Position numbers and translations under genes: made by a program | Notes under the pieces: generated by a model | The model's input: only the letters and a program-made list of their open reading frames with translations | What the model was told of the DNA's origin: nothing | Database searches by the model: none | Part shown: positions 1 through 49,503 of the stretch, piece after piece | Position numbering within the stretch: position 1 is the first letter of the stretch | How the letters are laid out: each line of letters starts with the position of its first letter | Assembly: GCA_016931895.1 (NCBI GenBank) | Contig: JAFGDY010000007.1 | Coordinates: 1 to 49,503 of the forward strand | Direction of reading: 5' to 3' | Length of the DNA: 49,503 bases | Source of the DNA: Anaerolineae bacterium | Lineage (GTDB): Bacteria > Chloroflexota > Anaerolineae > 4572-78 > J111

Positions 1-318
1 TGCCGTATAGAGCAACAGCCGCCCCAGCATCCGTTTGCGCATTTCCGGATTAAAAATAAAGGTGACGAGCCATAAAATCAAAAGGCTAACAACCAGGTAA
101 AAACCCAACCTGCCAATATCTGGGGCGGGTGTTATTTCTTGGGCTTCTGCTTGTTCAATGGGCGTTTCGCCGGCCAACAGGTCTTTAAAGAGCCAAACCG
201 GAAAAGGCTGGCTGGTCTCATGCAGGGTAGAACCGGACAGGCCTGCCGCCAAAAGTATCGTCGCCAGGGTGGTGATCCCTAAAAATAAGAACGGCCACAG
301 TTTCACAGTCTTTGTCAC
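1..318 (-). CDS. Membrane protein, N-terminal part (runs off left edge)
   Basis: The reverse strand is open from a GTG at 318 to the window edge (106 codons seen). The product starts with a hydrophobic segment (about residues 8-28, LWPFLFLGITTLATILLAAG), then a polar loop of about 50 residues rich in E, T and P, then a second membrane helix (about 73-90, GFYLVVSLLILWLVTFIF) ending in a basic NPEMRKR stretch. This looks like two membrane helices flanking an extracytoplasmic loop. The start lies 20 bp after the stop of the aldehyde dehydrogenase gene, so the two are probably one transcript. No clear ribosome binding site precedes the GTG. The rest of the protein is outside the window and I do not recognise the family. 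Confidence 0.6.
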   Translation of the reverse strand, partial: MTKTVKLWPFLFLGITTLATILLAAGLSGSTLHETSQPFPVWLFKDLLAGETPIEQAEAQEITPAPDIGRLGFYLVVSLLILWLVTFIFNPEMRKRMLGRLLLYTA

Positions 319-338
319 GTTTTGTCTCGAATCCAAAC

Positions 339-2090
339 CTAACCCCGCAGCGCCGACCAGAAGATACTCGGTAACTGCCAGGGAGAGGGGGATTTTTGAA
401 ACTTAATCAGTTTTGGGCCAAGCTCGTGGCCGGTTTTGTGCGTCACAAACCAGATGGGCGTGGGCCTAAAAATAAACGGCGCGCGAATAACCGACTTTTG
501 GGGCCGGGAGAACATGAGGGTGTTATGCACCACGCCTATCCCCGACTGCACGTCGTAAATATCGTGGCCGGGAAAGCCGCCCCAGGTGGGCGTTACCAGG
601 CCGTAGCCAACCACAGCCCATTGATTAATGGCCACCGTGCCATACCGCAGATTGGCCACCGCTCGTTCAACAGCGGCGGCAGTGGCCGGGTCTTTGAGCG
701 AGGCCGGATGGACGATGAGGGTGGCGTTGAGCGTGCCCCAGAGACGATTGTTGGCAAATTCAACCGCCTGGTCTATGTAGGCCGGGATAGTGGGCGCGTC
801 AAGAGCGGTTTCGGCAAAAACACTGCAAAAGGCTTCGGTGGTGAAGCAGATGTCATTTTGACTGTAGGGGTCAATATTGGCAATCAGGGTCCAGGGTAGT
901 TTGCCGTCAATGGAGGGGCCAAACTGTTCGGCCTCGGGATGGGCGGAAAGAAAGGCCCGGTAACGTTCTGTTGCGCCGGTATAGTAAGCTGTACGCGCGG
1001 GAATTTGGCTGAGGCGCTGGCGGATTTTGTCTAAAAGTTGGTCTCGTTGGGGCCAGGCCCGCTGATTGATGATGACCCGCGTGGTGAGGCAATTGAAACC
1101 GGCGTTAACGGCCAGCATGGAGGCCAAGTGAGTGGCATGATAAATCAGATCGTTTTTAGACCAGGGACCCGGCACCACAATGGCCGGGCTGACGTTGCCC
1201 AGTTCGCCCGTAACTCGTTTGGTGAGCAGCGGCCGGCGTTCGGCTTTTCGTTTGGCCCCTGCCGGGCCGGCCCCAAAAACAATGGCCTCAAAGGTTTTGT
1301 CGGAGCCGGTCAGGTGAATCTCGTCAAGGCCGGGGTGATGGGCCAGGTAAGCGCCTTCAGTCGCGCCGCCGGTGACCACCTGTAAAAAACCACGCTCAAT
1401 GAGGGCGCGGAAGGCCTCTTTAAACAGCGGGTCCAGGTAGGCATTGATGGGATTAGTTTTGTAAACCACCACCTGATTTTCCACAAAAAGTTTGTACAAA
1501 AAATCGGCGGGGCCAAGGCAGGAGTAATTTCCGGCTCCCAGGACCAGGGCCACTTTGCCTGTGCCATTTTTATGTTGATAAACCAGGGCCTGGGTTTGGG
1601 GCAGTTCTGCCGGGGTAAGGCCTGACTCCATCCACACTTCGGCGCTGATGCCGGGATAAAAGAGGCGGTCGTAAAGCGTTTGGGGAAACACCCGGGCCAC
1701 TACCTGGCCGTTGGGCCGCACCGTAACCGGCCCGGGAATCCGGGGATGTCCATAGGTTTCAATGTCCAGCAAAGATTGTCGCAGCAGCCGCAGGTTTTGC
1801 AGCACCAGGTAAGGCCCGCCCAGCCACTCCTCAATAGCCGCCGGATGGTTTATAGAAATTCCTTTGGCCTCGCAGCACAGCGCAACCCACGGCTCGGCAA
1901 TGGCTGCCAGGTGGTCAATGAGCGTATCTATAAGGTCAATCCGCTCCTGGACTCCAACTGCTACCCAGGCCTCCTTACGGGCCTGGAGTGTTTCTACGGC
2001 AGCATCCAGAGCCGGCTGGGATGGCGGCGGACTGGGCTGAATAACTTCAGAAAGGGGGGCTGATTTGGGCAATGTTGTAGCTAGAGACAT
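339..2090 (-). CDS. Divergent aldehyde dehydrogenase family protein (583 aa)
   Basis: Probably an NAD(P)-dependent aldehyde or acyl oxidoreductase of the ALDH superfamily, cytoplasmic. Visible ALDH landmarks in order: a dinucleotide-binding-like stretch VLGAGNYSCLGPADF (about 183-197), KTNP (about 211), LTGSDKTF (about 260), the glutamate motif GELGNVSP (about 295-302, in place of ELGGK) and the likely catalytic cysteine in NAGFNCLTTR (Cys about 334). The protein is about 80-100 residues longer than a typical ALDH, with an extra N-terminal segment and a C-terminal tail containing FRPTPIWFVTHKTG. AAGGAA lies about 7 nt before the ATG. It is followed 20 bp later by the membrane protein at the window edge. 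The motif changes around Glu and Cys make substrate prediction unsafe. Confidence 0.8.
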   Translation of the reverse strand: MSLATTLPKSAPLSEVIQPSPPPSQPALDAAVETLQARKEAWVAVGVQERIDLIDTLIDHLAAIAEPWVALCCEAKGISINHPAAIEEWLGGPYLVLQNLRLLRQSLLDIETYGHPRIPGPVTVRPNGQVVARVFPQTLYDRLFYPGISAEVWMESGLTPAELPQTQALVYQHKNGTGKVALVLGAGNYSCLGPADFLYKLFVENQVVVYKTNPINAYLDPLFKEAFRALIERGFLQVVTGGATEGAYLAHHPGLDEIHLTGSDKTFEAIVFGAGPAGAKRKAERRPLLTKRVTGELGNVSPAIVVPGPWSKNDLIYHATHLASMLAVNAGFNCLTTRVIINQRAWPQRDQLLDKIRQRLSQIPARTAYYTGATERYRAFLSAHPEAEQFGPSIDGKLPWTLIANIDPYSQNDICFTTEAFCSVFAETALDAPTIPAYIDQAVEFANNRLWGTLNATLIVHPASLKDPATAAAVERAVANLRYGTVAINQWAVVGYGLVTPTWGGFPGHDIYDVQSGIGVVHNTLMFSRPQKSVIRAPFIFRPTPIWFVTHKTGHELGPKLIKFQKSPSPWQLPSIFWSALRG

Positions 2091-2236
2091 AACTGTTTCC
2101 TTGTTCAGGAGTGATTATCTACCATTTCAATGAGCCGCTGTTTTTTCTTCAACGGTATCTGCATTTTAGGCTAGCATTGGGTAAATGAGCAAAATCGCAG
2201 AGAGGCAGATTGGGGTGAATCCAATTCCAATTTGGC

Positions 2237-2893
2237 CTAAACAATGCTATTATCCAATCTGAAACCATAACCCCGCACTGTCACAATAAAGTTGTGCTCC
2301 GGGTCTATCTCGGCCAGCCGCTGGCGTAAGCGGCGGACCAGGGCGTCAATGGCGTCGTCGGTTACGCCGGCGGGGTCTTCATCCGGCCAGGACGCTTCCA
2401 CTACCTCGGCCCGACTGTAAACCTTGCCCGGTTTTTCCACCAGCAGCGCCAGCAATTGGTATTGCTGATTGCTGAGCGGGGGGCTGACCAACTGGCCGTG
2501 CACGTAAACTTGCCGTTCGGTTGGGTCAACGTGCAATCCCAGCCCTTTTTGGCCGGGCAAAGGCGCTGTGGCTTCGCTATCTACATAAAGCAGTTCCAGG
2601 CCGGGGGCCAGTTGAATTACATCGCCGTCGCTCAAGGGGTGGGGCTTAACCACCCGCTGTCCATTGATAAAAACCCCATTTTTACTGCCCGCGTCTTCCA
2701 GCACAAATTGCCCCCCCCGGCGATGCAGCACGGCGTGGGTGCGCGAAATCCAGCGCACCGGAATACTGACCGCGCAATCGGGCGAGCGGCCAATGCTGAT
2801 GACCGCCTCGGTATCGTGCAAAATCCATTGGTCTTTAATAATATCCCCTTCCCGCCAAATCAAAAGCGCCTGTTCAGTTTGTAGATTTTTCAT
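2237..2893 (-). CDS. FHA domain - winged-helix DNA-binding regulator (218 aa)
   Basis: A transcription factor likely to bind a phosphothreonine peptide and DNA. The FHA domain spans about residues 30-102 with the classic GR (35-36), SRTH (50-53) and SKNG (70-73) motifs. An OmpR/PhoB-type winged helix fills about 115-213, ending in the typical VRGYGFRL. The ATG at 2893 is preferred over a start 29 codons upstream because AGGAGG sits 5 nt before it. The gene is divergent from a Ser/Thr kinase gene starting at 3093, so the kinase is the obvious candidate to phosphorylate this regulator or its partner. Mycobacterial EmbR is a known FHA plus winged-helix regulator under a Ser/Thr kinase, but with the reverse domain order and a BTAD domain that is absent here. 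Confidence 0.88.
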   Translation of the reverse strand: MKNLQTEQALLIWREGDIIKDQWILHDTEAVISIGRSPDCAVSIPVRWISRTHAVLHRRGGQFVLEDAGSKNGVFINGQRVVKPHPLSDGDVIQLAPGLELLYVDSEATAPLPGQKGLGLHVDPTERQVYVHGQLVSPPLSNQQYQLLALLVEKPGKVYSRAEVVEASWPDEDPAGVTDDAIDALVRRLRQRLAEIDPEHNFIVTVRGYGFRLDNSIV

Positions 2894-3045
2894 ATTACCC
2901 TCCTGTTTGACAACTCCCGCTGAGTTGATAGATTTTTTGGGTAAGTCTACGTGCTTCTTGCCAACCTTGAATATCTTCAAAACGTTTGATTAAAGGCATT
3001 TCAGTTTCCTCGATAGCCGGATTTTCTTCTTGGTGAGAGATGAAA

Positions 3046-3051
3046 TATAAT
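3046..3051 (+). promoter_or_regulatory. Possible -10 box of the Ser/Thr kinase gene
   Basis: TATAAT lies 42 nt before the TTG start of the kinase, in the 199-bp gap between the two divergent genes. No convincing -35 box is seen at 16-18 nt upstream, so an activator may be needed. Weak call. Confidence 0.35.
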
Positions 3052-3092
3052 ATCTAAATACTCAATACCTGACACCTTTTACGGAGTATGCT

Positions 3093-4079
3093 TTGCCCAC
3101 AAATCTCCAACCTGGCGACATATTACGCGAACGATATAAAATTGCCGGCTTGATTGGGGCCGGGGGGATGGGCGCGGTTTATCTGGCCGATGATACCCGG
3201 CTGGTGGGACGTCAATGCGCCATCAAAGAAACTCAACTCCTGCCGACCCTTAATGAGAGGGTCATTCAAGCTGCGCGCAAACAGTTTTACCAGGAAGCCT
3301 CAACCCTGGCCCGACTGGACCATCCCGGCCTGCCCAAAGTGAGCGATTTTTTCTCCATTGATGAACGTGATTACCTGGTGATGGACTTTGTGCCCGGCCA
3401 GGATTTATTGGAAATCGTTAACCGCGTTCGCCGCGAGGGCCGGTTTTTGGACCAAATCACTGTTTTAGATTGGGCCGACCAATTGAGCGATACTCTGGCC
3501 TATCTGCACTCGCGCCAGCCGCCGGTGCTGCATCGTGACCTCAAGCCGGCCAATGTTAAATTGACCCCGGACAATCGCCTCAAACTGGTTGATTTTGGCC
3601 TGGTCAAACCGCTCGACCCCGATGACCCCAGCACCCTGACCGGCCTGCAAGGCGCGGGCAGCCTGCCCTACGCCCCCCTGGAGCAGTATGTTGACCATTT
3701 GGGCCATACCGATGCCCGTTCCGACCTGTACGCCCTGGGGGCCACGCTCTACCACCTGTTATCCGGTATCCAACCGACCAGCGCCCAGGAACGTTTCCTG
3801 GCGCCGGAATCTCTGCCGCCGCTGCGAGAAGTCAATCCTGATATTTCGCCCGGCGTGGCCGACGCCATTGCTGCGGCGATGGCCCTTCATCCCAAAGATC
3901 GTCCTTCTTCCATAACGCATTGGCGGCAAATGTGCCGCAGTTCCATCTCTACTGCGCCGATGGACTCCAGCCAAACCTCCAATCGTAATTGGCCCCTGTT
4001 TGTGCGCGAAAACTGGTGGCTGATTGGCCTGGCGATTGTTTTGCTGGCGGCGTCGTGGTGGGTGACGTTTGCTCAATGA
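3093..4079 (+). CDS. Membrane-anchored Ser/Thr protein kinase (328 aa)
   Basis: A Hanks-type (PknB-like) kinase that phosphorylates Ser/Thr on proteins. Visible motifs are the glycine loop GAGGMGAVY (22-30), the ATP-binding lysine in CAIKE (Lys45), HRDLKPANVKL (147-157, catalytic Asp149), DFGLV (167-171), and an APLE-like motif after the activation loop. The last 22 residues form one membrane helix (WWLIGLAIVLLAASWWVTF) with almost nothing beyond it, so the kinase is tethered but has no extracellular sensor domain. The TTG start is chosen because GGAG lies 6 nt before it; the ATG 5 nt upstream is in a frame that ends quickly. The gene is divergent from the FHA/winged-helix regulator and convergent with the GH3 gene. 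Confidence 0.93.
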   Translation: MPTNLQPGDILRERYKIAGLIGAGGMGAVYLADDTRLVGRQCAIKETQLLPTLNERVIQAARKQFYQEASTLARLDHPGLPKVSDFFSIDERDYLVMDFVPGQDLLEIVNRVRREGRFLDQITVLDWADQLSDTLAYLHSRQPPVLHRDLKPANVKLTPDNRLKLVDFGLVKPLDPDDPSTLTGLQGAGSLPYAPLEQYVDHLGHTDARSDLYALGATLYHLLSGIQPTSAQERFLAPESLPPLREVNPDISPGVADAIAAAMALHPKDRPSSITHWRQMCRSSISTAPMDSSQTSNRNWPLFVRENWWLIGLAIVLLAASWWVTFAQ

Positions 4080-4117
4080 AGGATCAGGTGGCCACTTCAG
4101 GCTGAAGGAAAATTCTT

Positions 4118-6931
4118 TCAACGGCCAGCCCTTGACGTTTGCCGATCTTCTCCTTTACTACTCAACCCCGCCGCAGCCAGGCTAAAGACAAAAACCAGCC
4201 CCCCTACCGCCAGCCGGCCTGCCCATAAATCCGGTTCTGCCAAAAGCCACTCCTCCGGCCGCAGCCAGCCCAGCCCGTAAAGCAGATAGGCCAGCAGGCC
4301 GCCAATCAAGGCCCACAAAGCCACGCGCGCCTGGCGAGGCAGTGGTTTGTAAAATTGTTGGCCCAGCCAGAAACCTGCCAGCCCGGCCAGGACAATGGCG
4401 CTCAAGGCTAACAGAAAGTCAAGGCCATCCACTTGACGGATGGTGGGGGAGGCAGGTGGGAGGATCTCATCGGTAGGTGGCATGATCGGAGTAGACGTGG
4501 GCGTGGGGGTTGGGGTGTCGAGGGTGGGCGGGGGGGGGTCGGTTGCGGTGGCAGCGGGCGGCGCGGTGGTCTCGGTGGGGGCGGGCGTGGGCGGCGCAGC
4601 AATTATAATCGAGATACTCTCAGCGGCGATTGCCGATCCCGCCACGGCCACAATCTCAACCTCACCTGGCTCGGTCAGGGTGAGTCTGGCTTCGGCCAGG
4701 CCCGCCGAGGTGGATGCAATTTCGGCGGCAAGCTGACGCTCGCCCAGCAGCGCCTTGATTTCTACCGGCGTATCGTCCGGGACAGGGTTGCCGTTATGAT
4801 CCTGGATAGGTCCCACTCGCACTCGCACCGACACGGGCGGTTTTCTGTTTTCCGGCAAAACCTCCAGCAGTTCTATGGCAATATTTTGGGTGGGATCGGG
4901 TGCCAGCACATCTACCAGTTCATAACCAATCCCTTCTACCGATACCGGCGCTGCGCCCGGCAGATCGGCCTCGCCAAAGAGGGCGCGCGCGGCCATTTCA
5001 AGGTGAGGCGTGATTTTGCTGTAAACGCCATAGTAGGCGGTCAGTTTGGTCACTTCGGTGGTGTCCAGGTAGTAAGGCGCGTTGAAGGCCAAAACCACGG
5101 TGGTTTTGTTTAGTAACGTGCCGCTTTCCTGGGCCAGAAAGAGCTTAAGGGCATCGGAATCGCTATAGCGGCTGGTATTCAAATCCAAAATGGCAAAAAT
5201 CAGCCAATCAGCCTGCTGGATATGTTGGCGGACTTCCTCCGCCGACAATTGAATGAGTGGGTTTTCGGTAGGTTCTGCCGGCGCTTCGGGGGGGGCAATG
5301 GTTCCAGCCAGGGCCAGTTTCAGTTCTGAAAAGGTGATTGTTCTGATCTGTTCCGGCTGAATTTGGCCGGTTGCGTTTGGCCCGTACAGGCGCAAGATTG
5401 TCTCTTCAATGGCCGCGTGGGGAATGAACAATTCCTGGGGCTGGCAATTATCGGTAAAACACTCCCGCGCCAGGCGAGCGTCAACAATCACCAGGATATT
5501 TTCGCCAGGCCGCGGCGGTTGGGGCAGGCGCAAGCGCAGCTCGTCGGGGGAGGGGTAGAGTAGGGTCAAACTCTGCCGGGCGATGGTGTTGATGGGAGTT
5601 TGGGATTGTCCGGCGATTTGGAGGGCCTGGGTTGGATCGGTGTTGAGGGCGTCGAGATTGAGCTGCGGGTAGAGTTTGAGCTTGGTTTGCAAGATACGGG
5701 CCACTGCCGCGTCTACCTGGGCGGCAAAGGTGGGATTGCGGGCGTATTCGGTGCGGAAGAAAAAGATAGTGTCTTTGATATTAGCAAACTGATCGCTCCA
5801 GATGGATTTTAAATCGAATTGGACCAGGCTCAACACATCGTTTCCGGCCAGAAATGCTTCTTTGGCAATGCGGCGATGGGGAAAACTTTCCAGGGTGGGG
5901 TCAAAGTGTTTGCGTACGGCGGGCACGCCCAGGGCGTCGCTCACAATCAGCCCGCCTTCTTCATACCAGGGCGCAATTTCGGGCAGGCTGAGCAGGGTTT
6001 CCATGCCGGCGGCGTCAAAACTGATGGGCGCGGTGAACTGGCGGATGTCGCCCTGGAAGCCGCGATAACGAATATGGCTGGACATCAAAGCATCGGTTTG
6101 GCCCAGCAGGTCGTCTGGCAGAGCGGCAGTGACGTGGAAGAAGGGCGGCAACTCAATCCGACGCAATTCTTGCAACGACTTGTCTACTGTGGCCACCTCG
6201 TTATCGGGCAGGCGGTCGCTGCCGCCGTGGCCGGGAAAATGTTTGGCCACCGTGGCCAGGCGTCCCCGGCTACCCAGGTGCACCCCCCGAATGTAGGCCC
6301 GGCCCATCTGGCTCACCCAGTACGGGTCGCCCCCAAACACCCGGATGCCAATGTCGCCCTGGCCGGTAGGACGCGGGGCGTGCAAAACATCCAAGCTGGG
6401 GCCAAGCAGCAGGTTGACGCCCATCGCTGCTAACTCCTCGCCCACAATCTGGCCCACTGCTTCGGCATTGGCTGTGTCCCAGGTGGCCCCAATGGCCATT
6501 TGACCGGGGATAGGCGTTACCCCGCCGGTAACGCGGGTGTAGGGATAACCGTCGCCCTCGTGGTCAAGGGCCACAAAAAGAGGCAGGCCGTTGGTGTTAA
6601 AGGCGGTGGTTTTGAGGGCATTGGCCAGTTCGGCTATCTGGCGCGGGGCCGAGGCGTCGTTATTAAAGTTGCTGTTGGCGGTGAGCAAAATAACACCGCC
6701 CACTTTGTATTCGGTGATGAGCTTCCACACGTCAGTGTCCGGGTTGGCGCTGGCTCCCACAAAAGGCACCAGGAAGAGCTGCCCCACTTTGTCTTCCACC
6801 GACATCCGGCTCATGAGTTCGGCTACCTGGGCCTCGGTTGTTTGGGCGCGGGCGGCAGGAGCCGCAGCCGGCAGGGCCTGGAGCAGGCAAAGAATGGCAA
6901 AAATCAGGATTATCTGTTTGGCAGTCTGCAT
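4118..6931 (-). CDS. Glycoside hydrolase family 3 (NagZ-like) with C-terminal membrane segments
   Basis: A probable beta-N-acetylhexosaminidase or related GH3 enzyme, exported and membrane-bound. From the ATG at 6931 (ATG preferred over a TTG six codons upstream) a signal sequence ends near ARAQ (28-30). The GH3 TIM barrel follows: ALDHEGDGYPYTR (121-133, substrate-binding Asp123), AKHFPGHGGSDRLPDNE (229-245, NagZ-type loop) and LIVSDALGVP (328-337, likely nucleophile Asp332). A second alpha/beta domain with a deacylase-like or Ig-like region follows, then a Thr/Pro-rich linker (about 765-820) and three predicted membrane helices at the C-terminus. At about 937 aa it is far longer than cytosolic NagZ (about 340 aa), and the membrane tail is unusual. 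It could release GlcNAc from peptidoglycan or from extracellular chitin-like polymers. Confidence 0.87.
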   Translation of the reverse strand: MQTAKQIILIFAILCLLQALPAAAPAARAQTTEAQVAELMSRMSVEDKVGQLFLVPFVGASANPDTDVWKLITEYKVGGVILLTANSNFNNDASAPRQIAELANALKTTAFNTNGLPLFVALDHEGDGYPYTRVTGGVTPIPGQMAIGATWDTANAEAVGQIVGEELAAMGVNLLLGPSLDVLHAPRPTGQGDIGIRVFGGDPYWVSQMGRAYIRGVHLGSRGRLATVAKHFPGHGGSDRLPDNEVATVDKSLQELRRIELPPFFHVTAALPDDLLGQTDALMSSHIRYRGFQGDIRQFTAPISFDAAGMETLLSLPEIAPWYEEGGLIVSDALGVPAVRKHFDPTLESFPHRRIAKEAFLAGNDVLSLVQFDLKSIWSDQFANIKDTIFFFRTEYARNPTFAAQVDAAVARILQTKLKLYPQLNLDALNTDPTQALQIAGQSQTPINTIARQSLTLLYPSPDELRLRLPQPPRPGENILVIVDARLARECFTDNCQPQELFIPHAAIEETILRLYGPNATGQIQPEQIRTITFSELKLALAGTIAPPEAPAEPTENPLIQLSAEEVRQHIQQADWLIFAILDLNTSRYSDSDALKLFLAQESGTLLNKTTVVLAFNAPYYLDTTEVTKLTAYYGVYSKITPHLEMAARALFGEADLPGAAPVSVEGIGYELVDVLAPDPTQNIAIELLEVLPENRKPPVSVRVRVGPIQDHNGNPVPDDTPVEIKALLGERQLAAEIASTSAGLAEARLTLTEPGEVEIVAVAGSAIAAESISIIIAAPPTPAPTETTAPPAATATDPPPPTLDTPTPTPTSTPIMPPTDEILPPASPTIRQVDGLDFLLALSAIVLAGLAGFWLGQQFYKPLPRQARVALWALIGGLLAYLLYGLGWLRPEEWLLAEPDLWAGRLAVGGLVFVFSLAAAGLSSKGEDRQTSRAGR

Positions 6932-6990
6932 ACCCCCATGATACTCCAAGCCGGTCTGTGCGCCAAATAAGTGGTCGGTTGGGAGAGAGG

Positions 6991-7218
6991 TCAGGGGCCG
7001 GGAAAGATTTGCCGCTCAAACCCCGATTCCTGTTCTGTGCTTCCCGTTAACGTGGGCAGCACCTGAGCGCCTGGACGGCTGGTCGCATTGCTAAAAATAG
7101 TTATCCCCGAACCGGCCAGCATGAGCAGGAGCAGGGCGGTTAAAACCAGCCGCCACAAAACAGATTGCCAGGTTAATGGCATGCTGGCCAAGGAGGGTTG
7201 GTTTAGGTTGTTAACCAT
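6991..7218 (-). CDS. Small single-pass membrane protein (75 aa), hypothetical
   Basis: The product has a short polar N-terminus, one strong membrane helix (about residues 22-43, VLWRLVLTALLLLMLAGSGI) and a polar C-terminal tail of about 30 residues. It lies 59 bp upstream of the GH3 gene on the same strand, so it is probably the first gene of that transcript. The ribosome binding site is weak (AAGAG about 9 nt upstream of the ATG). I do not recognise the family. Position and composition make it more likely real than not. Confidence 0.5.
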   Translation of the reverse strand: MVNNLNQPSLASMPLTWQSVLWRLVLTALLLLMLAGSGITIFSNATSRPGAQVLPTLTGSTEQESGFERQIFPGP

Positions 7219-7480
7219 GAGCGGACTCTTTTGGAAATTATCCTGAGATTAATTTGAAGCCGACACTTTCCGTAAAGATGATAACCATGTCATTTCGACC
7301 GAAGGGAGAAATCTCCTGAAAACCGTACCGTATCGGCGGTTGACGCAAATCTTCTTCATGGAAGAATCCTACCATACCCTGCCAGATTCTTCCGGCCCCC
7401 AAACCCATATCAGGCTGACGATCCGGCTGACGGTTGGGCGACGGCTAAACGTCGGGTTTGTTTGAGTCGGGCAATACCCC
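7219..7480. other. Intergenic region with REP-like arm and short palindromes
   Basis: No gene is seen in this stretch. At 7289-7316 there is GTCATTTCGACCGAAGGGAG followed by AAATCTCC. It resembles one arm of the dispersed palindromes of the GTCATTGCGAG type, of which a full copy is at 37180-37253. A second short palindrome, TTCTTC-ATG-GAAGAA, follows near 7350-7366. The stretch ends at the iron operon promoter. Confidence 0.5.
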
Positions 7481-7508
7481 TTGACAGTTTTGGAAACAGT
7501 GGTATAAT
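7481..7508 (+). promoter_or_regulatory. Sigma-70-type promoter of the iron operon
   Basis: TTGACA (7481-7486) and TATAAT (7503-7508) are both perfect and are separated by 16 bp. Transcription would begin near 7515, directly at the palindrome 7516-7537, so a protein bound there would block initiation. Confidence 0.82.
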
Positions 7509-7515
7509 AAACTAC

Positions 7516-7552
7516 AAATTTAGTCTAGGCTAAATTTTTATTTAGTCTTAAA
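7516..7552. promoter_or_regulatory. DtxR/MntR-like operator palindrome and second half-site
   Basis: AAATTTAG (7516-7523) and CTAAATTT (7530-7537) form a perfect 8-bp inverted repeat around TCTAGG. The core TTTAGtCTAGgCTAAA resembles known DtxR/IdeR/MntR family operators (TTAGGNTAGCCTAA type). A degenerate second copy, TTTAGTCTTAAA, follows at 7541-7552. The position at +1 of the promoter and the DtxR-type product of the first gene suggest autoregulation by iron or manganese. Confidence 0.72.
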
Positions 7553-7583
7553 TAATTTTTTTGATAAATGAGGATAAAAACCA

Positions 7584-8615
7584 ATGTATGACCCATTAAT
7601 TTATCTCCTGATCGCTGCCCTTTTGGCCGGAGCCGGCTGGTTGCTCTTTTGGCCGGAGCGTGGCTTCTTCTGGCGCTGGCAGCGAGCGCAGAAAATGACC
7701 GAACGGGTGCTGCGCGAAGATGCGCTCAAGCACCTGCATAAATGCGAGCGGCATCATCGCCAGGCTACGGTGCAAAGCATTGCCGGAGACCTGCAAATTA
7801 CCGTTGACCAGGCCGCTAACGTGCTGGCCACCATGCAAGCGCATGAATTATTACGCCTGGAGGGAGACGAGATTCATCTCACCCCCCAAGGACGGGATTA
7901 TGCTCTGCATATCTTGCGGGCGCATCGTTTGTGGGAACGTTATTTGGCCGATGAAACCGGCTTTGCCGAAGCCGAGTGGCACGGCCAGGCCGATTTTTAC
8001 GAACATACCCTGTCGCCGGACGCGGCCGATGCTTTGGCCGCCCAGTTGGGACATCCCATTTACGACCCGCACGGCGACCCCATCCCCGCGCCCGGCGGCG
8101 AGTTGGTGTTGCCCGAAAGCCAACCCCTGACCGCTCTGAGTGTTGACGAGCAGGCCCGGATTGTTCACCTGGAAGATGAACCGGAAGCCGTTTATGCCCA
8201 ACTGGTGGCCGAAGGACTTCATCCCGGCCAGGAAATCCGCCTGCTGGAGCAATCGCCGCGGCGGGTGCGGTTTTGGGCCGGGGGCGATGAACACGTGCTG
8301 GCCCCGGTTGTGGCGGCCAATATTTCGGTGAGAGCATTGCCCCAAGAGCCGGTGATTGAAGAATGTTGCCCCGAACGCCTGAGCGCGCTCAAACCCGGTG
8401 AGCAGGCCCGCGTATTGGATATTTCCCAGGCTTGCCGCGGGTTGGAACGGCGTCGTTTTCTGGACCTCGGCATCCTGCCCGGCACGCTTGTTGAGGCCGA
8501 GTTCGCCAGCCCCGGCGGCGACCCCACCGCTTACCGCGTGCGCGGCGCCCTTGTTGCTTTGCGTCAAGGGCAAGCTGAGATGATCAATATTACCCGCCGG
8601 CAGGAGGTGGCCTGA
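7584..8615 (+). CDS. Membrane-anchored DtxR-type metal regulator with FeoA domains (343 aa)
   Basis: A metal-dependent regulator fused to FeoA. Domains in order: one N-terminal membrane helix (about 4-23, PLIYLLIAALLAGAGWLLFW); a DtxR-like winged helix (about 36-98, with ATVQSIAGDLQITVDQAANV as the helix-turn-helix); the DtxR dimerisation/metal region (about 100-165, EHTLSPDAADAL and a PIYDPHGDPIP motif); a first SH3/FeoA-like domain (about 170-250); and a second, clear FeoA domain (about 263-340, LDLGILPGTLVEAE). Two adjacent cysteines (EECC) lie between the last two domains. It overlaps the feoB GTPase gene by one base. It may act both as repressor at the upstream palindrome and as the FeoA partner of FeoB. 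The membrane anchor is unusual for a DtxR protein. Confidence 0.85.
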   Translation: MYDPLIYLLIAALLAGAGWLLFWPERGFFWRWQRAQKMTERVLREDALKHLHKCERHHRQATVQSIAGDLQITVDQAANVLATMQAHELLRLEGDEIHLTPQGRDYALHILRAHRLWERYLADETGFAEAEWHGQADFYEHTLSPDAADALAAQLGHPIYDPHGDPIPAPGGELVLPESQPLTALSVDEQARIVHLEDEPEAVYAQLVAEGLHPGQEIRLLEQSPRRVRFWAGGDEHVLAPVVAANISVRALPQEPVIEECCPERLSALKPGEQARVLDISQACRGLERRRFLDLGILPGTLVEAEFASPGGDPTAYRVRGALVALRQGQAEMINITRRQEVA

Positions 8616-9460
8616 TGAACGTCAATATACCCAAACCTTCAGCTACGGCTTGCGAAACTTGCCCGGTCCACCACGCCGCCAATTTGCATAAACTGGGGGT
8701 GAACATGGATGATTGGGATTTTGTAGTGGCCCTGGCCGGTAATCCCAATACGGGCAAAAGCACGGTGTTTAATGCCTTAACCGGCCTGCGCCAGCATACG
8801 GGCAATTGGCCGGGCAAAACAGTGGGTCGAGCCGAAGGCGGTTTTGTGTATGGCGACCATCGTTATAAGTTGGTTGACCTGCCCGGAACCTACTCTTTGC
8901 TCTCAACCAGCGTTGACGAGGAAATTGCCCGCGACTTCATCCTTTTTGGCCGGCCGGATGTAACCGTGGTGGTGGTGGATGCCACGCGCCTGGAACGAAA
9001 TTTGAACCTGGTTTTGCAAGTTCTGGAAATCACCGACCGGGCCGTGGTTTGTTTAAACTTGATGGATGAAGCCCGGCGGCATAAATTGCAAGTTGACGAA
9101 CGTCGCCTGGCCCGCGATCTGGGCGTGCCGGTGGTACCTACGGCGGCGCGTTACAACAAAGGATTGCCCAACTTGCTGCAAGCAATGAGTGAGGTGGCAA
9201 CCGGCCGGTTTGTGTGCCGGCCGCACCGCATCAAAAACGAGCCGTCGGCCTTAAAGCAGGCGGTGGCCGCGTTAGTGGCCCAAATTGAAGCCCTTCATCC
9301 CAATTTGCCCAATGCGCGGTGGGTGGCCCTGCGCCTGCTTGATGGCGACCCCCGTATTGCCGAAGCCTTGCGCAAAGGCGAATTGGGCGACCTGAGTCGC
9401 GGTCAACCTGACCAAGCCGAAGGAGCTAATTTGACCTTAACCTTGGAGGCAGCCTCATGA
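8615..9460 (+). CDS. feoB: FeoB GTPase domain as a separate protein (281 aa)
   Basis: The cytoplasmic G-protein half of the ferrous iron transporter FeoB. Visible G motifs: G1 [10 protein letters not shown] (41-50), G3 [10 protein letters not shown] (88-97), G4 NLMDEARR (148-155) and a G5-like [11 protein letters not shown] helical region, the FeoB GDI-like domain, fills the C-terminal third. An N-terminal CETCPVHH (13-20) gives a Cys-x2-Cys-x2-His cluster that standard FeoB lacks. The ATG overlaps the stop of the regulator gene (TGATG), and its own stop overlaps the permease start (ATGA). In most bacteria this domain is fused to the membrane part; here the split falls in the linker. Confidence 0.93.
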
Positions 9461-10893
9461 GTGGAGTTAAACAAGCTACTGCTAAAGACATTCTTAATAC
9501 CGCCGAGTCGCTCCGCTGGCAGATTGGGGGCAATATTCACGAACATTTAGTCGAGGCCATTTACACCGATGCCGCCCAGATTGCCGACCGCGCCGTTACC
9601 CGCCCCGACACGCCGCCCCGCTTTGACCTGGATCGGGCCATTGACTGGCTGGTGACCAGCCGGTTATGGGGATTTCCGTTGATGCTGCTGTTGTTTACCC
9701 TGGTTTTCTGGCTAACCATTGAGGGGGCCAATTATCCTTCTCAATTTTTGGCCTGGATTCTGCTTGACACGGTTCACCCGGTTTTAAAGAATCTGGCGGC
9801 CACAATAGGTGTGCCCTGGTGGTTGGACGGCCTGCTCCTGGATGGCATGTACCTGGCCACGGCTTGGGTGGTTAGCGTGATGCTGCCGCCGATGGCTATT
9901 TTCTTTCCCCTGTTCACCCTGCTGGAAGATTTTGGCTATTTGCCGCGGGTGGCCTTTAACCTGGATAATGTTTTTAAAAAATCTGGGGCGCACGGCAAGC
10001 AGGCCCTGAGCATGATGATGGGTTTTGGCTGCAATGCGGCCGGAGTTATTGCTACCCGCGTGATTGACAGCCCGCGCGAACGGCTCATTGCCATCATCAC
10101 CAATAATTTTGCCCTGTGTAACGGGCGCTGGCCCACCCAAATCCTCATCGCTACCATTTTTATTGGGGCGCTGGTTCCGGCCTATTTGGGCGGGCTGATT
10201 TCGGCCCTGGCAGTGGTGGGGATTGCGGTTTTGGGGGTATTGTTGACCTTTGTGGTGTCGTGGGCGCTCTCGCGGACCTGGCTGCGGGGTGAAGCGTCAA
10301 CCTTTAGCCTTGAGTTGCCGCCCTACCGCCCGCCGCGTATCTGGCAAACTATCTACACCTCTCTGATTGACCGCACCATGTTTGTGCTGTGGCGGGCCAT
10401 TGTTTTTGCCCTGCCGGCCGGGGCGGTCATCTGGCTCATTGCCAATATTCATCTGGGGGGGAGCAGCGTTACCGAATACCTGATTGACTTTCTCAATCCC
10501 CTGGGTTTTTTGATTGGCTTGAACGGGGTGATTTTGGTGGCCTACATTGTGGCTATCCCGGCCAACGAAATTGTTATTCCCACCGTGTTGATGCTCACGG
10601 TGCTGACCGCCGGTCTCAAGGATGTTGGCGCCGGCGCAGGGGTGATGTTTGAGCTTGAATCCAAGGCCGGGGTGATGGCCATTTTTAGCGCAGGGGGGTG
10701 GACGTTGCTGACCGCCGTCAACTTGATGTTATTTAGCCTGATTCATAATCCCTGCAGCACCACCATTTATACCATCTATAGGGAAACCGGCAGCGGAAAA
10801 TGGACGACTGTGGCGGCTTTGCTGCCCCTGGCGATGGGTTTTATAGTGACCTTTGTAGTGGCTCAGGTTTGGCGGCTGGTAGCCGGGGGGTAA
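9457..10893 (+). CDS. feoB: FeoB membrane permease half (478 aa)
   Basis: The Fe(II)-translocating membrane part of FeoB, in the inner membrane. After about 65 soluble residues come 8-10 membrane helices. Diagnostic FeoB Gate motifs are present: [20 protein letters not shown], then [14 protein letters not shown] (the position where many FeoB have a PFMSC-like motif), and [13 protein letters not shown] near the C-terminus. The Cys in the first Gate repeat is GCNA rather than GCxVP. Together with the preceding 281-residue GTPase it gives a total length like ordinary FeoB (about 760 aa). It overlaps the GTPase gene by 4 bp and ends 1 bp before the convergent NACHT/cyclase gene. Confidence 0.93.
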
Positions 10894-10894
10894 T

Positions 10895-13800
10895 TTATTT
10901 TTGACGGATAACGCGGTACGCTTCTAGCTCAACTCCTACCTTCTTTTTGATATAGATCGGGTCAAGGGGTTCGGTCAAAAAGGCGTCACCGACCAGTTCG
11001 CGGGTATAAGTGTCAAGGTAAATTTCGCTTTCGTTGCGCCCTTTAATGGCCATTTTGCTCAATTTGCTAGACATATTGACGGCCGGGCCAACCATAGTTG
11101 TTTCAGAACCAACCGTGCCGGTTTTGACCTTGCCGGTGCTGATGCCAATCCCCATGCCGGTGTTGGCAAATTCTGGGCTTTCGCCTTTCCAGCGGTCGCG
11201 CAGGCCAGAATAGGCCTCGCGCATTCTGAGAGCCGCCATTAAAGCCGATTTGGTGGCGGTGATTTGATCATCATTACTGTGTTGGCCGGGCGTGTTGCCA
11301 AATACCCCCATCACGCTATCGCCCAGGCTTTTATCTATGGCGCCACCGGATTGAACGATGATGGCCGACATAGTGAGCAGATATTCGTCCAGAAAAGCCA
11401 CCATTAGCTCCGGGCCGATGGAATGGGTGAGAAAGGTGGAGCCGTGAATGTCGCCCATCACTACGGTTACTTTATCCTGGTGGGTCAGTTCGGCAATGTA
11501 GCCGGGGTCGTAGTAACGGTCCAGGGCGGCGCGACGGCCAATCTGGCGGTCGTGCAGCAGGCGCAGGTCCGAGGTTTCGGCCAGGCTGTGGGCAATAGAA
11601 GGATATTTCTGCACCACCATGTCAAAATCTTCGCGGCTGATGGCTAACAGGCGGGTGGGGGTAACGGTGCGGATGGTGGCCGTGCGAGGGACGGCCCGCA
11701 GCAGGGCAATCTCGCCAAAAAAGTCACCCGGCCCTAACCGATTGATGACGCCCACGGATTGTTCCCTCATATCCGGGGCCAGCACTTCCACTTCGCCCAT
11801 TTCGATAACGTAGAAGGTGTCGCCCATTTCACCCATGTGGAAAACAATTTGCCCGGCCCCATACTCGGCCACCTTAATGCGATTGGCCAGCAAAACGCTC
11901 TGTTCCAGCGTCATTTTGCTGAGGATGGGAATATTTTCCAGCACCCGGACCACGCCCGTGGCCAGCGCCTTTTCTAAAATGGAGAGCTGGGTTCTGGCTT
12001 CGGAATAATCGGGTTTTAGCTTTAGGGCCGAGCGGAAAGACTCGCGGGCCGGTTCGTAGTCGCGCAGAATCTTTTGAATAGTGCCTAGGTTATAAAAGTG
12101 GTGCGCGTTGGCCGGTTCAAGCTGGGTGGTGGCCTTAAAAACGGTCAAGGCTTCAACATATTTACCCTGGTCGTGGTAAGTGATGCCCAGTTGGTTATAG
12201 GCGTCCACAAAATCGGAGCGCAGCCGGATGGCTTCTTCCAGGTGCACAATGGCCCGTTCGTATTGGTCCACCTGGCGGTAGAGCGAGCCGAGTTCATACT
12301 GAATTTCGGCGGAGCCGGGATTTTCTTGGGCCGCCATGTGCAGGTAAGCGAGCGCTTCGGGATAACGGCCCAGTTGGCGGCAGGCCAGGCCCACACTGAA
12401 GAGCAGGGCAAAATGCTGCTGTAGCGGCAGGCAGCGCTCAAAGCTTTGCAGGGTCAGGGTAATATCTTCGCCGGAGTTGGCCAAACATTGCGCCGCTAAC
12501 CAGATGCGGGCGTAATCATTATTTTCCCCCAAGATATTTGAGTAGAGGCCGGCTTTATCGTGGGCAATGCCATAGAGCAGGATGATGGTGCCCTGCCAGC
12601 GGCGGCGGCTTTCGGGGGTATTAACCCGAATCTCTATATCCTGTTCCTGATCGCGTTGGGCCAGGGCGGCAAAAAATTCCTGATAAGTTTGGTGGGCAAA
12701 CTCTATCCAGGCCCGGTCGTCGGGGTGGCGAATCAAGCCGCTGTGTTTGATCTCTTCATCAACGTCTTCTGAGGTGATGTATTGCACCTCAACCCGTTCG
12801 CCGGGCGTGGACCTGGCCCGATATTGGACCAATTCTTGCGAGATAAGATCCGCCCACCGGCTGCGCGGAAAGGCCCAAACCTCTTCTTCTTGCATGGCCA
12901 GGCCCAGTTTAGCCAGCACGTTGCGGCGCAAGCGCAGCGGCACCTGGGATTTGGAGCGGCCAAAAATTTTCCACCATTCGCTGTCGGTTCGTTCCAGCAG
13001 GTTGTCGGTAAATACTTCAAAAAGGATTCCCCGGTTTTTGGGCAAGGCTTCGTCGCTGTTTTTGGCAATTTGAGCAAACATGTAAAGGGCCAGGGGAGTT
13101 TGGGCCAGGTCTTCCAGTTGGGGGTCGCTGTAAATTTCTTTGGCCACTTTGCGGCCCTGTTCGGCGCGCAAATAGTTTACCAAAAAGGCTTCAATATCTT
13201 CTCCGGCCAGCCGTTGTAACATGGCGGTGCGAAAACCCTGTAAAGAGGTGTAGTCTTGCAAGCGACAGGAAAGAACAAAGTGGTATTGGGCGTATTTACG
13301 GATAAAGTGATTCAATACCGGGCGGGTATTGTGTTGAAACGGCATTTCGTTGAGGCCGTCCATTAGAAAGAGGATGGAATGGATGGAACTGTGGGTAGGG
13401 TCCTGGCCGGTCAGCAGCACTTCAATATCGGCCTCGGTTTCAAACTCGTAAATTTCATAACTGCGAAAAACATTGAGGATGAGGCTTTCAATGGACTTGC
13501 CGGGATTGAGGGCGTTAAGTTTAATGTAAATTGGCAGAACAATCGGTTCCGGCGAGGTGCTCAGGATGTGTTCGGCCTGTTCGGCCATATCCAGCGTGAG
13601 CCGGCGCAAGACGGTGGTTTTTCCGGCGCCGGCGTCGCCCAGGATCACGGTGCGGTAATCGCGGGCAATCAAATCGCGGACATCGGTGGGGGTTTCTGGG
13701 GTAAGGCTGGAGCCTTCTTGGGCAAAACGGCGCAGGGGGGAAATAAATTCTTGCGGGTCGTGGGCGCGAGCTTCCAGGCGGCGTTGGGCAATTTCGGTGA

Positions 13801-14815
13801 TAATATCCAGCACGGTCGGCGCTTTTTGGTTGATGAGGTTGAGCGAGCCGGGGGTAAAGGCCACAAATTTACACGGCTGGATGGTGCGCACCGTAGCGGT
13901 GCGAGGCACTTTTTTGATCAGGGCAATCTCGCCAAAAAAGTCGCCCTTACCCAATTTTGAAACAACCATTTCGTTGCCCAGGGCATCGGGCACCAAAACT
14001 TCCACCTCGCCGCTGACAATCACGTAACATTTATCGCCGTGGTCGCCCCGCTTAAATATAATTTGATTGGCGGCATGAGGTTCGGCGTGGGGGAAGAGGG
14101 GGGCCAGTTGGCGCAGTTCGTCGTAGGTGAGGGTGTGGCGTGGGGGGAAGGGGGTGATGGTTTCGGTGGCGCGTTTGGCCTTGAGCGGTAAATACAAATC
14201 TTTCCAGATGGCGTAATCCGGGTCTTCGATGATGCGGCGCAAATAGCGGCGGATGGGCGGCAAATTGCTGTAGGGGTCGGTGGACTCGAGGGCTTCTTTG
14301 CCGTTGGCGCCCGGTTGGGCCGGGGCAAAGCTAAAAAAGTGCTCTTTCCAACTCCAGAAGTCTGGGGCGTTCCGGGCCATTTGGGTTACAAAACCAGACG
14401 TGCCCCAGATGACCACCGGCTGGGCGATCATGGTCAGCCGGTCGCGCAAAAAGTTGAGCAATCTGATAAACCTGTCCCGCTGTTCGGTATTGAATTTTTC
14501 TATGCCGTACACAAAGATGACAATAGATTTATATTTGCCGGTCAGTTCCAGGTTTTTGAAGCGGGAGTGGTCGGTGAGTTCGGTCAGGCTGCGCACCAGG
14601 TTTGTATCTCGCACCCCCACTTCAAAATTAAAAAGGTAGATGCCTTCGGCGTCCAGCCGGCGGCGGAAGTAATCCAGCAAGCGGGCGCGCAGGCTCAGGT
14701 CGTCGCACTCGGCCACGGCCAGGCCGCCCATATTGCTCATGCGCAGCATGGCCAGCAACATTCTAATTTCGTCGGGAAAACGAGAGGTAAATTCGTCCAC
14801 CTCTGGCGAGATCAT
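10895..14815 (-). CDS. cNMP-binding / NACHT / TPR / cNMP-binding / class III cyclase protein (1306 aa)
   Basis: A very large cytoplasmic signalling protein. Domains in order: a P-loop-like N-terminal domain without a Walker A motif (about 1-165; a Walker B-like YKSIVIFVYG at 95-104); a cyclic-nucleotide-binding domain (about 236-345, with the phosphate cassette FFGEIALIKKVPRTATV); a NACHT NTPase (about 385-620, Walker A LGDAGAGKTT 392-401, Walker B ILFLMDGLNE 481-490) with a helical region to about 795; about four TPRs (805-945); a second cyclic-nucleotide-binding domain (about 958-1075, FFGEIALLRAVPRTATI); and a class III nucleotidyl cyclase domain (about 1113-1280) with metal-binding Asp in VMGDIHGST (1122) and LGDSVM (1166). 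The usual transition-state Arg is Lys in VNMSSKL. It overlaps the upstream AAA ATPase gene by 4 bp. The role is unknown; a STAND-type sensor making or reading cyclic nucleotides is the reasonable inference. Confidence 0.9.
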   Translation of the reverse strand: MISPEVDEFTSRFPDEIRMLLAMLRMSNMGGLAVAECDDLSLRARLLDYFRRRLDAEGIYLFNFEVGVRDTNLVRSLTELTDHSRFKNLELTGKYKSIVIFVYGIEKFNTEQRDRFIRLLNFLRDRLTMIAQPVVIWGTSGFVTQMARNAPDFWSWKEHFFSFAPAQPGANGKEALESTDPYSNLPPIRRYLRRIIEDPDYAIWKDLYLPLKAKRATETITPFPPRHTLTYDELRQLAPLFPHAEPHAANQIIFKRGDHGDKCYVIVSGEVEVLVPDALGNEMVVSKLGKGDFFGEIALIKKVPRTATVRTIQPCKFVAFTPGSLNLINQKAPTVLDIITEIAQRRLEARAHDPQEFISPLRRFAQEGSSLTPETPTDVRDLIARDYRTVILGDAGAGKTTVLRRLTLDMAEQAEHILSTSPEPIVLPIYIKLNALNPGKSIESLILNVFRSYEIYEFETEADIEVLLTGQDPTHSSIHSILFLMDGLNEMPFQHNTRPVLNHFIRKYAQYHFVLSCRLQDYTSLQGFRTAMLQRLAGEDIEAFLVNYLRAEQGRKVAKEIYSDPQLEDLAQTPLALYMFAQIAKNSDEALPKNRGILFEVFTDNLLERTDSEWWKIFGRSKSQVPLRLRRNVLAKLGLAMQEEEVWAFPRSRWADLISQELVQYRARSTPGERVEVQYITSEDVDEEIKHSGLIRHPDDRAWIEFAHQTYQEFFAALAQRDQEQDIEIRVNTPESRRRWQGTIILLYGIAHDKAGLYSNILGENNDYARIWLAAQCLANSGEDITLTLQSFERCLPLQQHFALLFSVGLACRQLGRYPEALAYLHMAAQENPGSAEIQYELGSLYRQVDQYERAIVHLEEAIRLRSDFVDAYNQLGITYHDQGKYVEALTVFKATTQLEPANAHHFYNLGTIQKILRDYEPARESFRSALKLKPDYSEARTQLSILEKALATGVVRVLENIPILSKMTLEQSVLLANRIKVAEYGAGQIVFHMGEMGDTFYVIEMGEVEVLAPDMREQSVGVINRLGPGDFFGEIALLRAVPRTATIRTVTPTRLLAISREDFDMVVQKYPSIAHSLAETSDLRLLHDRQIGRRAALDRYYDPGYIAELTHQDKVTVVMGDIHGSTFLTHSIGPELMVAFLDEYLLTMSAIIVQSGGAIDKSLGDSVMGVFGNTPGQHSNDDQITATKSALMAALRMREAYSGLRDRWKGESPEFANTGMGIGISTGKVKTGTVGSETTMVGPAVNMSSKLSKMAIKGRNESEIYLDTYTRELVGDAFLTEPLDPIYIKKKVGVELEAYRVIRQK

Positions 14816-16185
14816 TCTAACTCCTTGACAAACTGATCATGGCCATTGGGCACCAAGAGGGTATTGCGGTATTCTATTTCCCATTCTTGTAAAAGTTCAG
14901 TGACTACGGGATGCACGTCAAACCAGCCTTTGCCGTTAGGATAGTATAACACGCATAACGATTCCAGGTGGCGCATATTCACATCGGCCCGGCTTTTGGT
15001 TTGTTTTACCCGGCGCAGCCATTGATAGTCTTCGTGTTCCAGCATGCGGTAATATTCGCTTTTGAGTTTATTTTTTTGAAACTGTAGCACATTGTGGGTG
15101 ATTTGGCTAACGCCGTATTCTTCACAATAAACGCTGCATCCCCGCACCACCCGGATCAGTTCGCGCAAAATGCCGCCGGTCATTTGAATGGCAGTTTCCA
15201 CCACGCCTTTGTCAAAGAGTTGGGGATGGACGCGGCGATAGATGATCTCGCGCAGGGTGTTCACGTCGGGCGAGCCGGTTGGTTCGGGCGCGCCGCCTTT
15301 GGTATGCACGCGAAACATGGGCATGTAGTGAACTTCCAGAAACTGGCCGATGTGTTTTGAGGCCGCGTCGTACAACAAAGAAATAGGGGCGGTGTAGATG
15401 GCGAAACAATCGAATGAGGCCAGGCTTTTAACGTGTTCTCTGAAAATGTTGAGCGCCGTATCAAGCGGCTGAATTTTGTCCAGGTCGTCAATGATCAGCA
15501 GAATGTTTTTGCCGGTTACGGCAGAAACTTCGTAAATAATTTGGTTGATCAGGTTGATCAACTCTGGCACGTATTTGCGGATGCGCGTCCGAATTCCTTC
15601 GCGCACTTCACCTTCGCTTTTCAAACGCACGTCAATCAGGCGGATAAGACTGCCCAGGCCAAGTTCAAAGTCAAGGCCGGGATCGGTAAAGGGGATTGGG
15701 GAGGGCGTGGCGGGGCCGGGTTGGTAGAGCCAATCGTAGACCCGCCGGGCGGCGGAATCGTCAACCACGTAGCCCAGGCGTTCCATTTCTTTGTAGATGC
15801 CCAGAATGATAGAGAGGGCAATATCTACAAATTCAATGTTATAAAGCCCCACCACCTCGCTTACGGAGTATTGAATGGGTAAAAAATTTTGCCGCAAAAA
15901 TTCCGCGCGACCAACGCCGGTTTCAATGAGATTGGCCAACCGAAAGAGTTCGGTGCTTTTGCCACAGCCGGTGTGGCCCACAAACAGGAATTTGGTGTTA
16001 TTGGGGGGAGCAGTTCTGGCCCCGGCTTCCAACTCGCCCATCAGCGACTTTAATTCCGAGTGAAAGCCACGATTAACGTAAAAACGCTCCATATCTTTGC
16101 CCTTGAGCGGGCGTAGATAGTTGGTATTCGCATAGGCATCAATAAAACTTTGGGCCGCGCCTGGATATTGTTCAACATCTGGCAT
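14812..16185 (-). CDS. AAA/STAND-type P-loop ATPase, partner of the NACHT/cyclase protein (457 aa)
   Basis: A cytoplasmic ATPase. Walker A is FVGHTGCGKST (68-78) and Walker B is NILLIIDDLDK (227-237). The C-terminal part is helical and ends with a winged-helix-like region carrying YYPNGKGWFDVHPVV. There is no membrane segment. The ATG at 16185 is preferred to one 15 codons upstream because AGGAG lies 7 nt before it. It is the first gene of the operon: its 3' end overlaps the 1306-residue protein by 4 bp (ATGA), implying coupled translation and probably a complex. The specific family is not recognised with certainty; it resembles ATPases found beside STAND proteins in conflict or signalling loci. 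Confidence 0.82.
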   Translation of the reverse strand: MPDVEQYPGAAQSFIDAYANTNYLRPLKGKDMERFYVNRGFHSELKSLMGELEAGARTAPPNNTKFLFVGHTGCGKSTELFRLANLIETGVGRAEFLRQNFLPIQYSVSEVVGLYNIEFVDIALSIILGIYKEMERLGYVVDDSAARRVYDWLYQPGPATPSPIPFTDPGLDFELGLGSLIRLIDVRLKSEGEVREGIRTRIRKYVPELINLINQIIYEVSAVTGKNILLIIDDLDKIQPLDTALNIFREHVKSLASFDCFAIYTAPISLLYDAASKHIGQFLEVHYMPMFRVHTKGGAPEPTGSPDVNTLREIIYRRVHPQLFDKGVVETAIQMTGGILRELIRVVRGCSVYCEEYGVSQITHNVLQFQKNKLKSEYYRMLEHEDYQWLRRVKQTKSRADVNMRHLESLCVLYYPNGKGWFDVHPVVTELLQEWEIEYRNTLLVPNGHDQFVKELE

Positions 16186-16251
16186 AACTGACTCCTGAAA
16201 AAGATGATGCTTGGTGAATGGCCAAAACAATCATTAATCTTATGTTAAAAA

Positions 16252-16280
16252 ATTATAACATCTCTACCGGCACATGTCAA
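16252..16280 (-). promoter_or_regulatory. Consensus sigma-70 promoter of the AAA-NACHT/cyclase operon
   Basis: Read on the reverse strand, TTGACA (16280-16275) and TATAAT (16257-16252) are both perfect and separated by exactly 17 bp. Transcription would start near 16245, leaving a leader of about 60 nt. No operator-like palindrome overlaps it, so strong constitutive expression is predicted. Confidence 0.85.
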
Positions 16281-16308
16281 CGCTAACCTTAAAAAAGGCA
16301 ACATCCTA

Positions 16309-16337
16309 TTGACAATCCTGATTGCCTGTGTTAACAT
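16309..16337 (+). promoter_or_regulatory. Promoter of tRNA-Lys
   Basis: TTGACA (16309-16314) with TAACAT (16332-16337) at 17-bp spacing, ending 8 nt before the tRNA. It lies back to back with the opposing operon promoter, their -35 boxes 28 bp apart. Confidence 0.7.
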
Positions 16338-16345
16338 CTCTCGTT

Positions 16346-16418
16346 GAGCCGTTAGCTCAGTCGGTAGAGCAACTGCCTTTTAAGCAGTGGGTCATGGGTT
16401 CGAGTCCCATACGGCTCA
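16346..16418 (+). tRNA. tRNA-Lys (anticodon TTT)
   Basis: A full cloverleaf of 73 nt. The acceptor stem pairs GAGCCGT (16346-16352) with ACGGCTC (16411-16417), with discriminator A at 16418. The D arm contains TTAGCTCAGTCGGTAGAGC. The anticodon stem ACTGC/GCAGT encloses CTTTTAA, giving anticodon TTT. The T arm contains GGGTTCGAGTCCC. No CCA is encoded. A T-run (16419-16424) follows and may end the transcript. Confidence 0.97.
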
Positions 16419-16466
16419 TTTTTTCAGTTAGATGGCAATTTTTGGATAAAAGCGAGAGGTTGCTGT

Positions 16467-16808
16467 ATGTATTCCCATTGTGAGATTTTATTTCCGCACT
16501 CGCGCGTGCGTGGGTTGAGGAAACTCAAGGGAGAGGAGTGGAAAGAGTTAACCGAGAGTATCGCCCGTTTGCCCGAAACACATCTGGATGCCCTGGCCTT
16601 TTCTCACATGATGATTAAATTGTGCGACTGCCTAAATTGTGACCTGGGCAGCTACAAAGCCGCGTTAGGATGTTCGGCCTGCTCGCAGCGCACTATTAAC
16701 GCCCTGCGTGATACCGACCAGCAGTTGTTGCGGCGTTTTGAAAAATCCCGCAAAGACGTGTTGAAGTATCTGAATGAAGTTGGCTTGGATGAAGAAATGG
16801 CGGCTTGA
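16467..16808 (+). CDS. Small cysteine-rich protein (113 aa), hypothetical
   Basis: A soluble protein with a central cluster CDCLNC and then GCSACSQR, giving five cysteines within about 20 residues, which suggests a bound metal or Fe-S site. The remainder is charged and helical. GAGAGG lies 7 nt before the ATG. It sits 48 bp after tRNA-Lys and is closed by an intrinsic terminator 20 bp after its stop. I do not recognise a characterised family. There is no membrane segment or signal peptide. Confidence 0.7.
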   Translation: MYSHCEILFPHSRVRGLRKLKGEEWKELTESIARLPETHLDALAFSHMMIKLCDCLNCDLGSYKAALGCSACSQRTINALRDTDQQLLRRFEKSRKDVLKYLNEVGLDEEMAA

Positions 16809-16827
16809 ACCAATGATAGGAGCAGCA

Positions 16828-16860
16828 GCGGACATCCGAGAGGATGTTCGCTTTTTTTTT
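16828..16860 (+). terminator. Intrinsic terminator after the Cys-rich gene
   Basis: GCGGACATCC (16828-16837) pairs with GGATGTTCGC (16842-16851) with one G-T wobble around a GAGA tetraloop, followed by nine T. The mevalonate kinase start is only 20 bp further on and has no visible promoter of its own in between. Confidence 0.88.
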
Positions 16861-16880
16861 GACCGGGTTGAACAGGTAAA

Positions 16881-17831
16881 ATGAAAACTGTGCAAGCGAC
16901 CGCTCCTGGTAAGGTTATTCTTTTTGGCGAACATGCGGTGGTTTATGGACGGCCGGCCATTGCCGTGCCGGTTACGCAAGTTCAGGCCACAGCGGTGCTG
17001 CAATCTGCCGAAGCAGGCGCAGATTTTAGAATTATCGCGACTGATTTAAACCGGGATTATGAACTGGCCCAGGCTCAAGCCGATGACCCGCTGGCCGTTA
17101 TTGTACAAACCACACTACAACACTTGGAGCAAACACATCCGCCCGCGGCCACTTTGCAAATAACTTCCACTATTCCCCTGGCCCGGGGCATGGGTAGCGG
17201 CGCGGCTGTTTCCGCGGCCATTGCGCGCGCCCTGGCCAAATTTTCGGGTCATTCCCTGCCGGCCGCCGAGGTATCCGCCCTGGTTTATGAAGTGGAAAAG
17301 ATTCATCACGGCACGCCCTCCGGCATTGACAATACAGTGGTCACTTTTGCCCAGCCGGTTTATTTTATCAAGGCGGAACCGGCCCCTAAAATCCGGCGGA
17401 TGCGCGTGGCCCAACCTTTTACCCTGGTGATTGGCGATACCGGCCTGGTTTCGCCCACCCACAAAGCCGTGAGCCAGGTTCGCGCCCGCCGGCAAGCCGA
17501 GCCGGAACGCTACGAAGGATATTTTGATGAAATGGCGGTTATTGCCGACCAAGCGCGGGTGGCTATTGAGACCGGAACGTGGGACTTGTCCGCCCTGGGT
17601 AAGTTGATGAACGAGAACCAGGAATTGCTGGCCACCATTGGCGTTTCGTCGCCGGAGTTGGAGCGATTGATTCAAGCAGCCCGCCAGGCCGGGGCAGCAG
17701 GGGCCAAATTGTCCGGGGCGGGTTTGGGCGGCAATATAATTGCGCTGGCCTCTTCTAAAATTGCCCCCGCTGTGGCTGAGGCTTTAACTGAAGCAGGCGC
17801 TACCGGCGTGATTGTTACCGAGGTGCAGTAG
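16881..17831 (+). CDS. mvk: Mevalonate kinase (316 aa)
   Basis: A GHMP-family kinase that phosphorylates mevalonate with ATP in the mevalonate route to isoprenoids; cytoplasmic. Family motifs: the N-terminal APGKVILFGEHAVVYGRPAI (motif 1), the ATP loop PLARGMGSGAAVSAA (motif 2), GTPSGIDNTV (with the catalytic Asp), and the C-terminal KLSGAGLGGNIIAL (motif 3). The length is typical. No other mevalonate-pathway gene is adjacent. Most bacteria use the MEP pathway; mevalonate kinases occur in Chloroflexota, which fits the proposed origin. Phosphomevalonate kinase is an alternative, but the motif 1 HAVVYG pattern favours mevalonate kinase. Confidence 0.92.
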   Translation: MKTVQATAPGKVILFGEHAVVYGRPAIAVPVTQVQATAVLQSAEAGADFRIIATDLNRDYELAQAQADDPLAVIVQTTLQHLEQTHPPAATLQITSTIPLARGMGSGAAVSAAIARALAKFSGHSLPAAEVSALVYEVEKIHHGTPSGIDNTVVTFAQPVYFIKAEPAPKIRRMRVAQPFTLVIGDTGLVSPTHKAVSQVRARRQAEPERYEGYFDEMAVIADQARVAIETGTWDLSALGKLMNENQELLATIGVSSPELERLIQAARQAGAAGAKLSGAGLGGNIIALASSKIAPAVAEALTEAGATGVIVTEVQ

Positions 17832-17849
17832 TCGCCTTGCCGCCGGTTT

Positions 17850-17878
17850 TTGGATGAGAATAGAGGGTGTTATATAAT
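17850..17878 (+). promoter_or_regulatory. Promoter of ftsY
   Basis: TTGGAT (17850-17855) and TATAAT (17873-17878) at 17-bp spacing. The predicted start lies inside the palindrome 17880-17898. Confidence 0.65.
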
Positions 17879-17879
17879 T

Positions 17880-17898
17880 GGCCTTAAAATTTAAGGCC
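17880..17898. promoter_or_regulatory. 19-bp palindrome at the ftsY transcription start
   Basis: GGCCTTAAA and TTTAAGGCC form perfect 9-bp arms around a single A. It begins 2 bp after the -10 box, so it could be an operator. It is too tight to be a good RNA hairpin unless the central bases open. Confidence 0.55.
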
Positions 17899-17918
17899 AT
17901 AAAACTTGAGGTGTAGGC

Positions 17919-18833
17919 GTGTTTAGTTTTGGCGCGAAAATCAAAGATAGTTTAAGCCGTACCCGCCATTCTGTTTTTGGCCAGATCAGCGGCCTGTTTG
18001 GGGGCGGTCAAATTGATGATGAATTGTGGGACGACCTGGAAGCATTGCTCATTCAGGCTGATGTGGGGGTTGAAACAACCTTAGCCTTAATCGGGCAGGT
18101 GCGGCAACGGGTAAACCAGGAGAGCGTGGCCGATCCGATGCAGGTGCAGGTGATTTTGAAGGAAGAGATGCGCCGCCTGCTTGATGGGTATGCTTCTTCG
18201 GGCATTGAAAAAGACCGGCTGCTGACCGTCATCCTGGTGGTGGGGGTTAACGGTTCCGGCAAAACCACCAATATTGCCAAACTGGCCCATTATTATCGCC
18301 GGCAGGGCAAAAGGGTGGTGCTGGCCGCAGCGGACACGTTTCGGGCGGCGGCCATTGACCAGCTCAAAATTTGGGGCGAGCGAGCCAATTGCCCCGTGAT
18401 TGCCCACCAACCCAATGCCGATCCCGGCGCCGTGGCTTTTGATGCCATCAAAAGCGCGCAGGCGCGCAAAGCCGAGATGGTAATTATTGACACGGCCGGC
18501 CGGCTGCACACCAAGTACAATTTGATGAAAGAATTGGAAAAACTGCGCAGCATTGCTCAAAAACAGGTGCATGCCGCCCCGCATGAAACCTTACTGGTGT
18601 TGGACGCCACTACCGGCCAAAACGCGCTTTCTCAGGCCAGGCACTTTAAGGAAAGGATTGGCATTACGGGCGTGGTGCTGGCCAAGTTAGACGGGACGGC
18701 CAAAGGAGGGGTTGTTTTTTCTATTGGCAAAGAGTTGGGCGTGCCGGTGCGTTTTGTGGGTACGGGAGAGGGGCTTGACGATTTGATCCCCTTTGACTCT
18801 CAAGCCTTTGTGGATGGCCTGTTTGCGGAGTAG
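17919..18833 (+). CDS. ftsY: Signal recognition particle receptor FtsY (304 aa)
   Basis: An SRP-family GTPase that docks SRP-ribosome complexes at the membrane. The N-terminal four-helix (N) domain is followed by the NG GTPase domain: [14 protein letters not shown] (P-loop), [13 protein letters not shown] (G2), [15 protein letters not shown] (G3), TKLD-type [10 protein letters not shown] (G4), and the C-terminal [14 protein letters not shown] typical of FtsY rather than Ffh. The acidic A domain is missing, as in many short FtsY. The GTG start has GAGGTG 5 nt upstream. It ends 4 bp before the convergent lipoprotein gene. Confidence 0.97.
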
Positions 18834-18837
18834 CGTT

Positions 18838-19422
18838 CTACGGCGTCCGGCGCGTGCCCATCACAAACATTTCACCTTCCAAAATTTCCAGGCGGGTGAT
18901 TTCCAGATCAATGAGAATGCCGGCCAGGGTTTCGTTAATGGTTTCGGTGATTGATTGCAGCAATTCATCTGGAAAGTCAAACGGCCCCATTTGCGCTTCT
19001 TGCACTTTTACCACCAAACCACCGTTATCAACCACCGCCGTGGCCACAATCAGGGAATTAAAGTTAAAGAAGCCAAAGGCTTTTACTTTGCCCGTAATAT
19101 AGATTCTGCCGGCGGTGAACCAGATTTGCGGTTCGGTGAGGGGAATTTGACCCGTCCGGGTCAGCTCAATGGCCACCAGAGAAGTGACTTCTTCATTAGT
19201 CACCCGCAATTGCGACTCGTGATTGCCGCTGGCTTCTTGCAACGCCTGGTTAAAATTTTGTTTCAAGCGGTCGGTGGCTTCCTGGCTGATGGGGATTGGC
19301 CCGCCTGGCGGGCCAATCTGTTCACTCTCGCGGCTAAGCCCGCAGGCCAGGCCGGATAGAATCAGCACCATCATGACAACATTCTTGAAGAAGTAAGATC
19401 GAGACACGGAAATATTAATCAC
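18838..19422 (-). CDS. Predicted lipoprotein (about 194 aa), function unknown
   Basis: The N-terminus has positive charges, a hydrophobic stretch and a lipobox LSGLAC, so it should be a lipid-anchored secreted protein. The mature part is about 165 residues with alternating beta-strand pattern (SLVAIELTRTG, IWFTAGRIYITGKVKAFG, SLIVATAVVDNGGLVVKV). This loosely recalls the DUF2140/YpmS group, which I cannot confirm. The exact start is unclear: the GTG at 19422 overlaps AAGGAG, and a second in-frame GTG at 19407 is 14 nt from it. It is divergent from scpB with a 52-bp gap. Confidence 0.72.
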   Translation of the reverse strand: MINISVSRSYFFKNVVMMVLILSGLACGLSRESEQIGPPGGPIPISQEATDRLKQNFNQALQEASGNHESQLRVTNEEVTSLVAIELTRTGQIPLTEPQIWFTAGRIYITGKVKAFGFFNFNSLIVATAVVDNGGLVVKVQEAQMGPFDFPDELLQSITETINETLAGILIDLEITRLEILEGEMFVMGTRRTP

Positions 19423-19474
19423 TCCTTATAGAACCCTAAATTCAAAAGCAAGATTATAGCATCCTTTAAATAAC

Positions 19475-20035
19475 ATGACAACAGGTATGAGTGATAAAGA
19501 ATTGGTAAAGATTGTCGAGGGTCTTTTGTTTGTGGCCCCCGAACCCGTAACAATAAATCATCTGGCCGCCGCCGTTGAGGGTGAAGCAAAACAGGTTGAA
19601 GCAGCGTTGGCCCAATTGCAAGAATCTTACCGGCACCGGGGCATCCGGCTCCAACAGCAGGGTCAAAAAGTGCAATTAGTTAGCGCCCCGGAATTAACGG
19701 ACTATATTGAGCGTTTCCTGGGGTTGTCCATCTCCGGCAAGTTGTCTACTGCGGCCCTGGAAACCCTGGCCATTGTGGCTTACCGCCAACCCGTAACCCG
19801 GCCCGAGATTGAAGCCATCCGAGGGGTGAACAGTGATGGCGTGCTGCGCACCCTGCTCAGTAAAGGTTTGGTGGAAGAAGTGGGCCGGCTGGACACGGTG
19901 GGCCACCCCACCTTATTTGGCGTTACCTTTGAGTTTTTGCGTTATTTTGGCCTGGAAAAAATGGAAGATTTGCCGGAGTTAGAGTTATCGGCAGAGGGGG
20001 CCGGCGAAGATGAAGCGCATGATGAAGCCCCTTAA
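19475..20035 (+). CDS. scpB: Segregation and condensation protein ScpB (186 aa)
   Basis: A kleisin-interacting subunit of the SMC-ScpAB condensin, needed for chromosome compaction. It has two winged-helix domains. Family signatures are LSTAALETLAIVAYRQPVTR, then EIEAIRGVNSDGVLRTLLSK and GHPTLFGVTFEFLRYFGL. An acidic tail ends the protein. scpA is not in this window. Either the ATG at 19475 or the one at 19487 could be the start; neither has a well-placed ribosome binding site. Confidence 0.95.
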   Translation: MTTGMSDKELVKIVEGLLFVAPEPVTINHLAAAVEGEAKQVEAALAQLQESYRHRGIRLQQQGQKVQLVSAPELTDYIERFLGLSISGKLSTAALETLAIVAYRQPVTRPEIEAIRGVNSDGVLRTLLSKGLVEEVGRLDTVGHPTLFGVTFEFLRYFGLEKMEDLPELELSAEGAGEDEAHDEAP

Positions 20036-20052
20036 CCAGTATCTTTTCGCCA

Positions 20053-20081
20053 TGTACAAATTTGGGGTAAACGTGTATAAT
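20053..20081 (+). promoter_or_regulatory. Promoter of the GAF histidine kinase gene
   Basis: TGTACA (20053-20058) and TATAAT (20076-20081) at 17-bp spacing, about 50 bp before the ATG at 20132. Confidence 0.6.
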
Positions 20082-20131
20082 AGTAACCAGGTTTTTGTCA
20101 CCCTGATATTTTATTTTTGCCGGAGACTTCT

Positions 20132-22045
20132 ATGGCTGCCTCACAACCATCTGCCAGTGGCATTCCGCAAACAGTCCATCCACCATCTCTAAGCCGCCAG
20201 GGGTCTGCTGATATTTCCCCCGAGTTACAAGCCGTTTTACAAAAGATCGTTGATGATGTGGTTAAGACCCTGGGCTGTGTGGGGGCCATGGTTGCGCCTT
20301 TAGAGCCGGGTGATTGTTTAAGGGTCCGCGCTTATGCGGTTGATATTGAGTTTGGCCTGTTGGAGCATTTAGAGAAAACCCTGGGCGTAAGTATGCTTGG
20401 CCCTCAATCCGTGGCCTACCTGGGTGATGAACGGTTCAAGAATAATCTGAGTGTGCGGGCGGTAAAAGGGGCGAACGGCTCGCCCGGCGTGTTGGTGTCG
20501 GATAGTTTATATGACCTGTTTCGACCGGTGGTAGATAGGGCGCTGTCGGACCTGGCCCAACGCCTGACCAATATCCGGCAGGTGGCGGCTATTCCCTTTT
20601 TCCTTGAAGACGAAGTGGTGGGTAATTTGTTTGTGGCCGCCCGGCAAGAGTTTTCTGAGCGTGATATTGACTTTCTGATAGCGTTTGGCCGGCAGGCAGC
20701 CATTGCCATCCAGAGTCAAAGTCGCTTGTCCAAAATCCAGGCCCTGGAGCAGGTGAGCCTGGCCCTGCAAACGCACATCACCGACGAGACCCAAGTTTTA
20801 CAGACCATTGTTAACGCCGTAGTTCAGATATTGGGTTATGCCGGAGCAATGGTGGCGCCCCTGGAGGCCAATAATACGCTGCCGGTGCGGGCTTATGCGG
20901 TTGATATTGCGCCTGACCTCTTTGAACGGTTGGAAAAACAGTTGGGGGTGAGCATGCTTGGCCCTCAATCTGTGGCCTACCTTGATGACGAACGTTTTGC
21001 AGATAATCTGAGCGTGCGAGCGGTGAAAGGGGTGGCCGGACCGCCGGGCATTGTTATTTCTGATAGCCTGTATGATCTCTTTCGACCGGTGGTCAACAAA
21101 TCGTTGGCCGACCTGGCCCAACATTTAACCGGCATCAAACAAGTAATTGCCATTCCCTTTTTCCTTGAAAATGAGGCAGTGGGCAATTTATTTGTGGCCA
21201 CGCGCAAGCCCAAATTCTCCCAAACCGAACAGGAGATGTTGCGCACCTTTGGACAGCAGGCGGCGGTGGGCATTCGTAATGCCCGGCTCTATCGTAAGGC
21301 CGAGGAACAACAGCAGATTGCCCAAATGTTTGGCAAAATGGCCTTCAGCGCCGCAGCCTATATTCACACGCTGCGCAATCACGTGGGGGTGGCCCTGAAT
21401 TATTTGCAATTAGTGGAAATGATCCCCAGTTTGTCTGAAGAGCGACGAGCGCGGGCGTTTCAGTCGGCCCCTGAAGTGATTGCTCATTTAAATGAAGCGG
21501 TTGAGGTTTTGGATAACCTGCACAAGCCCTGGCGCCAGCCTGAGGATGTGCTCACAAATGTTAATGACTGTTTGGCCCGCGCCCTGGGTAAAGTGTTCCC
21601 AGAAGCCATGTTCAGCTCAGACCAGGCGGCAGTGGAAGATGAACGGGGTATCGTGGTGCATCGTTTGTTATCGCCAGATTTACCCCCTCTCAAAACAATG
21701 CCCGATATGTTGACCGAAGCCTTTAGAGTGTTGATCAGAAACGCCGTCGAGGCCATTGAGAGAAAAGACGGCGGCGGCGAGATTTGGGTTGAGAGTCGTT
21801 TGGCCAAAGGCGGCGTGATGCAAATATCAATTCGAGATAACGGCATTGGCATCAAGCCCGAAAACCTGGCCAAGATTTTTGAAATGGGCTGGTCAACCAA
21901 AGAGGGCCGGGGTATGGGCTTTGGCCTCTTCTGGACCAGGGATTATGTGGAAGGCTTGGGCGGCAGCGTTAACGTGGAAAGTGTTTGGCAAGAAGGCGCC
22001 ACTTTCTGCATTCATCTCCCTATGTTGGCGGCCAAACAAGATTAA
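20132..22045 (+). CDS. Double-GAF sensor histidine kinase, cytosolic (637 aa)
   Basis: A two-component sensor without membrane segments. Two GAF domains (about residues 30-190 and 220-390) are close copies sharing GVSMLGPQSVAYL, NLSVRAVKG and SDSLYDLFRPVV; the similarity extends to the DNA. A dimerisation region follows with a probable phospho-acceptor His in YIHTLRNHVG, then a HATPase domain: NAVEAIERKDGGGEIWVE (N box), RDNGIGIKPENLAKIFEMG (G1) and GRGMGFGLFWTRDYVEGLGG (G2). The ATG at 20132 has GGAG 6 nt upstream and is preferred to the TTG five codons earlier. No response regulator gene is adjacent, so it is an orphan. The ligand is unknown; a chromophore or redox signal is possible. Confidence 0.9.
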   Translation: MAASQPSASGIPQTVHPPSLSRQGSADISPELQAVLQKIVDDVVKTLGCVGAMVAPLEPGDCLRVRAYAVDIEFGLLEHLEKTLGVSMLGPQSVAYLGDERFKNNLSVRAVKGANGSPGVLVSDSLYDLFRPVVDRALSDLAQRLTNIRQVAAIPFFLEDEVVGNLFVAARQEFSERDIDFLIAFGRQAAIAIQSQSRLSKIQALEQVSLALQTHITDETQVLQTIVNAVVQILGYAGAMVAPLEANNTLPVRAYAVDIAPDLFERLEKQLGVSMLGPQSVAYLDDERFADNLSVRAVKGVAGPPGIVISDSLYDLFRPVVNKSLADLAQHLTGIKQVIAIPFFLENEAVGNLFVATRKPKFSQTEQEMLRTFGQQAAVGIRNARLYRKAEEQQQIAQMFGKMAFSAAAYIHTLRNHVGVALNYLQLVEMIPSLSEERRARAFQSAPEVIAHLNEAVEVLDNLHKPWRQPEDVLTNVNDCLARALGKVFPEAMFSSDQAAVEDERGIVVHRLLSPDLPPLKTMPDMLTEAFRVLIRNAVEAIERKDGGGEIWVESRLAKGGVMQISIRDNGIGIKPENLAKIFEMGWSTKEGRGMGFGLFWTRDYVEGLGGSVNVESVWQEGATFCIHLPMLAAKQD

Positions 22046-22061
22046 ATGAACCTAAAAACAG

Positions 22062-22093
22062 AAAAAAAGCCCGCGCGCCAGGCGGGCTTTTTT
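22062..22093. terminator. Bidirectional intrinsic terminator
   Basis: An A-run, GCCCGC (22069-22074), a 7-nt loop, GCGGGC (22082-22087) and a T-run. It serves both the histidine kinase gene (plus) and rplI (minus), which converge here. Confidence 0.92.
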
Positions 22094-22111
22094 AGTGGTT
22101 AAACAAAGAGC

Positions 22112-22681
22112 CTATTCAGACTCTTCGGCTTCATCTTCGCCGGTTTCAGTTTGCTCCTCGGCGGGTGTTTCCACAGCCGGGGGAGCAGCCTCTTCTTCTG
22201 CCGCTTCCTCCAGCCCCTCGCGTTCCAAAATACCGCCTTCGGGCACAACCGTTACTTTAATGTCGGCGCTTACGTCAATCATCAGTTTGATCGACACTTC
22301 TTGCTCGCCGAGGGTGCGGATTGGCTCAGGCAGGGCCACTTTGCGCCGGTCAACCTCAATTTCGGTTTTGGCTTGAATGGTGTCCACAATATCGGTTGAG
22401 GTGACCGAGCCGTACAATTTCCCGGTTTCACCGGCCCGCCGCTCAAACACAAGCTCCAAACCGGCCAGTTGATTGGCTATGGCCTGCGCATCGGCGGTTT
22501 GTTGCGCCCGGTGCTTCTCGGCGGCTTTGCGAATAGTTTCGGCCTGCTTTAAGGCGCCGGGCGTGGCCAACACGGCCATATTTTGGGGAATCAAATAATT
22601 ACGCCCAAAGCCGTTGGCTACATTTTTGACATCACCGGCATAACCCAGGTTGTCAACATCTTGAATTAATAAAACCTTCAT
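22112..22681 (-). CDS. rplI: 50S ribosomal protein L9 with acidic C-terminal tail (189 aa)
   Basis: A large-subunit protein binding 23S rRNA. The N-terminal domain MKVLLIQDVDNLGYAGDVKN and GFGRNYLIPQNMAVLA are diagnostic, followed by the long connecting helix (about 45-75) and the C-terminal domain (GKLYGSVTSTDIVDTI). It is about 40 residues longer than the usual 148-150 because of a Glu/Ala-rich tail (about 150-189), unusual for L9. GGAGAG precedes the ATG. It is not beside rpsF/ssb/rpsR as in many bacteria. Confidence 0.97.
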   Translation of the reverse strand: MKVLLIQDVDNLGYAGDVKNVANGFGRNYLIPQNMAVLATPGALKQAETIRKAAEKHRAQQTADAQAIANQLAGLELVFERRAGETGKLYGSVTSTDIVDTIQAKTEIEVDRRKVALPEPIRTLGEQEVSIKLMIDVSADIKVTVVPEGGILEREGLEEAAEEEAAPPAVETPAEEQTETGEDEAEESE

Positions 22682-22714
22682 TGCTCATTCTCTCCAATTG
22701 CCACTTTATGTTGG

Positions 22715-22743
22715 GTCTTTCTAAATACGCACTTCAGAAAGAC
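22715..22743 (-). promoter_or_regulatory. Hairpin in the rplI leader
   Basis: GTCTTTCT (22715-22722) and AGAAAGAC (22736-22743) are perfect 8-bp arms around 13 nt. It lies inside the predicted 5' leader of rplI, 34 nt before the start codon. No T-run follows on the coding strand, so it is not a terminator. Confidence 0.5.
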
Positions 22744-22794
22744 AGGTTTACTAACAAGGATTGTCTCACTTCCTGCTTAAAGACACAAACCAAC

Positions 22795-22823
22795 AGTATA
22801 CTTTAAAACAGCGCATTATCCAA
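22795..22823 (-). promoter_or_regulatory. Promoter of rplI
   Basis: On the reverse strand, TTGGAT (22823-22818) and TATACT (22800-22795) at 17-bp spacing. The leader would be about 107 nt. Confidence 0.6.
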
Positions 22824-22904
22824 ATTTTGGGGTTAAAAAGGGGACGGTTTCGCTTTTGAGTCTAACCTCGCCGGAGCGCCCGATTATCCCCCCCACCGGA
22901 CTTA

Positions 22905-22913
22905 TGTTATAAT
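22905..22913 (+). promoter_or_regulatory. Extended -10 promoter of the M20 peptidase gene
   Basis: TGTTATAAT is a perfect extended -10 element 34 bp before the ATG. No -35 box is obvious, which is usual for this promoter class. Confidence 0.6.
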
Positions 22914-22946
22914 CTCAAAAAATCAAAGCGGAAAGGATGTCTATTC

Positions 22947-24317
22947 ATGCGTGAAGCCCTAACTTATGCCCAAACCCACCAAACCGAAACCCTGAACGAT
23001 TTGCAGGCCCTGCTTCGCATCCCCAGCATTAGCACCCTGCCCGAAAATGAAGCGGACATGCAGCGGGCCGCTCACTGGCTGGCCGATAAGTTGGCCGGTA
23101 TCAGGTTGGAAAACGTTAATATTATGCCCACCGCCGGGCATCCGGTGGTTTACGCCGATTGGCTCCAGGCCGGCCCGGCTGCGCCCACCCTGTTGATTTA
23201 CGGCCATTATGACGTGCAGCCGGTTGACCCGCTGGATGAGTGGTTGACCCCGCCGTTTGAGCCAACCATCAAAAGCGACGACATCTTTTGCCGGGGGGCC
23301 ACCGACGACAAAGGCCAGTTGTATGTCCACCTGGCGGCGGTTGAGGCGTATCTCCAATCAACCGGCCGTTTGCCCTTGAATATTAAATTCATGCTGGAAG
23401 GCGAAGAAGAAATCGGCAGCCTGAGTCTGAACGATTTTGTGCCCCAACACCGGGATTTATTAAAAGCCGATGCCGCCCTGATCTCTGATACGCCCATGCT
23501 TGACCCGCAAACACCCCTTATCGTCGCCGGGGTGCGCGGATTGGTTTACATGGAAATTTTTATGCGCGGTTCCCGGCAGGATTTGCACTCCGGCGGGTAC
23601 GGCGGCGTGGTGCAAAATCCGCTCAACGTGATGGCCCAGATATTAGGCTCCCTGCACGACGACCGGGGCCGGGTGACGATTCCCGGCTTCTATGATGCGG
23701 TTCAAGAATTGTCCCCCGCCGAACGCGAGGCGCTTAATAACGGGGCGGTGACCGAGCAGACCATTTTGGCCGAAACCGGCGCGCCGGCCTTGTGGGGCGA
23801 GGCCGGTTATACGGTCGCCGAGCGCAAAGGGGTACGCCCCACCCTTGACATTCATGGCATCAAAGGAGGGTTCATTGGCGCCGGTCAAAAAACCGTTATT
23901 CCGGCCATGGCTGCGGCCAAAGTGAGCATGCGTTTGGCGCCGGATCAAGACTCTGCGGAAATTACACGCCTGTTTAAGGAACATATTCTCAAGATCACGC
24001 CCAAAACAATGGAAGTTTCCGTGGAAACCCTGGCCCAGGCAGATAGCGCCGTGGTAGACATTTCTGCGCCGGCTATTCAAGCTGCGGCCCAGGCTTACGA
24101 ACAAGGGTTTGGCCGGCGCCCGGTTTATGTGCGCGAGGGAGGCACGTTGCCGGTGGTTAGTATGGTTCATAAAACGCTAAACGCCCCGGTAGTGATGATG
24201 GGCTTTGGCCTGCCCGATGACAATCTCCACGCCCCCAATGAGAAGTTTCATTTACCCAATTTCTATCGGGGTATTGAAACGGCTATCCGTTATTACGATA
24301 TTTTTAGCCGGGTTTAG
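22947..24317 (+). CDS. M20 family metallopeptidase / dipeptidase (456 aa)
   Basis: A cytoplasmic di-zinc peptidase, probably acting on dipeptides. Zinc-ligand motifs: IYGHYDVQPVD (His about 87), GATDDKGQ (Asp about 120), the catalytic and metal glutamates in LEGEEEIGS (about 151-158), and a C-terminal DNLHAPNEKF. The lid-domain motif HSGGYGGVVQNP is present. Length and motif set fit the M20 dipeptidase (CNDP/PepV-like) group. GGAAAGGA precedes the ATG. It stands alone on the plus strand; the next gene converges with its stop directly abutting. Confidence 0.93.
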   Translation: MREALTYAQTHQTETLNDLQALLRIPSISTLPENEADMQRAAHWLADKLAGIRLENVNIMPTAGHPVVYADWLQAGPAAPTLLIYGHYDVQPVDPLDEWLTPPFEPTIKSDDIFCRGATDDKGQLYVHLAAVEAYLQSTGRLPLNIKFMLEGEEEIGSLSLNDFVPQHRDLLKADAALISDTPMLDPQTPLIVAGVRGLVYMEIFMRGSRQDLHSGGYGGVVQNPLNVMAQILGSLHDDRGRVTIPGFYDAVQELSPAEREALNNGAVTEQTILAETGAPALWGEAGYTVAERKGVRPTLDIHGIKGGFIGAGQKTVIPAMAAAKVSMRLAPDQDSAEITRLFKEHILKITPKTMEVSVETLAQADSAVVDISAPAIQAAAQAYEQGFGRRPVYVREGGTLPVVSMVHKTLNAPVVMMGFGLPDDNLHAPNEKFHLPNFYRGIETAIRYYDIFSRV

Positions 24318-26093
24318 TTACGGCTGGGGCAGATTGTTTGAGATAGGGCAGACCATATAGAAATCGTTTTTTATGGCCGGATGGGGGCACTGCTGCTCAA
24401 CCAGGTTCAACAAATCTTGCCGTTGAATGGGGTCTTTCCAGGGCGAGATGATAGAGGGCGAGATCAGTACTATGTCGGCTGGATGGGGGGTAACGTAATC
24501 ACGCCGCTGAAGGGGATAATGAATCCGGCCCGTCTGGGGCGTAATTTCGGCGCTCTTGTGCTGGCCGGGATAGTAGATACGCGCTTCGGGCGGCAGGTGG
24601 TTGATGTAATTGACCACCTCGGTTTGGGTTGCCCGCGGAATTATGATCCAGGGCAAACTGGCGTTGTATTTGTTGCTGATCTGTTTTTGTTGCCAATAAG
24701 CCACAATCTCATCCGGTAGAAAAAAGCCCCGCACGTGCGGCTGGCTCATGAACCCCCAGCCAAGCAGCATTAGTAGCAGGCTGCCGGCTGCCATAGACAA
24801 GGTTCTCCGTAGTCCAATATTCAGGCCAGGCTCCACTTTTTTAAGCGTTTGTTTGGAACCCGCAAAACCGTATTGGATTGACCTGGCCGTAATCACGCTC
24901 AATAGCAGCACCGCTAGCACCAGCCCAAACCAAAAATGACGTGGCCAGCCGGTTTTGGCCAAAGCCACAAACCAGGCGGTATTGGCCAGCCAGCCCAACC
25001 AGATGGGAGCGATGAGATTTTGCTTGGCGGATTGGTAACGCCATAACCACAGCAGGGCCAGCCCGCCTAAAAAAATGACGACAAAGACAATGGCTGTGAC
25101 CCATCGCTGCGGGTGGGCGATTTCTGCCAGTAGGAAAAATTTGTCCCAGAAAAATTCTGCGCCGGAGTGGATGCGCAAGCCTACCCCGCTGCCGTCGTCC
25201 AAGATGAATTGGATGCGCCCTTGCAGGTTTTGCCGGTACAAGTCAAAACTGAACAGGTGGGTCAAAACAACCAGATGCACCAACTCCCACAATGCTACCG
25301 GCAGAATTGCGCCAAACCCCAAAGCTATAACTTCTCTAAAATGGAGCGAGGTAGCGCAAATTTTATGGATTCGTCCTTGAGCCAACCCCGCCAGCCAGAG
25401 CAGGCCGGCCCACCCCAAAATGCCGCCAACCGACCATAACGTAATGAGTTTGGCATTAATGGCCAGGCCAATTACCAGCCCGGCCAGCAAAAAGTGCCCC
25501 CATTGCCGGTGTGGTTTGGAAGCAACTGTGGCAAAAGCCAGGTAAGCCCACAGAATATAAACCATACCGGGCACTTCGCCCATAGCTTCGTAACTGAGGG
25601 GAATAGACAGGTGGGGATAAAAAAAGAGAAAGGCGTGGAACAGGACAATCGCCCCCCATCCGGCCAGCCGATAGAGAATGAGCGCGGCTAACAGCAAAAA
25701 AAGGGTATAAAAGATGAGCGGCCCCAGCCGCAAAGCCCAAAATCCGGTGCCAAAGAGTTTTAGCACCAGGGCATCGGGCCCAATGCTGGCCGGTCCGATC
25801 CCGTTACCCGTAAAAAACCAGACCCGGCCGTCCGCCGCCTGGACATCAAATTTTTGATCAACGTTAATGCCGCCCGGTAAGGCAGGATCGGCGATGGTGC
25901 TGACCAGGGTGGTATAATCGCCCTGGTCGGCCAGGGAGCGCGAGATAGAGAGCATCCAGCCGCCGTCGTGCTCAATGCCGCCGTATACGTTCACAAAGGC
26001 CACAATACGGATAAGCTGGTAGGCGGTTAAGCTAAACGTCACCAGGAGCGCATAAAGATAGTTTTTGGCGCTGCTACGCTTGAGTAAAAGCAT
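24318..26093 (-). CDS. Multi-membrane glycosyltransferase, GT-C fold (591 aa)
   Basis: An integral membrane protein with about 11-12 helices and a short soluble C-terminus. The first extracytoplasmic loop carries an acidic motif (GGIEHDGGWMLSISRSLADQ), as in GT39/GT83-type enzymes that use lipid-linked sugars. No soluble domain is attached. The acceptor and donor cannot be told from sequence. The ATG at 26093 is chosen; an in-frame TTG 14 codons upstream is possible and neither has a clear ribosome binding site. It is divergent from the next membrane protein. Confidence 0.75.
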   Translation of the reverse strand: MLLLKRSSAKNYLYALLVTFSLTAYQLIRIVAFVNVYGGIEHDGGWMLSISRSLADQGDYTTLVSTIADPALPGGINVDQKFDVQAADGRVWFFTGNGIGPASIGPDALVLKLFGTGFWALRLGPLIFYTLFLLLAALILYRLAGWGAIVLFHAFLFFYPHLSIPLSYEAMGEVPGMVYILWAYLAFATVASKPHRQWGHFLLAGLVIGLAINAKLITLWSVGGILGWAGLLWLAGLAQGRIHKICATSLHFREVIALGFGAILPVALWELVHLVVLTHLFSFDLYRQNLQGRIQFILDDGSGVGLRIHSGAEFFWDKFFLLAEIAHPQRWVTAIVFVVIFLGGLALLWLWRYQSAKQNLIAPIWLGWLANTAWFVALAKTGWPRHFWFGLVLAVLLLSVITARSIQYGFAGSKQTLKKVEPGLNIGLRRTLSMAAGSLLLMLLGWGFMSQPHVRGFFLPDEIVAYWQQKQISNKYNASLPWIIIPRATQTEVVNYINHLPPEARIYYPGQHKSAEITPQTGRIHYPLQRRDYVTPHPADIVLISPSIISPWKDPIQRQDLLNLVEQQCPHPAIKNDFYMVCPISNNLPQP

Positions 26094-26358
26094 AAAAACC
26101 AAACTGCCTGAGTGCAGATACCCCCAAAACAGCAATTATCAGGCATCAAGGATTAATTGTCAATTCTGATGGCTCTGCCCCAATAAGGTAGGGGCAGACA
26201 TTGTCCTGTTCCTACCGCCAAAATTTTAGGGCGCACCCATTCTGATTAAAGGGGGCGCGAGGATAACCCTACCCGGTTTTGCCACTTCTCGCCTTTTGCT
26301 TATGATAAGGCTTTGTTTGCCCTCCGTGGCTTAATTTCTAAGTAAAAACCGGCAAGGT
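26094..26358. other. Intergenic region between two divergent membrane protein genes, with two hairpins
   Basis: TCTGCCCC (26174-26181) pairs perfectly with GGGGCAGA (26191-26198). About 35 bp further on, GCGCACCC and GGGGGCGC (about 26231-26258) form an imperfect second hairpin. Neither has a T-run. No reading frame of note and no strong promoter are seen. Confidence 0.45.
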
Positions 26359-29052
26359 ATGATGCAATCCCGTCTATCATCTCAGTGGTTCAAACGAACC
26401 GTCTATTTTACCCTGGGCGCCATCCTGTTCACCTTTGTGCCTTTCTTTCCGCTGGCTGGCGCGGGTGGTTTAGCTCTGCTGGCCATTTTACCGGGCGCGC
26501 AGTTGATGCGCTGGTTGGGCTTGTTCAAACAGCGGTGGGACTTTGCCCAGGTGGTGTTCAGCGTGGTGTTGGGCATGGTCACTTCGCCCATTTTGATCTA
26601 TTGGAGCAGCCTGCTGTTTGGCCTTAGTCGCTGGCTGCTGCTGATTGTGTTTCCTTTATATATTGTCGCCCTGGCCGCCTGGGTGAGCCGGAATGACCCC
26701 ACTCCCCCACCCTTCCCTCCGGCTGAACCAGCGGATGCCACGCCGCGCACCTGGTGGGTGGCGGCGCTATTGATTGGGGTTACGGCGTTGGGCGTTTTCC
26801 TGGCTTATTTTGAACTGGAAACAGCGCAAGGTTATTATCCGGTGCAGATGGAGGATTGGCAAAAGCATTACGGCGTGGCCTTTGCCTTACGCTATACCGG
26901 CATTCCCCCGACCAGTATGTTCTTTTATGGTATGTTCCCCCATGATGAACTGGTGTATTACTATTTTCTTCATCTTAACGGGGCGGCGCTTGACCTGCTG
27001 CACAGCGGCGGGCCGATGTTGCACCACACCTTTGTGATTTTTATTGTGCTGGCCTCGCTCGGGTTTAGCAGCGTATTTTTTCTGTTGGCTCGCACAGTCT
27101 TGGGCAGTCAAAAGGCAGCGGTGTGGTCGTTGGCATTTGTCACCGTGATTGGCGGGCTGGATGTGGTGCCCATTGTCCATCGCACTATTCAAAAATACCG
27201 GGAGCATTTTCCCGACGGTCCGCTGCCGGCTGGCGTGTTTTTGCCTCGTGAGCATATTGACAACTGGGTGTCGGCCCTGTCGTTGCGCCTTAACACCTTT
27301 TTTGCCCATCACATCTGGGTGCCTCAACACCTCACCGGCCTGACCATCCTTTGCCTGGGATGTTACCTTTACCTTAAGGTCACAGATCGGCGCAAACTGT
27401 TGGTGATAATGCCCCTGCTCCTGTTTGCCCTTTTGGGGCATAGCACCTGGATAGCGGCTGTGGTGGCCGGTTGTCTGTTTTTGTTTGGCCTGGGCCAGGT
27501 TGTCGCCGCTTATCGGCAACAAGGCTGGGCGCCGGCCCGCCGTTTGTTTATGGGTTATGCCTTCATTGCCCTGGCCTTTGGGGTTGTGGCCGCGCCCTTC
27601 ATCCTGTCGTTGCTTGGCCCGCACGCGCCTAAATCTGGCCTTGTGTTTGAAATTCCCCGGCTGGATAGCTGGCCCCTCTTACGCCCTATTCAGGCTTATT
27701 TTGGCGACGCCCTATGGGCCAGGCTGCTCGATCTGCCCCTGCATTTTTTTATCGAGTTGGGCGCGCTCCTGGTAGCCGGTCTGGCCGGGCTGATCCTCTT
27801 TTGGCAAAATAAACCGGTTGATCTGCAAACCGGCCAGCCGCGATCTTTTGCTCCCTTCCCTCCTCCCTCTTCCCTCCTCCCCTTCTGGACTCTCCTGTTG
27901 CTGGCCGGTCTCCTCACCGTCAGCTTTTTTGCCTCTGGCCGGGGCTGGGCCGACCTGGGCCTGCTGTTGAACAACGACTTGGGCCTGCGCGCCATTATGC
28001 CCGGCCAATTGGTGTTGGGCCTTTTTGCCGGGTATTTTATGGCGCGTCTCTCTACCCTGGCCCGCTGGGGGCGGGTCGTGCTGGCCGCCGGCCTGGGGTT
28101 GTTGCTGGTCTTGGGCGTGGCCTATGCCGGGTGGGAGTTTATAGCCATGGGCCTGGCCAAGTATTGGTCCGAGCCGGCCTTAGGCCCGGACGTTTACCAG
28201 TCTCTGCGCGCCTTGCCGGAAGTAACTTATGCCCAGGATAAACTTTTGCCCGTGGTGCAGCACCGCTTGTATCGTGGCGCGCCCCGGTTTCAGCTTTCGT
28301 TGGGCAGTCGCCCGGTCAGTTTTGCCACCGGGGAGGCCGTGGTTTTTCACCAGGCCCTGCCGGAGCTGGCCCTGGCCCATACCTTGAGCCAGCAGGCTTT
28401 TGACAACGGCTTGCCCTTATGGAGCTACCAATTGTTCCGCAACCTCGGCGCCGATTACGCCTTTGTTGGCCCGGCAGAACGGGAGACGATGCGCCATCCC
28501 GAAAAGTACGCCCACGCTCAATACTTTCAACCCGTTTATCGCCAGGGGGACTTTGCGCTTTATCAGGTCAAACCGGCCTTGTACGCCGGCCAGGCCCAGG
28601 CCACTTTTGACCAGGGCGCCATTGAATTCTGGGGATACTTTGTTGATCACCAGCCTGTGTATCCCGGCGCAGACCCGGTTTCTCCGGGGGATAACGCCGG
28701 TCAAGGGCTGGTCACTGCTTGGCGCTTGACCCGTCCCGCCGAAAAGAACTACACCGTCTACCTCCACCTGGTAGACCCTGCCGGCCAGGTGCTGGCCCAG
28801 GCCGACCATCAACTCTGGGCCTGGGATGTTCGGAGCGAAGGTCCAACCGCCACCTGGACGCCCAAACTGATGCATCTGGACATCACGCCATTGCCGGTGG
28901 CCGTCTTGTCCGCCGCCACCCCCTTGACTCTCCGCCTGGGCTTATGGCTGCCGGATTCCGGCCAGCACTTCCCGGTTGAGTCAACCCTCCTGGTTGTTGA
29001 CGAAGAAGGCCGCTTGGTGGTGGGAGCATGGCCCCGGCCAAGCCAGCCTTAA
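26359..29052 (+). CDS. Large membrane protein with C-terminal extracytoplasmic beta domain (897 aa)
   Basis: About 13-15 membrane helices fill residues 1-600. A loop containing MEDWQKHYGVAF and then PHDELVYYYFLHLNG resembles the first loop of GT-C glycosyltransferases and of the Chlor_Arch_YYY (DUF2298) family. Residues about 600-740 are soluble. The C-terminal about 130 residues are a beta-rich module with NYTVYLHLVDPAGQVLAQAD, a motif shared with the proteins encoded at 30935-33907 and 33937-37017. Function is probably glycan or glycolipid assembly at the outer face of the membrane; this is inference. Its stop overlaps the convergent gene at 29049 by 4 bp. Confidence 0.78.
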   Translation: MMQSRLSSQWFKRTVYFTLGAILFTFVPFFPLAGAGGLALLAILPGAQLMRWLGLFKQRWDFAQVVFSVVLGMVTSPILIYWSSLLFGLSRWLLLIVFPLYIVALAAWVSRNDPTPPPFPPAEPADATPRTWWVAALLIGVTALGVFLAYFELETAQGYYPVQMEDWQKHYGVAFALRYTGIPPTSMFFYGMFPHDELVYYYFLHLNGAALDLLHSGGPMLHHTFVIFIVLASLGFSSVFFLLARTVLGSQKAAVWSLAFVTVIGGLDVVPIVHRTIQKYREHFPDGPLPAGVFLPREHIDNWVSALSLRLNTFFAHHIWVPQHLTGLTILCLGCYLYLKVTDRRKLLVIMPLLLFALLGHSTWIAAVVAGCLFLFGLGQVVAAYRQQGWAPARRLFMGYAFIALAFGVVAAPFILSLLGPHAPKSGLVFEIPRLDSWPLLRPIQAYFGDALWARLLDLPLHFFIELGALLVAGLAGLILFWQNKPVDLQTGQPRSFAPFPPPSSLLPFWTLLLLAGLLTVSFFASGRGWADLGLLLNNDLGLRAIMPGQLVLGLFAGYFMARLSTLARWGRVVLAAGLGLLLVLGVAYAGWEFIAMGLAKYWSEPALGPDVYQSLRALPEVTYAQDKLLPVVQHRLYRGAPRFQLSLGSRPVSFATGEAVVFHQALPELALAHTLSQQAFDNGLPLWSYQLFRNLGADYAFVGPAERETMRHPEKYAHAQYFQPVYRQGDFALYQVKPALYAGQAQATFDQGAIEFWGYFVDHQPVYPGADPVSPGDNAGQGLVTAWRLTRPAEKNYTVYLHLVDPAGQVLAQADHQLWAWDVRSEGPTATWTPKLMHLDITPLPVAVLSAATPLTLRLGLWLPDSGQHFPVESTLLVVDEEGRLVVGAWPRPSQP

Positions 29053-30938
29053 GGTGGGCCTTCGACCCCATACACCACCATGTTTTCCCCCTCATAAACC
29101 ACCGGCCAGCCGACGAATTGTTCAATGAACGGCCCGGCCAGGTGGTCGTGATCAATGATGTAGCGGACATTGCGTTCGGCCAGGGCGGCGCGGATGGCGG
29201 CTTGCCGGGCGGCGGGGTCGGTGATGGTTTGGCCCGCCGGGCCTAGCAGCAAATACAAAAAGGATTGGTCCAGGCCGCCCTGGTTCAGATAAAGGGCCTG
29301 TTCTTGCGGCAGGCGGGCCAGCCAGCCGCCAATCAGGGGTTTGTGGTGAACGGTTTGGGCGTGCAGGAGAAAGTTGGCGTCCCATTTGATGTCCAAAAGG
29401 GCGTACTGATTGGGATCTGCGGCCAGGGTGTGGTAGAAGTCATCCACCTCGGTTGCACTCAGGCGGAGAGGAACGGCCAGGTATTCCAGCGTGATGAGTA
29501 GGGCGATGATAAGACCTAAAATAAAGCGGGACAGCAGGGGAGCAGAGAGGCGGTTTAGCGCGCTGTTCTTTGGTTTATTGAAGCGCTGAATTATTTTGTC
29601 TTGCCCCCAATCGGTCAATGTCGCCAGACCATAAGCGGCCAGTATGGCCAGGGCCAGGCTGGTCATCACCACAAACCGGCCGGGGATGCCGGTGAGTCCA
29701 AACACAGGAAAAAGGATGGTCAGCCAGTGATAGGGCAAGGGAACGTCCAAGATTTGCCCGTCTATTTGCAGGTGGGGTCCCAGCGCCAGCAGGGTAAAGC
29801 CCACCGCCACGGCCAGCCACCAGCGGGCCTGCCGCCGCCAGCGAGCGCCCATTAACCCAATGATACTTAGCCCCAACACCGTGTAACCCACATAAGCCGA
29901 AGCGCCCGGTTCTCGCTGCTGCGCGGCGTAAGCAATCCACACGCCTTTAAACCAGGCGGCCCAGGTAGAGGGCGGGCCGGGCACCCAAAAGCTGTACAGG
30001 TCAACCGAGTGGCGCAAAGGGTTGTGCTCGCCAACCAGGGTAGTGGTTTTGAGCAATTGGCCCATGGGCAGCAAGAGGGGAGAGAGAAAGAGCAGGGCCA
30101 GGAGGAGGACGAGGGCGATGCGGGCGGCGCGAAGGAAGTAATTGTGAATTGTGAATTGTGAATTGTGAATGGTGAATGGAGAAGGGAGAGGTTGGTTGGC
30201 GGTTGATTTGGGGCGCGGCCAGAAGAGCAGGGCCAGGGAGAGCAGGCCGCAGTAGACAACGTAATACCAGGAGTTGAGGGCGGTAAAGGCCAAAAAGAAG
30301 ATGGCCAGAGCGGCGCAGCGTTTGGAGCCTTGTTGGATAAATTTGAGCAGGCAGAGGACGTAAAAGGGAATCCATTGCAGGCTGGCCAGGTTCAGATGGC
30401 CCAGGTCAAGGCGCAGGAAATGGTAAGGCGATAGGGCAAAGATCAACCCGGCCACAAAGCTGGCCTGGCGCTGCCCGGTTAAATAGAGGGCCAGCAAATA
30501 AGCGCCCCACCCGCCCAATACAAACGAGAGCAGGACGATGCTATTGTAGGTAAGGTCGCTGCCCAGCAGCCCGTACAGCGGCAGGGCCAACAGGCCGTCA
30601 GACACGTCCAGCGGGTGAAAGAGCAGGGTGACGCCGGCCGGGTAAAAGAGATAATGGGTAAAAAAGGGAGATTGGGCCAGGGCCAGCAGGGCGTGGCGCG
30701 TCCACCACAAGGCCCACATATTTTGTCCCCAGTCGCCGGAGCCGGGCACCCAGCCTTGCAGATGGGTCAGTAGGGGCCAGGTGACAAGGAGACTGAGGAG
30801 GAGGTAGACGACGGGGGCAGGAAGGATGAAGGATGAGGAATGGGGGATGAAGCGCGAACGTCCTGCATACGATAAAGAAAGGGAATTATTGCATGTATGT
30901 TTGCTGTTTGCGTTTTGCGTTTCTTCAACTTTGCTCAT
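29049..30938 (-). CDS. Membrane glycosyltransferase-like protein with heptad-repeat insertions (629 aa)
   Basis: About 10-12 membrane helices starting near residue 45 and a soluble tail of about 130 residues. The first loop has PGSGDWGQNMWALWWTR and LFYPAGVTLLFHPLD, typical of GT-C-like proteins. The ATG overlaps the upstream stop (ATGA), which supports this start despite a low-complexity N-terminus. Two heptanucleotide tracts lie inside the gene: 30823-30850 (encoding part of FIPHSSSFIL) and 30141-30175 (encoding FTIHNSQFTIHNY). It is the third gene of the unit 37017-29049 and converges with the gene ending at 29052. The specific activity is unknown. Confidence 0.78.
   Translation of the reverse strand: MSKVEETQNANSKHTCNNSLSLSYAGRSRFIPHSSSFILPAPVVYLLLSLLVTWPLLTHLQGWVPGSGDWGQNMWALWWTRHALLALAQSPFFTHYLFYPAGVTLLFHPLDVSDGLLALPLYGLLGSDLTYNSIVLLSFVLGGWGAYLLALYLTGQRQASFVAGLIFALSPYHFLRLDLGHLNLASLQWIPFYVLCLLKFIQQGSKRCAALAIFFLAFTALNSWYYVVYCGLLSLALLFWPRPKSTANQPLPSPFTIHNSQFTIHNYFLRAARIALVLLLALLFLSPLLLPMGQLLKTTTLVGEHNPLRHSVDLYSFWVPGPPSTWAAWFKGVWIAYAAQQREPGASAYVGYTVLGLSIIGLMGARWRRQARWWLAVAVGFTLLALGPHLQIDGQILDVPLPYHWLTILFPVFGLTGIPGRFVVMTSLALAILAAYGLATLTDWGQDKIIQRFNKPKNSALNRLSAPLLSRFILGLIIALLITLEYLAVPLRLSATEVDDFYHTLAADPNQYALLDIKWDANFLLHAQTVHHKPLIGGWLARLPQEQALYLNQGGLDQSFLYLLLGPAGQTITDPAARQAAIRAALAERNVRYIIDHDHLAGPFIEQFVGWPVVYEGENMVVYGVEGPP
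30141..30175. repeat. Heptanucleotide tandem repeat, five units, inside a coding region
   Basis: ATTGTGA is repeated four times perfectly (30141-30168) and followed by ATGGTGA. Seven is not a multiple of three, so gain or loss of one unit would shift the reading frame of the membrane protein. The encoded peptide repeats FTIHNSQ. Confidence 0.92.
30823..30850. repeat. Heptanucleotide tandem repeat, four units
   Basis: AGGATGA twice, then GGAATGG and GGGATGA. It lies near the 5' end of the same gene as the tract at 30141, ahead of the first membrane helix. Confidence 0.75.
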
Positions 30939-33907
30939 TCCACTATCACTGTGCCTATTTCCACAAAATCTGCGCCGGTTTGGGTGGGGAGGCGCTGCTG
31001 GGTGTCGCGATGATACAGCCCCACCACCAGGCGATAGGGGCCGGGCGGCGCGCCGGTTTGGATTTGAAAGGCGTAATCGTCAATAACCGGCTGGCCGGGC
31101 GGCCATAACGGGGTGCTGTACCAGCCGCCGCCGGGTTGGTTGTCGCGCTGGCCCCACACCTGGCCGTCGGGACCAAGCAGTTGGGTGAATACGGTCAGTT
31201 CTGTTTCTATGGATTGCTCTGCTTGCCACACCAACGAGAAGCGCAGCCAGTCACCGGCCCCCACCTGCTGCTGGGTTAACTGATGGCCTAACAGACTAAC
31301 GGCCCGGCCAAACACCGGCGGTCCGGCAAGTTCATGGATAGCCATCGCGTGCGGGCCGGGATGAATGACCACCGGCAGCGGCGGAATCTGGTCGGTGGGG
31401 ATGGTAACGCCGGTATCGGTGACCGGCAGGCGTTCCGAGCCGTCGTCCGCTTTGACCAGAACCCGCAGGCCGTAGCGTCCGGGCGGGAGCGGACCGGGCA
31501 GGGACAAAGTGCGGGTGTCAAGCCCACCGGCGTTGTTGGTCCAGGGTTGGGCCACATGTTCAATAGCCACGCGGCCAAAAGGATCGAGCAGTTGCACAAT
31601 GGCGGTATCGCCGGTTCGACCGCCTGTCCATTGCAGGGATACGGCTAGGGGGCCGCAAGCAGTCGGACTCTGGGGCGTAAAATCATAGGCCAGCAGCCGG
31701 GGTCCATCGGCAAATTGCAAACCAAGGGGCTGCCCCGGTTCGTCTCCATCGTCTGGGGCAGGGGCCTGTCTTTCGCCAGCGGCCGGGGTTTCAAGCGAGA
31801 TGGTGCGGTTGAGCGTAGCCAGCCAGGCCCCGGCCAGGTTGGCTGCTGGCGCTGAATTTTGTAAGGGAATGATGACGGCTTGGGTTTCGTTGGCGGGAGT
31901 AACCAGCGGTTCGGTAAAGTTTTTCCGGGAGCCTTTGGTAAAAGTTAAATAACTGACCTGCTGCACATCGGCCACAAAAGCCGCCGCTCCTTGATTGTGA
32001 TAGGCCACCTGGGCAGCGTAGGGCAACCCGTCCAGTTTAGTTGGGGTGAGGGTGGCCTGCACCAGGCCGGGTTCGGCCTGGCAGGACGGCTCGGCCAGGT
32101 GCAGAACCAGATCGTCGCCCACCTGGGTAATTTGGGCAATCGCCGGCAGATAAAGCGGCAGGTCGGCCAGCGCGCGCTGCCAGTTTTCCGGGCTGTAAGA
32201 GGTTGGATGCAAAATAACCAGGTCAATGCCCAGTTGTTGGGCCACGTCCACCGAACGAGCATCGGGGAAGGCGTTGAACCATTGGCGCAATTCTTTGTAA
32301 ATAGGCGGGGTGTAGCCCGTGCCGCCGTTGGCCAGTCGCCGCCAGTGGTAGGAGGCATAGTATTCGTAAATAAATTCTGACGCGCCCTGAAAGGGTAGTT
32401 CCAGCACCACCGTCTCCGGCGGCGTTTCCTGTTGCAGCCAGGAATATACCGGCGCAATCTCCCGTCCGCCCGGAAACTCCGGGCCAACCAACGGCGCAGA
32501 CCAATACTCTACTAAAATCAGCCCGGCCAAGACAATCACCAAAAGATTAGCGATCTTTCGACTGCTCCTTCGGCTTCGCTCAGGACAAGGCTCAAGATGG
32601 GTTGGCCATTGGCGATTCATAATCCAGGCCACTCCCCATCCGGCCAAGCCAACCAAACCCAGCACCACCAAAATCCCGTACCGGCCCGGCACACGAATGC
32701 CTTGAAATAGGGCTACGTGTTCATAGAGCCAGGCGTAGGGCGAATATCTTAAGAGCGGAACCAGCCCCGGGCCGAGGGCTTCTTCGTTAAGGCCAAAGGA
32801 GAGCAGCAGGCCCAGCAGGGTGAGAAGAAGCAAAAAGAGGGTGGTGGAGAAAGCGTAGGTTGAGGCGATTGGCGATCCTTTGACTGCTCCTTCGACTTCG
32901 CTCAGGGCAAGTTTGCGCCTGGCCTTTGGCCAGAAGAGGGCTGCCAGGCCAAGCAGAGCCAGCAGCAGGCCGGTCACCCCTACCGGCATTAAGGGCTGGA
33001 ATTGGTGGCCGGCCGGCTGCCAGCGGCCAAAGGTGCCCAGCAGTTTGCCGTAGATAAAGTTGTGGGGGATGCTGGTGAAATAGTCGGTGAGGGCGGCGCT
33101 GTAGATACGCACTTCGCCGGGCGTGCGGATAGCGCCCATATTGTCGCTGAAGCGCAGGTACATGCGCCACACCGGCCAGTTGAGCAGCAGGGTAACGGCC
33201 AGGGAAACAGCCGCAGCCAGCCACAGCCCGCGCCGCCAGGCAATGCGCCGGGTGAGGGCGTAAACCAGGGTCAGTAAGGCGCAGGCAATTGTCAGGTTAA
33301 AAGCGTAGTGCGTGCCTGACAGGGCTTGCAGGTTAAAGAAGATGATGAACAAGGCCGGGTAGCGCCGGCCAGGCCGGGTCAGGGCCCAGTGGAGGGTCAG
33401 TAGAGTTAAAGGCAGCCATTGAGTGACCAATAATTCCAGGTGATTAAGTTGGCCAAAACGGTGGGGCGAGAAAGCAAAGAGCAGCCCGGCTACCAGCCCG
33501 GCCCAGCGCCGGCCGGTCCAGGCGGCAACCAGCAGGTACATGGCGTAACCGGACAGGATAAAGGTAAGGAGTACGGATACATTCATACCCCATAAATGCC
33601 CCTCGGCCAGCAGCAGAAAGGGCAGGGCCTGGGCCGTGATCATTAAAAAGTGTTCACTGTAGGCCAGGGTCAGGGGGAAGGGATAGAAGATATTGGCGTT
33701 GAATAAGTTGGCCACGCCGTTTGGCCCGTTGAGAAAGGCGCGCGCGTTCCACTGCATGCGCCATACATTGAGCAGGGGGTCGGTGGGGTCCGGGACCATG
33801 CTGCTCAGGTGAGTGGAAAGCGGGTAGAGCATCACCAGGCTGAGCAGGATAAAGAGTAACAGGATGGCCCCTTCTCTGGGGTAAAATGTAAAACGTAATT
33901 TGCGCAT
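30935..33907 (-). CDS. Membrane glycosyltransferase-like protein with two C-terminal beta modules (990 aa)
   Basis: About 11 membrane helices (first LLLFILLSLVMLYPL) with a first loop containing VPDPTDPLLNVWRMQWNAR and a NIFYPFPLTLAYSEH motif, as in GT-C-like proteins. After about residue 510 the protein is soluble and ends in two beta modules, the second with ELTVFTQLLGPDGQVWGQRD. The start at 33907 is chosen because the longer frame to 34171 overlaps the upstream gene and has no membrane-protein character. Two copies of a dispersed repeat are translated in frame (LALSEVEG and CPERSRR). It starts 29 bp after the gene at 33937 and overlaps the next one by 4 bp. Confidence 0.78.
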   Translation of the reverse strand: MRKLRFTFYPREGAILLLFILLSLVMLYPLSTHLSSMVPDPTDPLLNVWRMQWNARAFLNGPNGVANLFNANIFYPFPLTLAYSEHFLMITAQALPFLLLAEGHLWGMNVSVLLTFILSGYAMYLLVAAWTGRRWAGLVAGLLFAFSPHRFGQLNHLELLVTQWLPLTLLTLHWALTRPGRRYPALFIIFFNLQALSGTHYAFNLTIACALLTLVYALTRRIAWRRGLWLAAAVSLAVTLLLNWPVWRMYLRFSDNMGAIRTPGEVRIYSAALTDYFTSIPHNFIYGKLLGTFGRWQPAGHQFQPLMPVGVTGLLLALLGLAALFWPKARRKLALSEVEGAVKGSPIASTYAFSTTLFLLLLTLLGLLLSFGLNEEALGPGLVPLLRYSPYAWLYEHVALFQGIRVPGRYGILVVLGLVGLAGWGVAWIMNRQWPTHLEPCPERSRRSSRKIANLLVIVLAGLILVEYWSAPLVGPEFPGGREIAPVYSWLQQETPPETVVLELPFQGASEFIYEYYASYHWRRLANGGTGYTPPIYKELRQWFNAFPDARSVDVAQQLGIDLVILHPTSYSPENWQRALADLPLYLPAIAQITQVGDDLVLHLAEPSCQAEPGLVQATLTPTKLDGLPYAAQVAYHNQGAAAFVADVQQVSYLTFTKGSRKNFTEPLVTPANETQAVIIPLQNSAPAANLAGAWLATLNRTISLETPAAGERQAPAPDDGDEPGQPLGLQFADGPRLLAYDFTPQSPTACGPLAVSLQWTGGRTGDTAIVQLLDPFGRVAIEHVAQPWTNNAGGLDTRTLSLPGPLPPGRYGLRVLVKADDGSERLPVTDTGVTIPTDQIPPLPVVIHPGPHAMAIHELAGPPVFGRAVSLLGHQLTQQQVGAGDWLRFSLVWQAEQSIETELTVFTQLLGPDGQVWGQRDNQPGGGWYSTPLWPPGQPVIDDYAFQIQTGAPPGPYRLVVGLYHRDTQQRLPTQTGADFVEIGTVIVE
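32545..32594. repeat. Dispersed repeat, copy A, in frame within a gene
   Basis: Core ACTGCTCCTTCGGCTTCGCT followed by CAGGACAAG, preceded by CGATCTTTCG. It matches copy B at 32871-32916 with few differences and in the same orientation, and encodes CPERSRRSSRK in a loop between membrane helices. Confidence 0.8.
32871..32916. repeat. Dispersed repeat, copy B, in frame within a gene
   Basis: Core ACTGCTCCTTCGACTTCGCT followed by CAGGGCAAG, preceded by GGCGATCCTTTG. It encodes LALSEVEGAVKGS, again in a loop between helices. Confidence 0.8.
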
Positions 33908-33936
33908 AAGGGTTTGTTGCCCTGTTGAGGGTTGTT

Positions 33937-36900
33937 TTACTGTTCTACCACCTGCACGCGGGTCAACCAGACCCGGTTGTTGGACACGGGCGCGTTGGGG
34001 CTGGATAGGGGCAGGCGTTCGCCGGTGAGGGGGTCGTACATGCCCACAAAAATGTCGTACTTCCAGGGCGGGGCATCTTTGGCCATAGGTATCTGGTAGG
34101 AGTCTTCCACCACCTCGCCGGGTATCCAGCCGCTGGTTGGCGCTTCGCCTTGCGCCGGCTGGCTGTCCCACTGGCCGCGGATCACCTGGTCGGGGCCAAC
34201 GGCGTGCACAAAAACGGTGTAGTTGGTATCGGCAAAGTTAAGGCTACGCCAGTAGAGCCTTAAGCCAAAGGAATGGCGGGGGGTTACGGTATGGTCCACC
34301 AACTTGTAGCCCACCAGTTCAATCTCGTCGTTGAGATAGGCCGAAATAGGCGTAACGCCCGCGGGCAATTCAAAATTTCGGTCCTGGGCCTCAACAGTAA
34401 TATTGGCCAGCACCGTGACCGGGCCAAGGCCCTGCCCGGTTTGAGGATCAACCACATTCACGTAGAGGGGGTATTGGCCCGGGGGGGCAATGGCCGGAAT
34501 GCGAAAACGATAGGCCCCGGCCACAATCTCGGAACGCCGCCATTGTGAAGGCGGGTATGCCGGGGATAGGGGCATTTCGGCAATCACGTACGCTTTGCGG
34601 TCAGGCGTGACCAGGGAAAATTCAAGCCCATAATCGGGGTTGCCGGCTTTGGCGGCCTGCCAGAAGATTTTGCCCACCACCTCTGCGCCGGGCGGAAGTT
34701 GGGTATCCCGGTAATTGTGCCCCACCAGCGTAAGCGATGGGTTGAGCGCCGTGGACAAGGTGGTGGGCAGGTTGAGCGGGTTGGGTGGGGGAACCCGGCG
34801 GGGCGCGGTGAGGGTAAGCTGGCCAATATTTTTGGCCACGCCATAGCTCTGGCCGGTCACAAAATCGTACATCCCCACTTCAAAGTGATACGCGCCCGGG
34901 GGCGTGGCCGGGTCAATGGCCAGTTTGTATTCATCTCGTAAAAAGTAGCCGGTATACCAGCGGTCGGGGCGCCACAGGCCGCTCAGGATCATGCGGTCAA
35001 CCTGGCCCCAGACGTTGCCGGCGTCATCCATCAGGCGGATATAAATGTTGTGTTCCCCGTGGATTTTGCCGACGGTTTCCCAATAAAGGGTTACAGGCAG
35101 TCCCTCAACTGGGCCGTAGGGCAGTTCAGCCGCCGCCTTTTTCTCCTGGGGGGAGAGGGCATAAGCGTCAACCGGCATGGTGGTTTGGGGGATATCCAGG
35201 CCAATCAGGCCGGCGCCGCCGCCCAACAAGGCCTCAACCGGAAAAGCATAACGTTTGGGCGGGTTTTGACTGATCACCGGCCCCGGGTAAATCCAGGCAT
35301 ACGTTATCCCGCCCAGCTCGATGACGTGCAGCGGGTTGCGCTGCTGGAAGTAGGCCAGCAGTTCCCGGCTGGGAAAACTGCGCTGTACCTGGTTGATGTA
35401 AAATACCGTGTATTCCCCGGTCAGGGCCGCGCTGTGGTTAGAGAGGTCAATGGTTGGGCCGCGATAAAACGGGGCAAATTGGCCGCTGTACCAGGCGGCC
35501 ACCTGGGGTTTTGGCAAGCCCGTAGTTTCATTTAAGTACCGGGCGGCCAAATCCAGCCCTTCGCCCCAACCAATGTTGATCCGGTAAGGGGCCGTGCGCC
35601 CTCCCCCCATGAGGGGGTTGAAGTAAGCCAGGTAATAGGGATGGTAGAACAGAACCAGGAGGGCCTGGACGAGTATCGCCGCGCTCACCAGCCGGGTTGG
35701 GGTGAGCCCAAATCGGTTGACCAGGCCGGGCGGCAGATATTTGAGGGCCAGCGCGGCCAGCCACCACAGCGCCAGCGCCGAAAGCAGGCCGGTGGCAAAA
35801 AACACCGGCAGAATGTAACGGTCGCCGCGCCGGGAGATGGCGGACACCGGGATGATGAAAGCAATAACGTAAACCACCAGGCTCAGGGCCAGGGGCAGGC
35901 TGCGACGGAGCCAGTTATTCAGCGCGTCGTTGGTTTTGCGCCAATAGGCCACCAACCCGGCTCCTATCAGCCCCACTGCCCCCATCACGCCGACGGTGGT
36001 GAGGGGGGTGAGATGGTAAGGAAAAACAATTAAGTAATAGAGCGGGTTCTGGTCGCTTTGCCGGTTGCCCCAAAAAATGCCCGTGGTGCGGTGGGCGGTG
36101 CGGTTGACGCTCTGGATATTCTGGATAATCCATTGCAGGGCGTAAGCCGGCCTGGCCCACATAGAGGGCCACAGGGCAAAAAAGGCCGCTGCGGCCACCA
36201 GGCCCCACACTACCAGGGCAATGCCCAGCCTTTTCCAGCGGGTTGAACGGGCCAGGCCGGATGGGGGCCAGAGGGCGTAAAATAAACCGCTAATCACCAA
36301 GATGGGGCCAAGCAGAACTGCGGGCGTTTTGCTGAGGGCAGCCAACCCGCCAAATAGACCGGACAGCACCAGCCATTTCCAGCCGCCCTGGTCTAAATAA
36401 AGCAAAAAGGCCAAAAAGGAGAGAAACATAAAGTAGGCCAGGGGGCCGTCTACGTGGATCACGCGGGTGTGGGCCAGGATAAAGGGGTCAAAGGCAATGA
36501 TCAGGGTGCCTAACAGGGCCAGCCGTTCATCCAGTAGCCGCCGGGCCAGCCGGTAAATGCCAAAAATGCTCAACGAGGCGACCAGGGCCAGGGGCACGCG
36601 CACCCACAGCAAAAAGTCCAGGGGATAGGCAAATACGCCAAATTGGGGGGTCACTTGCTCCAGGGTGGTCAGCAGATCAGCGGTGACCCAGGGCAGGGGC
36701 AGCCACCCCATATAATGAAAGAGATAACGCAGGCCAACCCCGCCGGCCCCCAAAATCAGGGTGGGCACGCCGGGATAACCCAATACCAGCGCCCCACTCC
36801 AGTCGCCCTGTAAGGCTGATTTGAGAAAAAGATGGGCAAAGTTGATCTGGTCGTCTTCGTCGGCGGTGAGAAAGGTATTGAGGGTGAGCAGGCGCGGTAA

Positions 36901-37017
36901 TAGAATGACCAAAAAAACGCCCAGGGGCAGGGCCAGTTGCTGCCAGCGGATATTGAGGGCCGGCTTTGATTTGACCAAGCCGCGAGACGACGTTTTATCA
37001 ATAAATATATCAGTCAT
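33937..37017 (-). CDS. PMT/GT39-type membrane glycosyltransferase with three C-terminal beta modules (1026 aa)
   Basis: The best GT39-like protein here. The first helix is followed by LTADEDDQINFAHLF (acidic loop motif) and, later, HTRVIHVDGPLAYFMF. About 11-12 helices reach residue about 460. The rest is extracytoplasmic: a domain of about 120 residues, then three beta modules ending respectively in HFEVGMYDFVTGQS, YPLYVNVVDPQTGQG and YDIFVGMYDPLTGERL. It is the first gene of a three-gene unit running 37017 to 29049. Polyprenyl-phosphate sugar transfer to a protein or glycan is likely; the sugar is unknown. Confidence 0.83.
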   Translation of the reverse strand: MTDIFIDKTSSRGLVKSKPALNIRWQQLALPLGVFLVILLPRLLTLNTFLTADEDDQINFAHLFLKSALQGDWSGALVLGYPGVPTLILGAGGVGLRYLFHYMGWLPLPWVTADLLTTLEQVTPQFGVFAYPLDFLLWVRVPLALVASLSIFGIYRLARRLLDERLALLGTLIIAFDPFILAHTRVIHVDGPLAYFMFLSFLAFLLYLDQGGWKWLVLSGLFGGLAALSKTPAVLLGPILVISGLFYALWPPSGLARSTRWKRLGIALVVWGLVAAAAFFALWPSMWARPAYALQWIIQNIQSVNRTAHRTTGIFWGNRQSDQNPLYYLIVFPYHLTPLTTVGVMGAVGLIGAGLVAYWRKTNDALNNWLRRSLPLALSLVVYVIAFIIPVSAISRRGDRYILPVFFATGLLSALALWWLAALALKYLPPGLVNRFGLTPTRLVSAAILVQALLVLFYHPYYLAYFNPLMGGGRTAPYRINIGWGEGLDLAARYLNETTGLPKPQVAAWYSGQFAPFYRGPTIDLSNHSAALTGEYTVFYINQVQRSFPSRELLAYFQQRNPLHVIELGGITYAWIYPGPVISQNPPKRYAFPVEALLGGGAGLIGLDIPQTTMPVDAYALSPQEKKAAAELPYGPVEGLPVTLYWETVGKIHGEHNIYIRLMDDAGNVWGQVDRMILSGLWRPDRWYTGYFLRDEYKLAIDPATPPGAYHFEVGMYDFVTGQSYGVAKNIGQLTLTAPRRVPPPNPLNLPTTLSTALNPSLTLVGHNYRDTQLPPGAEVVGKIFWQAAKAGNPDYGLEFSLVTPDRKAYVIAEMPLSPAYPPSQWRRSEIVAGAYRFRIPAIAPPGQYPLYVNVVDPQTGQGLGPVTVLANITVEAQDRNFELPAGVTPISAYLNDEIELVGYKLVDHTVTPRHSFGLRLYWRSLNFADTNYTVFVHAVGPDQVIRGQWDSQPAQGEAPTSGWIPGEVVEDSYQIPMAKDAPPWKYDIFVGMYDPLTGERLPLSSPNAPVSNNRVWLTRVQVVEQ

Positions 37018-37284
37018 AGGCGCAAATGGCCAGGCTGCGGATAAGTTCTTGGAAGCTCAAGCTGTCCCCAAATAATAGGTTTCTTCTCCCAAAAGGTACA
37101 GCCAGTTAATACTATTGAAATGGGGAAAATACGCAAACAGGGCCGGATGTTTTGTTGTAACTATTCGCCTTCTTGGCTTGTCATTGCGAGGGCATAGCCC
37201 GAAGCAATCTCCAATGCCGGATGGAGACTGCTTCGCCTCTGGCTCGCAGTGACATCGGAAACAGGGTGAATAGTTACGTTTTGT
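37018..37284. other. Intergenic region, mostly a nested palindrome
   Basis: No gene is seen. The element 37157-37277 fills the part next to the hydrolase stop; 37018-37156 shows nothing recognisable. Confidence 0.6.
37157..37277. repeat. Nested REP-like palindrome (121 bp)
   Basis: The outer arms GTAACTATTC (37157-37166) and GAATAGTTAC (37268-37277) are perfect. Inside, 37180-37253 is an imperfect palindrome of the dispersed GTCATTGCGAG type: left arm with GTCATTGCGAG and CGAAGCAATCTCC, right arm (reversed) with GTCACTGCGAG and CGAAGCAGTCTCC. It ends 8 bp before the stop of the LysM hydrolase gene, so its RNA could act as a terminator or protect the 3' end. Confidence 0.85.
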
Positions 37285-40200
37285 TTATGGTTTGGCCGGC
37301 ACTTTGAGCACCTGGCCGGGCCGGATGCGGCCGGGGTCATCCAGCAGGTCGCGGTTAGCCTCAAAGATCAGGTACCACAGCCCGCCGGTGCCGTATACTT
37401 TAACCGCAATCAGCCATAAAGTGTCGCCCGGCTGGACGGTGTAAGTGCCGGGTTCGGGTTCAGGAGGTGGGGGTGGTTCCGGTTCCGGCTCCGGGGTGGG
37501 CGGAGGTTCGGGCGCGCCGGCCAGAAAGCGATGCCCTGAAGCAGCCAGCCGGTTCAGTAAGGTTTTGGTCCCGGCGATGGTGTCGCCGGCCACGCGCTCC
37601 ACCCAGGCCCCGGCGTTGCGCAGGGCCGTTTCTTGGGCGGCGCTAATGCTGCTGCTATCGCCCCCAATGGTCACGTAAGGCCAGCGTCCCACAGCCTGGT
37701 GGGGTTGGAAACTAACGTCGGGCCGGAAGGCATCCAGGTAAGCCCGGGCCGCGTCCAGGTGAGCCTGGGTATCGGGCAGCAGGATAACGTGCTCGCCGGG
37801 GCCGGGTTGGGGGATTTGGCCGGGTTCCGGCGGTTGAGGTTTTTTGGCCCCTTTGGCCATCACGTAAGTTTGGTTGGCCTGCACCGTCCAGGTGGCGCGC
37901 TCGTCTGCCGGAAAAACGTTCAGGCGAATGCGTTGGCCCTCTTCCAGGCGGTACAAAATAGAAGCATGGCCGGCCCAATCCGGCAGCAGTTCCGGCGGGT
38001 TAAGGGCAATTTGTCCGCCGGCCATGGCTTTAACCGTGATATTCTCGGCCCAGGCCAGGTAAAGGTGGGTGCCTTCACTGGCCTGCCAATCCAGGGCCAA
38101 ATCCTGGTGCCGCCCCCCGCCCATAATGGAAACGCCAGGCAGGGTGTGGCGATACGCAATCTCGGCCAGCGGGTCATCCCGCAGGCTAAAATCGCCGGTT
38201 TCGGCCCGGTGCGACCATAAGGTGGCGTAGTTTTCAATCACTTTGGCCACCACTTTGGGCTGGTCCCCGGGACTGTACACCCCCAGGTTGGCTTCAAAGG
38301 GATTGTCCAGGCCGGTGGCGTCGTTAAGCATCCACTTCATGCCCCCGGCCAAGCCGTTGGCCCGCAGGTAGGCCATGAGCGCGCCTTCGTAAAGGGCGGT
38401 GATGGTTTGGGAGACCAATTGCGACCGGGCCGGGTTACTGCCGGTGGCGTTGGAGTAACCAAACTCGCCCACCATCACGGGCATATCGGGGAAGCGGCGC
38501 TTCAGGCTGTCCAGCATGGCCAGGAGCGCCCGCAGACCGCCCAAACTGCGCGGGCCGTATAAATGGAACTGCTGAAAGTCGAGGACGTGATTGGCAGAGA
38601 GGGAGGCAAAAAAGAGCCAGTCCCAGCCAATGGTGGCCAGGGCCGTGGGGTCGGCGGCGCGGAGGGGCGCCAGTTGGGGCGTGATCCAGGCTGCTACGGT
38701 ATCGTTCATTACCTGGAGGTAGGTTTGCCAGGGGGCTGCGGCGGGCGACGTGATGAACTCTGTTACCATTTGTCCGGTCTGGCGCTGCCATTCATTATAA
38801 GCCTCGTTGAACTCCAGGAAGAATTGCAGGGCGTTGGCGTAATAGTAGGCCATGTCGCCGCTGAGCGAGGCCGGGATGCGACCCTCCTGGCGCATTTGCT
38901 CCACCCCGGCCCGGCTGACCCGCTCGCCGTAATGGTCAGTCAGGGCCGGGGATTGCACCGGCGCGGGTTGGTCGTCGGCGTAACGGGCCACCAGCAGGTG
39001 GTACAGCTTGGGTTCGTTTTCCAGGTCGTAGCCCAATAGGGCGGGATGGCCGCGATAATGCCCGGCAATGGCCGCGTTCAGTTCGCCGTTGCGGGTCAGG
39101 TGGCCGCTGTGGTCGTCGTTGAGGGCCAGCAGCACAGCCAGTTTGTGGCGTTGGGCCAGTTCCAGCACCAGGTCCAGTCGGTCAAAATTGCCGGCGGCCA
39201 GTTCTTTTTCCAGCGGGGTTTGCACAAACAGGCGCAGGGCGTTGAAGCCCACCTGGCGGGCCTTGCGGAAGTCTTTTTCAATCAGGGCCAGGTCGTATTT
39301 GTCTTCATCCCACATGTGCCAGGCCCGGTCAAAGTAGCCCTCGTAGTTGACGCCCACAATGAAAAAGGGTTGGCCGTCCGGCCCGATCAGGCGCGGCCAT
39401 GGGTGGGGGTCAACGTGGAAAGCGGCGGCCTGGCTTTCCGGCGTCTCGCCGGAGGGGAGACTGACCGCAGCCAGGGTGACCGTGGGGGTCTCGCCCTCGC
39501 CGCCGTTGGAGACGTAGTATAACTCCGGGTGGCGCTCGATATGGGGCAGCCATTTATCCAGTTCTGGCTGGTAAGCCTGCACGCGGGGCAGGCGGTAGGG
39601 GTCAAAATCAGGCGAGAAGGGCGACGGGGCCGGCTGCGCCCCCACTTTCACGGCGCACTCGTATTGGTAGGCCAGCCCGGCCGACTCCGAGTAGCCTTCT
39701 TTGAGCAGGCCAATGTCGGCCGGGTACGCGCCAAAGGGCGGGTCAAAGGAGCGCACCCGGTAGCCGGGCAGCAGGGCCTCCAGGCGATTCTGGGAGACGG
39801 CCAGTTCCCATTTGATTTGTTCCGGCGTGGCCTGGCCCAGGTGACGGTGGTTAATGGTGTGGCTGCCAATTTCCATGCCCCATTCCACCAGGGCGCGCAG
39901 TTTTTTCGGGCCGCTGTCGCCCTGGCCAAAGAGAGGCGGGCCCGGCTCGTCGGCGTTGAGCAGCACAAAAAAGGTAGCCCGCAGGGGCCAGTCGTCGCCG
40001 TGTTGTTGGTGCATAACCTGGAGGATACCGGCAGCGCAGTCGGGGTCAAGGCTGCCGTCGGCCAGGTAGCGGAATTGCCCGGCGGTGGAGTCGTCAAAGG
40101 TAAGCACCACCGGCCGGCGGCCTTTGGGCACGTGGCCCAGGTTACCGCGCACCACGTCAATCAGATTGACCGGGTAAAAGCCGTGGCTGAGTAAATATTC

Positions 40201-41982
40201 CAGGTCCTGGCGGAAGTTGGCCGGGGTGCGCGTCCAGCGCCCTTCGGGTTCGGCAATGTTGTGGTATTCCAGGATAAGAATATTACCCATGAGGTTAGGC
40301 GGGTAGGCGGGCAGGGTGAGGGTGGGCGGGGGCGCCGGTTCCGGCTCCTGAGCGGAGGCAAGGGCCTCGCGGGTGTAGAGGTTGCGCGGGTCCCACAGCA
40401 TCCAGCCCCGGGAGCCACCCTCAATGGCCCCGCGTATCTGGGCGCGGATCTCTGCCGGGGTGTAGGTGCGCCCGTCAAAACGGTAATCGGGAAAGTCTTG
40501 AATCCAATCGCGCACAACGGCCTGGGGATTAACTTTTTTCAGCCGCTCCACGGCCCGGACGGTGCTGAGGTAAACCACCTCGTAGGGGAAGGCAATGGCC
40601 TGGTTGTATTGGGGGTAGCCGGGCAGACCCGCGCCAAAGGTGGAGGGGTAGAGCATGGGGCACAACACGTCAATGTGGGGGGCCAGGCTTTCGATGACCT
40701 GGCCGATGCCGGGGTCGTCGGCGCGCCAGCAGGGATAGCCAAACATATCCACGGCCATTTTGACCGGGTTGTTTTGGAGGGTGTCGCGGGTGAGGGCCAA
40801 AAAGCTGCCCAGGACAGCCTGCCGGGTTTCGGGCGTGTTTTCGGCGGCGTATTGGGCGTATTCGGTAGGCCCGTCGGTGGGGAAGCGGATGTAATCGTAT
40901 TGGATTTCGTCAAAGCCGTGTTGGGCGGCGGCCAGGGCAATGTTGGCGTTGTATTGCCATACTTCCGGCAGAAAGGGGTCGGTCCAGGCCACGCCTTTAT
41001 CATTGCGCCAGGGCTGGCCGGTGCGGTTGTCTTTAATGGCCAGATCGGGCCGTTGTTGGGCCAGCACATCGTCTTTGAACACCACAATGCGGGCAATGGT
41101 GTAAATGCCGTGGGCCTTGAGCCAGGCCATCAGCGAGCTGAAGTCGCGCACCTCGTCGTAGGTTGCGACAGCGGCAGTGGTTCGCGCCCAGGAGAGGTCA
41201 AGCTGCTCGTATGTTTCCCCTTCGGCAGTGTGCATGACGGCGGCCAGTTCGGCCTCGGTGAGGGTGGGGGTGGTGAAGGCGGAAAAGAGAAAGTCGCCAG
41301 TATCGCTTTTAATATCAATCACAATGGCGTTCAGTTCGGTCTCGGCCAGTAATTCCAGGGCGTGGCTGCGCAGCCCGGCGTGACGGGCCGCCCAATAAGT
41401 CAGGTAAAGGGCTTTGACCGGTTCGCCTGTGGGCGGGAGTTCCGGCTCCGGCCTGGGTGCGGGTGTTGGTTCTGGAATTGGCTCCGGGGTGGGTTCCGGC
41501 GTTTCAGGGCGGCGGGGAATGCGCAGGATTTGGCCCACCACAATCAGGTTGCGATCCTCGAGCTGGTTGAGGTCAACCAATTTTTGCACCGTGGTTTCAA
41601 AGTGCTGGGCCAGTCGCCAGAGAGTGTCGCCGGGCTGGACCTCGTAGTCAAAATAGGCCTCGCCGGGCGGAGGAGTAGGCGGGGGGGCGGGTGTTGGTTC
41701 TGGGGGGGGCGCTGGCGCGGGTTCCGGTTCCGGCTCAACTTGGCCGGTGGGAATGATGAGCCGCCGGCCCACAATGATGAGGTTGGGGTTTTCAAGATGA
41801 TTGGCCTCGGCCAATTCCGGCACGGTCGTGTGGAAGCGCTGGGCCAGCCGCCACAGGGTGTCGCCGGGTTGGATGACGTAATAGCGGGGGATCGGCTCGC
41901 TGGCGGCGCGGGCGCGACTGCCGGGGATCGCTCCGGCGAGCCGGTTGAGCATGGTTTTTATGGATTGCCAGAGTGGGGCCAT
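37285..41982 (-). CDS. LysM mosaic protein: two LysM, DUF4015-like GH, polysaccharide deacetylase, GH5-like, C-terminal LysM (1565 aa)
   Basis: A wall- or glycan-binding multi-enzyme. Modules in order: LysM 1 (about 34-78, YVIQPGDTLWRLAQRF) and LysM 2 (about 112-156, YEVQPGDTLWRLAQHF) joined by Pro/Glu linkers; a DUF4015-like putative glycosidase (about 188-555, ALYLTYWAAR, FDEIQYDYIRFPTDG); a NodB-type deacetylase (about 590-830, VVLTFDDSTAG and GSHTINHRHLG, both metal motifs intact); a GH5-like TIM barrel (about 880-1330, acid/base Glu in GYDLENEPK, nucleophile Glu in VMVGEFGYS); a beta domain; a small alpha/beta domain; and LysM 3 (last about 50, YTVQPGDTLWLIAVKVYG). The ATG at 41982 has AGGAG 7 nt upstream. 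No classical signal peptide is visible, which is odd for such a protein. Confidence 0.87.
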   Translation of the reverse strand: MAPLWQSIKTMLNRLAGAIPGSRARAASEPIPRYYVIQPGDTLWRLAQRFHTTVPELAEANHLENPNLIIVGRRLIIPTGQVEPEPEPAPAPPPEPTPAPPPTPPPGEAYFDYEVQPGDTLWRLAQHFETTVQKLVDLNQLEDRNLIVVGQILRIPRRPETPEPTPEPIPEPTPAPRPEPELPPTGEPVKALYLTYWAARHAGLRSHALELLAETELNAIVIDIKSDTGDFLFSAFTTPTLTEAELAAVMHTAEGETYEQLDLSWARTTAAVATYDEVRDFSSLMAWLKAHGIYTIARIVVFKDDVLAQQRPDLAIKDNRTGQPWRNDKGVAWTDPFLPEVWQYNANIALAAAQHGFDEIQYDYIRFPTDGPTEYAQYAAENTPETRQAVLGSFLALTRDTLQNNPVKMAVDMFGYPCWRADDPGIGQVIESLAPHIDVLCPMLYPSTFGAGLPGYPQYNQAIAFPYEVVYLSTVRAVERLKKVNPQAVVRDWIQDFPDYRFDGRTYTPAEIRAQIRGAIEGGSRGWMLWDPRNLYTREALASAQEPEPAPPPTLTLPAYPPNLMGNILILEYHNIAEPEGRWTRTPANFRQDLEYLLSHGFYPVNLIDVVRGNLGHVPKGRRPVVLTFDDSTAGQFRYLADGSLDPDCAAGILQVMHQQHGDDWPLRATFFVLLNADEPGPPLFGQGDSGPKKLRALVEWGMEIGSHTINHRHLGQATPEQIKWELAVSQNRLEALLPGYRVRSFDPPFGAYPADIGLLKEGYSESAGLAYQYECAVKVGAQPAPSPFSPDFDPYRLPRVQAYQPELDKWLPHIERHPELYYVSNGGEGETPTVTLAAVSLPSGETPESQAAAFHVDPHPWPRLIGPDGQPFFIVGVNYEGYFDRAWHMWDEDKYDLALIEKDFRKARQVGFNALRLFVQTPLEKELAAGNFDRLDLVLELAQRHKLAVLLALNDDHSGHLTRNGELNAAIAGHYRGHPALLGYDLENEPKLYHLLVARYADDQPAPVQSPALTDHYGERVSRAGVEQMRQEGRIPASLSGDMAYYYANALQFFLEFNEAYNEWQRQTGQMVTEFITSPAAAPWQTYLQVMNDTVAAWITPQLAPLRAADPTALATIGWDWLFFASLSANHVLDFQQFHLYGPRSLGGLRALLAMLDSLKRRFPDMPVMVGEFGYSNATGSNPARSQLVSQTITALYEGALMAYLRANGLAGGMKWMLNDATGLDNPFEANLGVYSPGDQPKVVAKVIENYATLWSHRAETGDFSLRDDPLAEIAYRHTLPGVSIMGGGRHQDLALDWQASEGTHLYLAWAENITVKAMAGGQIALNPPELLPDWAGHASILYRLEEGQRIRLNVFPADERATWTVQANQTYVMAKGAKKPQPPEPGQIPQPGPGEHVILLPDTQAHLDAARAYLDAFRPDVSFQPHQAVGRWPYVTIGGDSSSISAAQETALRNAGAWVERVAGDTIAGTKTLLNRLAASGHRFLAGAPEPPPTPEPEPEPPPPPEPEPGTYTVQPGDTLWLIAVKVYGTGGLWYLIFEANRDLLDDPGRIRPGQVLKVPAKP

Positions 41983-42007
41983 GGCTGTTCTCCTGGCGCG
42001 AGATTTT

Positions 42008-42088
42008 CGACGAACGACGAACGACAGACGACGAAATTTAATCATTGGTCATTGGCCCTTCGTCGTTGGTCGTTGGTCGCCGGTCGTC
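42008..42088. repeat. Heptanucleotide repeat tract with an inverted half
   Basis: CGACGAA, CGACGAA, CGACAGA, CGACGAA (42008-42035), then ATTGGTC, ATTGGCC, CTTCGTC, GTTGGTC, GTTGGTC, GCCGGTC (42044-42085). The second half partly complements the first, so the transcript can fold. It lies just upstream of the LysM mosaic gene. The units resemble the TTGGTCA heptamers known as STRR in cyanobacteria. Confidence 0.82.
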
Positions 42089-42596
42089 ATAAACCCGGCG
42101 CCACTATGTTTTCCTTAATATTAACATAACCTGTGGTACGATACAAGCGGCTGGGGCATATTTTAGGAGAAGAAACATGTCTACTTACGTTTAGAATTTG
42201 TGTGTGTCATTAGTGAGGGTGTACGGCTGCCTACGGAAACGGACCGACGCCTGGTTGGATTTACTTGACGGTCTGACCGTATTTGATCCCAGCACAATCA
42301 AAAATTATGTATTCAGGCTATCACAAAATACCCAATCCGGCTGTACAAAGAAAGCTTACGATTTTTTATAGCCGAACTACCAAAAATCGGTAACGGCTAT
42401 GTGGTATATTGTTGCCAATCCGAAATGGTCAGCTTATAGATTATACTCACCCTTTACTCACGTTATACCCAAGCTGTAAGTGGGTTGAAAGTGACCTATA
42501 GGTGAAATAGTCATGTTGGCCAGCCTATCATGAAATGGGATAAAGCAGGCGTACTATCATCAACACCAAATCAGGAGTTTGGCCCGATGAGTTTTT
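42089..42596. other. Intergenic region with one decayed small gene
   Basis: Apart from the interrupted frame at 42177-42371, the stretch holds no gene. 42372-42596 is AT-richer than its surroundings and shows nothing recognisable. Confidence 0.5.
42177..42371 (+). pseudogene. Small reading frame interrupted by an in-frame TAG at codon 6
   Basis: AGGAG lies 7 nt before the ATG at 42177. The frame reads MSTYV, then TAG (42192-42194), and continues open for 58 codons to a second TAG at 42369. The continued peptide contains RKRTDAWLDLLDGLTV and PSTIKNYVFRLSQNTQ; the last part faintly resembles the N-terminal region of tyrosine recombinases. It is most likely a decayed gene fragment, less likely an amber readthrough product. 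The frame is short enough to be open by chance. Confidence 0.35.
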
Positions 42597-42974
42597 CTAC
42601 GATGTTGGCCTAACCAAATCATCCAGCTTGGTATCAACCGTCAGCACAATGATTCGTTCACCCGTTTTTGTACTCATATCGGTATGCAAACTGATAACAT
42701 TGCAGCCAACAATCTCTCGTACCGCATTTTCAAGTAAAAATCGGGAAGACTCAAACAAGCAGCGGCGAGTTTCTTTAACCAGGGCTTGTCCCTCAGTGGT
42801 TTTACACAATTTTACTTCCGCCTGCGCTAAAATGCCACGCAGGCGCACCACGATCATATCATTCAGAAAGAAGGTGCGTATTTCTACCGGGCCGCGTCCA
42901 AAATATTCCTTCTCCAGCCTGATAATCGCCCGGCTAAATTCATCTTCATATTCCCCGCGGGTTTTTTTGCTCAT
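42597..42974 (-). CDS. MpsC/DUF2294-like protein (125 aa)
   Basis: A small soluble protein with the DUF2294 pattern: FGRGPVEIRTFFLNDMIVVR, LRGILAQAEVKL, LVKETRRCLFE and the diagnostic C-terminal ISLHTDMSTKTGERIIVLT. The family (PF10057) includes MpsC, linked to membrane-potential generation and inorganic carbon uptake in staphylococci; most members are uncharacterised. It is divergent from the P-type ATPase gene. A second, more diverged member lies downstream of that ATPase at 46136. Confidence 0.82.
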   Translation of the reverse strand: MSKKTRGEYEDEFSRAIIRLEKEYFGRGPVEIRTFFLNDMIVVRLRGILAQAEVKLCKTTEGQALVKETRRCLFESSRFLLENAVREIVGCNVISLHTDMSTKTGERIIVLTVDTKLDDLVRPTS

Positions 42975-43128
42975 CTCTTGACCTCAACGCTGCACCGTCG
43001 AACTCGGCCGCGTAAATTAGCTTGTTATTTAAGTCAGAACTTTGTCTGCCGCTTTCAGACCTCATTTTAACAGGGGGTTATAGAAACAGCAATTTCTGAT
43101 TGCCTAAACCAAATTTCACTTGCTGGTT

Positions 43129-43156
43129 TTGCCTGAGAGAACAATCAAGCTATAAT
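43129..43156 (+). promoter_or_regulatory. Promoter of the P-type ATPase gene
   Basis: TTGCCT (43129-43134) and TATAAT (43151-43156) with 16-bp spacing. The predicted transcript start is near 43163. Confidence 0.65.
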
Positions 43157-43162
43157 CTATTT

Positions 43163-43344
43163 TAATCAATTGAATAACTGTCAGTTTGGCAGATAAGACG
43201 GAAGATAGGCTATTGAATCAGGGCAGATTAGCCGTAATTTAGGCCAACACCTTATCACCCGGCAGGGTAATTTTTGGTGTTGGCCTTTTTGTTTACCTGA
43301 CAAAGCGTGGCGAATATTTATTAACATATTTTGAGGGACAAACA
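43163..43344 (+). ncRNA. Structured 5' leader of the P-type ATPase mRNA (candidate riboswitch or attenuator)
   Basis: Three possible stems occur in order: CTGTC/GGCAG (43178-43192), GGCTA/TAGCC (43208-43233) and the long terminator-like hairpin 43241-43290. The start codon follows 55 nt later. The layout matches a regulated leader, but I do not recognise a known riboswitch consensus; the Mn-sensing yybP-ykoY core is not visible. Confidence 0.45.
43241..43290 (+). terminator. Hairpin with T-run inside the ATPase leader
   Basis: AGGCCAACACC (43241-43251) pairs perfectly with GGTGTTGGCCT (43276-43286), with a small inner stem ACCC-ggca-GGGT in the loop, followed by TTTTG. It lies upstream of the coding region it would control, so it is either an attenuator or the end of a short upstream transcript. 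Confidence 0.75.
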
Positions 43345-46005
43345 ATGATTGATTGGTATCAAAAAGAAATAGCCGAAATCTTTAAAGAATTAGAGACTGA
43401 TCCCAAAGGATTGAGCGACGTTGAAGCGACCCGCCGCCTGGCCCAGTACGGTGTAAATGAGTTGCAGGCCGAAGGCAAGATTTCACCGTGGACTATTCTA
43501 TTTGAGCAATTTAAGAACGTGCTGGTAATCATTTTGCTTCTGGCCACCCTGGTTTCGGCCTTTCTTGGCCACGGGGTTGAGGCCATTGCCATTTCTGTTA
43601 TTGTGCTGTTTGCCGTGTTGTTGGGCTTTGTGCAAGAGTATCGCGCCGAACGAGCCATTGCCGCCCTGCGCCAGATGGCCGCGCCCACAGCCACTGTGTT
43701 GCGTGATGGCGATGAGTTTGAAATCCCGGCCCGCGATCTGGTGCCGGGGGACATCATTCTTTTGCGAGCGGGCGATAAAGTGCCTGCCGATGCCCGGTTG
43801 GTCGAATCAATCAACCTGCAAGTGGAAGAAGCCGCGCTTACCGGCGAGTCGGTGCCGGTGAGCAAACACACCAACCCGCTGGCCGACGGCCAATTAGCCA
43901 TTGGCGACCGCAAAAATATGATCTATTCGGGCACGGTTATTACGTATGGCCGGGGCCAGGCTGTGGTGGTAGCCACCGGCATGGAGACCGAATTTGGCCG
44001 GATCACCGGGCTGCTGCAAACCGTAGAAGTTGGCAAAACGCCGCTGCAAGAGAACTTGGATAGAGTAGGCAAAACCCTGGCCAAAGCGACGTTGGGCATT
44101 GTATTGCTCATTGTTATTTTGGGGTTATTGCGCGGCCAGCCCGCTTTAGAAATGTTCATCTTTGGCATTGCCCTGGCGGTGGCCGCCGTGCCGGAGGCGC
44201 TGCCGGCGGTAGTCACTATCTCGCTGGCAATTGGCGTGCAGCGCATGGTCAAACGCCACGCCCTGGTGCGCCGCTTGCCCATTGTGGAAACGCTGGGCAG
44301 CACCTCAATAATCTGCTCCGACAAAACCGGCACCTTGACCAAAGACGAGATGACGGTTCGCCAAATCTTTGTCGCCGGGCATACCTTTGAGGTGTCCGGG
44401 GCCGGTTATAGCCCCAACGGCGCATTTTCCCAAAACGGCTCAACCGTAACGCCCTCTGCGCCCTTGCTGGCGTTGCTGCGCGGCGGCGCCCTGGCTTCTG
44501 ATGCCCGGCTGGTGCAAAACGATGGCCGTTGGGATATTAAAGGCGACCCCACCGAAGGAGCGCTGGTCGTGGCCGCGGCCAAGGCGGGGCTGGACAAGGC
44601 CGATCTTGAGACCCAATTTCCCCGCACTAACGAAATTCCATTCACCTCTGAAACCAAACGCATGACCACGCTGCACGCCACCCCCGATGGCCCGGTGGCC
44701 TATACCAAAGGCGCTCCCGAGATCATTCTGGACTCATGCCGGCAGCAGTTGAGTGAAAATGAAGCATTGATGCTTGATGATGCGGCCCGCGAATCTGTTT
44801 TGGCCGTCGCCCAACAAATGGCCGGTGAGGCCCTGCGGGTATTAGCTGTAGCCTATAAGCCCACGGCCGAAATTGAGGATGCGGAACGCGATATGGTTTT
44901 TCTGGGCCTGGTGGGAATGATTGACCCGCCTCGCGTTGAAGTGGCCGCTGCTATTCGAACGTGTGAAGAAGCGGGTATCAAGCCGGTCATGATCACGGGC
45001 GACCACCCCCTGACCGCCCAGGCCATTGCCCGCGAGTTGGGCATTCTCAAAACGGGCCGGGTGGTGACGGGCGTAGAATTGGAAGCTATGAGTGAAACGG
45101 AATTTGAGCGTGAAGTGGAGAATATTGAAGTTTACGCCCGCGTTTCTCCGGCCCATAAACTGCGCGTGGTTACGGCCCTGCAACAAAAGCGCCACATTGT
45201 AGCCATGACCGGCGACGGGGTGAACGACGCCCCAGCCCTCAAAAAAGCCGATGTTGGGGTGGCCATGGGCATTACGGGCACCGATGTCAGCAAAGAGGCG
45301 GCCGCCATCACCCTTACCGATGACAATTTTGCCTCAATTGTCGCGGCGGTAGAAGAAGGGCGCGGCATCTTTGGCAATATCAAAAAATATTTAATGTATT
45401 TGCTTTCGTCTAACGTGGGCGAAATTGGTTTGATGGCCGGAGCGACCCTGTTGGGCCTGCCCCTGCCGTTAACGGCGGTGCAAATTTTATACGTGAACCT
45501 GGCCACCGATGGCCTGCCGGCCCTGGCCCTGGCCGTAGACCCGCCGGAAAAGGGACTGATGCGCCGCAAGCCGCGCGACCCGCGGACAGGCATTTTTACC
45601 CGGCCAGTGGTCATCCTGTTAATGGTGGGCGGCTTGTGGTCAACGCTGGTCAACCTGGGATTGTTTGCCTGGGCGCTCAATTCCGGGCGCAGCATTGCCG
45701 AGGCCATGACCATGACCTTTGTCTCGCTGGTGCTCATTCAGTTTTTCAAAGCCTACAACTTCCGTTCCGACCGCCAATCGGTATTCAACCGGCCCTTGGC
45801 CAACAAATGGCTCAACCTGGCGGTAGGGTGGGAACTGCTGCTGCTGGCCTTGATTGTTTACCTGCCTTTCCTGCACGCCCCGTTTACCACCTACAGCCTG
45901 CGGTTGACTGATTGGATTATTGTGGGGGCCCTGGCTTTCACCGTTTCGCCGGTGTTAGAGCTGGCCAAGTGGATGGAGCGACGCGGTTGGTTGGGGCAAA
46001 TATAA
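43345..46005 (+). CDS. P2-type cation-transporting ATPase (Ca2+-ATPase-like, 886 aa)
   Basis: An inner-membrane pump, most likely exporting Ca2+ or Mn2+. Motifs: actuator TGES (about 166-169), TM4 AVPEALPAVV (about 281-290), phosphorylation site SDKTGTLTKDE (Asp326), nucleotide-binding KGAPE, hinge MTGDGVNDAPALKKADVGVA, and TM6 NLATDGLPALALAVD. About ten helices and a C-terminal domain of PMR1/SERCA type. Length is typical. GAGGGA precedes the ATG. A structured leader lies upstream; an MpsC/DUF2294-like gene follows 130 bp downstream on the same strand. TM4 PEALP and TM6 NxxTD favour the P2A group over Na/K types. Confidence 0.93.
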   Translation: MIDWYQKEIAEIFKELETDPKGLSDVEATRRLAQYGVNELQAEGKISPWTILFEQFKNVLVIILLLATLVSAFLGHGVEAIAISVIVLFAVLLGFVQEYRAERAIAALRQMAAPTATVLRDGDEFEIPARDLVPGDIILLRAGDKVPADARLVESINLQVEEAALTGESVPVSKHTNPLADGQLAIGDRKNMIYSGTVITYGRGQAVVVATGMETEFGRITGLLQTVEVGKTPLQENLDRVGKTLAKATLGIVLLIVILGLLRGQPALEMFIFGIALAVAAVPEALPAVVTISLAIGVQRMVKRHALVRRLPIVETLGSTSIICSDKTGTLTKDEMTVRQIFVAGHTFEVSGAGYSPNGAFSQNGSTVTPSAPLLALLRGGALASDARLVQNDGRWDIKGDPTEGALVVAAAKAGLDKADLETQFPRTNEIPFTSETKRMTTLHATPDGPVAYTKGAPEIILDSCRQQLSENEALMLDDAARESVLAVAQQMAGEALRVLAVAYKPTAEIEDAERDMVFLGLVGMIDPPRVEVAAAIRTCEEAGIKPVMITGDHPLTAQAIARELGILKTGRVVTGVELEAMSETEFEREVENIEVYARVSPAHKLRVVTALQQKRHIVAMTGDGVNDAPALKKADVGVAMGITGTDVSKEAAAITLTDDNFASIVAAVEEGRGIFGNIKKYLMYLLSSNVGEIGLMAGATLLGLPLPLTAVQILYVNLATDGLPALALAVDPPEKGLMRRKPRDPRTGIFTRPVVILLMVGGLWSTLVNLGLFAWALNSGRSIAEAMTMTFVSLVLIQFFKAYNFRSDRQSVFNRPLANKWLNLAVGWELLLLALIVYLPFLHAPFTTYSLRLTDWIIVGALAFTVSPVLELAKWMERRGWLGQI

Positions 46006-46135
46006 GAAGCAAGATGTGTTTGATATCCATTATTCGGTGTTGATGGTCAGGCCGGATAGAACAATTGCACCGGTGTAGTCAGGTAAAGAGATAATTTTTG
46101 GCACGTAACCAACCAGAGAAAGGTGGCTGCGACTA

Positions 46136-46477
46136 ATGACAACCAAAACTCAGGCGTTGCAATTAAAAGTGGGGCAAAGCCTCCAGGATTTCTGGGAAAA
46201 TTACACAGGGAATCGCCCCAGCCGGGCCGTTGTGGTTATGAACCGGCAGGCCATTACAGTTTTGCTGGAAGGCGTGTTAACCCCGGCCGAACAACGGATA
46301 GTTGGCACCGAGGCGGGGCGATCAACCCTTAAGAAATTTGGCGAACACATTATGGAACAGGTTGGACCTCAGTGGCAGCAGATTATATCAGAAGCGGTGG
46401 GTGAAGAGGTCAACCCGGTCAAGATTGATTTGGACGTGGTTAGCGGCACCATTTTAGGGTTCTTTTTACGCGAATAA
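46136..46477 (+). CDS. MpsC/DUF2294-like protein, second member (113 aa)
   Basis: A small soluble protein with the same core as the protein at 42597: a SRAVVVMNRQAITVLLEGVL strand, then TPAEQRIVGTEAGR, a helical middle and a C-terminal VNPVKIDLDVVSGTILGFF. The C-terminal Ser-Thr-Lys-Thr motif of the first member is lost. It lies 15 bp before an AI-2E-type permease gene, so the two are likely cotranscribed. The ribosome binding site is weak. Confidence 0.72.
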   Translation: MTTKTQALQLKVGQSLQDFWENYTGNRPSRAVVVMNRQAITVLLEGVLTPAEQRIVGTEAGRSTLKKFGEHIMEQVGPQWQQIISEAVGEEVNPVKIDLDVVSGTILGFFLRE

Positions 46478-46492
46478 AACAAAGGTACCTTG

Positions 46493-47536
46493 ATGGATAG
46501 ATTTTGGTTTTACACAGCCCGTATTTTGGCGGTGGCGGCTGTCCTGGCTGGAGCCGTTTTACTGGTAGTGCTGGCTGGCCCGCTGTTGGAAGCGTTAACT
46601 ATTGCTGCGCTTTTGGCGTATCTGTTGGCCCCTGCGGTCCGGCTGCTCACTCGCTGGACGCGATTGAACCGGCCACTGGCCGTGGGCATTGTTTACCTGA
46701 TGTTTCTGTTGATTCTGGCAGGGATTCCGGCAGGTCTAGGGGCGATAGCCGTCAACCAGTTTCATTATCTTGAGTATGAACTGCTAGAGGCCATAGCCGA
46801 ATTGGAAAATTGGTTGGCTCAACCAATAGTTTTACTGGGATTTTCTTTCTATCCCCGGCTCTTATTGGAAAACCTGGAACAGGTGGGTGGAAATCTTTTC
46901 GAAACCGTGTCAGAAAGGTCGTTCCATATTCTTTCAGGAGTAACAACCAATCTGTTATGGGGCTCGGTGATTTTGGTCAGTCTCTATTACTTGCTTAAAG
47001 ACGGTCCCAAAATCAAACCCTGGCTGGTGGGGTTGGCTCCGGCCCGTTATCAAGATGACACCCGCTTTCTTTTGGATGAGATTGACGAGGTCTGGAGCTT
47101 ATTTTTACGCGTCCAACTCTTTATTTTCCTGGTTTTAACCATTTTGATGGCGCTTGGCACGCTATTGGTCATCTGGCTGTTTCGGGCCGGACTGGTGCCT
47201 TTTTCGCTTGTTGGCCTGGTGTTGATGTTAATTCTGGTCTACACCCTGGTTCAACAGGTAGACAACCTGTGGCTGCGTCCTCAACTGATGGGGCGGAAAT
47301 TGCACCTGCATCCGGGCCTGGTTTTTGTGGGTCTGATTACGGCCCTGGCCTTGAGCGGTGTTTTGGGCGCGTTGATTGTGGTTCCGGCTATGGCTACCGT
47401 AAAAGTTCTGGGGAGTTATCTTCATCATAAGCTGGTGAAACTGCCAGCGGAACAGCCATCGGCCATAGTTCATTCAGATCCCGAGAAAGCGGTCACGCCG
47501 CTTACCGAAGAGCCGGAATCTACCATTTCTTTGTAA
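46493..47536 (+). CDS. AI-2E family permease (PerM/YdiK-like, 347 aa)
   Basis: An inner-membrane protein with about 7-8 helices in the AI-2E transporter arrangement: three N-terminal helices, a soluble loop (about 75-150), then LYYLLKDGPKIKPWLVGL and the C-terminal helical block with QLMGRKLHLHPGLVFVGLI. Some members export autoinducer-2, others are Na+/H+ antiporters, so the substrate is open. The ATG at 46493 is preferred to the TTG one codon earlier because AAAGGT is 6 nt before it. It is followed by a MITE-like element. Confidence 0.85.
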   Translation: MDRFWFYTARILAVAAVLAGAVLLVVLAGPLLEALTIAALLAYLLAPAVRLLTRWTRLNRPLAVGIVYLMFLLILAGIPAGLGAIAVNQFHYLEYELLEAIAELENWLAQPIVLLGFSFYPRLLLENLEQVGGNLFETVSERSFHILSGVTTNLLWGSVILVSLYYLLKDGPKIKPWLVGLAPARYQDDTRFLLDEIDEVWSLFLRVQLFIFLVLTILMALGTLLVIWLFRAGLVPFSLVGLVLMLILVYTLVQQVDNLWLRPQLMGRKLHLHPGLVFVGLITALALSGVLGALIVVPAMATVKVLGSYLHHKLVKLPAEQPSAIVHSDPEKAVTPLTEEPESTISL

Positions 47537-47553
47537 AGCTCAAGATGAAATAT

Positions 47554-47682
47554 GACTCTCCTGAAAAAAGGGTGAAAAGTCGGACTTTTGTGCATTACCA
47601 TACTACATATAGTAGGTAAAGGTCGATTATATGCCTAGATATAGTGGCTGCTTCTAAAAGTCCGACTTTTTTCAGTGGAGTC
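47554..47682. mobile_element. MITE-like element (129 bp) with inverted ends and 6-bp target duplication
   Basis: The left end GACTCTCCTGAAAAAAG and the reversed right end GACTCCACTGAAAAAAG agree at 15 of 17 positions. Further in, AAAAGTCGGACTTTT (47575-47589) and its exact reverse complement AAAAGTCCGACTTTT (47656-47670) continue the inverted repeat. AAATAT flanks both sides directly (47548-47553 and 47683-47688). It encodes no protein. The centre contains a hairpin TACTA-CATA-TAGTA. Confidence 0.75.
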
Positions 47683-47708
47683 AAATATGAGATAAGGAGT
47701 CAAGATTT

Positions 47709-48938
47709 ATGGATCCCCTATTACAATTGTTATTGGCCCTGGTCATTATTATTGTAGCCGCCAAAGGGGGGGGCTATCTGAGTACCCGGGCAGGACAGCC
47801 GGCAGTGTTGGGTGAATTACTGGTTGGCTTGATTCTGGGGCCGACAGTGCTGAATATGCTCCATTGGCCCGTGTTTAGCGATGAGCATTTAGAAGAAACT
47901 ATCCGCCAGATGGCTCACCTGGGCGTTTTGTTTTTAATGTTCATTGCCGGAATGGAGATAGATATTGAGGCCATGCGACACGCCGGGCGGCCGGCGCTGC
48001 TGGCCGGGGTTATGGGCGTGGCAGCGCCGGTGATTTTAGGGGCAATAGCGGCCATCCCCTTTGGTTTTGATCTGCAACAGGGCTTTTTCATTGGCCTGGT
48101 ACTGGCCGCTACCAGCGTCAGTATTTCGGCTCAGACCTTGATGGAATTGAAGGTGCTGCGCAGCCGAGTGGGCGTGGCCCTGTTGGGGGCAGCCGTGGTT
48201 GATGATGTATTGGACATTGTGCTTCTTTCGTTTTTTATTGCTCTGGTTGGAGAGGGGGGCGGGGGGATTGGGGCCGTTTTGTGGGTATTGGTTAAGATGG
48301 TCGCTTTTCTGGTAGGAGGTATCTGGTTGGGAATGCGTTTTGTTCCCCGCCTGACTGCCGCCATTGACCGGCTGCCCATCAGCCAGGGCGTGATCGCGTT
48401 GGTTATTGTAATTACGCTACTTTATGCCTGGACAGCCGAAGCCCTGGGCGGCATAGCCGCCATTACCGGCGCTTTTTTGGCCGGGTTGTTTTTTACAAAA
48501 ACGTCGTTGCGGCGGCAAATTGAAACATCCATTCAAAGCCTGGCCTATGGCTGGTTGGTGCCGATATTTTTTGTGAGCATTGGCCTGGAGTCCAATGTCC
48601 GGAGTCTGGGAATTGGCGGCTTGCCTTTTGCCTTAGTCATTGTTGGCATTGCCATACTCTCAAAAATAGTTGGCGGCGGCCTGGGGGCGTTGTGGGGAGG
48701 CTTCTCCCGGAGCGAAGCGCTGCGGCTGGGGGTAGGGATGACCTCCCGCGGCGAAGTAGGGCTGATTGTGGCTTCGGTTGGGCTTGGCGTTGGCCTGGTT
48801 ACGGAAGAGGTGTTTACCAGCGTGGTGTTGATGGTCATTGCCACCACGTTGCTGACGCCAATTATGTTGCGGGCGCTTTATCCAAAAACCACTGAACAAC
48901 CGGAGCCGGTAAAAGTTTCCCAAAAACTTGAGACGTGA
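47709..48938 (+). CDS. Cation:proton antiporter, CPA2 family (409 aa)
   Basis: An inner-membrane antiporter of the NapA/KefB type with about 12-13 helices. Family features: LLVGLILGPTVLNML, a helix with FIAGMEIDIEAMR, AAVVDDVLDIVLLSF (the Asp pair that binds Na+ or H+ in CPA2), GAFLAGLFFTKTSLR, and SRGEVGLIVASVGLG near the C-terminus. It lacks the C-terminal RCK/TrkA domain of KefB/KefC. AAGGAG lies 9 nt before the ATG. It is directly followed by a PII-like gene, so small-molecule regulation is plausible. Confidence 0.93.
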   Translation: MDPLLQLLLALVIIIVAAKGGGYLSTRAGQPAVLGELLVGLILGPTVLNMLHWPVFSDEHLEETIRQMAHLGVLFLMFIAGMEIDIEAMRHAGRPALLAGVMGVAAPVILGAIAAIPFGFDLQQGFFIGLVLAATSVSISAQTLMELKVLRSRVGVALLGAAVVDDVLDIVLLSFFIALVGEGGGGIGAVLWVLVKMVAFLVGGIWLGMRFVPRLTAAIDRLPISQGVIALVIVITLLYAWTAEALGGIAAITGAFLAGLFFTKTSLRRQIETSIQSLAYGWLVPIFFVSIGLESNVRSLGIGGLPFALVIVGIAILSKIVGGGLGALWGGFSRSEALRLGVGMTSRGEVGLIVASVGLGVGLVTEEVFTSVVLMVIATTLLTPIMLRALYPKTTEQPEPVKVSQKLET

Positions 48939-49035
48939 AGCAGGTTGTTAGGGTTAAGAAATGGTCACATACCAAATGCCCGCCGGTAAATGATCAACAT
49001 AAATAGATGATACCTTGTATGAAGGAGAAATAATT

Positions 49036-49396
49036 ATGGCTTATATGTTGGTTTTTGTATTGGATAACCTGGAACAATGTTCTTCCATTTTGGATGCCTG
49101 GGAAGAGGTTGGGGCCCGCCGGGATAACTATCTTGGAAAGCACCGGGGTGGGACATCTGCGCAAGGCTATGCGAGATGATGTTCCTCTGTTCCCTTCTAT
49201 TCGCGATCTTTTGGTCAGCCGGGAGTTGCATCACCGCACGCTTTTTAGCGTAATTGAGGACGAAACAATTCTGGAACAGGCCATTGCCGCCACCGAGCGG
49301 ATTGTCGGCGACTTTACCCGTCACCATACGGGCCTGCTGTTTGTTGTTCCCGTAATCCGGGTGTTGGGGCTGGAGAAACGGGACATAGATAGTTAA
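49036..49396 (+). pseudogene. PII-like (GlnB-fold) gene with a single-base frameshift
   Basis: AAGGAG precedes the ATG at 49036. The frame starts MAYMLVFVLDNLEQC, runs to EEVGAR and soon stops. The matching remainder GITILESTGVGHLR ... HHRTLFSVIEDE ... LLFVVPVIRVLGLEKR lies in the next frame. Removing one G from GGGG (49111-49114) joins them as EEVGPAGITILES and gives 119 residues with a PII-like beta-alpha-beta layout. Either a real inactivating mutation or a sequencing/assembly error in a homopolymer. It follows the antiporter by about 100 bp. Confidence 0.75.
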
Positions 49397-49434
49397 ATTG
49401 AAATTAGCGAATAATAGATACTGTTGGTGAATTT

Positions 49435-49503
49435 ATGTTAAGTAGCAGGCGCCAGAGCCAGAAACTTGGAGCGGCGTGTTCGTGCCTTTGGCCTTTCATC
49501 CAA
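49435..49503 (+). CDS. Possible gene start, cut by the right edge (23 codons)
   Basis: An ATG at 49435 opens a frame to the window end, with GGTGA about 6 nt upstream. The visible peptide starts MLSSRRQSQKLGAACSCLWP. Too little is visible to identify it, and it may not be a gene. Confidence 0.3.
   Translation, partial: MLSSRRQSQKLGAACSCLWPFIQ

Follow-up and report, generated by a model that had tools for sequence, protein, structure and literature searches.

The gene described here as P1 is a core gene, vertically inherited, in a group of Chloroflexota, and it encodes in one chain a NACHT NTPase, TPR repeats, two cyclic-nucleotide-binding (CNB) domains and a C-terminal domain homologous to class III cyclases. 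The reading that we favour, at slightly less than an even chance, is that P1 is a STAND-gated cyclase with product feedback, tuned by a pair of one active and one inactive AAA+ module, the active one being encoded by the adjoining gene P2. Both genes were analysed in a stretch of 49,503 nucleotides from an Anaerolineae bacterium (the window), where they lie on the minus strand and overlap by 4 bp (Table 1), an arrangement already given in a sequence-only reading of the same DNA and in agreement with the open reading frames. The same 4-bp overlap occurs in genomes G405 and G088. For P2, an in-frame TTG at 16230, upstream of the ATG, is a possible alternative start.

Table 1. Features of the P1/P2 gene pair in the window (residue numbers refer to P1).
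Feature	Position	Strand	Description	Basis
P1 gene	10895..14815	-	1306 aa, ATG start	ORF call
P1 whole chain	10895..14815	-	order AAA-like / CNB / NACHT / TPR / CNB / class III cyclase	
N-domain, residues 1-200	14216..14815	-	predicted AAA+ fold without Walker A/B; APDFW motif	
CNB1, residues 235-355	13751..14113	-	phosphate-binding cassette 291-309	Pfam, motif
NACHT NTPase, residues 385-560	13136..13663	-	Walker A 393-400, Walker B 483-490	Pfam, motifs
TPR repeats, residues 800-945	11981..12418	-		Pfam
CNB2, residues 965-1085	11561..11923	-	phosphate-binding cassette 1030-1048	Pfam, motif
Class III cyclase homology domain, residues 1110-1300	10916..11488	-		Pfam, CyaB profile, motifs
K1251	11063..11065	-	Lys at transition-state arginine position	alignment to solved cyclases
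P2 gene	14812..16185	-	457 aa from ATG; upstream gene of pair	ORF call

The domains that the sequence-only reading had recognized in P1 are borne out by Pfam profiles and motifs. Two cNMP_binding domains (6.6e-43), both above cut-off, and TPRs (4.8e-24) are found together with NACHT (1.3e-7) and Guanylate_cyc (8.9e-10), each above cut-off, so neither the cyclase nor the CNB domains had been misread. The phosphate-binding cassettes of CNB1 (GDFFGEIALIKKVPRTATV) and CNB2 (GDFFGEIALLRAVPRTATI) are intact, with the GE and the R kept in both, and CNB2 matches PKA/PKG chains. The RTA form of this cassette tolerates cGMP, as is known from work on PKA and PKG; since both P1 cassettes have the RTA form, cAMP and cGMP are both candidate ligands. 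The NACHT domain has both Walker A (GDAGAGKT) and Walker B (FLMDGLNE), and the C-terminal sensor repeats are the TPRs. Among relatives, CNB2 is weaker in genus g236 and CNB1 is missing from the G088 homologue.

The active site of the cyclase domain, which matches the profile of CyaB (3r5g; E 3.4e-31), was read by assigning six canonical positions by alignment to solved cyclases. The metal-binding aspartates D1122 and D1166 are invariant in an alignment of seven sequences and in ten family members, and both are present even in G088, the most distant member. The base-specifying pair, which for ATP consists of Lys with Asp or Thr, is K1162/T1240 in the window, with an AC-type lysine four residues ahead of the second metal aspartate, and the transition-state positions are occupied by N1247 and K1251 (N1247-x3-K1251). 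Most class III cyclases have an Asn-Arg pair at these positions. In P1 this pair is altered, Asn being retained and Arg replaced by Lys, whereas other cyclases in the window genome retain the Arg. Lysine is found at position 1251 in the window, in 10 of 10 family members and in all order members covering the site, and within the family (ten members) the K/T pair, the Asn and the Lys are strictly kept. Other members vary: those of f93 have Arg for the base-specifying Lys, which resembles R142 of EaPycC at that single position only (PMC11224242), the G011 homologue has His at position 1251, and the G088 homologue keeps Arg there, with Gln for the base-specifying Lys and Val for the Asn. Because Asn is kept but Arg is Lys, the C-terminal domain is filed, from its sequence, as a class III cyclase homologue by descent, and because the Arg-to-Lys change is fixed, catalysis is not to be assumed. 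The earlier picture of producer, switch and receivers in one chain is a fair reading, right as to the domains, although its producer cannot be taken as catalytic. The uniform Lys, the invariant metal aspartates and purifying selection together suggest an alternative site that is stably maintained rather than one in decay. The class III enzyme Ma1120 has Ala for the Asn and is nevertheless active (PMC4215837), so cyclase activity in P1 is possible.

The first ~200 residues of P1 matched no family model. Their AlphaFold2 model (pLDDT 74) has a fold in which beta and alpha elements alternate; among solved structures it is matched best by the AAA+ domains of RFC, ORC, TnsC and Rubisco activase (VIA Z about 11 over about 150 residues). 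In the alignment the P-loop and the Walker B acidic residue are absent. As modelled, a degenerate AAA+ domain makes up the first ~170 residues; this domain had been overlooked in the sequence-only reading. With regard to the Arg finger that nSTAND2 operons have in both modules, no Arg directly ahead of the last strand is conserved throughout the N-domain alignment. P2 has no Pfam match above cut-off. It shows the conserved motifs GHTGCGKST and LLIIDDLDK, and its AlphaFold2 model (pLDDT 72) gives VIA Z values of 12-14 to ORC/Cdc6/TnsC and 11 to CED-4; the motifs and this moderate-confidence model assign it to the AAA+ ATPases of the Orc1/Cdc6-TnsC-STAND clade. Since the N-domain lacks a P-loop and P2 matches Orc1/Cdc6, TnsC and CED-4, the two genes appear to encode one AAA+ module that is active and one whose NTP site is eroded, on models of moderate confidence. 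Homology between the two by profile comparison was rejected (hhalign E 0.61, no signal), their kinship being at fold level only.

P1 is present in 12 of 12 family genomes with 66-84% identity (two copies are cut at contig ends), and its domain chain is therefore not due to chance. The same domain order is found in two further families, in which the G413, G415 and G416 copies are cut at contig ends and G419 is without most of the N-domain; L021, L022, L023, L024 and L025, apparently the same as G405, G400, G401, G404 and G418, were counted once. Across the order, 21 of 25 genomes have the N-domain and 11 of 25 have P2, at strong scores and adjoining P1. In samples of the phylum, P2 was found in 11 of 301 genomes and the N-domain in 13 of 400. 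At many Chloroflexota loci with P2 relatives the neighbouring gene has the N-domain (APDFW), mostly fused to TPRs only; conversely, all loci fetched by the N-domain search include a P2-type gene, which adjoins the N-domain gene at most of them and lies about 4 kb away at two. A scan of 84,980 species gave relatives in Chloroflexota only, by exact seeds that are shallow beyond this phylum. All P1 domains evolve under purifying selection, with dN/dS of 0.03-0.12 in the nearest pair, values limited by synonymous saturation. The TPR and CNB2 are among the slowest-evolving parts, and between the window and G405 the cyclase ranks with the less conserved domains.

P2 is dispensable to the retention of P1. 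A tRNA-Lys, a 113-aa gene and P2-P1 are common to the window, G405, G400 and G404, and a GHMP kinase (mevalonate-kinase-like) is also at the locus in the first three. P2 was not found in 7 of the 12 family genomes, all of which keep P1. Five of these are syntenic-site absences (G409, G406, G410, G402 and G407), with the tRNA-Lys and the 113-aa gene adjoining P1; in G408 and G403, P1 stands in different surroundings, again without P2. The partner ATPase of the sequence-only reading thus adjoins P1 in the window, but it is facultative. Most order genomes are draft assemblies, and the P2-less G417 is a single contig. In G409, weak matches to P2 and to the N-domain lie on a different contig, and a partner may act in trans there. 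On the P1-core tree, whose root is uncertain owing to long branches, the P2 label changes three times; about three losses would be the simpler reading, because both distant outgroups (G011 and G088) have P2. Relative to the window, the ratio of N-domain to NACHT identity takes values of 1.05-1.38 where P2 is present and of 1.03-1.29 in P2-less family members; it is 0.91 in G417 and 0.68 in G411, whose P1 has about 200 added N-terminal residues with several hydrophobic stretches, and in G419 the N-domain is deleted. A functional coupling of the N-domain to P2 is partly supported by these sequences and by the P2-type genes near N-domain genes, because the N-domain has diverged or been deleted in two of the three inferred loss lineages (G411; G417/G419). 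Relaxation of the N-domain after P2 loss is partly borne out, being seen in G411, G417 and G419 and absent in six full-length P2-less family members; this P2-less clade keeps a well-conserved N-domain, which would therefore act without an adjacent P2.

In the gated cyclase that we favour, TPR contacts in resting P1 would hold the NACHT core and keep the chains apart, and binding of a cognate ligand to the TPR, probably an endogenous one, and of ATP to the NACHT would trigger an assembly that brings the C-terminal cyclase domains into pairs. Class III active sites are formed only between two cyclase domains. The product would most likely be cAMP, because of the Lys1162/Thr1240 pair, and cyclic nucleotide could bind CNB2, which directly precedes the cyclase, and CNB1, which directly precedes the NACHT, giving product feedback. 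It may also act on the many other CNB proteins of the genome: the window genome has 13 matches to class III cyclases and 26 to CNB domains, so product and receivers are not insulated and the self-contained loop of the sequence-only reading finds no support. The inactive N-terminal AAA+ domain would be the ancestral docking site for P2, which, as an active AAA+ ATPase, would tune P1, probably in a mixed assembly; in several lineages P2 would have been lost and P1 would run alone. We infer P1 assembly, cyclase activity, the identity of the ligand, the sign of the feedback and the P1-P2 contact, and the model is supported by the intact domains and motifs, by their order-wide conservation in the genomes read, by purifying selection on all P1 domains and by the partial coupling of the N-domain to P2. 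Parallels are known for its steps: in CyaB2, cAMP on the enzyme's own GAF domains activates its cyclase (PMC4411481); in TPR-STANDs, NBD-TPR contacts autoinhibit and multimers form on activation (PMC6468293); and nSTAND2 joins an active and an inactive STAND with variable effectors (PMC8195603). Against it, the Lys replacing the transition-state Arg may cripple catalysis, and the site changes in f93, G011 and G088, the weaker CNB2 of g236, the lack of CNB1 in G088 and the well-conserved N-domain of the P2-less clade also count against the model.

In an alternative that we regard as unlikely, yet with some weight, the cyclase domain would be a weak or dead pseudo-cyclase serving as an NTP sensor and P1 a NACHT scaffold reading the products of other cyclases via its CNB domains. 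It would account for a Lys found in all order members read while the genome's other cyclases have Arg, for a base-specifying residue that differs among families and for the lower conservation of the domain between the window and G405; inactive cNMP cyclase domains are also reported in conflict systems (PMC7159879). However, the metal aspartates are invariant as far as G088, the other assigned residues are strictly kept in the family, and class III enzymes without a canonical transition-state residue can work, as Ma1120 does (PMC4215837). An obligate two-gene complex, with P2 as the motor and P1 as its regulated output, is very improbable: the 4-bp overlap in the window, G405 and G088 and the P2-type genes near N-domain genes throughout the phylum suit it, but P1 persists in seven P2-less family genomes, five of them with clean syntenic absence, and about three losses are placed on the tree. 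Obligate pairing was rejected on account of the P2-less loci.

The sequence-only reading had also allowed for a conflict system. In a Pycsar- or STAND-type anti-phage device, the NACHT-TPR would detect infection, the cyclase would produce an alarm nucleotide and the response would be carried out by the CNB domains and P2. P1 residues 976-1300 are indeed matched by the PADLOC Pycsar cyclase model PDLC00734 (protein E 1.9e-24), and a part in immunity is predicted both for NACHT/TPR proteins and for active/inactive STAND pairs (PMC8195603, PMC7159879). We nevertheless consider this improbable, since P1 is kept in all family genomes searched, is inherited vertically across the order, and has a TPR, in the sensor position, and a CNB2 that evolve slowly. 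The window neighbours are a GH3 enzyme, an iron repressor-FeoA fusion, a split FeoB, the tRNA-Lys, the GHMP kinase, FtsY, ScpB and L9, with no TIR or membrane effector gene beside P1; in other genomes they include a response regulator, a solute-binding protein, an M24 peptidase, an aminotransferase, an ABC transporter, an FHA protein and a P450. A defence island was rejected, as the neighbours of the pair in the window, G418, G011 and G088 are housekeeping or metabolic. A mobile origin was likewise rejected: P1 and the N-domain had no match in 72,556 plasmids, and no P1 relative was found in viral contigs by an exact-seed scan, which excludes close relatives only. Four cyanobacterial plasmids carry distant P2-like ATPases. 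The tRNA-Lys was discarded as an integration site, the operon lying on the 5' side of the tRNA at a site common to several genomes. On present evidence, the P1 system is not mobile or island-type defence.

The modules and the pairing theme are known, and the P1 combination is undescribed in the open-access literature searched, in line with the sequence-only reading, which knew of no system with this exact order. One close theme is the predicted nSTAND2 two-gene operon (PMC8195603, Fig. 6C), likened to P1/P2 by description and not by sequence. Its two adjacent genes encode AAA+/STAND modules, one of them active and the other eroded at its NTP site, and variable modules are fused to the inactive one. 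The effectors described for it are for the most part GT4 or HEPN, and it is termed a mobile operon (PMC8195603), whereas P1 has CNB-NACHT-TPR-CNB-cyclase and is vertically inherited; the GT4 or HEPN effector, commonest in nSTAND2 but optional, is absent from P1 by Pfam. CyaB2 of Anabaena also has cyclic-nucleotide sensing on the N-terminal side of a class III cyclase within the same chain, but the sensors are GAF and not CNB, there is no NACHT, TPR or AAA+, and its activity has been shown (PMC4411481). Among TPR-sensor STANDs, MalT and PH0952 have the NTPase switch followed by a TPR sensor; the output of MalT is transcription activation, whereas P1 has a CNB and a cyclase past the TPR (PMC6468293). 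Full-length mammalian soluble adenylyl cyclase likewise unites class III catalysis and a predicted STAND P-loop region in a single polypeptide, but its two catalytic domains precede the STAND region and no CNB is described (PMC12802110). In Pycsar the cyclase is likewise the signal maker and a CNB the receiver, but the PycC cyclase and the TIR/membrane effector are in separate genes, and no such effector lies beside P1 (PMC11224242). For the pyrimidine-specific pocket of Pycsar cyclases, the relevant observations are the AC-type lysine of the window and the f93 Arg that resembles R142 of EaPycC at one position. Finally, the MoxR-vWA ternary conflict systems recombine NTPases, inactive STANDs, cyclases and cNMP-binding domains, including variants with cNMP cyclases or iSTAND; neither MoxR nor vWA is encoded here, and the P1 domain order was not found in the sections consulted of that source (PMC7159879).

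More tentatively than the gated cyclase itself, we propose an order-level Chloroflexota signalling hub, so far undescribed, in which NACHT assembly would drive an N-K cyclase whose product is sensed by the same protein at two CNB sites, with the active/inactive AAA+ pair in control. It would be an NLR-like bacterial protein with a cyclic nucleotide as its output and a physiological rather than an immune role. STAND/NACHT proteins are mostly treated as immune sensors. If this proposal is true, a core, vertically inherited NACHT protein that makes and reads a second messenger would be an immune-type switch working in ordinary physiology, and the coupling of NACHT to messenger would be testable within one purified chain. 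The N-K transition-state pair, order-wide, is a natural test of how far class III cyclases tolerate the loss of the arginine.

Beside P1 (the 1306-residue protein ending in the class III cyclase) the window carries Feo genes, in which an iron-dependent-repressor domain and FeoA form one fused protein, followed by FeoB as two overlapping genes, one for the GTPase part and the other for the membrane part. Elsewhere in the window, a single protein combines two near-alike GAF domains with a HATPase_c domain, and no histidine kinase dimerisation domain was matched in it by the Pfam search. Among the long open reading frames, those of 605, 897, 629, and 1078 residues had no Pfam match at a threshold of 1e-6; the last overlaps by about 235 bp a frame of 1026 residues, which carries a PMT mannosyltransferase domain. 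On contig C128 of the window's genome, the two tandem class III cyclase matches lie in a frame of 1440 residues, about 4 kb away from a CNB protein on that contig.

Location of the features described
Source	Coordinates	Feature
Window	7584-10893	Repressor-FeoA fusion and split FeoB
Window	20117-22045	GAF/HATPase_c protein
Window	24318-37017	Long open reading frames
G000:C128 (window's genome)	13202-14320	Two tandem class III cyclase matches
L124 (locus of G411)	341-4921	P1 relative
G409:C128	37031-37734	Weak matches to P2 and to the N-domain
L057 (Nostoc sp. C057 plasmid)	5300-8224	SAV_2336/P2-like fusion
L035 (Chloroflexota)	99-4535	Protein with P2-type AAA domain

The P1 relative of G411, a genome without P2 (the AAA+ ATPase overlapping P1), has about 200 additional, partly hydrophobic N-terminal residues preceding a strongly diverged N-domain. 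In G409, the P1 locus lacks P2, and the weak P2 match, located on a different contig, stands beside a weak match to the N-domain.

P2-like ATPases have been also found in other settings. In the Chloroflexota protein (1478 residues) the P2-type AAA domain forms the C-terminus, the region ahead of it having no Pfam match above the cut-off. Finally, in the plasmid of Nostoc sp. C057 a SAV_2336 N-terminal domain is fused in front of a distant P2-like ATPase, and the adjoining gene codes for a MoxR ATPase, an arrangement hinting that P2-type ATPases and MoxR systems may be connected.

Follow-up and report, generated by a model that had tools for sequence, protein, structure and literature searches.

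The Correia elements of Neisseria (CREE/NEMIS) are, like the element described here, short MITEs with inverted ends, and in the accessible text of PMC10969869 and PMC2229807 one of them has an IHF site with an effect on how the mtrCDE operon is transcribed. The same portions of these two sources describe prokaryotic MITEs as carriers of promoters, IHF sites, RNA structures and a methyltransferase site. The account of prokaryotic MITEs in PMC10969869, as far as its available text extends, does not mention NrdR, and a literature search of limited reach returned nothing on NrdR sites in transposable elements. NrdR is a repressor that as a rule governs the genes for DNA precursors. Its operators are described in the accessible sections of PMC12051234 and PMC9110341 as tandem palindromic boxes separated by a gap of 14–17 bp, the arrangement that we find inside the present MITE. 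The former source reports NrdR binding at box gaps of 14–17 bp, and also of 24–27 bp, the shorter range corresponding to 30–33 bp from start to start for 16-bp boxes; according to the available part of the latter, S. coelicolor NrdR in its dATP/ATP-loaded form occupies two boxes separated by roughly three turns of the helix, and the DNA is bent by nearly 90 degrees at each box to which NrdR binds. The present element differs from the Correia elements in its ends and in its 6-bp duplication, and, whereas IHF is a general DNA-bending protein, it carries a spaced operator pair predicted for a specific metabolic repressor. What sets its pair apart from the described NrdR operators is that it belongs to a mobile element, which lies between two transporter genes.

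The window analyzed here, a stretch of 49,503 nucleotides from an Anaerolineae bacterium, contains a 129-bp element at 47554–47682 (plus strand), flanked by copies of AAATAT at 47548–47553 and 47683–47688. These coordinates are exactly those of the MITE with intact 6-bp target duplication proposed in the initial annotation, and its delimitation is based on a second copy with a duplication of its own (see below). Upstream lies the gene of an AI-2E family transporter (permease; PF01594; 46490–47536) and downstream that of a CPA2-type cation:proton antiporter (PF00999; 47709–48938), both on the plus strand, and there is no ORF of at least 60 aa inside the 129 bp, in agreement with the description of a non-coding element between two transporter genes. 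The terminal inverted repeats, identified by the family end pattern GACTCNNCTGAAAAAA, are 17 bp long and read GACTCTCCTGAAAAAAG on the left (47554–47570, plus strand) and GACTCCACTGAAAAAAG on the right (47666–47682, minus-strand reading). Extended inverted arms at 47550–47570 and 47666–47686 match at 86% and overlap the AAATAT duplications by 4 bases. The inner 15-bp arms are likewise present as claimed: the subterminal sequences AAAAGTCGGACTTTT (47575–47589) and AAAAGTCCGACTTTT (47656–47670) are perfectly inverted with respect to one another, and each is a palindrome by itself. The arm motif was found two times in the window when up to two mismatches were allowed (0.11 occurrences expected), and with at most one mismatch AAAAGTCGGACTTTT is limited, in the source genome, to the two copies of the MITE.

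The search for further copies that the initial annotation had recommended yielded one more full copy in the source assembly (6.06 Mb, 320 contigs), at C83:2409–2537 (G000). It is identical to the window copy at 122 of 129 bases, with all seven differences being transitions, and it is flanked by a 6-bp duplication of its own, AATCAT, so the element is no product of chance. This second copy lies between an asparagine-synthase gene, whose stop codon is completed by the first two bases of the element, and a GDSL-lipase gene, whose start codon falls within the right AATCAT duplication; we infer that the empty site was a stop/start overlap of these two genes. At both sites the insertion is between co-directional genes. 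The whole 129-bp element was found only in the source genome among 100 searched (its own and 99 others). One order-level relative contains a 32-base match (88%) to a MITE end, while the 11 genus and family relatives gave no match, which, together with the intact duplication, is compatible with the earlier view of a recent insertion. Plasmid records showed no DNA match to the element at E 1e-5.

Related elements were sought in GTDB representative contigs with the end pattern GACTCNNCTGAAAAAA followed by its inverse 93–153 bases on, which returned 32 elements, similar in size to the window MITE, in 15 other genomes. According to their record titles, these comprise ten Chloroflexota, three Spirochaetes, one Planctomycetota and one Thorarchaeota, several of them from shared sample series (Zod, CSMAG) in which binning error is possible, above all for the Thorarchaeota archaeon. 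The exact end pattern has 178 matches in 17 genomes, namely the 15 chosen as element holders, the source genome and the genus relative, and seven of the 17 hold 9 to 31 ends each; the reversed pattern gave 0 matches. Both flanks were available for 31 elements, of which 15 have an exact 6-bp duplication, five an exact 7-bp duplication and 11 neither, and controls at three offsets gave none (0/32 at each). A is the first base in every one of the 15 exact 6-bp duplications and in those of both source-genome copies; in a looser set of elements, two exact 6-bp repeats (TTGAAT) begin with T. We also fetched 60 regions around family ends among the matches listed, nearly all of them without a listed exact partner, and found a partner end, degenerate or exact, 110–360 bp away in 31. 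Viral contigs contained no pair of family ends. The interiors of the family elements fall into several unrelated types, and this difference among members implies that the cargo is interchangeable.

Two observations on these interiors deserve mention. In a Caldilineaceae MAG, a 179-bp inverted-repeat element with ends GGTAGGACTGCACGATAGCGTGAT is nested in two family MITE copies (L097 422–600 and L098 392–570), at different places within the MITE and with 8-bp duplications, AGGTATGT and GGGGGTGA. Furthermore, a repeat of the CCACAGAGACACAGAG / CCACAAAGGACACAAAG type forms the interior of many family MITEs (L037, L038, L041, L045, L047, L048, L053, L056, L057, L058, L063 and L064); we take this repeat to be widely dispersed in environmental bacteria, and transposition between family ends might account for its dispersal.

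A candidate for the enzyme that moves the family, P0001, was found by looking between family ends: in G114:C563 (L157), a 1854-bp element contains a single 583-aa ORF with PF13751 and PF01609 domains above cut-off. P0001 shares with the IS1182 family both PF13751 and the best model, NF033551 (IS1182 transposase; E 1.6e-42), and differs from it in its score of 146 bits, below the curated NCBIfam cut-off of 270, for which reason we call it IS1182-like only. It is the sole transposase copy with both ends, the right one having two mismatches, and there is no target duplication in its flanks. Matches to P0001 occur in 8 of 23 chosen genomes. Of the two closest others, the homologue in G100 (63% over residues 4–249) starts about 94 bp behind a family end, that in G102 (70% over residues 1–76) about 90 bp behind an end with two mismatches, and a third, in G105 (62% over 26 residues), lies at a contig edge. 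At E 0.001, neither the source genome nor the genus relative has a homologue; the transposase gene with the same ends that the initial annotation suggested looking for thus has candidates in other genomes and none in the organism itself. Taken together, the two copies with different duplications, the family with 6-bp duplications elsewhere and the candidate transposase with the same ends strongly support the window element as a mobile MITE with a history of movement, and its probable mover is an IS1182-like transposase with ends of this type.

Two further candidates for this role were discarded. A pair of ends 2.86 kb apart in an Anaerolineae MAG (G105:C338; L095 7–2867) was considered as an autonomous element and ruled out, as it has the appearance of MITE halves around two host genes and is without a target duplication. 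Transposases of haloarchaeal plasmids were set aside as family movers because the likely ends of the three examined, judged from their inverted repeats, are different. These relatives of P0001 (L229–L231) share 34–37% identity with it, and their likely ends resemble GGGCACCGTAGAAAGGG.

Nothing in the MITE interior is more specific than the two paired NrdR-type boxes that lie between its subterminal palindromes. Box 1, ATACTACATATAGTAG, occupies 47600–47615 (plus strand; core CTACATATAG at 47603–47612; matrix score 21.2) and box 2, TGCCTAGATATAGTGG, 47632–47647 (plus strand; core CTAGATATAG at 47635–47644; matrix score 13.6), and the antiporter gene starts about 65 bp downstream of box 2. The spacing of 32 bp from start to start corresponds to a gap of 16 bp between two palindromic 16-bp boxes, which falls within the 14–17 bp of NrdR operators. 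Scores were obtained with a matrix built from 28 boxes in 14 non-MITE pairs (seven from the source genome, six from the genus relative and one from G005; training range 10.3–24.3); the matrix depends in part on the MITE, in which the pattern was first noticed, whereas the spacing result and the nrdR leader (see below) are independent of it. The MITE pair, with a total of 34.8, outscores all others in the window (at most −4.7 outside the element) and in 30 random windows (at most 10.1), and this total was matched by 0 of 20,000 random interiors (best 22.8). In copy 2 each box has one substitution (scores 13.3 and 6.5), indicating that the boxes were without protection after insertion. The source genome encodes NrdR itself, with Zn-ribbon and ATP-cone domains (TIGR00244, 166.6 bits; cut-off 124.65).

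Pairs of the exact motif CWANATATWG at gaps of 6–36 (31 allowed gaps) were then counted in the source genome, one genus relative and four family relatives. The six genomes contain 39 distinct pairs, including those of the MITE and of the deoxynucleoside kinase (dNK) leader, and 38 of them are spaced at 30–33 bp (4, 19, 13 and 2 pairs, respectively), with a single pair at 18; the reversed control gave 0 in all six. Within a wider set of 11 genomes, box pairs were found in ten, the exception being SpSt-1165, the bearer of the L043 MITE discussed below. Gene context was read for nine of the ten pairs of the source genome at 30–33 bp and for all six of the genus relative. Both genomes have such a pair ahead of nrdR, of gyrB and of a gene for a sortase; dnaE is preceded by one in one of the two, and dNK in the source genome. 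The dnaA and ftsQ/ftsA regions also contain pairs, and the neighbours of others are an ORF that no NCBIfam model matches and genes for a ClC channel, a LysM protein and a PAS/response-regulator protein. At L032 680–4949 (minus strand), nrdR is followed by a reductase gene that by eye resembles nrdJ with an intein, and the nrdR leader has two perfect NrdR boxes at a spacing of 30 bp. At L031 4793–5000, behind dnaA, NrdR-type boxes are found amid DnaA-box-like TTATCCACA motifs, which suggests contact of NrdR with the origin region.

The leader of the dNK gene (PF01712) additionally contains the fifth exact family end of the source genome. Between the start of the second box and this perfect right end there are 48 bp, just as in copy 1, and across 396 genomes of the class a box beside a right end was found in the source genome only, in copy 1 and in the dNK leader, with a strict pattern that misses copy 2. 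Relatives of dNK were identified in 13 of 15 genomes. The best box pair in their leaders, allowing either strand for each core, has 0 mismatches in the source genome, G005 and G006; two in G003, G004 and G009; three in the genus relative, where one box is perfect; four in G002; and five to seven in five order-level genomes. The background at up to three mismatches is 0 of 46 400-bp stretches behind dNK genes and 1 of 123 stretches in the window, this one being the MITE itself. Measured against this background, the pairs in the relatives' leaders make NrdR control of dNK look older than the transposon end in the leader. The leaders of the source organism and of the genus relative can be aligned, and the alignment takes in CTTGACATT-N12-AGTAGAGT, plausibly a promoter with its −10 part inside the transposon end.

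We also considered the dNK leader as a third full copy of the MITE, given a TAACCA repeat around a 162-bp stretch that ends in the perfect right end. The left end of this stretch is poor, TAACCA starts with T, unlike the 15 A-initial family duplications, and the stretch aligns with the native leader of the genus relative (score 52; best of 300 shuffles 36). The leader was consequently rejected as a plain insertion; the MITE may have drawn its operator from a dNK leader, or the leader its end from a MITE. Descent of the MITE interior from the dNK leader was likewise not upheld: stripped of its ends, copy 1 scores 42 against this leader, 40 when compared with that of nrdR and 35 with that of LysM, and the similarity may be due to nothing but the boxes. 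Separately, an imperfect NrdR-type pair (two mismatches) is present in L218 (G015:C345; reverse complement, about 391–432), approximately 1.1 kb before the dNK gene and just before an adjacent second dNK-like gene.

Among the 32 family elements of the other genomes, only L043 of SpSt-1165 has a box (score 21.3; next best −2.1). When we scanned 144 distinct 180-bp stretches inward from exact ends, counting the two ends of an element separately, those that stood out belong to the window element, to L135 of G108 (best single box 10.1, pair 15.0) and to the L043 element and its sister L100 (18.2). L043 and L135, both from Chloroflexota genomes, have weaker pairs than the window element: L043 has a heavily degraded first box and a pair total of only 10.1, and neither box of L135 is perfect (one and two mismatches). 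In a common orientation, L043 is 130 bp long, with its first box at 51 and the start of its second 49 bases from the right end; the corresponding values are 129 bp, 49 and 50 for L135 and 129 bp, 50 and 48 for the window element. Their box cores agree at 6–8 of 10 bases and the flanking interior on either side at 5–7 of 17. Direct alignment of the cores of these elements is marginal (6 to 36 of 1000 shuffles equally good), and shared descent of the three is possible. The SpSt-1165 MITE (L043 1–260) sits among further NrdR-like boxes, ACTACATATAGTG, CTGTATATAG and CTACATATTG, the latter two being 30 bp apart, and a nearby gene resembles a glycosyltransferase.

On the strength of these sequence comparisons, we consider it likely that the window element is a non-autonomous MITE that depends for its movement on an IS1182-like DDE transposase acting in trans and delivers a complete NrdR operator. 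We infer that such a transposase would recognize the GACTCNNCTGAAAAAAG-type ends and insert the MITE at mostly AT-rich targets, duplicating mostly 6 bp, and that every jump would leave behind a complete operator, with two boxes at the right helical spacing. NrdR loaded with dATP/ATP would then bind the pair, and under plentiful dATP its presence on the MITE would hinder transcription into the antiporter gene. A simple consensus scan found no sigma-70-like promoter in or beside the MITE, so the repressor may have nothing local to repress. A bolder proposal, that an old Chloroflexota MITE subfamily of about 130 bp constitutes a mobile NrdR operator that takes dATP-sensing control to unrelated genes and is linked by descent to the dNK leader, we regard as tentative and rather doubtful.

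It is quite possible, if in our judgment short of an even chance, that this is instead an ordinary MITE whose boxes are inert cargo, the remains of an NrdR leader, perhaps the one of dNK, that was trapped once between the ends and is now decaying. The loss of one base per box in copy 2 and the interchangeable cargo of the family would fit such a history, as would the right end in the dNK leader at the distance seen in copy 1; on the other hand, the elements of near-equal length in two other genomes have boxes at almost identical places while the interior compared on either side agrees at only 5–7 of 17 bases. This nearly fixed and nearly central position in 129–130-bp elements of three genomes could also mean that the boxes serve the transposon itself, with NrdR acting as a host factor, or as a brake, through which transposition would depend on replication or on the supply of dNTPs, a role to which the bend of close to 90 degrees per box (accessible part of PMC9110341) would lend itself. 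As the autonomous P0001 copy has no box pair (best −14.6) and 31 of 32 family elements are without a box, we hold this to be improbable.

An action of the MITE as RNA, whether as terminator, processing site or stabilizing hairpin, is marginally easier to entertain but still unlikely. The initial annotation had envisaged a strong hairpin that ends or protects transcripts, and the fold is indeed very stable on both strands (z = −6.95 on the plus and −6.69 on the minus strand), with both insertions between co-directional genes. However, folding of this kind is expected of any element with long inverted repeats, Rfam at gathering score matched nothing on the MITE (the sole match in the window being a tRNA), and no terminator-like site was found, so that the proposed ending of transcripts finds no support; the strongly folded RNA might still serve in protection or processing. 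Least probable, in our view, is that the pair is the site of a regulator other than NrdR. Many boxes do differ from the nrdR leader at core position 4 (or its mirror), with C or G in place of T/A, and several pairs lie by genes without an evident link to DNA synthesis, those for the sortase, LysM, ClC channel and PAS/response-regulator proteins. Yet a single pair can combine the two kinds of box, as before gyrB in the same-genus genome, both have the 30–33 bp spacing, and both also occur before nrdR, gyrB, dnaE and dNK.

Our analysis outlines a MITE family in Chloroflexota and Spirochaete MAGs, together with its probable transposase, and a candidate NrdR regulon in the source organism and its relatives that reaches beyond the reductase genes to gyrB, dnaE, dNK and the dnaA and ftsQ/ftsA regions. 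If a MITE does carry, in correct phase, the operator of a specific metabolic repressor, the regulon would gain genes in one step, and if the reading as a mobile operator is true, membership in the NrdR regulon would be handed out, or taken up, by transposition.
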